Assembly (NCBI GenBank): GCA_947172415.1
Contig: OX359190.1
Span: 7,192,001 to 7,256,000, forward strand
Length of the DNA: 64,000 nt
From: Chondrosia reniformis
Taxonomy: Eukaryota > Porifera > Demospongiae > Chondrillida > Chondrillidae
Direction of reading: 5' to 3'
Under the pieces are notes generated by a model. The model did no database searches. It was not told where the DNA came from and saw nothing but the letters and a program-made list of their open reading frames with translations. Below, one piece after another: positions 1-64,000 of this stretch; position 1 is the stretch's first letter, and every line of letters starts with the position of its first letter. The position numbers and the translations under genes were made by a program.

Positions 1-2372
1 AGGAAAATTGGTATTCTAACAATTTTCCTGCCTGTAGTCTGCCAATCTAATTGAGTGTATAATATTTTTTCTCCCCCGACCCCCATCTCCAATATTAAAC
101 TAAGCCGGATTTCTGTGGTCTGCTTTGTGGTCTTTTGAATTTACTAGAATTTGACTCAAATTTATTGTTACTGGAAGGATTTTTAAAAAGTAACTGTGAA
201 ATCTCGTGTAATAAGACAGTGCCACTCCAAACTACATCACAGTAATATTGAAGACTGGAAGGGTTTATGTAATAGGTGGAGAGAATTTTGTATAGGACAT
301 TACAAAACCCACTGACCTGTATATGCAGTGGGTGGATTGATAACTACCATAACAAAGCCAGTAAATTGTTTTCACTATATAGCTAGCTACATATATTATG
401 TATATAGATTGATTATATACAGTATGAAATGTTTTACTAAGTGTTCCATATTACATTTCTACATGGTATACCAATTAAGAAAGCTGTAAGAAAATTATAA
501 TTTTGTTGCAGCTGGTGAACCCAATTTTCAATATTACAGTATAGTATTACTTTAAGAGCATTGATTTACTCAAGCCAGAACCTTCTCAGACTATTTGCCA
601 TAAAACTGCAATCATAACATCACCCTTTGGGATTTTTTGTATATAGATATCTTAAGGCTTTGTGGGCTTTTCATGCCTTTATGTATACGTATATGCTCTA
701 AGTTTTAGTATGACTCGAATACCAAATGTGCATACATTGCAACTATAGGTTTTAAAGACTTATATTTAGTTATCTGAGTAAACGGAATGTAATCCTACAC
801 AAATTGCAATCTAAATAATCATGAGGTGTTCCTGACAGAGCTGCTTCATGAAAACATTTTACAGTTAAAGAAATGGCTGCTCTGCTGGCATTCTTAATTG
901 ACCTTTCAGGAGGTTTGTGGAGCACTCCATTACCTGTACATCTACAAATGTTGAAACTATAATTGATTTTACATTCAACAAATCACTTCTTCATGTCTTG
1001 CCTCTATCTTAGGCTCAAACAAGTGAACCATCTCTCACTAACAATTTGCATTATATAGTGTGAAATACAGAATCTATAATACAAGTGTACAACATGTACA
1101 ATCTGTAAGTAGCTCTTTAGGAAAAGGAAATCTTAAAGACTATTCAGTTGCAAAGTTTCTTTGCCGTTCCTAATATAATCTTGCAAATAATAAATATCAC
1201 TGGATATTATGCCAACCAACCAAGTGACAATTGTCTATACTTGGCTGGGGACCAAAGTCCTATTCAGTGCATGGCAACCACTGATGCTAGCTGAAAATGG
1301 ATGACTGTTCTCTGCTTATCAATTGACCGCAGGTGAAACACTTGTGGTTTTATGATAAAAGAGAATGGAGGCTACAGTCAAGGCATCAGTTGTGAAGTTT
1401 CTTTACCGCTCAGTAACTAATATAATCTTGCAAATAATAAACACCACTGGATATTATGCCAACCAACCAAGTGGGGGACCAAATTCAGTGCATGGCAACC
1501 ACTGATGCTAGCTGAGAATGGATGACTGTTCTCTGCTTATCAATCGACCGCAGGTGAAACACTTGTGGTTTATGATAAGAGAAAATGGAGGCTACAGTTT
1601 GCAAATTTCACAAATGACATTACATTCGCAAACATTTATTTCACAAACATTTCCCTACTCATTAAAAATATGTCAGATATATATAACTATATAATAAAAA
1701 TAACCAAGTCATTTGCAAATATAAAAACATGAATCTTAAATCTTCCATGTATTTCTATCTTTGTACCTGAGGTCTTCTATCTTTAGAAGTCTCTGCCGAT
1801 AATGCATCTTTCATTATTTGAGTTCACAATTTCTCTGGAGCTAAGTCACTTTAGTGTCAGGATTGCCACTAGCTAAGTTGTAAATTAACTCTAAAAAGTT
1901 ATTCATTTGTAATTGTGAGATGTATATGTAGTTCTTTGATCATTGACCAGGCCATGTTCTCCATCCTTTCAGATCAACAAGCTTCATTACAGAACATACA
2001 CCATCTCTGTAGCTATAGCTTATAATTATATGTCAGCCAATTAGATAGAGATGTATATTTGCAAAATTAGTAATGTTAATCTTTTTGTTGTTGGAGAATT
2101 TTCTGACTACATACATAGTGTAGTGTTGCAATAGGTTATACAGTATAGTGTGCATGTAAATTGAATTTGTCTTAAAGTTACCCACTCGCACATTCACCTG
2201 CTTGGTACTGTCACTCCATACTATACAATTATCTCAAAGATGTTACGATTATATGTACGTACGTATATACGTACATACCAAGCGCCCCCAACCGGCAGCA
2301 AAATGACGTCCATATGGCATTCATTTTAACATGTTATAGGCCAAGGGCTGGCACCCGATACAAGAAGAAAAA
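1..2372. other. Intergenic, no gene recognised
   Basis: I see no convincing exon in this AT-rich stretch before UBXN4. Its only clear structure is the imperfect tandem duplication at 1142-1599. A short TACGTA-rich run lies near 2255-2278. Confidence 0.6.
1142..1599. repeat. Imperfect tandem duplication, unit about 220-240 bp
   Basis: Two copies, about 1142-1379 and 1383-1599, share long identical blocks, for example ATAATCTTGCAAATAATAAA and GCATGGCAACCACTGATGCT. Both end in GGAGGCTACAGT. The second copy lacks about 20 bp in the middle. A weaker relative occurs near 51490-51600 (CACTGGAAT, CCAAGTGAC, GTCCTATT and GGCAACCA in the same order), so this is probably an interspersed repeat family rather than a purely local duplication. 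Confidence 0.8.
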
Positions 2373-5300
2373 ATGGAGTGGTTTGTAGGACCCATACCTG
2401 GGGCAATATCTTCCTGTAAAGAGATGAATGGATTATTGATTGTATTTATAAGAGGTAAGTTAAGGATTAAAAACACAATCACTTCTAGTTGTAAATTCGT
2501 GAGAGTATCAAACTTTGTCTGTTGTCCGTTACAGTTTAACCTAGCTCTCTCTTACTGAGGTGCCTGAAGCGAAATACAATTACACACCATTCATTTAGAC
2601 TGTATGAGGCAGCCGGGTTAGATAATTATTCAGCATACCATGAAATCCTGGTCAGTATCAGTTGGTGTCGTTAGCTTACTGGTGGATGTATTTGTATGAA
2701 GACATTTTGATGTACCACGAAATTACTAAGTACAGGAGCCCTACTTTCGTAGATTAACGTATTGATGTTTGCGTTTGTTCTGTCATTAACTATCCATCCT
2801 AAGTAACAAAGACTTGACCATTTCTAGTAAGTCATGGAGGCAAAGCTGCCATACAAGTCAATGAGATGAATGTGTGTACGGTCTAACTGTACATGGAAAC
2901 AACTTGACATTGGATTATAAAGACTGAAAGGGGTATCATTTTTGACAAAACATTCAGGTACAGCTGGGTTGGGCAGCTGTCTCCAGGATTATTTTGGTTA
3001 AAAAGTCTTGCATAGCCAGACTGCTGTCTCACCTCCATATTCATTTGATGACATAACATGGCCGACCGGAAAAGGTCTGATAGCTTTCCTATGCAAGACT
3101 ATTTAACCAAAGTACAAGTGTCTCCTGGACAGCTGCCCAACCCAGAAGCTGTATCTATCTATTTTGTCAAAAATGATACCCCTTTCAGTCTTGTCAAGTT
3201 GTTTCCATGTACATCAAATGAATATGGAGGTGAGACAGCAGTCTGGCTAGACAGTTTTTCCATCTCAGATTGCTGAAATGAGAAATAGCAAATTCATTTT
3301 ATTTGGACTAAGTCATTGATTCTTTTTTGGATGATTACATTAATTAACTTTTAGAAAGAGTCTTTGGGAGCCTGGATTGTAGAGGTAGCAAAGAAGGAAG
3401 ACATTAAGCAATTTAATGATGTGTAGTTTGAATGTTGACATGGAATTTTAGGCATATATAATTGGTAAATAGTATGTGACACAGGGTTTCATTCAGAAAT
3501 TTTGTAAAGGGGAGCAAAAATTGACTTTTAAAATATCTGCAGGGTCGGTGTCATACCTTGATGAAATAGTTAAGTGGCAACCTAAATCCAAGGGGGGGGG
3601 CAACTCTTAAGCAAGGGGGCAAATGCCCCCCCCCCCCCCCCCCTGAATGAAACACTGCATTTTGTATTACATTTTACAGATGATGGAGATGACAGCTCTT
3701 CTGTTGAGGAGGCTTTTAGATCTGAGGCAATTGGTCAGTATATTAGTGGAAAATCCTACAAAGCACTGCGAATTATCAAAGACAGGTTAGTACAGCTTGG
3801 GTCACTGTTTTGTGTTAAAGCTGACTAGAGAAAATACAATCTGTCTCTATTGTACTCTGTTGTGCAGTAAATCGTTTGAGTTGATAGCTACTAGTTGTCA
3901 GATTATTAAATAAAGATAATATTCAGTTACGTATTAGACTACTGAAGTGAAACCTATTAGCGTAAACTGCCAGTTATCAGCATATATACATAGCCTCTAT
4001 ACCCTTTCACGTTATCACTACGTCCAAGATGACCGATGGGATCTCTTACTTCAAAGGACATCTTAAATGTGTGACTGTCATATGACACTCATGTGATTTG
4101 TGATATATTGATAGCCAGTGTTGGTTGGCATGGTTTCAAATGGTCCACACAATGATCTGACAGGTCTAACACCAGACTCCACAGTACAATTGTCCTATTT
4201 GCAGAGGACACACATGTACACTAACAAGAGATGCCATATTGTGCTCCATGTGGCTAAGTAGAGTGGATCATGTGAGCATAAAGTTGGGGCATTTTGATTT
4301 GATACTTTATCATAAAAAGAGTCACTTTAATAAACTACTCAACTCATCATCTATATTACATATTTTTCTTTATTTTTTAGTGTTGAGTACACTCAATTTA
4401 ATGCTATATGTATCCTTACCTCCTGTGTAAAGAAATAGATGTCAGAAAGTGTACTATAGATGACAGTGTTAATGCCTGGATGAAGGATTACGTATGTACA
4501 GTATAACTTTTTATATTTTTGCTGCTGAAATGCATGTGATTCAATATGTAAGTGCTATAGAATAGATTGAACTACATTAATCTCATTCACTAACTGGTTT
4601 TATTTTTTCTGAATGAGATGTGTATGTCGTAGAGTAAGATGTTATTGTTCAAGTATCCTTGACAGTGTTTGTTAGATCCTGTCATTGTATTGCCGTCTGT
4701 GTTCATTATCTTGAGTCAAACTGGGATCCCACTTCAAATTTTGAAAGGAAGGATATCAGAATCAGATTTGGTTGGAAAATTGAAGCTATCCTTTGAAGTA
4801 TGTTATGCAGCAATACTGAATGTTACAACAGACTTTCATAATCTATTTAATGGACTGAGCATATCTTCCAATGGGATTAGGATTATATCTAATCTATGAA
4901 TATAGTTATACTAACTAGTTCAGTTTCAGTGATAATGTGGTTATTGTGAACACTTGCATAGATGATATACCAATACCCCAAATCTTCAACATGGACATAT
5001 TGAATAGGTTATGGTCTATTTCTGATACTGTATCTTTCACTCAAGCTAAGCATGTTGTTCTTAATGGCTACAATGACAATATTAGTTTATTATCAACTAT
5101 TTTAGTAGTGACTCAAATAAATGTAGTTAGTTCTAGACTGTAGTTATGTATTTAGTCTTTCCCTATATCCCCTTAAAATAAGTAGAGTTTTTCACTAAGT
5201 ACAGAATGATTGATATTGCAAGTTGCTAAGTGGTAACTTTATGAGTGTTTTCTCCTGCACCTTTAGAAGCAAGCAAGCATGGAAGCAGTTGCACAACATT

Positions 5301-8249
5301 CCAGTGTGTCTCAGGAGGCCGATAAGTCCCTGGCGTCCTCAGAGACAGTTGAACCTCCTATAGAACAGATAACTAAAGAAGAGAGGATTAGGAAAGCAGA
5401 AGAGTTGATACAGAAAAATAAAAGAATAAAACAAGCTCAACAGCTTGAGTTGGAAAGGGAAAGGGAATTGAGGCGAAGATCCCAGGTATCATTGAATGTA
5501 AAATGTAGATATATCAGTTTGCCATTTACAGTAGAAATAGATATACCATATTCGTACATATTTTTGCAGGACGTAAATTTTATGATTTTAATGAATCAGC
5601 ACAGGGTTGCGAAAATAAAAACACCAAAATTCCCAGACCAATCTCATGTGTATATGTGATACCCACGAACACAGCTACATAGATAAAACCCTATAGAACC
5701 AGTCAGCAGGGCTCTCCTCCAAAGCGCTAGTAGCGAGGCAGGGTAAACGTCTGATTTCTCCAGCTGCAAGTGTTGATAACACGGGCATACTAGGAGCATT
5801 CACGAAAATTTGTACGCATACAATATAAATAAAAATTGATATATATATATATATATGTGGCCTATAATTTGTGTTGTAGCAAGCTTGGAAAAGGCTCTTC
5901 AATATTTGCTTATAATTCATATACTAACTGATAGTGTATTACCTTGTTTGCTCTGCTGGAGACTATTATTGGTTTACTTCTGGGGTAGTTTCAAGATGTT
6001 GTGACTGATGTTACTTCCTATACTTAGGGTAAGGATTTAGCTGATGCCAAGCTAGCTCGTGAAGAAGTAATCAAGAAAACATGGATTATGGAGAGGGCAA
6101 AGGAGAGAGAAGATGAAAGGAAAGCCAGAGCTGAAATACTTGCAAAAGTGGAACAGGACAAAATTAATCGAAAGAAAGTACAAGAAAGTAAACCAGCAGC
6201 TGGTTCTTCCTCTGCCTCTGTGTCACATTTTGGGGAATCTAAAAGGAGGATGAGGACAGGAACAATGGAGGACAGTACAGAGGTCAAGTCATCTGTGACA
6301 AGTATTTCAGAAAATGCTAGAATACAGTTCAGACTGCTAGATGGTACTATAATAACGGAGCAGTTTAAATCATCCGACCAACTTATAAAAGTCAGAGAAT
6401 TTATTGCTGAGGTAAAAATGTTTTATAGAATAAAGTGTTTGAATATGATACAACTGTATTTGTATATATTGTATATTTTTATTTATATACGTAATTTGTT
6501 TATAAGTGGATGTGCTCATTTTATACTTTATGGACATTAGGTAAAGTTCAATAATTACAGTACAGTTTGGCCAAAAGAACAGTAGAATATATTTTATCGT
6601 GGTATTTCATGTTCTGACGAAGTTTAAGTTGAACATACTCTTTTAAGTTTAGAATTAGTCCACATGTCAATGAAATATACAACTGGATTGAATATTCTGT
6701 TGTCGGTCTTCATCAGAATGGCTATCAGTGTTAATGTGACCTGGGAATTTCAAACCAAAATGCCTAGCCAAACATCACATAGTGGTGTTTCTCTTACATT
6801 GTCAAATGTAAATAGATTGACTATAACCATATTGAAAACTTGATTTTTAGCTAACAGCAGACCAGACACCCTCTAATGAGAATTCTCTGAACTTCTTACT
6901 GGCACCCAGATGATTCCTGGCTGTTTGTGTTGTTGCTAAATTGCAGCTGTTGTTATACTTTTTATGTATACTTTGTAGTACACTGATCAGTCAGTCTCTA
7001 GCTTTGCACTAAGCAGTACATTTCCATCCAAATTGCTTCCAACTGAAGATGATGATAAAACACTCAGTGAACTTAAGCTAAGTCCTTCAGCTGTACTTAT
7101 TGTCACAACTGCAAAGAAGGTAAGTCAGGGATACATGCAAATTTAACATTATATCTGCATGGTTTTATTATGTTGCAGGTTGAAAGAGATGTAAATGGTG
7201 TATTTCCCAGAATAGTTGCCTTCTTCTTGTGGCTTTTTTCTATTGTCGTCTCCTTCTTCAAGTATATTTGGGGATTGCTATCAAGATCAGCAGCTCCTTC
7301 TAATACTCAGGCCTCATTCAAAGAGAGGAACCAAAGGAAGTGAGATCTTGGGTATCCCTTAGAATGCATGCAGCCATTTGTGGACACAGGTGTGTCCCTC
7401 CAAAATGTTGATGTCACCTCTATTGTCCATATCATCATCATTGAACTCTGGATTATTATCCCTGCCCACTCATGTCTCCTGAGGATCTCAATGGACAGAG
7501 CCGATGTTCATTTGATGGGGACCAGAGCCTCCCCTTAGCCATTCAAAAGATGGTCCACTTCCATCGTATACCCTACTGATGAGTCCTAATGAGGGCAAAA
7601 CAGCTATGGCTTGATCATTTTTTGAGTGGCTAGGAGTAGACTCTGGTTCCCATCAAGCAAACTTTGATTCCACCCATTAGCTCATTACACTCCTCGAGGG
7701 ACATGAGTGGGCAGGGGTAATATCCAGAGTTCAATGATGATGATATCGATGCTTTAAGATCGGCTTTAGATCTTAAAGTTCCCCTATTTTTTTCTCTATT
7801 GTTCGGTAATGTACACAATGAGTGACTGCTGCCAATATTCTGATCCCATTGAAGCATGCAATTTGACTGAGTATACAAATTAATTGTTATCAAAAGAGGA
7901 TGACATAATCGAAGTATTCCTATGGCAACTGTAGTCTATTTGCAGATCTCTGTTGTCCTGAGCCATTTCCTGTTATATATTTCCCAATGAGTTCTCCTTA
8001 CAAGTTTTCTCTTGAAGATGACTAAGGATAATTAGAAAGTGGTGATTTGGTTACCATAGATTGAGTGTCATACGGTTTTCACTTAGACCCATCTGGATGT
8101 TACATCTCTGCTGTTCATGTAGGTATGGCAGGAAGGCCTTGGGGAGGGATAATTTTAAACATTTCAAACCCAATAATGAACAGGATTCAGATGAAGATGA
8201 CGAAGAGAGAAGAAAAACTGATAATGGAAATTCTACTCAGCAACAATAA
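2373..8249 (+). CDS. UBXN4: UBX domain-containing protein 4 (erasin), 456 aa, 9 exons
   Basis: UBXN4 is an ER-membrane adaptor that recruits p97/VCP for ER-associated degradation. Exons: 2373-2454, 3680-3785, 4381-4409, 4676-4797, 5267-5485, 6028-6411, 6979-7119, 7179-7339, 8123-8249. Every junction is GT-AG and all phases close on one frame. Residues 1-113 match the thioredoxin-like N-terminus (MEWFVGPIPGAI, then FNAIYPVIVLPS, like human FSQIYPVVCVPS). Residues about 114-270 are a charged, coiled-coil-like stretch. A UBX domain follows (about 275-361, with RIQFRLLDGT), then a hydrophobic membrane hairpin (about 369-390). The last exon ends in NGNSTQQQ, almost the human C-terminus NGNSTQQM. 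Exon 3 is only 29 bp. Length is close to human (508 aa). Introns 1 and 8 carry repeat elements. Confidence 0.93.
2889..3246. repeat. Inverted repeat in permuted order (UBXN4 intron 1)
   Basis: Block A at 3090-3211 is the reverse complement of 2889-3014, with small indels (AATGATACCCCTTTCAGTCT is shared). Block B at 3212-3246 is the reverse complement of 3015-3049 (ATGAATATGGAGGTGAGACA). The order is A'B'...AB, not the B'A'...AB of a simple foldback. A 72-codon open frame runs through the right arm, but its extent follows the repeat and I do not call it a gene. Confidence 0.8.
3483..3656. mobile_element. MITE-like element with homopolymer tracts (UBXN4 intron 1)
   Basis: About 174 bp are bounded by near-identical 14-bp inverted ends, AGGGTTTCATTCAG on the left and CTGAATGAAACACT on the right. 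The interior holds a run of nine or more G (about 3592-3600) and a run of about 18 C (3626-3643). It lies just before UBXN4 exon 2. A compositionally similar piece lies at 32687-32855. Confidence 0.6.
7430..7745. repeat. Foldback element (UBXN4 intron 8)
   Basis: The left arm (about 7430-7555) and right arm (about 7618-7745) are reverse complements with scattered differences. Shared blocks include CATCATCATTGAACTCTGGA, CCTGCCCACTCATGTC and GACCAGAG/GAACCAGAG. The right flank (7748-7790, TTTAAGATCGGCTTTAGATC) resembles 16372-16405 in METTL13, so this is a dispersed family. No coding potential is visible. Confidence 0.75.
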
Positions 8250-8716
8250 CAATTGAATTTTGCTCAATATTATTCATGCCCTAATGGGTGATAAAATTAA
8301 GCTGATCACCGATTGTACTGAATTGTTAATTAAGTTCCATTTAAGCATCCTGTACTGTACATAGTTACTACGTATGGTAGTGGTAGTTGCATGTGACCAT
8401 TTAGTGGAGCCTTTATACTCAGTATATCAATTATCCTTAAGAATACATTATAGGGTTAACGTTGCAATGTATGTATGACACGTAATATTCTTATAGTATA
8501 TTGAAACTTGCACTGTATATACAGTACCTACATTTGCATCCATTAGCAAACAATGTGGCTTCATCCATTATACTCTAATTAAAGCATACTTTATATATAC
8601 AATTCTATACATATACAAATTGTATGCTCAACACACTGACTAGAGGTAATTAGGGAAGTCATTAGCATGCATTATAGCGATGATTGCAGTAGCTTGTATT
8701 AAACTAATGATATACA
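8250..8716. other. Intergenic between convergent UBXN4 and transthyretin-like gene
   Basis: AT-rich, with no recognisable exon. It must hold both 3' UTRs. I see no clear AATAAA on either strand. Confidence 0.5.
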
Positions 8717-9807
8717 TTAATTGTTTGTAGGAATGTTCATGCAACAGCCTTTATCTTGACAGTGTCTGGTATTGAAATCTCTAAAACTATGAATCAACTG
8801 TGGATTATTCCTCAATACATCCATCATATCCATTAAAGTGGATTCACACAATCCCTCTAGACGTCTGAAAGCTTCTGCTACACATCCTTCAATATCAAGC
8901 GTTTGGACTAAGACTGTATCATCTATATAAAAAGCACATAAGAGGAGTAACTGACACAATATTAACATTCAAAGTGTTTGTATATATATATATATAGGAA
9001 AAGAGCCTTACTTTTATTTGTAAAAAAGTCTTCCTGGCATTCTCCAGCCCAATAGCGAGCCCATCCTTCACTGAATGCAAAGCCTGGATTTGTTTTCTTT
9101 GAACAATAATGTGTCTGACTGTACATGTACTTAAACTCATCAAAGACAAAATGACTGGGATATCCTTCGGCATCTAAGACATTACGAATGGTTTGAGCAA
9201 ATGAATTCAAAGCAACACTGTTATTAAAAAATCCTGCACTAGTTGGTACCCTAATGGTGTCAAGAGTACTGTATAGAGTTGGCAGACGACTTCCAGTTCG
9301 GATATGTAATACATCATATGGCAATTCACTATTTGTACGACTTTTATAGTCTTCAATAGCAACAAAGTATTGTCTGTAAGCCCAACAATGTTGACTGTTA
9401 AAATCAATTGCTCCAAAGTCAATGTCATAGTCAAACGGTTTCACAGGACCGTTTTCTCTGCGAACTGTACCAATTTGGTCCTCAATCTGAATCATACCAG
9501 TGAAGTGGTGATACTCTATCCGAATGTAGGGATCAGGAGCTCCAAAGAAGTCTCTAACAAAGCCCTTAAATTCAAAATTTCCTTCATCATCTGCATAGGC
9601 TGATGCCACTACTCTATCCAGTGCTTGGTCTGCATCCATCAGATACAGTTTTGCTCCTGGTAGAGGCTGCTCTTGACAGACCAGTGTACCTTTCACATTC
9701 ATAGGAAATTCCTTCTGTCCCCACTTCCCTGCAGGAGATTGTGGAGCACACTGAGGTATAATGCACAACCAAAACAGAATTCTATAGAAGGATATCCCCA
9801 TATTCAC
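8717..9807 (-). CDS. Secreted transthyretin-like protein, 333 aa, 2 exons
   Basis: Exons on the minus strand are 9807-9012 and 8922-8717, with a phase-1 GT-AG junction and a closed frame. A hydrophobic signal peptide starts the protein (MNMGISFYRILFWLCIIPQC). Residues about 37-105 resemble the transthyretin-like fold of the nematode TTR-like family: VKGTLVCQEQPLPGAKLYL, then DDEGNFEFKG and PDPYIRIEYHHF. The C-terminal half is unlike nematode TTR proteins. It has a conserved-looking FSEGWARYWAGEC segment and a cysteine-rich tail, with cysteines in the QDKGCCMNIP region. The role is unknown. An extracellular ligand-binding or enzyme-like protein is possible. The TTR assignment is from motif memory only. 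Confidence 0.75.
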
Positions 9808-10808
9808 AGAGGTCTCCAGGTAGGTAAACTTATCTAAAGGGCTCTTCCCACTTTAATGCATTATAGCTTCCTCTCAAAACATACAGTGGAATGGCTTCTA
9901 TAATTTTAAATTAAATGGGTATAAAACTTCTATATAGTATATCCATGATGTGCCCAAACAGAGTAGTGATGTGTATATATAGGTAAGTTTCAGTATGCCA
10001 CTTCTGCAATGTTAGCCTTACCATATGATCACTTTCTTGTTTCGTTACTTTTTCTAGATGTGCCAATCACTGTTATAGTTATAGTAACTTTTACCTTTAA
10101 CTTCACCTTTACTTTTAACTTTTTCAATCAATCAATTGCTCCAAAGTTACTACTACTTTTAACTTCATTTTTGAATATTTTTATTTAACTTGTTATATAC
10201 GTTGTTATGTAAATAGACCATTGCTTTTGCTTGTATATATGTACATATACATACGTAATCTTTAAGAGTCAGTAATTTTATGACAAAATTAAAGGTCTGG
10301 AAAAAATAAATTGTATACTACAGTGGTGAATTAAACAGTGAAAGATTCAATCTTTATTGCAATTTACCTTCATTTTCTTAAAGACATGTTAAATGCAGAG
10401 CAAAGCTACATATTTATAGCTGAAAATTGGCCACCCCATTCAATTCAAGGAATATGTCCTTGCACTTTCTGTCACCATTGTCTCTGAATTGAAAAATTAG
10501 GAACTTCTCTTATATCATATAGCTAGATAGACATTCTGCATACATAAATATAAGAGAAATACTGGTCGGATGAATTGCTGCACGAATTTTTACTCGTATT
10601 CTTATTCTTCTTAAGTTCCTTTGACTCTTTGAGGTGATATGTTGTTATCATTTTGAACATGCTATAGGATGGCATAATGTATACGATACGTATTTTAAAA
10701 AGTTCACCTTATATAACTACATATAACTCATCATGAATGACTTTAGAGAACAATAATTTCCATATGCTGCAAACTGTAATGAACATGATAACACTTAAAG
10801 ATGACTAG
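9808..10808. other. Intergenic
   Basis: Between the transthyretin-like start and the METTL13 stop. It has pyrimidine-rich stretches (10080-10190) but no exon, RNA gene or element that I can support. Confidence 0.5.
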
Positions 10809-13800
10809 CTATAAGACTACAAACTGTTCCATGCATGATGAAATTTTGTCAAAAAGAGTGTCATTGTCAACTTGTGATTCTTTAAGAGTCTTTAAAATAT
10901 TCTTCAGCCCTACCTCCTTCATTCTTGAAAGTATTTCCTCTTCCTTTTGTGGAGTGGATGGCACAAATTTCTTACCTGACGATAACAGGACTAGTTCATT
11001 TAAATCTTCTTCTAATTGACATGCCAATGCTAGGGGATACATTGACTTCACTTTCTTCAATATTTCACTTCTCATTTCGGGGTTTCTTGCACAAGCATTG
11101 ACCAAACAAAAACCTGCAGACAAAAATAAAAGAAGTAACATTACAGCTATAGACTAATTTGAACATGGACTACCTAATTTATCACTTTACACTAACTGAA
11201 TTCAGGAAACAGAATCCTATAATACAAAAACTGCTAACACAAATATATATTTTCAACACAACACTGCATTGTACTGCCTCTTCAGTAGAGTGATCTGGTT
11301 TCTTCTGCTGTAGCATGCAAAATGATAACCCATCAGAAGGGCTCTGAGCAATTCACTATTATAGCTTCAGTTAGAGCATATACGGATGTATACGTATGTA
11401 CTTGATATGCTAACATCACGTCATAATGCATATCAGTGCAAATACTGTGACACGGTCTATATACCTTCATCAGATGTCACATTTTGCAAGTCACTAAGGA
11501 ACTCCCTAGTAGTAAACTCATCTGGTGGAGCTGTTAATCCCTTTTTAACATCTTTATTGTCAACATCAATGAAAATCAAGTCCCACTTAGAGGCTAAAAG
11601 AAATCAATTAAAATAAATTAAATAAATTAAATAATAATAATAATAATAATATTAATTTATTTTTAATTTTGAAAACCTTAAGGTGAACTAATACATTTTG
11701 GAAACAGCCTCGAGTAGTATGCTGGGTAAAAATCTCGATTTCTAGTTTATTCAATTTTCTGAGAGAGCAAGCCCTTGCCATTGCACTACACTAGCATCTG
11801 ACAAATGGCGTGCTGTTATTGGAGTAAAGGGCGCATTATTTAGAGAGCATGTGCTCAGCAAAGCAGCTGTATTGTGTAACAGCTACGCACGTGGAAAAAA
11901 TGGCCGCAAATTGCACTGTTTCTGCTACTCTGGCTGATCCAGAGACCTTAGAAGAGATAACCTTGAATGATAAAGAGTTTTTGGTGCTGCTTCAGATGAG
12001 AAAGAGTCGGTTTCTCATGCTACTGCCAGGGAAAGTGAGGACGAGTATCTGTCACCAAACGAAGATGAGGAGGCCATGGAACACACTACAAGGGGACTAG
12101 CACTTCCAGAAGGTCCTCAGCCAAGCACTGCTAGCAGTCAAGATGACGAGATGAGCAACATTTAGGCCCAATTTGAGAAAGAATATGGGTGCCTCGAAGA
12201 TTGTTATGGGCACTTCAGCCCGCAAGAGATACTGGATTTCAAGCTAAGCATGAGAGATGAGAGAACTAAGTAAGGGTGAGCGTGATATTTTTCTTATGGG
12301 CAAGCTTCAGGTCAGCATTTGTGATCCTGCCACCGTTACTCATGCACATTCACGAAAGGCAGTTAAAAAGTAATGATTGAGCTACCAGTATGCTTTTGAC
12401 CACAGGTTAGTGTGTCAGAATGCTTTTTGCTACATACACGAGATTGGAAATTTTACTCTGCGTGCACTAAGAAAGCACATCAGTGAAAGTGGCCCAATCC
12501 CTCGACAGCACGGTCGGTAACAAGGGCAGAAAAGCCTACAATGCCTATCCTTTTGAAGTTGTTTCAAATGCAGTTGAGTTTATAAAACATTATGCGCTTG
12601 TGTTTGGCCTCCCACAGCCAGCAGCTTCTCATGGAAGAGCAAATACGGCACCCACTTACTTACCTGCTAATCAGAATCACACCATTGTTCATTAAAAGTA
12701 TCGCAAAGCATGCTGTGAAAACTGCGAGAAATACATGGAGTATCGAAGCTTTCTTGATACGTGGGACCAGTGTCTGCCTCACATTGTTTTTATGACACCC
12801 TGATGTGATGTCTGTAAGGTGTGTGAAGATTATCGTTCTTCCATACAAGACGCTGTAACTGAGGACGAGAAGCAACAAAACCTTGCTGAGTTTTCACAGC
12901 ACATCGATGATGCTCAGAAAGAACGTGCAGCCTACTTGGCAGCCATAGACAAAGCTAAATTGTCTAGTGGTCCAACAGGTGATAAAATGTCTTCCCACAT
13001 TACATTTGACTTCGCTCAGCAACTTTTTCTACCTTATCATGCATGCCAGGTTGGCCCATTGTTTTACAAAGTTCCATTTAGTGTACAAATGTTTGGAATT
13101 TGCAATGATGCAGTGCCACTTCAGGTTAATTATCTTTTCAGGGAGAAGGAAGCTATTGGTGTAAACGGCTCCAAATCACATGGTCCTAATGATGTTATAT
13201 CTGTGCTTCATCATTACCTTGCTGTTCATTCTGGGAACAAGCCGCTTCTTCATTTACACGCAGATAACTGCGTTGGTCAAAATAAAAATAAATCAGTGTT
13301 AGCTTATCTCATGTGGCGTACTCTTGTTGGTTTGTCTGGAGAAGTCACATTGTCATTCATGAGAGTAGGGCATACATGATGCCTTGCTGACGCTTGTTTT
13401 GGTCTGCTAAAAAAGTGCTATAGAGCATCCGATTGTGATAGCATGCAGCATCTAAAGGAGACGGTGGAAAAGTTAGGCAAATTTAACATGGTTCAGCTAT
13501 TTGAGTGGGAGTGGCGAGAATGGGACAAATTCTTTTCATTGACTTTTAAGCCTCTCTCCGGGATTCGACAATATCAGCATTTTAGATTCAACAGAGATTT
13601 ACCTGGTATAGTGTTTACCCAAGAACAATGTGATTCCCCAGAATCTGAACAGAGTTTGCTCAAAAGAGCTAGGGGTTGACATGCATGGGTTCAATGTTTC
13701 AGACCTGCCGCCTGTTCTACCACCTGCAGGACTTTCTCACGATAGGGCTCAATACCTTCACAAGGAGGTCCGTCCGTTTGTCAAGACACAGTTTAGAAAT

Positions 13801-16800
13801 GAATTGTGCCCCTCTCTGACTGGCAACTAAATCTGATCTCAACGTTCGAAGTTATGAACTGCTTCACGTATAAGAACTTTAAACTGCTTTTTCTCAGTTT
13901 TAGTTATGTACCATTTATGTCATGAATGCATCTTTTAAAAATTTTATTTACCAGATTTAAAGTTGTGACAGGGTAAATTTGAATATATGATGCCTTTTGG
14001 TTCACCCAAATATAAAAACTCAATTTTCTCATATTTCACCCTAAGGTTGGTTTTTGCTTTCAACAGCTGGATTTACCAACTTTCATCATCACATACATCA
14101 TGGCAAAACAACACGTTTAATGCTGATATTGGATAAGATATAATGAGTAAAAAATATAATTACGTCCAGTCCAGTATGTAGAGACCAGTGTAATAAATTG
14201 CAGATTTGCTGTCCAAGGTACAGACAAAGCGTAACCTTTGTAGCCAGTACAGTACTGAATATGATCCATAGTCACATCAAAGCAGTCCAGGCACTTCAAT
14301 CTAGCAAGTACATTACCCACTGCACATCTAAAAGTGCATTTTCAGTGCTTCATACATGAATAATCAATACACCATTTTTCTTACATGCTACATCTACTTT
14401 ATAGTGTAGAGACCTATAGGGAACTATACCTAAACCTAAGGTACAATATATGTAACACTGACCATTTTTTGCAGCTTTGGCAATTAGTTCAATTCCATTT
14501 CCAATGTGTACATTTAGGTGCTTATGTGGTTTAAAATCAAACCACCTTACAGCAACATCAATCATAGCCTTGTCAATTTCATAAACATCAATCTGGACCT
14601 ACGTATAAGAGTACATTAGATAGGTACGTAGGTTAACAACAGTCTATATCATTACTTCAAAAACTAAAGCTATAACCAAAATACTACTATTACATGGTAA
14701 GTGTATACATATTAATGTCTATTTGTAGTCGTACAGATATAATGTACCAGAGTTATTTTAAATGGTTAATGATCATATCACATCACGACTTTTGATCACA
14801 ATGGCAAGTTGGGGTCACAAAGGAATATTGTTAAATGTACGTAGCAAAATATGCAGTCACCTCACCAACTGAAAGAGTATTTAGTGAATAGTAACTATAA
14901 AACAAATGAATTGATTACAAAATTTTGTTATGCAGTACGGGTGACTGATGATGACATATACACATGCTCACATTGGGGATGTGTCGGTCAATGAATCTTA
15001 TAAGAGAGCCACCACCAAGTCCAACTACAAGCATCTTTGTTGGCTTAACAGGATTAAGCAATAAACCGAGACATCCTATAACAGCTACATGAAAGCTGAA
15101 GCATAAATCTTGACTGTCACAGACAAGTTTACCCTTCTCCTTCTTTGAAGCTAAACCGTTTGGCAACATATGTAGGTAGAGAAATTTAAAACCAAGTAAG
15201 GGACATCCATTTAAGGTTAAATACAGATATAATTTACATTACAACTCAAAAGTAATATATTAAATTGCATCTTCACCTTTGGTCTTCAACATCCTAACTT
15301 CAGATTGTGGTACTGGGTTTTTAAGAAACACTAGCCTGCGAATTGTATCTCCAGTGCTATCATTTTTGACATCTTCTACAATAAAGCTACCAGAGAACTC
15401 TGAACAACCTTGGTACTGTATTGTCCTCTTTCCAATGTCATCACCCAGAGACAACACTGGCCATTTCTAAGGAAATATATTGTCACAATAAAAAGGATAC
15501 GTACTGTACGTAGATCATTTCTGGTTTAATAATTATAAACTATTCAATTAGTACTCTTCATGATGTTAGAAAAGCATTTGGGGAAATCCTGATATGTATA
15601 GTATAAGATTTGAGTTTAACCACAAACTAGGCAAAAGGTACACAGACCACAAAGAGACTGGGATCGAATAAAGGACAGAGATCAACTCAGCTACTTGTAA
15701 ATAGAGGTGGGGGTCTCTTGTATAAACACATTGGTTCATGTGCAAACCAATAGCAATGTATAACCAGTTGTCTGCAGTAGCAATTTTTAAGTGAAAGTGC
15801 TACAAAGTCTCCTTCAAGCTGGAGAGCTGTGGAGTGCACTGTGAAGGAGACCAAGGAAGTGGTTGCTAGGGGAATGGATGGGTGTGGATGTCAGAGAACA
15901 TTTTATAGAAGCTGGGACCTGCCTTGAATTGAGACTAAGTCAAAAAGATTGAAATGAAATAGAGGGCTCTATTTAGACAAATATGCTACTTCCATAAAGA
16001 GTTTGTTTACCTCAAAGACGCAAGTTGACAGGAGGAAGGGCGACTGATTACTTACCTTGGGAGTAGATCCCAAATCTCTCTGTAGAAACTGAATTGCACT
16101 GTCAGATATTTCTTCTTTAATTTGTTCCAATGTTCCATATGATTGCAATGGATGTAATGTCACTATAACAAGTCTGCTGTAGCCTATAAACATCAACCAA
16201 ACAAGTTAGGTTTCAAATATTATAGGTTGCAAGAATGTTTGTTTATGCATATAAATACCTACATTCATATCAAACCATTATCTACATATATGTACTTATC
16301 ATCATCATTAGACTGATTTTAATGATGATGACAATGAAATGTGATAATGATACGTATATGTATTCAAAGGTTTAAGATCAGCTGTAGATCTTAATGTCCC
16401 CTATATCTATCTCTTCAGGATATTGTGGTCCTCTTATTAGCGACTGCAGTTGTGCCTCAATACAGTTAGGACCAGAACAATAGTAGACTAATAACAAACT
16501 TAAAATGATAGAGAACTGAAAATGATAAAAGTATAATGTATTTCAAAACAGGTTTTACAATAAGACTCCTTGTGTTTGACATTTACTTATATTTAAACAG
16601 TCTAACCTGCAGACTCTGCCAATTTTTTCAATCCAAATTCATCATAAAACAGCCAATCAGATTCCCTAAACCAAATGAATAGCTTCTTAATAGTTAGGTA
16701 AGAGACAAATGTACATCTCTACATTTTACAAGTGCTGTGATCATCATATTACAAGTCTCTGCAAATTGCTTCTCAGCAAATTTGCACTCTCCTTGGTAGG

Positions 16801-19800
16801 TTCATAGGAGTAAATGGGAATTCCAGAGTTTACAGAAATGTTGCATACAAATTCACCCTCAGTGTCAACAGTTATATGTAGGTCATCAAATTACACACGT
16901 ACATAAAATTCTTACAGACCTTCCATGGGGAACCAGAAAGAGGGCAAACTGCCCTCTGAAACTCTTCTGATGGCTAATATCAACAATATGCAAGGTAAAT
17001 CGAGGTTGTTCAGCTATGTCAGCATGCCATAGGTCAATGCTTACACTCTCTCCAGGATGAAGGCTAAGGTAAAACAATAAATAAATAGCATGTATAGCAA
17101 TAGGCAGTCAGATACATGTAAGTGCATTAGAGGACTTGATCCACTTGACTAACGTACTTGTCTACCAATATACACAGTAATACTACTATAGGGTGTCTTT
17201 CACTATGAAACTTACTAGTAATCATAATCACTTTTAGTTAAACGGTGGTAGCATATACGATTAATTTTACACGGCAAGCTACTTTTAATTTGCTTTGGGC
17301 TGTTAATAAAATACGTAGATACTAAGTGCTAACAAAGATATGTGTTAAGGGCCAACAAAAGAATATGAAGTAGACAAAGCTTCCCAGGGTCACTGATGAA
17401 GGGTGGAATAGCTGTCTGGCCCAGTGGAGAAGAAGAGATGTAGAAGGAGAAAAATCTGTATTGTCTTCCAAAGCTCTCATTAGGTTTAGTTCCCTATAGG
17501 CCTTTATTCAAATGTAGATGTAGCATGCTGAAATACGTTGTGTTAGATTGTTAATGTACTCCTATTATAGGTACACACATGTACTTGGACATTAGTCAAA
17601 ATAAGAATTGTTCAATTGCAGTTCCACCATTACCCTTTCAAGTGGTGTTTGATCATGGCAAATTGTTGAAGAGACACTACAGTTTCAAACATCTTGTCTA
17701 AATCACCCAGTCTGGTGTAGCTGTTATTACTGCCTACAACCTCAAATATCTGCAACAGAAGAGTAATTCAGAGCAAGAAAGGTAGTGGCTATACTGCATG
17801 GTCAAAAGTTACGTATACATATGTATAAGTAGTATTGGCTGAATGAAATAGCTGCTACTGAAGTAAAAGTGTAAAGTAATATGTACTTGTCTCCAGAAAG
17901 TAAAAGTTAGTGGATATAGTTTCTTTTCAATTAATACGGCTACACTAGATCTAGAGTAGAAACTTAATTAAAGAAGTTTTAATTTTAACCAATGGTGCAA
18001 ATGTGGTTAGAGAGTGGTATTCTGTCATAACAATTAGACACATGAATAGCTGAAATAGTGTGAGATCAAATATCATTCGTAAAGACACCTTCTAAATGAC
18101 TCTTAAGAAGGTGAAGGAAAGACACCTTTGAAATCTCAAAATTGGGATATCTTTGATTACTTCAACATTTGTGCAAAACAAAGTTCCCATTAATAGAATA
18201 AGGACTTCTAACTACGTGACTATTTATAGGAAACATATCAATTCTTTCGCTTCAAACCTAAATTTACTCAATTGAATCATTACTACTGTTCTATCTACAT
18301 GGACCACTATGAAGAGCAATTCGTAACTGAAGCTGCCTTTTCTCTGGGGGCAACTTGTGTTCCTCACATTTGGCTGAACTTAGCTGAAAGGATTATTTTT
18401 AGACACTCTAAAGTCGAAAGATGATCCTTTCAAATGAAAAGTTACCATTCTTACACAAGCATATTTGAATGTCTTTGCACACACATACCTTGATAGCATC
18501 CCTTCCTGGTACCTGCATCATCTTTGTCATGACCATCACAAAGACAGGCAAATCTCCGCCAAATTCTGTTTGAGCATCTTGTTCAATGGCCAGTGTGTGC
18601 AACCTCACAACCCATCCCTCCTTAAAGTTATCCAACAAGCACTGCAACACACTCTTTTGCGCCAAAGTTACACAATAATACCGGCCTCCTACCTTTAAAA
18701 CCCTAAGTATATTAACGTAGAGGTCCATTGCTAGCTATAGTTAATTCTAATGGCAATCTTAGCTAGAGCTTAGGGGCTTGTCCAAACTAATTTTGTAAAA
18801 TATAATGTCAAAATGACGTTTGGGGGGTCAAGTCACATGACATTTTACACTACTCCTACCAAGAAGGTGATGATGAGTCTTTGTTCAAGACGACAAAAGG
18901 CCACGTTCACTGAAATGAGATGAACATTCACACATGCACATGCACAACAAGAAACTCCCTTTCGTAACAACTGTTTTAATAAAGTGTTTATATTATGTAC
19001 TATAATGTCATGTAGAAAAGCAGCTTCCTGTGTTGAATCATTGCTTTTGGGTGTGAAGTTTTTTTGGGGGGAGGGGGGAGGGGATCAAAATATAATGTCA
19101 AAATGACGTTATTTTTTACAAAAATAGTTTGGACAAGCCCCCTTATCCGTAGCAATTCACAGTTCACAATTAACAGAACATTTTGTTCCTGTGAATTGCT
19201 ATAGATAAGCCCAAGACTGCCATTAGACCTACATATATTCGTTGACATATTTTTCATAAATTGTTCTGCAATATTAGACACATCATACCTAACCTTTCTA
19301 CTTCAGAGAAGTAAGTCTTCATTTTATCCAAAGTTTCTAGTTTATTATCACAGCAGAGAGCGTCACATGTTCCTTTATCCATAACAACATCTACTGATCC
19401 ATTGGTGTAGTCCATTTGCAGTACATCCATAACTTGAAACCTCAATTCTGGACGTTTAGCTTTATTGCGAGCAAGCATCTTTTTGATTACAACATCTAAA
19501 AAACAAAAAATTGGATTGCCAATACAGGTGTTACTACAGAAACAGTAGAGTTACAAGGATAGACTATTTAAACACATTTCTTTCTGTTATCGCCTCCCTC
19601 CGCCACAGGACAGGCAAAAATACCATCAAACCGTTCAACCTAATTCTTTAATAGCTGTGCACAATGCAACCAATAGGCCTATATACCCACTATCATTGTC
19701 TATTGTCTACATATTCCTTAATACCTTATATGAATATCTAGTGGGAGTGGAATTCAGTCGTATGTTGAAGTTTATGTAATTTACCTGAAATATCAATGCT

Positions 19801-20022
19801 ATAAATATTTTTATAACCAATGTCGTATAACTCCTCCGGTAGGGTTGAATTCCCACAGCCAGCGATCACGATAAGGCTGGACGATTTTGTATATTTGTGG
19901 ATCAGTTCACTGTGATCCTGATACGAACCATACCACTCAAAAGAGGACGACCTCTTTGTAAAGAAACTGTCCCAATAACTCTTTGAGGCAAAATCTGAAC
20001 GAGTCCGCGGCAATAGGTTCAT
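10809..20022 (-). CDS. METTL13: eEF1A lysine and N-terminal methyltransferase, 690 aa, 12 exons
   Basis: METTL13 is a dual methyltransferase: the N-terminal domain modifies a lysine of eEF1A and the C-terminal domain its N-terminus. Exons (minus): 20022-19785, 19495-19289, 18730-18489, 17749-17634, 17063-16920, 16665-16607, 16183-16056, 15466-15277, 15150-14972, 14598-14463, 11593-11465, 11113-10809. All phases close. The start MNLLPR and FEWYGSY match the human N-terminus. SAM motif I of domain 1 is VIAGCGNS (residues 52-59), and DKGTCDAL follows. Domain 2 has MLVVGLGGGSL (from 481) and DLIFIDVDNKD. The middle contains RFTLHIVD and LVPHGRESDWLF. Human length is 699 aa. Intron 10 (about 2.9 kb) holds a decayed transposon and intron 2 a MITE. 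Confidence 0.95.
11682..14040 (+). mobile_element. Decayed DNA transposon with a GQNKN-type ORF, in METTL13 intron 10
   Basis: Coding remnants run antisense to the host gene: about 11849-12170 (acidic N-terminus), 12250-12830, 12819-13379 and 13383-13830. They read as one protein broken by stops and frameshifts. Recognisable pieces are YNAYPFEVVSNAVEFIKHYA, LHLHADNCVGQNKN, FMRVGHT and LADACFGLLKK. This is the long transposon-associated ORF common in sponge and cnidarian genomes; I believe its core is the domain called DUF7869. The ends GGTGAA (11682) and TTCACC (to 14040) are inverted. They are flanked by TTAA on the left and CTAA on the right, which could be a mutated TTAA target duplication. 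The element limits are tentative; the ORF remnant is clear. Confidence 0.7.
14375..14450. repeat. Interspersed repeat family, copy 1 (partial)
   Basis: ACATGCTACATCTACTTTAT followed by CCTATAGGGAACTA recurs in METTL13 intron 4 (17415-17535, opposite orientation) and hedgling intron 14 (37400-37535). This partial copy begins just past the exon-10 donor of METTL13. Confidence 0.5.
17415..17535. repeat. Interspersed repeat family, copy 2
   Basis: CAGTGGAGAAGAAGAGATG, AAAGCTCTC, GGTTTAGTTCCCTATAGG and TAGATGTAGCATGCTG occur here in order. They are found as the reverse complement at 37400-37535. There is no coding capacity. Confidence 0.6.
18773..19142. mobile_element. Harbinger-like MITE (METTL13 intron 2)
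   Basis: About 370 bp with inverted ends: the left end GGGGCTTGTCCAAACTAATT is mirrored by AATAGTTTGGACAAGCCCC on the right. Similarity continues for about 30 bp. TTA directly flanks both sides (18770-18772 and 19143-19145), the 3-bp target duplication expected of PIF/Harbinger elements. It is non-autonomous, with no transposase reading frame. Confidence 0.75.
19143..19208. other. Hairpin, 20-bp stem with one 2-nt mismatch
   Basis: TTATCCGTAGCAATTCACAG pairs with CTGTGAATTGCTATAGATAA across a 26-nt loop. It abuts the right end of the MITE. It could be a precursor-like RNA hairpin or a relic of another foldback element. No expression evidence is available. Confidence 0.5.
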
Positions 20023-20242
20023 GTCTAGCTAGGAGCAGCGAGTCTAAATATTGCGCAAGCTTCCACTGCAAACAATAAGATGGCAGCGGTACCGGCCGAT
20101 TTATAATTATTGTACAATTTTGAAGTGCAATTCTACGCTGCATTCACATTCTTTGCTGCATTCACATTCTTTGCCAGGTACTGTAAGATTTACACAATTA
20201 AAACATTTCCGTTTTCATTAGAGTCAGATCAAGGTACCATGC
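20023..20242. promoter_or_regulatory. 220-bp spacer between REXO4 stop and METTL13 start
   Basis: This must carry the 3' end of REXO4 and the promoter of METTL13, both on the minus strand. It contains an exact 18-bp tandem duplication, GCTGCATTCACATTCTTT twice, at 20137-20172. No TATA box is evident. Confidence 0.5.
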
Positions 20243-22979
20243 CTAACTACCCGTCTTCTTCCATTTACTGCTCTTTCTAAGTGACCTTTCCCATTCCTTT
20301 TTATGCAGCAAAAATATTCTCATTGCACTCCAGGCATCCTCAACCTGTTACGGATTGTAAATGAAATGATGTATTATTGATGAAAAACACAACTTCAGAT
20401 TAAAACTAAATCCAATGATTTTGACACTCAAGGCATTTAGATCGGCCGTCTGTTCCTATATTCATATTGCAGATAACTACCAGGGCATCTTTGGGATGGT
20501 AAAAACGCTTAAAATTCGAAGGATGTACCATCCCAAAGATAAGTTTGACACAGTTAGAATACCTACCAGGAGGAATCCTAATTCTATTATTGACTAACAG
20601 GGTACTTACAGAATTGTGTTCACCATCTTGAATACTTGTTTGAAGATAAATTTTGGCTAGCTTTTTGAGTGATGGAGTTTTACCCTGCAAAGTAAAGACA
20701 ATATTCCATGAATGTTCTGGTATACTGTAATATGTAGTTGTATTGTGTAAGATTGGTAGCACTGAACTATCTAAATATAATCCTTTGCGTAAAATTAAAA
20801 TCCCACTATAGCTACTATGACCACTACTACATGTGATACTATAGTTGAGGAATTAGTTATTAAGCAAGATTTAAGAAAACAAATAAATGCCGAATTGGTA
20901 GCATTTAGAGAACTTAGAACTCACTCTTGAATGAACTCGAAAGGGTTTATACTTTGAGGTGTCCCTTATATCTCTATGAGGGTGGCTCAACATTAGTACC
21001 TGAGAATTAAAAACAATTGACTAACGACTTTACTTGATCATGAGTTCAGTAAAAACAAATCAATAATTACAGACAGAAACAATAAATAATTGAAAGAACT
21101 AGTAGTTTTATTTAAACTGATTACAATTTGTAGAATACAGAGTAGTTCCATTGCAAGCAACAAACATTAGCTACACTAATTCTTTACCTTGAGGTCGTGG
21201 TGTATGGCATGACCAACTAAAATTCTTCCTTTACTCATTTCTGCAACTTCTTTTTGGATCTCTGAAAATTCTACAGCTAAATAAGCAGGACAAGTTGATT
21301 GAATTTCATACCAGTTATAAGGACAAAATAACTTACCTTTCTTTAGGTCTCTAGGCCTAATTCCACTGTACTTTGTACGGAAATCTGTTACTCTCTCTTT
21401 TGGCTTCACAAACTCATCCAAGAGTACGTGACCATAAGAATTTACAACACTACACCTAAGGGAGGAAAACAAGACTCATCAAACGTAACAAACAACAAAC
21501 CACAGGCACCACAATGTAAATATAAAATAAACATCAAGGGGTTGCTAATTTGATTTTGGAATGTAAAGCACCTGACAGTGGATCTAAGCCATTCACAGGC
21601 ATTAACTATAAAACATATCTGATTCATTACTAAAAATAATCATAATTTTCACAAACACAAGATCCAACATCACAGTAACTATGTAAGTTAGGAACACTGT
21701 TTCAGCCCCAAATGATGATTTTGTTCTACAAACAAAGCCTAACTTGTACACGAGTACATACATATACTGTATACGTAAGTGTAGTGCATTCAGCAGTTCA
21801 CTGTTGTAGTGCACACAGAACATCTTAAAAAGATCATGATATTTCTGTCTATAGGACTCATTAACCTAGCTTAATGAGATAATACGAGTTCTTTTCTTCA
21901 CCATTTGTAGGAGAAAACAGTCTTCCTAAGCATACTAGCAATGATCGATATAAAATTGCACTGGTTCTGGATATACACATATGTAAATTCTTAATGCTCT
22001 CATTTCTAGTATGTACTTCCTATACAAACTTTCATTACAGTTAATTACTTGTTTCTACTGTCCTTAATTGGATATGATGCAGCATACCTTGCCAACACAC
22101 TGGCATCTCCTGATGTTCCCGTCCCAACCATTTCACAATCAATTGCTATGTACTTGGTCATTCTACAAATAAGAGATACATCACTGCTATGTGAATATGC
22201 CCTATTCATCCCTATAGCTGCTTACATACCCTTGTTGCTCTTCAGGAGTAGCTGTCGAGCTGCTTTGCCCTTCAGTCAAAATACTCTTCTTTGGAGGAGG
22301 GTCTTCTTCAAACCATCTGCATAAAGATAGTCTTACTGAGACGTAGATTTTTAATTTTGATGTATATTCATATTTTCTCTATCTCCCACCATACATAAAG
22401 TTCATATAACAGAATCTAATGTACATTTACTGCTGCAACTCTGTCAAATGGGCAGATATCAATGTTGAAACTTGGTGTCAGCATTCGCAGACATCCTTAA
22501 AACATCCAAAGAATTTTGTAAATTTAATGTTCACTTTTATTTGCCCTATCTCTCACCATGCATTGTAGTACACTTAAAATGATGGTGAGGTTAGGGAACT
22601 GTACCACATGCCTACATGTAACCAATTGCAATAACAGCACCCTGCTTTACGTAACTACTAGTGACGTACCTATCTTGTGTCTTATGCTCCCTGTACAGCC
22701 TCTTACGTGTGGACTGTACGTGTGGTAACTTCGCCTTTTCTTTATCATTTGTTACACTTTCCTTAAGCTTTTCTTCTTCGAGGTGTCGCTAAAAGGAAAG
22801 ATATATTAAAATAAGATCTCAAATCTGATCACATGACGACTATTAAATAAATGTACTTGAAGCTTCTTCCAGTTGGCAGAGAAGTCTTTAAGCGATGCAG
22901 ATTGAGCAGTCAGTTTTGGAGGTTGCAATCTGAGCCGGTCATCTTCCGCATTCCCCCTCAACTTGGGAACTTCGGACAT
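20243..22979 (-). CDS. REXO4: RNA exonuclease 4, DEDDh family, 285 aa, 9 exons
   Basis: A 3'-5' exonuclease of the REX4 group, probably nucleolar and linked to rRNA processing. Exons (minus): 22979-22857, 22788-22670, 22316-22230, 22162-22088, 21455-21337, 21270-21188, 20999-20925, 20684-20610, 20344-20243. All junctions are GT-AG and the phases close. The N-terminus has KDFSANWKKLQ, like human DFSQNWKALQ. ExoI is AIDCEMVG (D118, E120). ExoII is GHAIHHDLK (D200). ExoIII is EHNSVEDAW (H250, D255). All five DEDDh residues are therefore present. VKPKERVTDFRTKYSGIRP is a family signature. It is shorter than human (about 420 aa) because the basic N-terminal region is reduced. Confidence 0.94.
20487..20540. 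other. Perfect 15-bp hairpin in REXO4 intron 8
   Basis: ATCTTTGGGATGGTA and TACCATCCCAAAGAT form a perfect stem around a 24-nt loop. The size suits a short RNA precursor, but the stem is shorter than most pre-miRNAs. A MITE fragment is an alternative. Confidence 0.5.
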
Positions 22980-23623
22980 TCTCCCGAGGAACTGAGGTCA
23001 GAACCACGACTACAAGAACTAGTAACGTACCCAGCCCGTCGAACAACTATGTAGACGCCATATTTGATCATGCTCCAAATTTGAAAAAAAATGGCGCGTA
23101 GTTATTCGTTAGGTTCGGCTAGCCAAATCATGCATTGGGCACTTTGGCAGACCAAAAGGTATCACTGTTCATAAGGCGTCTGCTCTTCAGACATTTTAAC
23201 GCTAACCTTAATGCGCATCAAGTTATACTTTCATGTAATTAACTCCACCCAAGGGAATAATTCAACTGAACATTTGAGCTTTCCTTTTTGAATCATACTT
23301 AATTAGCTTATGACATCATTTGTTTGTGTGAAATGCACGTAAGAAGTTGTTAGTGTTGGTTATTAACATTACTTTGAGATGGAGTGTCATTCTTAATTGT
23401 ATCCCCGCAAGTACACTTCAATGTGCATAGCTACCCATTTGCCACAAAACAAACTTCTTTGAGGGCAAGAAAAGTGTAATTTTGTGATAATTATATGCTC
23501 TGTATATTTGAAATCATTTACAGATGTTATAGTATGTAAAAATGTTTTCCAGTTAGCTATAGTTTTCACTTTCTTTAATGGTAACAGAATTTGCAGTGTT
23601 TATACAATTTTCTATAAGTGAAT
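22980..23623. promoter_or_regulatory. Intergenic, upstream of REXO4 and of the small gene before hedgling
   Basis: About 640 bp between divergent coding starts; a shared promoter region is plausible. I see no exon, and no TATA box or other element that I can name. Confidence 0.4.
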
Positions 23624-24884
23624 ATGGAGTCTTATGTTAACAACATCAAGTGTCAACGGTTCTCATTATCAGGTATAAAGTGAAGATGGTTAGCATCTCT
23701 TTGTAAATGTTGGAAATGTGTGATTATAGAACAAATAACTGTCATAGTCTATGTACATAATAGAAGAAGCTTAGGGAACAGAATTCAACTTAAACATTTA
23801 TACTGCCTTATTTACTTTGGAAATACATTATGACAAGAGAAAATATCTATTATCTTGCAGTTAGGGTGTCAGGATTTTGATTGTATGAAATGCACTTGCA
23901 GAATTGTTTTTATATCTTTCACCAAATGCAGTATCTCATGGCAGCCTATTGGTGAATGGAATGTTTTTTGATGTAAGCATAGTTCTTATAAATTTGTAGA
24001 TTGTAATATTACATTTAAGGGCATACAACTTTGTTTTCAAAATTGTATTTTTGTGATTACAAGTCGTTGTACTGTCAGATTTTTGACAAAGTGTAAGGAA
24101 TAAGATATGTATAGTTATACTGGTGCAGTGAATGTTCCACATGCATGATCTATAGTTATACCTCATATTTTTATGTAGATGTCTAACTCAAATAGTTATC
24201 ATATTGTTAAGTTGTGCTGCAGAGATTGATAGAGTATATATGCAGAAGATATAAGTACCTTAGCTCTGTTTTAAGTAACCACTCAGTTAGATTTTGTGTG
24301 AAATTTGTTAGCAGTTTATCTATGTGGGTATGTACATGTAGTGTTGTCCATATACCTCTTATATTGTGTTTGTCAGTTATTTGTACAATTGCATGGTTGC
24401 ATGATGAGATGTCACCATGGTGAAGGGTCATTCATTGTTCTTCTTTCAATTGTGAGGTTTTCAACAGATGTTGAACATGTCAAATGCTGTATGTGGAATG
24501 TTTCTCATTGCCACCATTTCAATCACAGTTATCACCACATATGTGGCTATTATTCTGTATGAGGAATATACTGTAATTGCCTGTTAATGGCTCTGCACCT
24601 ATAAAAAGGAAAATTGCCTTGAAGATTCTTTTGTTGTTACAGAGGGAGAAAGAAGACTCAGGATCTCTGTAATACAGTTACTCAAAGAAAGAAGGATAAT
24701 CCTTGCTATTCAACTTTTGAAGCTGATATTGAGCCTAAAAAGGTTGTAGAAGCCTGTAGAGGATTTAGTAAGTTTGACCTAAAAGTATTGCATTTTAATA
24801 GCTATATCTAGACTGTAAGTTCTTTCAATATTATCATCTCATTCTCCTACAGTTCTGTACAGCCTACTTGATGAGGAGATATGA
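23624..24884 (+). CDS. Possible 67-aa protein, 3 exons, unrecognised
   Basis: Exons 23624-23672, 24645-24767 and 24853-24884 have GT-AG borders and compatible phases (1, 1), giving a closed frame. The protein starts MESYVNNIKCQ, has a basic middle (GRKKTQDLCNT) with evenly spread cysteines, and ends FILYSLLDEEI. I do not recognise the family. The last two exons look more coding-like than the first, so the true 5' end may differ. Its stop TGA (24882-24884) overlaps the hedgling ATG (24881-24883) as ATGA. If both lie on one mRNA it could be an upstream ORF or a bicistronic partner. Otherwise this may be 5' UTR of hedgling. Confidence 0.45.
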
Positions 24885-27800
24885 TAGACCTTAGTCCAGC
24901 CAGTCTCCTCTCACTGGTGTTGGTGGCATCAGTCAGTTCACTCTTACAGCAATCAGACCAATGTAACTCATACGACTTGTGGAGAGCAAGTTTTAATTTG
25001 TCTTGTCCTAAAGTACCATACTGGAGAGCTGTAGGTGAAGCAGAGGGCATTATAAAGGAAACATCATTCCTTTTTACAAGAGTGATAACAACAGCCAGCC
25101 CCTCTAATTACCTTCGATTTCCAAACAGTCAGGCTAGGAGAATGACAAGGTTTCTTCTTAAGCAGCTTGAGCTCCTCGCTGACTACATGGCCAATAGCAG
25201 AAGCTATCGGAGGTACTATGTGAATGTGTTGGCTGCTTGGACACAAGATGTTAATGACAGGTACCACTTCTTGCCTATACAACATGAAGGTGGGTGTACT
25301 AAACAATTGAAAGATACTCCATAGCTATTTATGTATGTAGATAATACTGTTTAGTATTTACATATGAGTGTACACGTGAAATTTGATATTTATACACTTT
25401 GATCACATAATACCTAATAAAAATCTTAAAACATTGAATTACAATATGCAGACTTAATATGTATCATTCATCAAATTATGAAAATTACAAACACTCTTTT
25501 TGTACTTAATGTTGCATTAAAATACGTAGTTGACAATTATTGAGCTAAAGCAACAGTAGAATTGAACTTTTCAACCCATAGGTTGAAAAGGGGCTTAGGC
25601 GGCTTTAGGCTTCATTGTCAATAATATTAATTAAAAAAAAAAAAAAGGAATATTTTGCATTGTACTCCGTCATGATGTACGTACGTATACAGGTCGGGCA
25701 GCTGTTATTAATGCTCCTGGACTTCGCTCATCAACACTTTTAAAGTTGGCCCTTGAAGTTGAATTTCCTTGGGTTTGGTATGCATCAAAAGATTACATCA
25801 TTGTTGCTGTATCTTCAGGTACGTATGGCAGTCATTATTGCATAATAACCATCAGATGATGAATACAGTGTATGTGCATCATATATGTATACATGTATAT
25901 TGTAAATAATAAATGAGTTTGCCACTATATTAGTACACATATTAAGCTGTTAAATAAATGGCATAACTAGTAAGTTTGTTTTTCTTTTTGGCAGGATGTC
26001 TCACACCGATTGACCTAGCTGTCTGGCTGGATTCTTCTGGATCGGTAGATTACCCTGATTTTATCAGGTCTAAGCAACTTGTGAATTCATTGCTTAGTAG
26101 ATTTGACATCAGTCACTCAGGGACCCAAGTCTCAGTTGGGACATTTTCATCCACTATTACCTATACAGACTTTAACTCTATTGACAATTTGAATGAAGCC
26201 ATTGATGAGGTGAATGATTTACCATACCAGAGGGGGTATACGTATACTGATTTGGCTCTGGAAGCTTGGTACCGTTACATTTTCACACAGAGTGGAGGTG
26301 TGCGTCCTATTGATGAAGGTAAGACTAAGATTTATTTGTAATAGAGGATCTTCACACTATATACTTACGTATGTATATAGAAGGATTGCAAGCATCCATT
26401 TGACTTAAATTCCTTTTTATACAAACGTAGGAATAGCAAGAGTTGGTCTGTTTTTGACTGATGGACGTGCCAGTAGAAGTTTTGACCGACATCTTGCCCC
26501 TCTTAGAGATCTTAGTCTTACCATCTATTCTATTGGAGTTGGAGACAGAATATCTGAATCGCAGTTACAGACTATAGCAACAAGTCCTGCAGAACAGCAT
26601 ACACTTGTGGTCGACGATTTTTCTTCTTTATCAGCATTTGTAGATGTTCTTACTGCATCTATATGTGGAAGTAAGAGAAAAAACAGCCACTTAAGTATAG
26701 TACTCCCCTGTATAAAGTATACATTCCACGATCTCCTATACCCTTCAAATATATACCACAATCTCCTACCCCCTTCACATTTATACTTATGTATGTACAT
26801 GTATATTGTAATATTGGTCACACTAAATGATACCTAAATCCTTTATCTCTTATCCAACTCTAAGTTCTTACTGGATGTGTTGCAATACCATATGTACGTA
26901 CGTATAATAACCATTTCTATGCTTTATACTACAATTCTATTATGTGTTGTAGGCCCATCCTATTTGGGTGGAAACCAAGAGCAGTCCAGTGAAGGGCAGG
27001 AGGGAGAAGTCAGGTACTTCAGGTCCCAATGTTCATTTCTTGCAAGCAGAGTAAATATACAAGTAGAAACAACACTTGGAGATGTAAGTCAACTCCACTT
27101 ACTGTATGTATGTACGTACGTATGTGTATGTTCATATATCTTTTACTGTATTCTCTTTTTCTTTTAAGAATGAGTTGTATGCCTCCAGTACTCTTCAGAA
27201 GCCTGGGTTGTTTTCAGCAGCCAACTTGGTAGTTAGAAACACTAACACATTGCAAAGATTTAAAAGGGTCTCTGTAGACCTAAATCAAGGAGCTGAGGTA
27301 TGAATGGTTATAAGCATGCACATTTATGTACATGTATGTGTGATGTTGTATATACACAGGTTCTATCTACATACTAATGCTCAAACTAGTATAATTTGTA
27401 AACTGAAGAAAATACGTATCTTTATTTCTTTATTGATCCTACTTATGAACTACATAAATATCCTCTTCTTTGTATCCTAGAATGTGTACATAGGGGTCAG
27501 GTGTACCTTCAGAAGTCAATTTGTTATATCCTTCTGGGAAGATTACTTTAATCAAGATGAAATGGATATCTTTATTGATGGAGATGCACCTGAAAATTCA
27601 CTGGTTACAAGAATAGCTTCCGCTTATATTGCTAACTACAATGAGTAAGTTCCCTTCAAGTTCCTCTGGTATAAGAAACTGAATTGAATAAAATAAAATT
27701 ATGTCTTTGTGAGATGGTTGAGAAATGAAGCAGTATTTCATGTGACACTGGGTATGTGTTTTATTGAAAAGCTCAAGACTCAATTAATAATGCAGAAATA

Positions 27801-30800
27801 CAAACATATGTACTCGCATGCCTATGTATTTCATATTTTTATTTGCATGTTTCAATTAACAATAAATGTTTTTATGTTAAGAGCTAAACTTATTAAGATC
27901 ACCCTTCCACTGTGGTTTATGAAAGCTACGTAACTTTACTTCCCTTTATCTCCTCCAGCTTCATATTTAGTATTAGCAATGGCAATTCAGAGGGAATTTT
28001 TGCAATTAATTCTCTGGGACAACTGACTACTACAAAAACTCTCAGAATTGATCACCTTCGTTTTAGCCTTACCATCTTGATTGCTTCCAAGATCACAACT
28101 TGCAGGCAAAGTCGTATCATTATACATGTTAACATCCGTCACACAAGGAATAGATTTAATCCATCAATCAACAATCCCATTAGTAGTCTATCAGTTTCCG
28201 AAAGGCAACAGATTTCTGAAAAGATCCATGATTTTGATATAACAGATCAAGATTCAGGTAGCAATGGTGTTGTTACTGTGAGAATTATTTCAGGGGATCC
28301 TGATGGAATATTTGATATAACTAATTCAGGAGTTCTTTATTTGGTGAAGGAGGTTAATGCTTCCATAACTGATCATTTTGACTTAATCCTTGAAGCCAAA
28401 GATAATGGCAGTCATCCGTTGGTGACCAGACATCGCTTTGTTGTTATGGTTTTGGACATAAATGAGCCCCCATTTTTCATTAATGGTTGTGAACAGCGCT
28501 TTGCTTGCAGTTGTACTATTTCAGAAGGTATTCCAGCAAATACAATTGTATGCAATGATTTGGTGCTTGGATTTGACTATGATCAGAATGAAAACAAACA
28601 AATTTACTATAAGGTATGCAAGTACGTACATACATACATACAGTACATATGTAAATAAGCTAAGAATGATCTTAAGACACGTAAACTTGAAAGCTTTGCT
28701 ATTTCATTGTAAAATTCAAATATAGCCAATCCTCTTTTTCCTGTTCTTAATATACATACGTATGTATAATTGATTTGGGATTTCTTACAGCTCTATCTGC
28801 ATTTTGATGTACATATGTACATTCTTACGTATATGCAGTTACGTACCTACATATATGTAGGTGTTACCTAATCAAACATAATTATATATCTACATATGTA
28901 CATATATACGTAGATATACAATCTTCTTCTTTATATATAGATTTTTCTTGATCCTTTGCCTATCGACATATCATCAACTGGTCAGCTTTTTACTAAGGAG
29001 TTGATAGATCGTGAGAAACTGCTTCCTTATGTTGATTTAGAAGGTAAAGTGATGATCAGTAATTTCCCAAACTTTAGAGAATCTACAGTTGGATCACTTA
29101 GAATAGTCATAGAGGACGTCAACGACAACTCTCCTAAATTCTTAGCTTCCTACTACTTGTTTAAAATACCTGAGGATGCCCCAATTGATACATTAGTGGG
29201 TCAGGTAAAGGCTATAGACCCAGATTCTGGAAAGGCTGGAGAAGTGTTCTATTCCATTGCTTCACAAATAAATGTCCCATTCCAAATTAATAAGAATGGT
29301 AGTTTGTTGGTGGGTGATATGCTGGATAAGGAGACTGTAGAGAGGTATACATTTCATGTAGAGGCAACTGATAATGACACTCCTTTCCTGTCTGGCACGG
29401 CTTTTGTCACCGTGATTATCTTAGATGTAAATGACAACAGGCCCACCTTCACTCAATCCATTTACTTTGCCTACGTGGAAGAGAATATTATTGGTCAGCC
29501 AATCCAATACAATGGATCAAGCCTCCAAGCTGATGATATGGATGGTACACCCTTATCATATAGCCTCCTGAATCAGAATACACAACCTTTCAAGATAGAT
29601 TCCTCTAGTGGTCAAATTTTTCCATCAGTTGAGCTTGATGCTGAAATAAACTTGGATTATCACCTACTTGTTCTAGTCAATGATAACGGTAACCCGCCAC
29701 AGTTAGCTTCTAGCCGTGTCATTGTTAAGGTCAAAGATGTTAATGACAGACCACCAATGTTTCTGCAGTCAATGTTTATTTTCAATGTTTTAGAAGGCAG
29801 TCCAATTGGGACCATTGTAGAACAAGTGCAAGCCTTTGATGATGATGTAACATCACAATCACTTACCTATTCACTCCAAAGGCAGAATAGGTTACCCTTT
29901 TCCATTAATACCTCAACTGGGGAAATTGCTGTTACAGAAGTTTTGGATTTCGATGTTGCCACTGAATACAATTTAACAGTAGTAGCTGAGGACGATGGGA
30001 GACCATCTCCTTTGAGGTCCTTTGTTGCAGTTACAATTAAAGTTGTTGAAATAGTGCCTCCATCACCTTCTGTTAATGAATCACTTGTAGAACTTTCCAT
30101 CCCCGAAGATGTTTTTGTTGGTTTTGAACTTGTTCAAATTGATGGTTTAAGTGCTGACATACGTTTTTCAATTGTCAGTGGAAATACAAAAGGTCATTTT
30201 GCATTAAATGAATCATCTGGTATTTTGACCACAGCTACAAGTCTTGATTTTGAGCGAATTAGGCAATATACTCTGACCATTAAAGTGTTTGCAGCCATGC
30301 ATCCAGAATTACACAGCAATGTCACTGTGATTGTAAATGTGACAGATGTCAATGATAACAGGCCTGTATTATTAGGTGTACCCAGTACTCTGCTCACGCT
30401 TCCTGAAAATGAACTTCCACGAAAACTTTTTATGGTCAATGTCTCTGATGATGATAGCCGTATATGGTTTGACCCTCTCTTCTCCTTACAAGTTTGGCCA
30501 AGCTCCAATTGTCAAGCCAATTTCACCATAAACCAATTGGGTGAGGTTTATCTAGCTGGGTCAGTCCTGGGATTAGGGTTATGCAGATTTAACCTTGAAA
30601 TAAGAGTGCTTGATTTTCAGAACAATCCACAATCTATGTCTTCAGACATTGCAATGGCTATTGTCACTATAGAAGATTTAAATGATAATATTCCTGAATT
30701 TCAGCACAGCAACCCTTTATTCTTATCCATTACAGAGAATACGCCATTTAATGAGCCTGTTTTGAAGGTGGATGTTGAAGATCTTGATGTTGGAGAAAAT

Positions 30801-33800
30801 GCTTTAATTGATTTGTCTGTTATGAATTGTACAGCATACAAAAACTGCTTGCTGGCAACTTATTTAAATGGCAACTGCATTTCAGAGAATAAAGAATGTC
30901 CATTCAAACTAAGCAGTCAAAATCATTTGTATGTTTCTAATCAGCTGGACTTTGAGGAAGCCTCAATCTATGATGTTTCTATCCTTGCTTCTGATAATGG
31001 AACTCCATCTCAGTCCTCTCTCTTACAGATAATAATTTCGATTCTAGATGAAAACGATTCGCCAGTGATGGTTCATCCAAGCTCTATATACAAAGAACTT
31101 CCTGAAAACGCCTTCCCTGGAACTGTAATAACAGTTGTTGCTGTTAGAGATGATGATGCCTTCGGTTCACTTGAAAACCATACTTTCTCAATTGTTAGTA
31201 GGCCGTTCCTTTCCATGGACTTTAACATTTCTAGTGGAGAATTAATCCTCTTGGAAAGTTTGGACTATGAGGCTGTACCTTTGGTCAAGATAGCTCTTAC
31301 AGTATCAGATAACCTAACCTCTGCTGATACTTTTATCCAGCTGACAGTTGGCAATGTAAATGACAACACGCCAGAATTTTCTAAAGCCCAGTACTACTTC
31401 AATATTAGTGAGTCTGCTAAAATTGGAGATTTTGTTGGATCAGTGACAGCAAGTGATTTGGATTCTCCTGAGTTTGGACCATTGCTTTACAGTTTAATTG
31501 GAAACTTATTACCATTTGAAGTCGATCAGTCAGGTATTTTATCTGTATCTTCGATATTGGACTTTGAGACAGATTATATGTATACGTTTTCTGTTCTGGT
31601 ACAAGATAGCAATGGAGAAGATAGTGCTCTCAGTAACTTAGCTTCTGTTGTGGTATTTGTTATAAATGTAAATGACAATCCTCCAAACTTAGTTTCTCCA
31701 GGTGGGAACGTTATTGTCACTGCACCTGAAACTAACAACTTTTTTAACTTATCTGCTTTGGATCCTGATGATCCAGCCAACCCAAATCCACATGTTGAAT
31801 TCTTCATTATATCTCAACAACCTTTGAATAAGGATAACATTTCTGCCCAATATAGAATATTCATTCGTGTTCAAGACAGAAACGACCCTACTTCTTACAG
31901 TGTTGGAAATCTCACAGTGGTACTGACTTTTGACTGTAATCTAGTTGCCTTTTTTGTTGACAGATACTCTGGAGAACTTTCTCTGTCTACATTGTGTTCA
32001 TTGGAGATTGAAGCTCCTCCATCTGTTCCAGTTGGTTCCTCTGTTACCCTAAGGTGCTTAGCAGTGGGTAATGCTGTTTTAGTGTACTCTTGGTATCAGG
32101 GTGCTGTTCTTGTGGCTCGAACAGGTACTTACAGCACACTAGCATTGAGGAATGTGAGCATGTCAGCTGGTGGACAGTATAGTTGTGAGGCTCAAAATGC
32201 CGCAGGTCTCCTTGCATCATCTCCTAAATCTCTGGAGGTTGTAGGTGAGTTTACAGATTTAGAAACCAAATTCATGTCTTACGTATTAAAGCTGTTAACA
32301 TTATGTCTCTTCAGAATATGTATTGAAATTATGTATATTTCCTTTCCTCCAACCAAAGGCCCACCCTCCATATTTGGATTGATTGACAAGGAAGTTCTTA
32401 TTGGCACTTCTTGTACTTTTGAATGTATAGTGGATAGCTCCTCAAACTTTACTTTGGTGTGGGTCAAAGATGGAGTTCTAATTGATGATAGTAGTGACAA
32501 CATAGAAATAGCTAATGAGACATTGACAATTTTGAACACTAGACAGAGTGATGAAGGAACATTTTCATGTATTGCAACCAACCTTGCAGGTAGCACACGT
32601 TCTGATCCAGGAATTTTAAGTGTTTGTGGTAAGCTGATGCACTTTTGGGCTGCTTTTGATTCAGTTAAATATTGTCTATTAGCAGACAGGGCTGCATGCA
32701 GAACTTTGGGGCCAGGGGAAGGGGGGAAAATGAAATTTTTCAAAATTTAGGGGGGTAATGGTATGGGGATGTCAAAGCAGTTTATGTTAACTTCCCTATA
32801 GTCTTGGGGGTCAAAATCAAACCTAGGGGGAGGGAAATGCCCCCCTGCACCCCTGGCAATGTAATAAGCATGACTGGTAATTTTATATACGTACAATACT
32901 GTATACGTATATACGTACGTACGTAGGTATATATAGGTATATATTATATGAACAGGTTACGTATATGGATAAAATTGTCTTCTTACAGATTGCAGAGAGC
33001 CATATACTGGGAATTTTACATTTAGTATCCCTCGCAAAACTTCAATGATACCCTATTTTGTTGGTTCTGTGCTATCCCCATATCATGATTATTTCAAGTA
33101 AGGAAAATTTAGCATCATTATTACATACGTGTATGTACAAACATTATGTGTAATGGGGCAACTAAAGAAAAACTATGTACATGCTTTCTTTTGTATCATA
33201 GGTACAACTATATCATTGATCAAGGTGAAAGTGTATTTTCTGTCGACAGTCAAAATGGTTCACTTTTTCTTACACAGTCCATTGAATCAGAAACTGAGCT
33301 CTCCTATGTGTTAGTTATAGGAGCTACTGATCCTACTGGCATTTTCAGTGGAGTAACCTATGTTACAATTGATGTGGTGGAAGTAAATGCACGTGCACCT
33401 GTCTTTATTGGTGTTCCAAGTCAACCCTTATCAGTGCAGGAATTGCTTCCTATAAATTCAACCATTCTAACATTTTATGTAGCAGACAATGACCCCGGAA
33501 GGAGTGGACTTGTAGAAGTATCCATTAAGCCAATGTTAGATCATGCATTGTTTGGCTTGTATGAAACAGTGGGAGAACGAGGAAAGTGGAGTCTCTTTAC
33601 ACGTCAGATCTTAAATGCATCAGTTGAAACTGAATTTAGTATTTATATTGTGGCTACTGATTTGGCACCTTCACCTAGATCTGTGCAGATTAGACTTGTA
33701 ATAGTTGTTGAAGATGTTAACCAGCCTCCAATATTCGTACAGTCTTGTGCAAAGGAAGATCGTCCTTGTGACTTTTCTTTCCTTGAGAATTCTGTTGTTG

Positions 33801-36800
33801 GTTATAATATTGGTTGCATCAATGCATTTGATGTGGACAAGGGCAAAAATGGGCAGCTGGAATATAGTCTTTCAAATAATATTAGCTTCACTATCAATTC
33901 TTCTGGATGTATTTTCTTAAATGATAATTTTGATTTTGATATACTTACAACCAAGGTTTGGGTCCTAAAGCTGATTGTGAACGATGGTGGTAATCTAGGA
34001 ATTGAGACGGAAGTTTCTATCAGAATATTAGATGTAAATGACATTTCACCAGTTTTCATTTCCAACTCATTGTCATTTAATCTGAGGGAATCATTCTCAC
34101 ACTCTGTATTTGGCACTGTTAGTGCCATAGATGGAGACAGTGGAGTGGCTGGCGAGGTAGTATATTCCTTGCAGAATACTTCAGTTTTTAGTATATCCCC
34201 TGACACTGGAGACCTGACATTGCTCGACAGGCTTGACTTTGAACTGCAAGAAGTGTACATGATCAATGTCACTGCCACAGACAAAGGTAAACTTTTTAAC
34301 ACATTAAATTCACCACTTAGTTATAATGTATGCATACAAAGTGATTGTTAAATATTCATAATGAGTATACAATTTTATGTAAGCCACTATTTATTGTTGA
34401 TATGAATTACTTAAGAGTTACTTAAAAATTTATACGTTCCTTATACGTACATATTTGAAATGCCTTGTCTTTATACATATTTAGGTATTCCACCTTTGAA
34501 GAGTGATGCAATCTTGACAATCACAGTTGTTAATATCAATGATAATGCTCCCGAGTTTATTGATACACCCAACTGCACTAATGTGGCAGAATCGGTTGAA
34601 GCTGGAGATGTGGTTGCTGCACTGTCAGCTGTAGATAGAGATATGTTGGGATTGACATATGGATTAGCAGCTAATGTTAATAGGCAAGTGCTCTTTCATT
34701 ATAAATGGAGATACGTATATATGTACGTACGTACGTATAAAAGTATACGTATGTACATTACTTATATTCTCTAGTCAAAAATTTACTGAAAGTGTGAATT
34801 CTCTTAATTGTTATACATACTGTTATGTGCATTTGTACATACGTATGTATTTTATATGTAAGAATTGGGATGACATATCTAATGACAACACTGTGCGTCC
34901 ATATCATTTTGGTGATTATTATTTTTCCAATACTTTCTTTCACAGTGATTTCTTTGTTGTTGACGAATCAACTGGATACATTCGATTACTTCAAGAAGTG
35001 GATGCAGAGGATCACGAACAGTTTCAGTTGAGCTTTACCGTTCATGATACCCTATTTTCTGATCAAACATACCGCTGCTTTAGCATTGTTGATGTTAATG
35101 ACAATTTGCCCTTGTTCAGTGAGAGTGAATACTACTTTGCTGTACCTCTAAGCGCCTTGCCAGGGTATATAGTGGGTTATGTTCAAGCCAGTGATAGAGA
35201 TAGGTCTGTCCAAAATGGACTTATTCCACTTCAGTATTCCATCATTGGAGGAAATGATAAACAGTTATTTGAATTAAATACCTTAAGTGGTGCTGTAATG
35301 TTGGCAACCAAAGTGAACGCATCGCAGCAGCAGTACCTTCAGGTGTCAGTGATTGATGATGGTTCCATACCGGATCATGCGGATGTATTTATTGAAATCT
35401 ATGATGATTCTATAAATCTACCATTCTTTGCCAACAATACTCTGCATATTTATGTCTTAGAAAATAATGAGGTGGGACTTAAACTGGCTCAGTTAGATAT
35501 TGATCAGGTGTTAGCTCATTTCTCAGCTAGTGATGTTGCAGTCTCCATTATGGTTGCTGAAGCTTTAGTGGATGTGAAGTATGATAATACATCTAGAATA
35601 CTCCTCTTACAGACATCTGTTGACAGAGAGATTCTGCAAGACCCAATTATTGTAGTTCAAGTCATGATTTCCTCAACTGGTAGTTCCAATTCCTCCCTCT
35701 CTTCGGAAATATATTTACAAATAGTTGATCAAAATGATAATGTTCCACAATTCATTTCTAATGGCCCTTTTAATATTTTGCTACCCGAAGACAATCCTGC
35801 TGGTTTACAAGTTCTGCTCATAGAAGTAGCAGATATGGATTTTGGTCTTAATAGTGAAGTAATGCTAGAATTGCAACCTAATAGATTAGTATGTGCAGAG
35901 TTATTGTCAATAGATCAAAGTGGATCCATTAAAGTGAATAATATCACTACTGTAAATAACATAGAGACATGTCACTACACCATCAGAGCAACTGATAAAG
36001 GTAGCCCAGCACTTGCTAATACTACTAGACTTACTGTGACATTTGAAGACATCAATAATCATGATCCAGAATTTCAACAAGAATCATATAACTTCACTGT
36101 CAATGAGAATGATAATTCCATTTTTTACCCTTTTGGATTTGTTGCAGCAATGGATAATGACAGAAATGAAAATGCATTGTTGTCTTACTCACTTGTGCCA
36201 AATACGGTAAAGGCTTTCAAAAATGGAATTGAGTTGCTGAATTCTAGAGTACTGTTTTTGGTTGGTTCCACAAGTGGTGGATTGGTGACTACTGTTTCTC
36301 TAGACTTTGAAATAGAGGACAAGTATACATTTCAGGTCCAGGCTCAAGACTCTGGTTCTCCTCCTAGGAGTAGTAGGATCAATGTTACTGTTTTTGTAAT
36401 GAATTTTAATGACAATCCTCCTCGGTTTGGCAGCCATCATTACCTAATTAAGGTGAATGAAAGTCTACCAATTGATTCTATTATTTTTTCTCCAAGTGTA
36501 GAAGATATAGATGGACCAGCTAATCAACCTTTTTTCTTTTGGCTTTATATTTTCCCATCAAATGTGCCTTTGACTGTGGATAGAAGGAGTGGAATCATTT
36601 CACTCAGTGGTTTATTAGATTTTGAACAAACCTCTCTAGTCAGTGCTTCACTAACGGTCTCAGATGGACTCTTTTTAGGGAGAGCTCTTCTTTCCATTGT
36701 AATTGAAAATGTAAATGATGGTACTCCACTTTTTCAGGTAGACTGTAGTGGAAGAATTCCAGAAGACTATCCACTTAGCAAAAGAATAGTGCGATGCCTT

Positions 36801-39800
36801 GCCATTGACTCTGATAAGGGGTCCTTTGGGGAGCTTAAGTACTCAATTATTTCAGGAAATGAAAATGATTTATTTGCAATTACACCATTTACAGCAGATA
36901 TCTCACTCAACAAACCCTTAGATTTTGAAACTAAATCCTTTTATAGTCTAACAATACTTGTTACGGATGGAGGTGGCATAAATGCTACTACAGTTGCACT
37001 GATATCAGTTGAAAATGTTGATGACAACTCCCCTAGATTAGTTGGGGATACATCTTTCACAATTTCAGAAATTCCCTTAGATAAACCCATAAACCTTCTT
37101 AACCTTACTGCTCAGGATGATGATACTCCAAATGTGCAGCCTGTGGTCACGTTCTCTCTAGCTTCTGATACCAAGTTTGATCTATTGAGACAAAACTATT
37201 TTGTGTCTGTTCGTATAAGTGAGAGCAGCGGTCGCTTCTTTTCAGAAACTATTATAAGTGTCTACTTTGACTCGCAATGTCTCTTAGCAGACTTCAAGAT
37301 TGTAAGCAGTGGACTACAGGTACGTATGCACAATTTGTGAAGTTATTTCTTGCTAATACTTATGTAGATATAAATAAATACTGTATGAAAATCTAATACA
37401 CCATTTCCCTACATGCTATGCCTACTCTGTAAAAAAACCTTTAGGGAACTAAACCTGGAGAGAGCTTTAGATGAAGATGCAGGCCTTGGAGTCTTTTGTT
37501 TTCTTTCTTCTTCTGCTCCACTGAGCCATGCATGTGCATACGTATGTATATGTAAATAAATACTGTATGCATATGTAAATAGTAAACAGGCTCTCAAATA
37601 ACCTTTCAAAAGATAATATACAAATATGTAGGAAAGGCATGTTTTATGGCTTCAATGTGTCTCATAATATATATAAACTGCACAATGCTCTGGTACTCTG
37701 CAGGAGAGTCTGGTGATACACACTCTATGTAGCATTGAACTTAGCGTGTTTGGTCCTTTGGTACAGTACCATACAGCCATCATAGAAGTTACAGCTATGG
37801 GAATATTGGAGGTGGAAAAGTACTGTTGGTTCCGGAATAAGGAGTCTCTTGGTTGTATTAAAAGTAATCAATTAAGATTGTCAAATTTAACATCAGATGA
37901 CCAAGGAACATACCATGCAGTTGGGTATACTACACTTGGCACCATCCAATCAGAAACTTTGGAAATTGACATACAAAGTACGTAATGGGAGATTGTAACA
38001 ACATATTTTATGTGCTATAAGTGTGTTTTGATGCGTAATATAAGTTAATGAATGCTCCATTCATGCTTTTGTGATACTATTGTAGTACCACCAACAGTTC
38101 AGGAACTTTCAGATTGGAGAACTCAGTTCAATGAACCTGTAATACTCTCTTGTTGGATAAACAATCCTAAATATGTACCTGTAAAAGCAACCTGGCTGAA
38201 GGAAGGTGTTGTACTTGACTCCGTGCAGACAACAGAGAATTTATTCTTCATTACGTATGCTATCAACAACGTTCAGTTTAGCGACCAAGGAACATACACT
38301 TGTGAGATAAGATTTGGTGATGGTGAAACTCGTTCTTCTTCAGCTGAACTCTTTGTACATTGTGAGTTTGCATATTTAAATTTTGTTTTAAGTTGTTAGG
38401 TCTGAAATCTGTTATACCTATATATGTATATGCCTATTTCTGAATCATTTTTCAGGTCTAGTATTTGTATATACGTATGTCTTATTATATTCAAAATTCT
38501 CTACCAGACTATCTAATTCTTTCATAATCCCATAATCCTTTGTAGATGGATCATCACTGATATCTCTGGACATTCAAGTGTATAATTATTCTTATGAAGA
38601 CAGATGTCAAGAATTTGACATATATGCTTTTCTTGTAAGTATTACAAGCCTGTATGTATGCTGTTTCAATGGAGTAAATTCTCACTTTCTAATATACATA
38701 CATATTTATGTACATACGTGCACAGAATGTATATAGCTCTGGAGGAATACCCACTAAGTATATACCTATGGCAAGAAGGAATTGTGAGTTTTCCATAGTA
38801 GAGCGAAACAATCAAATATGTCAGAACATTTCAGTCTTTAGACCTTCTTCAGCTGATACTAATACATTAACGTAAATGTTCTGAATATTTAATTGTTTTA
38901 CTCTGCTACAGAAAGCTCACTTTTCCTTCTTGTCATAGACAACGTAGCAGTGAATCTATATTCTAAACATACGTATATATAAATATTACATACATACATA
39001 CATACATGTACGTATATAAATATTACATATGTACGTACCTCCGGTCCCTGTCTGACACTTAGGATGATGTGGCTGAGTTTTATGAAGAAGGTGCTACTCC
39101 TTCCATAGTTTCCTTCAGAGCTGAAAATGTGTGTCAAGAGGGCCCATGCTATCCTAACCCCTGTGCCAATGGTGGTCAGTGTCAACTCAGAGGAAACACG
39201 TCAGCTTGTGTTTGCTTACCCGGATGGACTGGGACTTTCTGTGATGAGATAATCAATGAATGTTCCAAGGATGTTTGTCTCTTGGATGGAACTTGTGTGT
39301 CTTATGGATTAAATAGTGCCTCGTTTTCTTGTGTCTGCCACTCACAAAGAACTGGTCAAAACTGTGAACTGATTAAATATAGTTGCAATGGCAATCCTTG
39401 TTCAGGGGAGGCTGGTACTATATGCCTTCTTTCAGAATATAGTCCCAAAGGCTATGTCTGCAATCCATCTGAACTGTTTCATTTGAAAATAGTCTCTAGC
39501 ACATACTTCAACGCAAGAGGTCACCTACCTTTTGGTTCTGTGAATTTTGTAAACACTCTGGACAGTCTATCCCTTGAAATCCTGTCTATATATGATGCTG
39601 AATCCATAATAGATGTTTTCTTAGATGTAAGTTGAGATGACATGAAATAATATTTCAAGATGTATGTTTTGGTAGTATTTAGTGTGACTAGGCTAGTTGA
39701 TGAACCTCACAATGTATTTCGAAATATCTGTTAACAACATTGTACTTATATTTACAGACGGTAGTGACAGGTTGTAATCCAAGAATTGTAATGGCTGATA

Positions 39801-42800
39801 ATTCTACTGCTTCCTTTGCCATTGTGTGCCATGATCAAACTGTCATATCTGAATCAGACCAAGAGGATATTTGTAGAGCTCTGGTGGATAATAACCTGTT
39901 TTCTGAATGTACAACTCCTAGAGGTATTACCATAGCCGAAAACATTGCCAATGGACGGTATGTAATTTCCTGTAGCACATATACATACATACGTACGTAC
40001 CTTTCACCTTTTTGATGCAGTAAATAACTAAATGTATGCTTTTGTCCAAAATATGAAATATGAAATATGAAATGAGACATGTTCAACTTGTACATTTTTC
40101 TTTTCTGCCAGAATTACTTGTGACTTTTACATGTATGATCAGAGCAATGAGTCCATACCAGCTGATATAGTGTTACAGATAGTGACACTGCAGAGTAGTG
40201 TGATCCAAGATACACCAGATTTTGAGGTCCTGGCCATTCAAAGATCAAATAATTTAACTGATGATCAAGCTGCACCTATTTTAGGTAAGACAATGGTGCC
40301 AGTGCATCTAGCAGGCAACTGTCTATAAACCTCGCCAGAATAATTCTCATTCCTTCATCAGTTCCATACGTACGTACATAAAGAACATCTGACATGGGTT
40401 ATCACTTGTAGTGGTAGAGTGCTGGTAGAGAACGTTTTCCATTGCTCTAAATGATGTGTGGTGAATTACTTTTACATGAGCCTGTTGTCTGATGGCACAA
40501 CATATTTCTCTCTTCCCCATACAATGAAGTCTATGTACATACATACGTAGCTCTACCTGATATACGTACGTATTTGTGTGTACATACATAGGTGTTTGAT
40601 TATTATTAAATATTTTTCTTATTCAATATTCATTTATTTTGTCTGATAATATATCCTGGCTGCTCTTTATCCTTGCAGTGTCTTCAGGCTCGTCTGGTTT
40701 CCCTGCATATGCTGCTGGGCTTTTGGCTGGATTTCTAACTTTAGCCTGTCTTGCTTGTTGTATTGTTACTATCCTTTGTGCTTGGTGGAATAGGAGAAAG
40801 TAAGTTAAGAAAATTAGATTAGCAAATGGTCACAACAATATTGCTCAATAGTGGGTGAACCACTAGTACACAGCCCTGTTATAGACAATTAGTCTTAGCT
40901 ATAATTCCTGTCTAGTCCTTAATTAAATCAAGCACAAAGTATTGTATAGAGCAGTTTACATATCTCCTTATGCGTATGTCCACTGATTATATACAGACAC
41001 AGTAGATATGTGCAGCTTTAAATGAAGTATATACTCTTTTTGCTTGTTACTTCTCTCTATTTGGCCTGAAAACTGTGCTTAAGTCGACTTCCCTCAATTT
41101 TATGACTCTGAAAGGAGTGATTTAATCTCAGTCTCAGTATTTATTTATGTAATCAAACTTTGAAAAGACAAATTAGTATAAATGTATCTTTACATGGTTT
41201 AACCTTATACATCTACTCTACTTATACTGTAACAATTTTACTTACATATAGGAAGAAAATTGTAGAGAAGCAGTTTATTGTACAGAGGTCAAGTGGCTTA
41301 ACTAATGCCTCATCATTTGACAATGGTAATAAATCCATTTATGCTATAACCACCTACCCTGTATACAGTACGTATATACTTACTAGGATGTAAATAATTG
41401 TAACATAGACATACAACAGGAACTAGGTTTGCTATATACTGTATATTGATTTAATACGTGTACTCCACCTCCACAGATTATGGTATATCTGGTGGTTATC
41501 TTGCTTACAATACAAGACCTGATAATGAGTGAGTTTCTTAAAGTTCTTTCTGTGAACATTTATAGATTTATGTGTTTCTGCAATTGTGATCATCATAAGT
41601 AATATAATAGAGTAAGGATTTCTTCTAACTGCATCTGTCAAAAGATAAGTAATGTACATACATATGTATGTCTTTCCAACAGTGAATACATTGATGATGA
41701 AGAATTCTATGTCAATCCAAATGAATCTAAAGGTTCAGATTCAATTTGGGATGACAATAGTGATGCAAATGCAAGAAGCTTAAATTCTCAGCAATCTCTT
41801 CTTTCAATTGAAGACGTACAAGTATGTTGGCATTAATGTATATGGTTATGTACGTATGTGTGTACCAATAGACTATATTATAACAGTAAAGTGGAGGTGT
41901 AAGTTCCTTAACTGTAGTTAGAATGATCGATAGTTACCATTTAATCATAGTGGGTACATATGTGCCAATTATCTTATTAAGCATTTTCAAGATACATCTT
42001 TAGAATAACAACACTTTCATATATAGGGCCATAATAAATGGTGTGTACTCCTATAAATAGACTATGTATATATGTACATAGATAATCTATGTTATGTGTA
42101 GATGAGATATACGTACATATACGTATACAGTATGTGTGAATAAGTATGTATACAGTATATAGGTGACCTTTTGTGACATTTTACTTTAATAATTTTACCA
42201 TTTTCATTGCTTGAGTGATGTTGTCACTCAATCCATGTTATGACTCAAACCCATTTTTAGAATGGCTATGTTGATGCTAACGATGTCAACAATTTTCACC
42301 ATCAAAGTAATCAAACAGTGACCATCAAAAACCCACTAACTGGTAACCCTGAGGACAATTTGAAGATGTGAGTAATTGAAATTCACTATCCCACCAGGCA
42401 TTCTTATTTTAGATGAATTTGGAACATTATGCATAAACCTAATTTTAGTTTGAAACATTTCAGAATCACTATAATGTAATGGATATACGTACGTATATAG
42501 GAGTAGTCAACAATCCATTCTCAAAGGTGCTACAATTGAAGAGGAAAATCCTCTATATTCTTCAAGACAGGAGTTTGTTATTCAGCATACTGAAACTACA
42601 ATCCATGAAGATGTTACAGTAGAAATGGACGACAATGCAGACTTTGATGATCGATATACAGAAATGCATGCATATCAGGAAATTGATGTCCAATCTCATG
42701 AGTAAGTTAATTCATTTTCTCTACTTCTGTAAGATGTAAGATTGTGGCAAATGTCAATTAGTATTTTTCTCTATATTAGTAAATAGTCAGTCTCAATGTG

Positions 42801-42895
42801 TAGTTGAGCTAGTGTATGTATTTCACTTAGATTTCATATTTTACAGGTCTGAAATGTATCTAGAAGTAGTTGGAAAGACAAAGGAATCACAGTAG
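24881..42895 (+). CDS. hedgling: Hedgling-type Hedge-vWA-cadherin-Ig-EGF transmembrane protein, about 3,959 aa
   Basis: A giant single-pass cell-surface protein. Exons: 24881-25289, 25693-25818, 25995-26318, 26431-26670, 26953-27083, 27169-27297, 27481-27644, 27959-28613, 28941-32244, 32359-32628, 32989-33097, 33202-34286, 34485-34683, 34946-37319, 37704-37977, 38086-38361, 38546-38634, 39063-39626, 39758-39957, 40112-40284, 40679-40799, 41252-41367, 41477-41528, 41683-41821, 42261-42367, 42501-42701, 42847-42895. All phases close. In order: signal peptide (1 to about 25); Hedge domain (to about 178; RRMTRFLLKQLELLADY, QHEGRAAVI, FPWVWYASK); vWA (184-366, MIDAS DSSGS at 191-195); about 20 cadherin repeats with DVNDN-type linkers in two blocks; Ig pairs near 1740-1917 and 3180-3356; three EGFs (about 3408-3520); a possible SEA-like region; TM (about 3706-3737); a tyrosine-rich tail of about 220 aa. 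No Hog/Hint autoprocessing domain is present, as is typical of hedgling. The intron at 34684 has a GC donor. Confidence 0.9.
32687..32855. mobile_element. Possible MITE fragment in hedgling intron 10
   Basis: CAGGGCTGCA at 32687 and TGCACCCCTG at 32846 are inverted with one mismatch. The interior has G-runs and a C-run, like the element at 3483-3656. The reading frame upstream runs on into it only by chance. Confidence 0.4.
37400..37535. repeat. Interspersed repeat family, copy 3 (hedgling intron 14)
   Basis: CATGCTATGCCTACTCTGT, TTTAGGGAACTAAACC, GAGAGCTTTAGATGAAGATG and TTCTTCTGCTCCACTG match the reverse complement of 17415-17535. It is non-coding. Confidence 0.6.
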
Positions 42896-43454
42896 AAGCT
42901 ACACTTGGCAGTTAACATGAAAAGATGCATTTTTCTTACCTTGAAAACCTGCTTTATCAATAGATATTTACATGTATTGCTGTAATTTAGGCTTTAAACT
43001 TCATATGTACACAAGTTTTTCATTGTAACTTAACCATTATTCTGACCACCGTCACTGTGATATTGAAGCCCATAAGATGAAGTGCATATACTCCAATGAT
43101 GGTGAACATATGTATATGCTGCATGTGTATGATCATATCTAATGTGTGTGTAATTAATCATATATCTAATGTACGTATATGTATATATATATATGATACA
43201 TTGAGTTCCATCTGCTAAGGAACCACTTGGGTAAGACGGTCAGTGGCCCGTATACATGTAATAGTTTATGGGTTGAACTTTACATTATAATATGTGTGAA
43301 AGTAACTAAACAGATTGTATTAATTTTCAATTCAGAGAGACTAACTATTTTTCATAAAGTTTATGTATATACATTATACAGTACATGTGGGTTAAATTGA
43401 AGCCATCTCTCATACTATATATAAAAGGTCCTGCTAAAGTTAGGATAATATGAA
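42896..43454. promoter_or_regulatory. Hedgling 3' UTR and promoter of the next gene
   Basis: No exon is visible. A TATA-like TATATAAAAG lies at 43418-43427, about 80 bp before the preferred ATG at 43509. This would suit a transcription start near 43450. Confidence 0.5.
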
Positions 43455-43508
43455 TTGAACCATCTGCTATCTGGAGAGACCGTACAATCCTCTAAAGTAT
43501 ACGTAGCC

Positions 43509-44207
43509 ATGGGTCAGAAGTCCACAAGGTCTGACAGCAGCTGGTTTCAAAAACAGTTTGAAGGAGACAAAGATATGATTAGAGGTGACTATAAAAGCTA
43601 CTCTCTTCAGCTAAGTAGCTTCATTCCTCCTACATCTCAGTTAGTGTTCCAGAAACAGCTTATATATCCATCTGAAGGAACACACTCTGAACTCATATCA
43701 GGAGTGACGCAGTACATTTCAAATTTTTTTTCTGGAGGTCAAATTCCTGAAGATCTACAGATTCTAGCTACAGGATCACTTAAGACGCTATACAGTGAAA
43801 TTCTACAAGAAGGAGAACAGCTGGTTTTCCAATGCTCCTTGCTTACCTCCACCAATGGAAGTCGCTCTTCATATTTTAGGTACTCGATAGGAGGCTACAC
43901 ATACCATCTTATAACCTTACTAAGGTACCAGGTGGCTCTTGTTAATCCAGTCAGGGTGCAACAACACTCCAGAAGGGTGCTGGATTTAGATCACTCTATT
44001 GTAGCTGCAGCAATATGTGGCATAGTTGAACTTCAACAAAGCTACACGGGAAGCCCATTAAGAAGAATAAGGCCTAAACATGAATCTGACACCGAGCCTT
44101 TTTCTTCTACCATGCCTCTCGACTATACCAGAACCTTGGATGATCATGACCAAAGTGAAATTGATCGTCCTGAAAGGCAACACCTGCAATATGCAGTGGA
44201 CCTATAA
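43509..44207 (+). CDS. Single-exon protein of 232 aa, unrecognised, possible N-myristoylation
   Basis: The frame is open from an upstream ATG at 43455 (250 aa). I prefer the ATG at 43509 because the product starts MGQKSTRS, a plausible N-myristoylation signal (Gly2, Thr at position 6), and because of the TATA element at 43418-43427. The middle is mixed hydrophobic, with IGGYTYHLITLLRYQVALV and SIVAAAICGIVEL. The tail is acidic and rich in Arg/Asp with no cysteines. There is no signal peptide. A polyadenylation signal AATAAA lies at 44434-44439. It is intronless among intron-rich neighbours, so it could be a retrocopy or a lineage-specific gene. I do not recognise the family. Confidence 0.65.
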   Translation: MGQKSTRSDSSWFQKQFEGDKDMIRGDYKSYSLQLSSFIPPTSQLVFQKQLIYPSEGTHSELISGVTQYISNFFSGGQIPEDLQILATGSLKTLYSEILQEGEQLVFQCSLLTSTNGSRSSYFRYSIGGYTYHLITLLRYQVALVNPVRVQQHSRRVLDLDHSIVAAAICGIVELQQSYTGSPLRRIRPKHESDTEPFSSTMPLDYTRTLDDHDQSEIDRPERQHLQYAVDL

Positions 44208-44576
44208 ATCATTAGTTACAGTAACTTTCAGTACATTTCACTTTTCTGTATATCCAATTAGTACCTAACATTTATCATTAAACCTTGAAATAATGAGAGT
44301 TTTTTGTTATTTCATGATTTATGCAATTAATGTCATTGCAACTTAAAAATCTTTAGAAGTTTTATAAAAATGCTAAAGTACGTGTGAAGTAACAATGACT
44401 GTCACCAGACATCACAATCATTATTGTAAGAACAATAAACATGATGTCACAATATCAACTTACAAATCATGACTTTCCTTAATAAATCTAATAAGATACA
44501 TATCATAAAACAATTCTTAATCAATCCATGTAATATCATAGGGTTACAGAGATCGTGTATGCAAAAATTCATTTTA
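44208..44576. other. Spacer between convergent genes
   Basis: It holds the 3' UTR and AATAAA (44434-44439) of the upstream plus-strand gene and the 3' end of the NIDO-EGF gene. Nothing else is seen. Confidence 0.55.
44434..44439 (+). terminator. Polyadenylation signal AATAAA
   Basis: A canonical hexamer 227 bp after the stop of the single-exon gene at 43509-44207. Confidence 0.55.
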
Positions 44577-47500
44577 TCACATCTTTGAAGTGTTAGGGTA
44601 TAAAGATATCTCTCTCCCTCTTTGATCTAAAAAGGAGTACCTTTAGGAAAAGATACAAAACTCTAACTTGTGAAATATAACACCTTTGTCACATTTAGAT
44701 ATTAATCTACTAATATAAAATATACGTATATGCTGTATACAGTTGATTGAGGCCAATAAGGCTAATATATAATCATTACTTACTTTCTTCAAAAGTTGTT
44801 ACTGAAGGTGTATTTTCAGATTCGGACATCTCAAGTGGAATCATTAAATCTTTCTTATGTTTATTTTGCCTGTTATTTACTGGATTTCTGGATTAGTGAA
44901 ATGAACTCAGTTACGCATGTACTGTTCATACTTGTACGTAAGTACTAAATATATGATATACATTTACCTCTATTGGAATAAAAATTGCTTCAAGTAGCAG
45001 ATATAAAAGAGTGGATCATTTCTATCGAAATATGTTTTTCTATAGATTCTTGCTAATTGTTATACATACGTATATTACTGTGACCTTATAATTACGACCA
45101 ATATACCACATCCACCAATAAACACTTACAGTTTCTCAAACTATGTATATACCAGCTTTATGTATAAATTTGTATCTACACCAAAAGGGTAATTAATTTT
45201 CAGTAATCCAAGGTTCTAGATGTATATATACAAAAATTCATTACCCTTTCAATATTGTCTAACCCTAAACAGTTTGAAGCTGTCCTCTAAATATTGCACA
45301 TATACATAAATGTGTGTGTGTGTTTGTGTTAACTAACCCTAAAGCTAGAGGAGATTCCAGAACAACCATATTGGTTGTGGCCAAAGTCAACTTGTTCTTC
45401 TTTTCCATTCTTTCACTTCAAATATATCACACATACAAAGAGTGTATATACCCACAGACACATACAGTATATAAGCAGGATAATGCAGGTAAACTCACAT
45501 GCTGTAGCTCTTCCACTGTGAGGGAACACAGCAGCAACACACTAAACATATTACACACACCAGAATCAATGCAATCAACAAGAGGCCGCCCAACACTGGT
45601 AGCACTACAATAGGTGTGAGAATTCTCTCCAAGTCTGTTTTTTCTGCTTCTAAGCCATCTGTATTCCCAAGATTTGTCTCTATGTGGAAAGAGTACGTGC
45701 ATAACAAAATTCTACCCTTAAAACATAAATAACATACTTACCATTACATTGTAGTGTTGGAATTATGACGTCTTCATCAATAACTACAGTAGAGGAAATA
45801 TACATTATATTCTGCATGCTCTATCTTACCATGCAGATCAACATGATTATGTATTAAATTATGACAGACTATTGAGTAACATATGTACATATTAAGAATT
45901 CTAAAATATTTACATGAAAACAATAAATTGAATCCAATAAAGTAACTGCTTATAAAGAAAGAGATTTACCACAAGTAAGGTCATCCTTTCCAATTTTCAT
46001 CCCTGGTTTACAGACGCATTCATAGCTCCCTTGAATATTCACACACCTATAAGAGCACCGATGATGACCTTCTGTGCATTCATTTATATCTAATTTAAAG
46101 AAGTAGAGAAACAATAAACCATTACCCCAAGACAGGTACAAATCACTCAATACCTACCTATACATCCTTGTCCATCTTGTTCTAATCTAAAACCTTCATA
46201 GCAACTACAATTTCCTTGAGACCAATCACAGTTGTGTTGGCACCCGCCATTGTTGAAAGCACATTTATCTTCAGGAGACAGAAAATCATTGGTAATTATA
46301 GGAGGACTAAACAAACTCAACTTTTTAAATAAAATTTGAGATGACATAACTAATATAAAGCCACATTGTCTAATTATTTATTAACCTACCAGTTAATTAC
46401 ATTATTATATTTGTCTTTGAGAAACTAACCCCTTACTACACAGGTCTTTTCATCATCATGGAGCTCCTTTCCATGAGGACACAAGCATGTATAGTCACCG
46501 GGAAGATTATAGCATTTATCTTCACAACCTCCATTTGAGGTCAAACACTCATTAATATCTGAAAGTAGAGTTAGAATTACCAATTTCCAATGAACTACGT
46601 ATTACTCATAAATGTTTAAAATTGGTGTCTTACCAGAACAATTCATTTGGTCTGCCATCAGTTCAAAGCCAGGATAACATTTACATATTCCCTTATCACA
46701 AATATGGCTACAGTTTTTCTTTATACAGGGATCTGGCAGATAAACAGAAAGGCAGAAAGGAAACAGACATCATTTATATCAAATATCAAAAAATGATTTT
46801 GAGAAATATTATTACCTGTTACATTTAATAGACAAGACTTCCCATCGTCTGCTAAAGCCATGTTGCACCCACAAGAGCAAATATAGCTTCCAGGGAGATT
46901 AACACAATCACCTTGGCATCCTCCATTACCGAGTAAACATTCATTGACATCTACACCCAGGAAAATTATATACATCAGGAAACACAATTAACAAAATCAA
47001 AAATTATATCTCACAATTCATTAAGTATAGTATAATAATATACAACAAAACTCAGGTATGAGCTATATCCATAACAGGCTTGCACAACGTATTGATGACC
47101 CCCACCAATATTATGCTCATATACATCATACATTGATGATGTCTCTGATATTGTGCTGTCATTAAAAGATAGCCATAGTTTAAGGAATATTGCAATATTA
47201 TACGTATACATACGTACTGTATGTTGCACTTTATATGTAATAGCTAACCAACACAAGAGTGGCTATCCTCTCCTACTGTAAATCCAGGCAAGCAAGTACA
47301 GATTACTTCTGATGAACCCCTGATATTTTGACAAAAATGGTCACATCCACCATTGTCTTCTTCACAGAGGTCTACAAGCACAATATTAACAGTAGAAACC
47401 TTATTGAATGGATATCATACTTACGTATTTGTATTATTGTACGTATGAATACATGTATATAAGTACGTATATATATACTTTTAGTGGTTTATAGCATGCA

Positions 47501-50500
47501 TATATACTTGTATACACATTATTAATGCTGTTTAAAGCCAGCAGTAACATGGCAAATATTTGCAGCATGGGGGTGTACTTTAGTTTAAGGGTTACACTTG
47601 GTAAATTGTTATGGGCGTTTTATTTTGACGCCATAATTTTGCCTGATAACTCTACAGTTGAGTATATATGTACAGTTACCTAGACTGGCAACGGCTCTTA
47701 TGCACATACCTTCTAGTACACAAGTTAATCCATCTTCCTGCAAGGCTCTACCAGAATGACAACCACAGGCATAGCTACCAGGCAAATCATAACACAATTC
47801 TTCACATTCACCATTGTCCACCATGCACTCATTAATGTCTGAATTACAAGAACAATGAAAATTATTAAAACATTAATCTTCTAATTTATTTATTTAGACT
47901 ATTAGCACTCACTTCTACAAGATATTCCATTGTCTTCTAATATGTATCCTTCAAGGCAGTAGCAAGTAAAACTTCCCAAAGTATTGTTACAGCGATGATC
48001 ACAAGGATTTCGTAAACATTCATTATCATCTGATATCAAAACAGAACAACGATATAGTGTGCCCATGCATAAAAGTGACAATAACATAAAAGTAAATTAA
48101 TCTGATCTAGGACAGCACTTGGACACTACAAAAACTAAGTGCATTTTAATCACACTTACATACCAATACAAGTTCTTTCATCTATTCCTAGAAGAAAACC
48201 TGTGTCACAACTGCATAGAAAACCACCATTAGTGTTGTTGCAACTGTGATGGCATGTATTTGGGTTGAGACATTCGTCTATATCTAAAGAAAGATGTAAT
48301 AAATTTAATTACTATTATTTAGTCACCTAATCATGGAGTGACAATTGTGGTAAACCACAAACAACAATCAAGTTACTATAGAAATTATAGTATATTATGT
48401 ACAAAAGGAATACTGATATAATCAATCACTAAAAACTGCTATCATTTCTTTTAACTTATATCCTGTTTGAATAGCATCACCTCATCTGAAGCATTCTTGG
48501 AGTGTATAAAACATGTACGTATATAGGTAACTATCATAGCAATAGATGTGATGAGTACGTACGTATATAGCCATGCTGCAATTTAGTGATTGTGATTTTA
48601 GCCTATGCTTCACTAACCTATTTCACATCTGCTACCTCTAAAATATGGTGTGCAAGCACATTCATTACCAGGAATACAGGTACCATTGTTATTACATGGA
48701 GGATCACAAGTCTCTAATAAAGAAAGATAAATGCAAACATCAGTGTCAAATCCTCCCTGAAGAACAAATAATTACTTAAGAACATCATTCATGTTTAAAA
48801 TTGACAGTGAATTTCGTAATTAGATCTCTAACTTGATCTTGGAACATAAATTCAGATAGAAATCTTACGTTGTAATTGACAGGATCCATTTATCATTTCA
48901 TGGCCTCTAAAACAGTTGCATACATGTGATCCTTCATGATTAATACATTGTTGTTCACAACCACCATTATTGAAGGAGCACTCGTTGACATCTACGTACA
49001 TTAGTGCCAAATGTCTCAACAAGTATGTATACATAGTAATAAGATGAAAATGAAGTAAACAGCCCATACCTTTACATGTTTTATTATTAGGTCGAAGCTC
49101 GTAGCCAGGGTGACAACTGCAATAGTACGAACCAAGCGTATCACGACAGTTATGTTGACAACCACCATTATTTCTGCAGCAATCACACTTATCTATAAGG
49201 TATAAATACAAATTAATAAATTTAGGATATATATGACTAAAAATTGGTAACAATTGAAAACACACAGTTGTCAGCAATACTTTTAGTAGTGATGAATGAC
49301 TTCTATACAGGTAAATTGCTAACTTAGTTTGTATTAATGTACATAACTACAAATGTATTACAACTTGTATGTACCAATGCAAGATAGTCTGTCTCTATCC
49401 AACTTGTAACCAGGATTACATGCGCAAGAAAAAGAGCCAGGACTGTTAATACATATATGACTACATCCTCCTTTGTTTCTGCTACATTCATTTATATCTG
49501 CAGCAGAAAATTAATACATAATCAAACCTCAAAGCAATCATCACACATGAACTATCCTGCTATAATTTAAAGACTACCAACCTTGATTACATCCTACTCC
49601 TGACCATCCAGGATTGCAGACACAAAAACCATGCGAGTCGCATCCTCCATTACTACAACTGGTCCTATCGCATCCTTGGCGCCTAACTACCGGGTATATG
49701 TAGGTATATTTTGCAAATATAACACATGAAGTGAATAAATCAATATAACTATATAAACTCACGGAGGCCAACTTCATCAATTTGAAAAATGAATCTTCCA
49801 GATACGTTTACATTTGACATTGATGCAATATTAGATATTCTACTAGTTCCTGAATGTTCTATATTGAGTGTTCGCTCTCTAATGATATCGTCATAGCCAG
49901 CTACTGCATAATAGGTAATGTGATTCCTTCGAAAAGAACTCCATCCCATACCATCATCAAGATAATTGAACATAGCAAAAGACCAAGTACCATTAGTAAT
50001 CAGTACACATTGGAATGTGTTAGTCTATAGAAAAAAGTTGAATTAACTAACACATTGGTTTATAGATTTTATCAGCATGCATTGTGTAACAGCATCTACT
50101 CTAAGAGAAATCACATTATATATGTTGATTAAAAATACCTTTGAATTTGCTGCATTTGTGCAACTCCGATCACAGAAAGACATTACTTTCAACCAGCTAG
50201 CTACCAGAACATACCTAGCTTCAAAACTGTAAGCGTGAGGGAGGCTGTTACGTATATCATTAGTAGCCCGCTGCAATATAGCAGCATTTTCACTGCCATA
50301 GGCTTTGTATGTAATTGTACCACCATTTCTGTTTCCAACTCTACGAGTTATATCTATATCAGCATGAAAGGGGGCAACTATTGAAATCTGGGTCCCCTCT
50401 ACCCTTTCATAGCGTGGGAATGGACTTGGTTCCCAGGCTTGATGAAAGCTCCCAGAGAAAGAGATAATACCATTTGAATTTACCTGTAAGAAGATAATGC

Positions 50501-50730
50501 AGTAATATAGGTAGTAAACAAGATACCTTTGGCTAAACCTCAACATAGGAATGTTTGGTCTTAAAGAATGGAAATTTCATTCCTCTAGGCATCCTGAGAA
50601 CTTCACTGTGTTCATCATCAGCTCTTCGCAAAGCTGTCCCCTGTGTAGGATACATTCCAGGAGCAGGAACACTCTCAACCACCCAAACCAGAAGTAACAT
50701 CCAGATTACTGCTGAAATGTACTTTGCCAT
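44577..50730 (-). CDS. NIDO and EGF-repeat transmembrane protein, 942 aa, 21 exons
   Basis: A surface or matrix-contact protein. Exons (minus): 50730-50539, 50483-50139, 50024-49763, 49686-49582, 49497-49375, 49192-49070, 48991-48869, 48713-48618, 48283-48164, 48029-47913, 47838-47710, 47371-47249, 46950-46816, 46732-46634, 46558-46430, 46268-46158, 46089-45970, 45783-45742, 45679-45499, 44887-44784, 44626-44577. All phases close. Signal peptide 1 to about 22. NIDO (nidogen extracellular) domain about 64-265 ([19 protein letters not shown]). Fourteen EGF modules follow, most of the calcium-binding DINEC type. One membrane span lies at about 853-881 ([17 protein letters not shown]) and is followed by CCCC. 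The tail is short and polar, ending YPNTSKM. Each EGF is one phase 1-1 exon. It recalls NIDO-EGF proteins such as SNED1 and mucin-like receptors, but no one-to-one orthologue is evident. Confidence 0.9.
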
Positions 50731-52790
50731 ATCTATATATATATATATATCTGAAGACACAGGGATAATAGCAGTAAATGGGATCAATGCAATACCATAT
50801 AATCAAGAAACAAAGTAATCTTATGTATATGCACGTACCTCTAGTATATAGTACAAATAGCAGGACAAAAAGACTGCTCCTGTATCCTCTCACAGGTCTC
50901 TACTAGAATTTAAAATACTATACTGTTAATAGACACACTATATATATCGTGGATAGATCGGAAGTGCAACAATTAGGGATATTAGAAATGGATTTCCATG
51001 GCTTCATAAGAAGCCACAAGTGTAACTGTTAAAATAAACAGGCCACTACAATTGCAACTGCAATGACACATTGTAGAAATATACATATGCCCAATATTCA
51101 ACTTCACTATCCATCTGTTCCTATTATATACTATATACATCTATTTAAGATTTTAACTAAATAATTAAGTGGATAAAAATGTCTTCCCTTTCCACCTCTT
51201 ACATATCTTTAAGATTTGGGCTGCTTTAAAATTATAATTAGGTAGAGAATGTAAACTGATACATAATATTACCACATAATTGAAACCTTCCATTCACACA
51301 ACAACAGCTTTAATTCAATTTAAAGGTGGTTATTCAATAAATGTAGTACGTATATACGGAGTCCCTTCACAACACAAGCTAATGTCTTAACTGTATGAGA
51401 ATAAAATTTATGTACGCATATATACATGAAGGTACGTAGGTAATTGCACCAGGCCTGTGCAAAAGCTATTGTGATATATAAGTAAATAATCACTGGAATG
51501 TATTACACCAAATCAGCCAAGTGACCCATGGCCACATGCATGCAGTCTAATCTTGGTTGGGGGACTGAAGTCCTATTGAATTGGCAACCAGTGCACGTGA
51601 TTGTCTCAGTCATCCAAGATGAAAAACATCAAAGAACCAGCGCTAACTTTTTGCTCTCATTTGGTTTCTGTGTTCACTTATTAATTAATCATAAGTGGAA
51701 ATGGATACTATAGTTATGTTATTGATGAATTAAGGATTGCTGCAATTAAGATGAACAGTTGCTATGCAATTACAATACTGTATAATGTCTAGGTACTACA
51801 TTCATCCAGTGACTTGCAAGCCTGAGCTGTTCTTAAATGTGGTACTTCATGACACAACAATTTAGTGTGTCACTGTTTGCAGTCCTTAAGACAGAGATAG
51901 TATATATACTTAGCCAGCTATATGTAGCCTATACAAGCATGCGTACTGCATTTGATTTTAGTATTGTCCTGCTCTCTCTTAAAAGTGTAATCTACATATA
52001 TACATTTTCCAATAGTCTGTGGTTTATAATGAAAATGAAATTTAGGCATGCTGAATGTTATATATAGCACTGTTTTATTTTTATTGAATGAATCATTGGA
52101 TCGAAGTTTGATCTACTAGATGGTGTGCTAGATTGTCCAATAAAAACAGTATTATAGTCAGTGGTTTATTGAGCAGGCTCATTTAAAATATTTTTCTTTA
52201 CTTCTGCTGAGATCTACAGGTTAAAATGTCCAAACCTGCTATGGTGTTGATGCTCAACTATATATGACTGTTATGATTATTATATCACAATCAATTTTAT
52301 TTCTTTTGAATGTGTATGTATATCATTGGAAGAATGTCCTGCTCCAAATAAAGCCCTGACCTGGTAAGAGGCAATAAATTTAGTCATTAGTTTTCTTGAT
52401 CTGTTGAGGTGTTAATGTTGGATTTGGCTTTCTAACAAGAGAGACAAAGAAATCCAAAACTGAATTTGATCGACAAACCAATAACAGAGAACATTATTCC
52501 AAAGTCAAACCTAAGAGAAAAAGAGAAAATTAATATAATAAAGCAATACAACATAAGGAATTAGAATTAATTAGCAGATAATTCTGCTAAAACATTTTAA
52601 CGTTCATGAATCAGTGAGCGCTATACAAATGCAAAATTGAAAAATATAACACATTAGGCCCATGACTACTTGCGGTTTACTTACTTAATAATGTATATAT
52701 AGCAATGTGTTAGACCAAAAAAGAACCTGTGCAACAGCAAATCGGTCTAAGTTATCAGACCCTTATTTTGTAATTGCAAACGTTTAGGGT
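50731..52790. other. Intergenic, repeat-containing
   Basis: This holds the NIDO-EGF promoter side. A (TA)n-rich run lies at 50733-50752. A diverged copy of the repeat seen at 1142-1599 lies near 51490-51600. I see no exon. Confidence 0.5.
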
Positions 52791-52814
52791 TTGATTTCAT
52801 CAGACTAGAAGCAA

Positions 52815-53340
52815 ACAGTGCTGACACTCAAGGAATATTTCCAAAAACTCACTAGAGGAGTAAATGAAGTTTTTAATAATGGAAAGAGCGTATTACTATG
52901 TACAGAGTATCATGAAATTGATTGGAAGGTTCCTTTCAAACTAACAAGGTGTAGACATCATGGTAAAAGATGTAAGCATTGCATGAAACATAACCCTGTT
53001 AAGTCATGTGCATTAAACACTGTGGAACACTGTTTAGTCCTACAAAGGCTTGCAATTAGAAGAGCAATTGGTCTAATGGCTATTGCTACTTTTAATTCTT
53101 TGTAATATACACACTTGAAGCTCAGCTAGTTACTAACTGTCAGGACCATCCTAGGCTTGACTGTGCTTTTGTTCACACTTGCTGTGGTACTGCTTTGCAT
53201 GATCCAATGCAATATTGTACCGATGCAAATCAAGAAAACATAAACCGCTTGGTTTGCCCTGAGTATGCATACATTAACCCTTTGCATTTTATAACCAGAA
53301 ATGTGGCACTTAGGAACAGCCGTTCGACTCTCCGTTTTTA
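52815..53340 (+). pseudogene. Unrecognised coding-like remnant
   Basis: Two adjacent open stretches share a coding feel. The first (to 53104) contains EYHEIDWKVPFKLTRCRHH and a Cys/His pattern, CRHHGKRCKHCMKH. The second (about 53108-53340, another frame) contains CAFVHTCCGTALHDPMQYC and YINPLHFITRN. There is no good start codon or splice structure. It is probably part of a decayed transposon in the repeat island. The family is unknown to me. Confidence 0.4.
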
Positions 53341-54579
53341 ATTCAATCCGTATATAACTTCAAACATACGATTATATATTAATAGTAGTCTGTTAGTTAG
53401 GTTACAACTGGTAGCCTTCAATATAAAAGAAGATACAAGTATATAATAAAAGAATATAAACAAAGTTATACGGAGGCAGTTATAGAAAAATGCAAGGTTT
53501 ATAAGAGTATAATAATTGTCAAAATGGCAGCCTAAAAGTGATGACAATTGTTTGTAGCAAGTTACAAGCTGTAGCGAAGGTTTTTTACTTCTAAGCATAC
53601 GAGAAACGTTCCTCAATAGTTTCTTCAACAGAACAGAGCAATCAAATAGAATGTAGGATGTATCCGCTCTTATAAATCGTATAGTATTAGCTCGAATGGC
53701 GGTGACAGAGGTGTGCTGGACTAGGACACTAAACCATTGGTTCAAAAGAGCCTTAGACGTTGTACTCAAAGGTCTTTTGTACTTACCTAAAGCTTATACA
53801 TAGAAACATTAACGGCCTGTGTATAAAGGCATTAGTCAAAACGAATCAACGATCAAGTCATGTACCTTGCGCATGACCAACCTACGCATTTAATTGTGAG
53901 ACACAGTTATATAAACAAATTCTTTTAAAACCACAAAACGCCCCTTTTTGTGTGCGATTTGCACAAGTTCTACCTGCGTAATCCATGCCATCAAGGAGCA
54001 TATTGAGAGATCAGTGCAGGGAAGCAAGCATGTTCATGGATACATGGTCATGGCACCTACAGGGGTGGCTGCTTTTAACATCAATGGACTGACCATATAT
54101 CAAGTACTGAGTCTGCAAGTGGAACATGGAGGTCAGCGCATCAGTTGCAGTTGAGTACTTTGGCTCTCAATGAACTTCGTTGACTTTGAAAAGGAGTCCA
54201 CACTATCATTATCGACGAAATCAGCATGGTCTCGTACAAGGTTCTCCTAGCTATTCATCAAAGGCTTTGCGAAATTTTTGCAACAGATGACATTTTTGGA
54301 GAATTAACGTTATTGCTGCTGGGGATTTGTACCAACTGTCCCCTGTAAATGGACATTAAATGTTCAGCAGTGCAAAAGTGCAATCAAGGAGGCTTGCATC
54401 CCATTTGTGGAAAGACTTCTTCAGTATGATAGAATTTGAAAGATAACATGCGGCAGCACAATGATCAGTCTTTCTCATCATTGCTGAATAGAATTCGAAG
54501 GGGAGACCACACTCAGAAGACATTGCCATCCTAGCAACTTGTAAGACATCCAACAATCAAGATGATCTTTCAGCACCAC

Positions 54580-56676
54580 CAGTGGTCGAAATAACGTCCA
54601 GTCATTGGTCAATTTCCGAACATTTTTTTCAATTGACGCGCATTATTTCATTTGGTCAGTAAGTGTGACCGATCAACAGCTCTATTCACAAATTGAACCC
54701 TAGAAGAAAGACTGGGCCTTTGTTCCAGTGTTCCTTGTTTGTGACTTTAGCTGTTTTATCTGTTTCTCGCATCGAATAGCGGCTGTACGGATTATCTGTT
54801 TCTCGCATCAAGTAGCGGCTGTACGGATTATCTGTTTCTCGCATTGAGTGGTGGCTTTACGGATTATCAATCGTTCACTATGAAGAGAGGCGGCGTCTCA
54901 CAGGAGGGAGCGGGCGACGCTAAGAAGCGGCGAGTAGGTTACACTACATTCCAGAAGTGGCAACGTGAGCTTGATCGCGAGCACCAGACGATGTCATGGC
55001 TGGATTGCTCTAGTGAGTACGAAGGCGGAAAGAAGGTTGTGAGCCAGCTAAGCTTGGAGCTAGCAATCAAGGATGCCCTGAAGCCCACCGCGTTTGCTCT
55101 GGTGGATGAGCTTTTGCTGAGGCTCTATTATCTTTATGAGAAATCACCAAAACGATGCAGGGAGCTGGAAAACATCATCAGCGATCTGAAGGCATGCTTT
55201 ACCTTTGATGATGCTGGAGTCAAGCCTGTTCGTGCCAGTGGCTCTAGGTGGGTTACACACAAGCAGAATGCCATGAAGTGAATAGTATCAAAATTTGGTG
55301 CCTACACCAGTCATCTAGCTGCACTGAGTGAGGATAGATCTGTAAGACCTGCTGATCGTGCCAAGCTGAAAGGGTACTACAGCAAGTGGACAGAGGCCAA
55401 GTATCTCCTTGGATGTGCTTTGTTTGTCGACCTGCTGACACCCTGCACAACCTTTTCAAAGTGCATGCAGAGTGATGAAGTGGACATCTTGGGAGCACTC
55501 AATGCTCTTCTGAAAACTCTGAGGGAGACTGACAAGCTTGCATCAAAGCCTCTGGATCAGTGGCCGACATATGCTACCACTCTTGCAAAGTGCACCAGTG
55601 AAGGAGGAGACACTGTCTACCAGTTGCAGAAGCTCAAGAGGTATCCTGAAACACTGAGCTATTACTCATCCAAGTACAAGGAGTACGGCAGTGCTGTGAG
55701 TGAGCACATCAAGTCCAGGCTGTCTTGGTCTGACCTTCAGTTGATGCGAGACATCATTTTTATGCTTAGCTCACATGGCTGGGAGAAAGCTATTGAGGAA
55801 GAGAATGATCTGGCAGCCATTGAAAGGCTAGTTGAGCAGTTTGCCACTCCACTTCTTGGTGCTGAAGCTGACACCAATGTGATCAAGGAGGAATTTGCCA
55901 ACATGATTGAGTATGCAGTGCAATACATCGCTATACCCTCCCTTGATTACCACTCAGTGTGGTGGAGACGGTTTTATGCCCCAAATTCAGTTAAATGGTC
56001 GAATGCGCTAATCCTTGCTGAGCTACTCTTCTCCCTACCAGCATCCAATGGGAAGCTTGAGCGAGTGTTCTCTACATTTGCTACGATTAAGGTTGACAAG
56101 CGTTCTTGCCTCAGTAACGAGTCTTTGGATGATTTACTAATATTGAACAACCCTAGAATCCCAATTAAAAGCTTCAATCCTGACCCCAGTATCGATCTAT
56201 GGTGGTCAGCCAAGGCCAGGAGACCTTCTCAGAAAGAGAGGAAGGAATACAGACCTCGCAGAAGTGATCAACCCGGCCCATCGACTTCTCAAGACATTCA
56301 AGAAGACTCTGAAAGTGAAGCAGAAGATATGCTGGAATGTTGGAATGAGTTGATCGATAGTGACAGTGATTTATTTTCTTTTTGTTGCGTTTCCCACATG
56401 TATACTTTAGTGTTAACATTTAACTTTATTCACTTTCATGTGAAATCTGTACGTTTTATTGATGACTGTGACTTCATATGACAGTGAATAAAGTAAAATG
56501 TTAACATTATCAGCTACTTAATTATGTTTTATTGATGACTGTGACTAGTAACAATAAATTTTGTGATGCGACACTGTACGACGTGCATGACCGACCAAAA
56601 ATTCAGTATGACCAGACAAACTCAGGAGTGCTCGGACATTTGACTGAGCAACCAAAGAACCTTATTTCAACCACTG
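54580..56676 (+). mobile_element. hAT transposon, internally deleted, nested in the helicase remnant
   Basis: Inverted ends: the left end CAGTGGTCGAAATAACG matches the right end read on the minus strand, CAGTGGTTGAAATAAGG (to 56676). The flanking octamers AGCACCAC and ACCACCAT agree at 6 of 8 positions, consistent with a mutated 8-bp hAT target duplication. The transposase reads TTFQKWQRELDREHQTMSWL near the start (ZNF862-like N-terminus). It then jumps to DALKPTAFALVDELLLRLY, so the zinc finger and early catalytic region are missing. A TGA at 55279 breaks the frame. After it the frame is open to about 56480 and includes the dimerisation domain LLFSLPASNGKLERVFS. Non-functional by sequence. 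Confidence 0.88.
54758..54865. repeat. Three tandem 36-bp repeats near the hAT left end
   Basis: The unit begins ATCTGTTTCTCGCATC and ends GGCTGTACGGATT. Copies lie at 54758-54793, 54794-54829 and 54830-54865, the third more diverged. They sit between the left terminus and the transposase frame, where subterminal repeats often bind transposase. Confidence 0.8.
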
Positions 56677-56920
56677 ACCACCATTTGGGAATGCATTTAG
56701 AATGTTCCCTCGGGTTTCAGACTGTGACCTCAATAATGACCAGGAGCTGCATAAACTGACTTCTGCAACAGTGCAGTTGTTTGAAGTATCACATGTGATT
56801 TTGGAGAGTCACAGACTCCTATGAGCGTGTACGAGAAGAACTCATTCCCAATGATGACAAGGAGTGTGTTGGCTTACCTAATATCACCCATATTATTTAA
56901 TCCTTCCTTATTTTACAGAG

Positions 56921-57713
56921 AAAACAATGCTTGGTCAATCAACTTACAAGCTGGAAACACAAAACAATTCCTAAGGGAAACCTTGTGTATGAGCAAATCA
57001 TGCTTGCATGCAGTCCTATGTTGAATTTGCATTCTTTCAGTTGACCATACAACTCCTTTACAAAAATAAAACAAGAAATTTAGGTAAGGCAAAGCAAAGA
57101 TAATGGTAACGAAATCCACCAAGTATATGGATCAAGGATCAGATAAGTTATTCAACGTGCAATGTCATGTGCAATGTGGCTGTGTCTTATGGTTGCTGGC
57201 ATGTCTGTCAGTTACTCTTCTGTGTATTAATCAGGATGAGGGGTGTCTGAAGCAACCAGTGTCTTTGCCTATTTTCTGCAGAACACCACCTGCAGAAGCT
57301 GGGGCCGCAACTAAGTGAGTCCAATGTAGGTGTTACAGTAAAACAGTTAATAATTTCCTTGTTCATAAAAAGCATAACATGTTACTGTGTGTACCTTGTA
57401 CCATTATATGCAGTGCTAATAACCCTTTGCATTTCACTGATGAATTACTAAATTTGTGATGGCCCTGTGGTTGAGGCAATTGGTCCTGTTACTGGGACCA
57501 TGAGAAGTGTGCTGAGGATCTCTGTAATGGGACCATAAGCCCTATAACTATGGCAGTTGGAAAAAGTGAGATTCTCAGAAAAGTTCCAATGTTTTTGCAG
57601 CAGTGCATAATGATTAGATAAGCATCACTGGTACAGCTGCAAACAGGACTAGTCGCAGTCATTATACTGCAAATGCTATATTTCAGCACTTTAATGCAAG
57701 GCAATGAGGAATT
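56921..57713. other. No gene recognised
   Basis: Between the helicase remnant and the next repeat ORF. Short open frames only, none with a recognisable motif. Probably transposon debris. Confidence 0.4.
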
Positions 57714-58219
57714 ATGCAAGTGCTGTTGATGCTGGCATGCATACATTCATTCGTCAGAGGCAGTACTGGTTCAGATACACACTGTGGCTGCTATTACACA
57801 GAAGACGCTATTGTATGTAAGCGTAATTCCTCCTTTGCCAAACCACTCAGTTTGTTGCTACTGCTTGGGGGAGATATAGAATCAACCTCAGGTCCTTCAA
57901 ATGAATGGCTTAAGAAACAGGCCAAGAAACAAAAGTATGTGTTGCAAAGAGTAGAAATATTGGAGAAGTAAGACTTAATTATGCAGAGAGTCTCAAATCA
58001 AGACGACAAGCATGCAAAGCAAGCTATGAAATTAACACAGAAAACGAGAATGCTGCTTTTAAAGCAAACTACTCTGCTAATTCTGAAGCTAGGAAGGCTG
58101 CAGCTAAGGCAAGTTACTTTGCTGATCCAGAAGCAAAGAAAGCTGTGGCCAAGGCAAGTTACTCTGCTGATCCGGAAGCAAAAAAGCTGCGACTAGAGCA
58201 AGCTACAAATCCGACCTAG
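57714..58219 (+). mobile_element. Transposon ORF remnant with ASYxADPEAKK repeats
   Basis: A first frame (57714-57971) ends its hydrophobic stretch with LLLLLGGDIESTSGPSN. This resembles the leader plus 2A-like motif (GDxExNPGP) of invertebrate retroelements, but the NPGP is lost. A shifted frame from about 57972 reads NYAESLKSRRQACKASYE and then about 13-residue repeats, KKAVAKASYSADPEA and variants, until 58219. Such repeats are common at the start of Helitron-associated proteins in sponges and corals. The two frames do not join cleanly, so this is a broken copy. Confidence 0.6.
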
Positions 58220-59519
58220 GTGTGGCAAAGGCATGCAGCCTCAAGAACAAATTATGTTAAAATACGATGGATGAAAATAGCGCAAATTATGAGCAGAAAA
58301 AGGAACATGTGAATATTTATCGTAGAGGTAAATATGTTCGGAATGAACCAAAGGCACAGAAAAAGCTATATATATTCAAAGTGCCCATAGCAACGAGTCG
58401 TATATAGAATGGGAGAAATACAGGTACTTTGAAACTTTACTAAGAAACGATCGTTTGTACTTCTGCGACAGGAATATAGTATGTGAGAACGCTTCGTGTT
58501 AATTATAGGGACGATCCGAAACACCCTCGAAACGCTATGGGACAATTTGAAGACAAAGACAAAACGAAATGGTACGTCGTTCCGGCTTAGTCTTAACGAA
58601 CAGAACAGATATTTTTTTGACCCCTACCGTAAGTTGCAGCAGCTAATTTTCTGGGGGTGGAACTGCATGTAATACATGTTACATGGCCAAGATCACCTAG
58701 AAATGGAGATACCAGACCGGCCCAGCTGCCTAAGTTAAATACAAACCAACCCCATGCTGTAGGTCAGAGACAGCAGTCCAAGGAGCAGGGCCAGTGTCAG
58801 GCCAGGAGCAGATGCAGGGACAGGGCAATGGCAAGGTTAATATAAAACTCGTAGGGATACCACCTCCCGCACTCGAACTACTTGGCCGCTTCATTGGGTT
58901 TTAAATATATATATTCATAATCTTAACGATTGAGGATGCTTAAGTGTCCTGAACATTATAAATAACATAAAAAAGCTTCGTTAACTAAAGCTTCCTGAAT
59001 GCAAATGATGTATTGACATATAAATTAAGTGTAACAGTTATAATAGTTGCGTATAAGCCCGTATTATATCTATATATAATATCTTTCCATAACATGAAGC
59101 CATACAACAGAATCGGCAAATGAAAACAATGTAAGGGGCTGCCACAGCTAAAAAATAAAACAGTCCAAAATGGATCCTTTTGGGCAAGGGGTTAGAATTG
59201 ATTTCAAAAAACAGGTAAAACTTTGTGTCCAGTTTCTGTCTTAATGGACTACAGTTTTTAGGGGCCTCAAAATTGTCCCCCATTTATAAACCAAGAGGAA
59301 CCCGTTGACAAGAGCAAGCCTTGTTTCAGACTTGTGAAAAGCATTAAGAGTTGTAGGTCTTAGATGATAGCCAAATTTGGGCAGCCACCACTGCCCTTGA
59401 AGCAGGATTGTCAGATACCAAATTTAAAATGCTATGTCGCTGGGAGAGCTCAGTCTACATACCAACTTTATATCCGCACAAATCTGTAAAATGACAAGTG
59501 TATTCGGATTGCAAAGTAT

Positions 59520-59762
59520 CTTATCTCCCCATACTTTTTCTGTAAGTTACTTCTATAGGCTTTAAGATCTGCCTTATTAGCTTTAGAGAACTGAATCGAT
59601 GGTTTTAATATTTAAGCCTACATGGTGTAAGGTAAGGTCGGGTAATTCAACAATGGGTAATATCGGACATAGTTGTCATATTTGACATTATCTTAATCAA
59701 ATTGCTTTATACTTTAAATCTTAGCTGCTGCACTAATAACCGTAGGCATTTATCATACATTT
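59520..59762 (+). pseudogene. Diverged duplicate of MRPS14 exon 1 end and intron 1
   Basis: TGTAAGTTACTTCTATAGG at 59541 copies the exon-1 donor region at 60272. Further shared blocks are TGGTTTTAATATTTAAGCCT and TTGCTTTATACTTTAAATCT, and the copies end at CCGTAGGCATTTA. The exon part (CTTATCTCCCCATACTTTTT) aligns with mismatches and has no ATG in place. No copy of exon 2 follows before the true gene. Confidence 0.75.
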
Positions 59763-60130
59763 AGGCCTACTTGTATCTCAAATTAGATTCTGGGTTTAAT
59801 TAGTAATGGTTAACACAATTAATTTTTAATACTTATACTTACATGTATATCAACAGTTGTAAATATTGATTTATTGATGAATATTGAGTGATATTATTTA
59901 TAATTAATTGATAACAAATACATGTATTTGGAAATCTTACCCGTAACCGACGCGAAGGGAACACTCAGAACCACAAACTGCACCACATGGAAGGACAAAA
60001 GGAATACACTATACATGTAATTATAGTTTCTCCGTGTTAAATAGTTACCTTATCAGCGACACTGACGCAAAGAGACCACGGCTTCTTTATCGAGCACAAC
60101 AACAGCAGGAGGCGAATGACTGCGAATGCG

Positions 60131-60189
60131 CAATCCGCCTTTCAGACCCTTTTCCAGCTGCTACTGCCTTTCGGACCCTTTTCCAGCTG
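60131..60189. repeat. Tandem duplication, about 29 bp, upstream of MRPS14
   Basis: GCCTTTCAGACCCTTTTCCA and GCCTTTCGGACCCTTTTCCA follow each other, each continuing GCTGCTaCT or GCTGCTtCT. The pair lies 40-100 bp before the MRPS14 start codon, in the probable promoter or 5' UTR. Confidence 0.8.
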
Positions 60190-60230
60190 CTTCTGGTTCA
60201 CGTAAACTCCTCCCACTGCAACCCACTACA

Positions 60231-60969
60231 ATGGCGACATTGCGAAGAGTCTTGTCTTCCCGTGTTTTTTCAGTAAGTTACTTCTATAGGTTATAAGACC
60301 TGCATTTATTAATTAAAAATCCTTTAGAGAAGTGATGGTTTTAATATTTAAGCCTACAGGGTGTAAGGTAAATCACATAGTTGTCTTATTTGCCAGTACA
60401 TATAAGATTGCACCAGGATTTTCATCAATTGCTTTATACTTTAAATCTTAGCTGCTGCACTATTAACCGTAGGCATTTACCATACCATTATTTGGTCAAG
60501 TTCTTTATTATTTTCATGTCGTAATCATCCTCGAATTGATTTTAGGTTGATTATTTCAATCCCTCGTCAATTCATGAATAATAACAACAACCAACACCCC
60601 ATTCTACCTGTTACGTAACCCTCAAATTGCCTCCTGCTTTAGATCTCTAACCCAAGATCCCCGTACTCTAGTCAGAAAATGATCAGAAGAGACAAAAAAC
60701 GAAGAGAAATGCACTTTGAAAAGTCTTGCCCAAAGTTGAATTTGAAAGGACTTTTAGTAGCCAAGTTTTTGCCCATCCCAGTTCGAGACGAAGCCAAAGA
60801 GAATATTAAGCAAATACCGTTAAATGCACACATCAGTAGAATCAGAAACCGATGCTATTTAACTGGTAGACCCAGAGCTATCATAAAAAGGTATAGAATA
60901 TGTCGACATAAGTTTCATCAGCTAGCATCCTCTGGACGATTACCTGGGGTAACACGGTCTACTTGGTAG
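60231..60969 (+). CDS. MRPS14: Mitochondrial small-subunit ribosomal protein uS14m, 122 aa, 2 exons
   Basis: Part of the mitochondrial ribosome small subunit. Exons 60231-60272 and 60643-60969 join in phase 0 with GT-AG borders. Exon 1 encodes a mitochondrial-type presequence start, MATLRRVLSSRVFS. Exon 2 carries the uS14 core: RIRNRCYLTGRPRAIIKRYR, then ICRHKFHQLASSGRLPGVTR and the terminal STW. The human protein has [20 protein letters not shown] and ends in RATW. RRDKKRREMHFEK matches the basic helix before the core. Length is close to human (128 aa). Confidence 0.95.
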
Positions 60970-61837
60970 ATGCACAGTAATATACAGTATATTCCTTTTA
61001 TACAGAACTGACTATCACTCTTTTATTAGGCTATTTGTATTGCTAGTGTTCAAATTTTAACTGCTGTTAATGAATACTTTTGTTTTGCTTTTGGAAAATT
61101 GGCATACATGCATTATACAGTTACATTACATTGAACTAACCCATGCGTGATCCCCGCATGTGAATGAATAATCAAAGCTGTCTGAAAGTTGCTTAAGAGC
61201 TGTTATCACCAATGAATTTTGACTTCCGCAGTAAAAGGAACTTGCATGGTGCATGAATTGCTGTAAATGTTATAGCATATATATTATAATTATTATATGA
61301 TGGACATACTTTTAAAGGTTGAACTCTGTTAATAAGAGAAAGAAAATTGGTCTTCAATCATGATTAGACAGAAACAGGCTGGAAGCTGAATATTGTGGCC
61401 ATTTAGTACAGGGTCCCACTCTCAAAACACCAGCAGGGTTATCTTTGTATTGTAGTCCAATAGTAATTAAAGGGTCCCACTCCCAAAAAACTAGGCATTT
61501 ATTGTACCTGGCTGGGGACAGCCTTGTAGCCTTGCAAGTGATTGTGACTTTATTTTAATAATTATAACGTTAAATATGAAATAAAACATTTCAAAAAATG
61601 TGTTAGAAGTAGTGATGGCAGTAACCAATACATCTGAAAAATGATAAACAGAGCAATATGTATGTCATAAGACAAGGTAACGATACACATGTGGCAGTGC
61701 TTGACCATCCGCAACATCAACAGGGATTTATTTTTGATTTTGCTAAAATATTTACTGTGTATAAAATGCTATTTTCACTATAATAGTTCCTAAATAAAAG
61801 TCAGTATCTGTTGACAGTAATGGTGTTCATATGTAAG
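60970..61837. other. Spacer between convergent MRPS14 and the SRCR-EGF gene
   Basis: It holds both 3' ends. A short repeat, AGGGTCCCACTC(T/C)CAAAA, occurs twice (about 61410 and 61470). The minus strand has an AATAAA near 61726, which could serve the SRCR-EGF gene. No exon seen. Confidence 0.5.
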
Positions 61838-64000
61838 TTATTCAGTAGAGTCAGCAGATTCTATTTCCTCAATAGCCCCTTCATTAGTAAAAGAAGTTTG
61901 TTTTTCTACAACATATTCAGCTTCAGCAAGATTGAAGATTTCTAAAGGCTATATATAGAAAAGTCAGTGTATATAGAAAGATATGGATATGGTTATGCAA
62001 CATAGACAATTTTACTGTTGATGAGGAAAGCTTAGACAGGGCTTCTTGCAAGTATATACATGGAGAGACCCTGCTTTCCTCATTTTTGAGTTAATCTGGT
62101 ATCCTACTGTGAATAGCAATATCATTATGAATGTCAATGCCTAATGTGTGTCCCTCAGATATGACATGTTAGGAAACCACATAGACAGGTAACATAAAGT
62201 TTCATGGAATATTAACTCATAAACACTGCTATTTGCAATTCTACATAAGAAGGTTTGGAGTATAACTTGAAGTTAAATAGACTTTAAAAAGAGCTAACAG
62301 TAATCCAAACTCACTTTTGAATCTGTTTCCTTTTTCTTCTTAGTTGATCTTGAACAACAGCTGCTATATACAGTCAAGATATTATTGTCATATACTGAGT
62401 CAGTGTCCATTACTTTAGTCTATAAATGCACCTACCTCTTGTGATTGCAACAGATAATAATGCAGCCTATTGTAAAAGGTATTAATAGCAGAACTACACC
62501 AATTAAGCTTCCAGCAACCCGATCAAGTGGAAATTGTGGAGGGAGCTTTGAGGTCCTGATACCTACATTTCAGTAACACCAAAACTTAAAATTTCATTCC
62601 TTTTAGGCCACATATAAGTACACTTTAACAATTGCATAATGAGCTGAGAAACATCTGTTCATGTATCCAATGATATATGTGTGACTATATGAACCATACT
62701 TGTTCCACAGTAGGGAGGGTAGTAGGTGTTTTTGTCATTTGAACAGTTGCACGTATTTGGACCAACACAGGAACCGTTATTCATGCAACCAAGGTTGCAT
62801 TTGTCTACCATTAGAAATGGTGAAAACATTAATCACATGCACCATAGCCACACTAACAAAGTAAAAGAATTGGCCGCAACAGCTGTACAAAAATGCACAA
62901 GCTTACATTCATTGCAGTAGTATCCAGTATATCCTACATCGCATAGACATGCACTCATAAAGCAAGTTCCACCATTTTCACAAGGTGTTGCCTCAGTGCA
63001 AATTGGAGCGAGTTCATTTGAAACTGGAAAATGTAGTATTAACTAACTGTATATTCATTCTCCAACTTGCATGAAAGCATATGTACAATAACATATGCAT
63101 ATAACTAACTTGCACACACTACCCCAACTGATTCTTGAGGTGTACATGAGCTGTCAGGATTGTTCCAGCCACCATGAACACAATCAGCTAGTGTGAGTTC
63201 ACTACCATTACAGACTACACTATCCAACCAAAAGCTTCTGGAGAAGCCAAATGAGCCACCATACTCAAAATTCAGTGAGTAATAGGCTTTTGGAAAACCA
63301 AGCTGTCTACAAATAACATTAGCATTATCTTCCGACCATCTATCATTGCACACAGCTCTCCACTTCCCTAGATTATATATCTCTATTGTCCCCTCAGCTG
63401 GAATATTACCACCAAGAAGACGAGCTTGAAATTCTTATTTAATGAAGAAAAAGAGTATATAAATCTACTTTCCTGCTAATTAAAAATTAGTTTACTCACT
63501 GTGGATAAAGCTTACCTTTTACCATTTCGCAGTGTTCACCAACATAGTCCTGTTGACAGTAACAATGGCCACGAAAGCAAGTACCTCCATTGTAGCATTC
63601 AAATGTATCACAATTGTCTGTAAGGCAAGAAAAGTAGCATAGGAAGTCATCTATTCTCCAAGTGGCATCACTAAGAACCCATACCTACACATGATATCCA
63701 GACTTCATGATTAAATGGACATTCCCTTGCAAAACCTAACAGACTATATTCACTGCAGTTTGAAAGGTAGTCTTCACTTCCATCACATTTTATGCTTAAT
63801 AAGAGCGAGTCAGATATTCCACTCTGCCTTGGCTCATTTGAAGTCCTTGCAGCTCCAGGGTAACCTAGCTGCTTACATGCAACATCTGCACTATACAAAT
63901 TCCAGTTCTCTGTACAAACACTTAGCCATTCTTCATTATACAACATGTCAACTCTTCCTTCATTCAGAATATTACCCTCAGACAAACGAATAGGATTTCC
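61838..64000 (-). CDS. SRCR-EGF transmembrane receptor, 3' part (continues past the window edge)
   Basis: Exons (minus): at least 64000-63685 (partial), 63617-63516, 63433-63110, 63023-62907, 62804-62700, 62562-62436, 62363 or 62360 to 62315, and 61948-61838. All phases agree. Order: SRCR (EGRVDMLYNEEWLSVC, DVACKQLGYPGA, CDGSEDYLSNC); EGF (NGGTCFRGHCYC); SRCR (KWRAVCNDRW, VICRQLGFPKAYY, SVVCNGSELTLADC); EGF (CENGGTCFMSACLC); an EGF-like module (NNGSCVGPNTCNC); TM (VAGSLIGVVLLLIPFTIGCI); and a tail of about 60 aa with a basic start (RSTKKKKE) and an acidic end (EEIESADSTE). Scavenger-receptor cysteine-rich proteins are abundant in sponges and are thought to act in recognition. The N-terminus is outside the window. 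Confidence 0.88.

Follow-up and report, generated by a model that had tools for sequence, protein, structure and literature searches.

A divergent second hedgling gene with a doubled cadherin-Ig block in the sponge Chondrosia reniformis

Introduction

Hedgling is a gene type known in sponges, cnidarians, and choanoflagellates, and it is a main candidate source of the Hedge domain of Hedgehog. A complete hedgling-type gene was predicted within a 64,000-nucleotide stretch of the genome of the sponge Chondrosia reniformis (contig OX359190.1, positions 7,192,001 to 7,256,000), referred to here as the window. The locus raises two questions: whether the gene is intact from its Hedge domain to its cytoplasmic tail, and whether it corresponds to the Hedgling already described from a sponge or is some other member of the family.

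Structure of the gene

A model built from the raw sequence gives a gene of 27 exons on the forward strand at 24881-42895, spanning about 18 kb. All exons are in frame, and the coding length of 11,838 nt (stop included) is divisible by three, with 3,945 codons open up to a sole stop at the very end. Every one of the 26 acceptors is AG, while the donors are GT in 25 cases and GC in one (after exon 13, at 34683). The original prediction of a complete gene in this interval, with 27 exons joined in phase and its domains in a given order, was thus reproduced.

Exon 1 (24881-25289) encodes roughly 70% of the Hedge domain, preceded by a hydrophobic start that resembles a signal peptide, and ends in phase 1 within the Gly of Q-H-E-G/R. 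The remainder of Hedge lies in exon 2 (25693-25818), which also ends in phase 1, at the codon immediately preceding the first cysteine of the von Willebrand factor A (VWA) domain. The VWA domain occupies exons 3 and 4 (25995-26318 and 26431-26670), followed in exons 5-7 (26953-27083, 27169-27297, and 27481-27644) by a post-VWA region and the start of the first cadherin. A first block of cadherins and then two Ig domains is encoded by exons 8-10 (27959-28613, 28941-32244, and 32359-32628), and a second block of cadherins and then an Ig region by exons 11-16 (32989-33097, 33202-34286, 34485-34683, 34946-37319, 37704-37977, and 38086-38361). Exons 17 and 18 (38546-38634 and 39063-39626) carry a linker and an EGF-like region, exons 19 and 20 (39758-39957 and 40112-40284) a juxtamembrane region, and exon 21 (40679-40799) a hydrophobic stretch that forms a putative transmembrane helix. 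A tyrosine-rich cytoplasmic tail and the stop codon complete the gene in exons 22-27 (41252-41325, 41477-41528, 41683-41821, 42261-42367, 42501-42701, and 42847-42895).

Two further open stretches were considered as coding exons and rejected. The first, at 24623-24811, has no Pfam match; the open frame of exon 1 starts at 24875, and an in-frame stop lies directly 5′ of the ATG at 24881. The second, at 38726-38871, breaks the frame when added as a 28th exon; its omission restores the frame, and the layout then agrees with that of a second hedgling copy in the same genome (see below). Conceivably, 38726-38871 could instead be a true alternative exon giving a soluble form of the protein, with translation ending before the EGF-like region and membrane anchor. 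It has an AG acceptor and a GT donor, stays open for 48 codons when read in frame with exon 17, and leads to a stop within a few codons if spliced onward or directly to a TAA if read through. Against this, no counterpart is seen by eye in the exon layout of the second copy, and an open stretch of 146 nt could arise by chance, which makes a soluble form of this kind quite unlikely.

Domains of the predicted protein

The spliced protein matches the Pfam HH_signal profile at 33.3 bits (E 4.8e-8; cut-off 22.1) over residues 49-174, corresponding to profile positions 34-160 of 161 and split across exons 1 and 2, where a Hedge domain had been proposed. When this region was compared by sequence with solved structures, hedgehogs ranked first (Desert hedgehog 2wg3, E 8.7e-5) and made up 25 of the 27 matches listed, and the alignment to hedgehog structures agrees with the positions originally assigned to RMTRFLLKQLELLAD, QHEGRAAVI, and FPWVWYASK. 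When the genome was searched in six frames with HH_signal, the second copy alone appeared among the matches listed. We assume that the window copy was missed because an intron cuts its domain; since the spliced protein exceeds the cut-off, this miss is no evidence against it.

Directly after Hedge comes the VWA domain (PF00092, residues 185-357, 103.2 bits). The two halves of the protein score 358 and 319 bits against Pfam Cadherin, and a local cadherin profile, iterated over all four hedglings, detects 22 stretches at i-E < 0.01. Ig_3, I-set, and Ig_2 exceed their cut-offs in both blocks, with two Ig stretches in block 1 and one in block 2 taken alone. The N-terminus reaches a hydropathy of 1.92 over 19 residues at residue 4, judged by hydropathy only; elsewhere a single stretch exceeds 1.9, from residue 3708, and contains the Kyte-Doolittle maximum of 2.63 (mean of 19 residues from residue 3713). 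The predicted VWA, cadherin, Ig, and membrane-spanning parts are accordingly borne out, but the EGF part falls just short, with PF00008 at 20.8 bits against a cut-off of 21.5; the cysteines here line up with the EGF region in all three hedglings used for comparison. In the cytoplasmic tail there is no Pfam match at E 0.001, including SH2.

Could the Hedge and VWA exons belong to a small secreted protein that is only sometimes, or never, spliced to the cadherin exons? Small proteins with an Hh domain are reported from Salpingoeca rosetta; they have a signal sequence and no membrane stretch, and their Hh domain adjoins VWA (PMC4054682). In the window, however, the exon joins from VWA to cadherin are in phase and the intron phases are as in the second copy. 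Moreover, Amphimedon queenslandica Hedgling is a single database protein of 2,416 aa (UniProt A9YRX2; P0023 in our set) with an identical order: hydrophobic start, Hedge, VWA, cadherins, two Ig domains, an EGF-like region, a membrane stretch, and a tail. Separate genes are therefore highly improbable, and a single giant gene is the reading followed here.

The ordinary hedgling of Chondrosia and the window copy

The genome contains a second hedgling gene on the same chromosome, 7.1 Mb from the first (G000:C2:118686-127621; 2,427 aa, with a Pfam scan covering its residues outside 705-979). The two genes are paralogs. Their domains follow one and the same order, and each of the first seven introns of the window copy, all in the N-terminal region, has an equal-phase counterpart in the second, six of them within one alignment column and the other 6 columns off. 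The second copy has one cadherin-Ig block with 12 cadherin stretches at i-E < 0.01, including a partial one, compared with 22 in the window copy.

The second copy is nearer to Amphimedon Hedgling in Hedge (47.2% identity versus 31.1% for the window copy), in VWA (51.0% versus 33.3%), and over its whole length. A database search with its Hedge region gave two matches, of which Amphimedon Hedgling was the better. The first 400 residues of a piece of the window protein (1,917 residues), in a search covering proteins of up to ~3,350 aa, gave 22 matches, and Amphimedon Hedgling was not among them; HH_signal was in the Pfam list of P0019 only, and the remaining 21 were VWA relatives (collagen VI, integrin alpha-M, and VWFA proteins). 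Altogether 24 proteins were returned, of which three (P0019, P0023, and P0024) were used further and 21 dropped by their table names and Pfam lists. Judged by sequence likeness, it is the second copy that corresponds to Amphimedon Hedgling. The window gene is a divergent extra copy and does not correspond to the published sponge Hedgling; the original interpretation, right about the type of gene, is to be corrected on this point. The sponge has an ordinary hedgling and another, much altered one.

How old is the pair? In a five-sequence tree, the second copy, Amphimedon Hedgling, and P0024 are separated from the window copy in 98 of 100 bootstraps. The window and outgroup branches are very long (1.25 and 1.68 substitutions per site), and with so few sequences an old duplication date may therefore be an artefact of fast evolution. 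The window copy might then be a recent, fast-evolving duplicate of the canonical hedgling in the Chondrosia lineage, its apparent depth due to long-branch attraction. Both copies lie on one chromosome, and a search with the window Hedge region found no ortholog (156 candidates, none at E <= 1), which would fit such an origin. The bootstrap grouping of the second copy with Amphimedon argues the other way, as does the presence of the identity gap in both Hedge and VWA, and the two hedgling homologs reported for Ephydatia muelleri in the available text of PMC4942974 at least permit an old pair. A recent duplication is a possibility to be taken seriously, but we favor an older one, probably predating the split between Chondrosia and Amphimedon.

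A doubled ectodomain

The window ectodomain contains the usual cadherin-Ig block twice over. Each block has 11 cadherin stretches, those of block 1 beginning in exon 7, followed by a partial stretch that is very weak in block 1 (i-E 0.2) and weak in block 2 (i-E 0.01). Block 1 then has its two Ig domains and block 2, in the same arrangement, its Ig region. The blocks align end to end at 26.6% identity (E 1.3e-88) and are collinear across ~1,420 residues. The intron that opens the block occurs twice, in phase 2 both times and 3 columns apart, and two phase 1 Ig introns also recur in both blocks. This doubling accompanies a difference in length from Amphimedon Hedgling, with 3,945 residues against 2,416.

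Nematostella hedgling Nv 200640 (3,592 aa), as published (PMC2362128), resembles the window gene in having Hedge on two exons, VWA on the third and fourth, numerous cadherins, Ig, an EGF or EGF-like region, and a membrane stretch. It differs in having 21 cadherins, two Ig domains, and a terminal SH2, where the window protein has two cadherin-Ig blocks and no SH2 match. For Hedge and VWA, the exon borders of a hedgling, which the original prediction says this copy supplies, had already been reported there. Neither the doubled block nor the missing furin-type motif described below was mentioned in the original prediction.

Loss of ligand residues and of a furin-type motif

By sequence, the Hedge domain resembles that of the Hedgehog ligands (Shh, Ihh, Dhh, and Drosophila Hh). 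The Hedgehog ligand also has a Hint/Hog domain, which cuts the protein and adds cholesterol. The window protein differs in being a giant with a membrane stretch and in having no Pfam match to Hint; the only Hint match among those listed genome-wide (G000:C7:4761008) lies outside the gene. It differs also in its metal ligands. At the zinc triad, which we take to be His141, Asp148, and His183 in mouse Shh numbering, it has none of the three, with Q, V, and I at those positions, while the three other hedglings compared keep one or two ligands each; Amphimedon Hedgling and the second copy both have His141. At the positions that we take to be Hedgehog's six acidic calcium ligands, the window copy retains one, Asp132, which the other three hedglings do not have, and its erosion there is no greater than theirs. 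With no zinc triad and a single calcium ligand, the label of a "signalling" domain, as it was first called, tells nothing of function here.

A furin-type motif (R-x-K/R-R) before the membrane is absent from the juxtamembrane region of the window copy and present in all three other hedglings compared, where it lies ~130-140 residues ahead of the membrane stretch (RRKR in Amphimedon, RRRR in the second copy).

Proposed role and origin

It is likely that this divergent paralog of the ordinary C. reniformis hedgling is functional, arose by duplication, and encodes a single-pass surface protein involved in adhesion or recognition; we call it functional because its frame is open. The sequence itself demonstrates the gene model, the domains, the paralogy, the doubling of the block, and the lost residues, while we infer the function of the gene, its surface location, adhesive role, Hedge binding, tail signaling, and date of duplication. 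The product is most likely a giant membrane-spanning protein for adhesion or recognition, carrying at its tip a Hedge domain that lacks catalytic activity. About 22 cadherin domains and some four Ig domains would form a long rod that keeps Hedge and VWA distant from the cell, available to a binding partner in the matrix or on a second cell. Hedge, if active at all, would offer a surface for binding; a role as an enzyme or as a metal-stabilized Hedgehog ligand is not expected. The tyrosine-rich tail may relay contact to SH2-type adaptors. Besides the gene duplication, the origin of the gene involved an intragenic tandem duplication of the entire cadherin-Ig block.

Implications for the origin of Hedgehog

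Published work has argued for an independent, bacterial origin of Hedgehog (PMC6027127; PMC8052667). Among the arguments in print for such an origin is that the Hh domain of Hedgling lies within a single large exon. In the window gene, the intron that closes Hedge is in phase 1 and, in a gap-free alignment, falls on the codon of the human SHH c.562 splice site (codon 188 of SHH); in the canonical sponge copy it falls one codon later. No literature on hedgehog intron phases was found. The coincidence is suggestive but unproven. Were the intron the same in the window gene and vertebrate Hedgehog, Hedge could have reached Hedgehog from a hedgling-like gene by exon shuffling, through recombination in this intron, and the single-large-exon argument would fail; we regard this chain as tentative and somewhat unlikely.

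Two complete sponge genes with exon borders nevertheless make such ideas testable. An intron at the end of Hedge common to Hedgehog genes would speak for exon shuffling, and its absence for an independent bacterial origin; the pair likewise allows one to ask whether two hedglings were already present in the demosponge ancestor. The window copy illustrates the extent to which the family can drift, with zinc ligands gone, the ectodomain doubled, and a cleavage-type motif absent. Finally, the furin-type motif common to the other three proteins suggests that cleavage close to the membrane may occur in canonical hedglings. If so, an anchored Hedge domain would have a natural way of becoming a released one.

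Gene Structure and Domain Content

Modelled from the raw sequence, the hedgling gene in the window has 27 exons (24881-42895, + strand), and its coding sequence of 11,838 nt, stop included, encodes 3,945 residues with no internal stop, which bears out the 27 in-phase exons of the original prediction. All 26 acceptors are AG, and the donors are GT in 25 of 26 cases and GC in the other. Since the open frame of exon 1 starts at 24875, the ATG at 24881 lies directly 3′ of an in-frame stop region. Two single exons, one of 3,304 nt and the other of 2,374 nt, stay open over their whole length, which is beyond chance at the ~36% G+C of this DNA. A 28-exon model including 38726-38871 was rejected because the frame was lost there; dropping the stretch left the frame intact and an exon order matching that of the canonical hedgling of the same genome (hereafter, the second copy). 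The stretch itself, between exons 17 and 18, is open and has an AG acceptor and a GT donor. Spliced in, it would shift the frame and stop translation before the EGF and the membrane anchor, and it could represent either a soluble isoform or chance. Upstream of the hedgling ATG, an open stretch at 24623-24811 (+) has no Pfam match; if joined via a GTAAGT donor to 24853, it would end with a TGA at 24882-24884, overlapping the ATG (24881) as ATGA.

The Hedge domain that had been predicted is upheld by Pfam, where HH_signal scores 33.3 bits against a cut-off of 22.1, and by sequences of solved structures, among which the window Hedge matches hedgehog proteins (best E 8.7e-5; 4.8e-9 for the second copy). 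The other domains claimed were found in the main: VWA (103.2 bits) and cadherin occur with HH_signal in the first 685 residues, and the remainder holds Ig domains as well as cadherins scoring 358 and 319 bits, but EGF (PF00008) falls below its cut-off (20.8 against 21.5 bits). No SH2 or Hint domain is listed in the Pfam search of the protein. By hydropathy, each of four hedglings (both Chondrosia copies, Amphimedon queenslandica Hedgling and the database protein P0024) has one membrane-type stretch besides the N-terminus. The N-terminus is hydrophobic in Amphimedon (1.98) and in the window copy (1.92) and less hydrophobic in the second copy (1.02). The tail (41683-42895) contains many tyrosines, several of them in EFYVNP, NPLYSS and EMYLEV, which we take to be SH2-ligand-like settings.

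Two Hedglings in the Chondrosia Genome

Two hedglings were found in the Chondrosia genome, in which the window spans G000:C2:7192001-7256000. The Pfam search for HH_signal listed one match (G000:C2:118794-119084), and the surrounding DNA yielded the second copy (G000:C2:118686-127621), with 18 exons, 2,427 residues and the same domain order as the window copy. Its Hedge has two matches in the protein database: P0024, a protein of 2,417 aa from the source 'lgn', and Amphimedon Hedgling (P0023), which has 2,416 aa and is 41% identical across 98% of the query. Searching the genome with the window Hedge matched the window alone, while 428 residues of Amphimedon Hedgling listed 26 places, including both hedgling loci; matches at the remaining places begin at the VWA domain. 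A third hedgling, too diverged for six-frame searches, may be present. Ranking first in the genome for the Amphimedon Hedge-VWA query is a single 660-aa open frame (L009:934-2916, - strand, a locus on G000:C7 near 7456824-7457564) with a VWA of 136.8 bits and a post-VWA part resembling that of hedgling, but without HH_signal; it is a hedgling-like cassette without Hedge.

The Amphimedon counterpart in Chondrosia is the second copy, which is 47.2% identical to Amphimedon in Hedge and 51.0% in VWA. The window copy reaches 31.1% and 33.3%, and identity between the two Chondrosia copies is 34.7% and 33.5%. In a maximum likelihood tree of five sequences, rooted on P0019 (a protein from eukprot with HH_signal, VWA and cadherin), the second copy groups with Amphimedon and P0024 in 98 of 100 bootstraps. 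Taken at face value, these sequence relationships would place the split of the two copies before the divergence of Chondrosia and Amphimedon. Since the tree has long branches and a small set of sequences, the window copy could possibly be a fast-evolving recent duplicate instead of the product of such an early split. Two hedgling homologs are on record for Ephydatia muelleri in the part of the source available (PMC4942974).

A Doubled Ectodomain

A set of 11 cadherins, one partial cadherin and two Ig domains is present once in canonical hedgling and twice in tandem in the window copy. A profile from 8 hedgling repeats, iterated over the four proteins (i-E < 0.01), counted 22 cadherin stretches in the window copy, against 12 each in the second copy and Amphimedon and 13 in P0024, the last three counts taking in one or two partial repeats. 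Blocks 1 and 2 of the window protein contain 11 each, at 481-1641 and 1952-3079, followed by a weak partial cadherin (i-E 0.2 and 0.01, respectively) and an Ig region. In block 1 Pfam recognises two Ig stretches by themselves and in block 2 a single one; the first Ig there is assigned from the alignment. Block 1 aligns over its full length with block 2 (E 1.3e-88; 26.6% identity), and both align in full with the second copy (E 1.1e-95 and 2.5e-78).

Three introns found a single time in the second copy are present as pairs in the window copy: the phase-2 intron that opens the block (7/11) and the phase-1 introns on either side of the second Ig (9/15 and 10/16). For the Ig introns, positions differ by no more than one column. 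The block-opening pair is separated by 3 columns, and intron 11 is 2 columns off its second-copy partner. Judged from these alignments and introns, the doubled ectodomain is a tandem duplication of an exon run inside the gene. The duplication is old, since the blocks are no more alike than either is to the second copy.

Exon Borders and the Hedgehog Gene

Each of the seven N-terminal introns in the window copy is matched by an equal-phase intron of the second copy, six of them within one column. Hedge is interrupted by a phase-1 intron within a glycine codon (H-E-G|R or Y-E-G|R) and closed by a second one, in the codon preceding the first VWA cysteine. Hedge thus occupies two exons in both Chondrosia hedglings, against the single exon given in one partly available source (PMC8052667) and as in another, where Nematostella has Hedge on two exons and VWA on exons 3 and 4 (PMC2362128).

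Exon 2 of human SHH ends at c.562, which is the first base of codon 188. The parts of two reports available to us give c.562+1G>A as a splicing variant of human SHH (PMC9320703) and number the reference Glu E177 in mouse (PMC8052667). Codon 188 is 12 residues past the reference Glu, and the residue split in phase 1 lies 12 past it in the window copy (Gly) and 13 past it in the second copy. In human SHH, this Glu is presumably E176. Equal phase and nearly equal place hint that the Hedge-closing and c.562 introns are one shared intron, a reading that is rather doubtful, as phase-1 introns are common at the ends of extracellular modules and the first SHH intron, which we take to follow codon 100, is off the hedgling intron position.

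Metal Ligands and Putative Cleavage Motifs

At the columns presumed to be the zinc triad (His141, Asp148 and His183 of mouse Shh), the window copy has Gln, Val and Ile, although a His adjoins the His141 column and would be retained with a one-residue alignment shift. The same columns read His, Arg, Lys in the second copy, His, Arg, Arg in Amphimedon and His, Arg, His in P0024. Only one of six calcium ligands is kept by the window copy, Asp132, which is absent from the other three; Asp replaces both Glu90 and Glu91 in the second copy and Glu91 in Amphimedon, and Asp96 is deleted in all four. As the calcium ligands are eroded throughout, the window copy is set apart by zinc only. Incomplete metal sites in hedglings are already noted in the published portions available (PMC6027127, PMC8052667).

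R-x-K/R-R motifs occur ~130-140 residues ahead of the membrane stretch in the second copy (2139; RRRR, ~140 residues ahead), Amphimedon (2098) and P0024 (2101), where furin may cut canonical hedglings at these putative juxtamembrane sites. The window copy has no such juxtamembrane motif, its sole R-x-K/R-R being that at residue 440; a further one stands at 451 in the second copy. Furin domains are named for some hedglings in the accessible part of one report (PMC4054682), which we read as a domain distinct from a cleavage site.

Neighbouring Features and Published Context

Downstream of the gene lies a transposon, in two adjoining frames (54751-56481), the second with a hAT transposase dimerisation domain (PF05699; 55282-56478). 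By Pfam, an open frame at 12804-13379 matches DUF7869 (PF25273) and is possibly derived from a mobile element, and open frames at 48852-50576 (-) encode a nidogen-like NIDO domain and calcium-binding EGF repeats. Open stretches at 21176-22221 (-) resemble a REXO4-type exonuclease. The founding hedgling paper is reportedly that of Adamska and others in 2007. Those parts of the hedgling literature that were consulted describe neither Chondrosia, a doubled cadherin-Ig block nor a juxtamembrane cleavage motif. The Chondrosia assembly is published, in the portion available, as 117.37 Mb in 14 chromosomes plus a mitochondrial genome, with a chromosome 2 of 10.29 Mb, and the paper's main text has no word starting 'hedge' (PMC12181767).

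Hint and Patched Matches and Proposed Function

Hedge and Hint reside on separate genes, and the one Hint match listed in the genome (L006, G000:C7:4761008-4761583; 143 bits) is off the chromosome of both hedglings. Three Patched-family matches were listed, two of them with stop codons in the six-frame stretch. The Patched and Hint matches are no demonstration of Hedge-Patched binding here. The window copy combines a long rod of cadherin and Ig domains with a hydrophobic N-terminus, a single membrane-type stretch and a tyrosine-rich tail, which together suggest a way in which it could work. The protein would sit at the cell surface, where its Hedge-VWA tip may bind a partner in the matrix or on a different cell, with no catalysis, and its tail would signal the contact.
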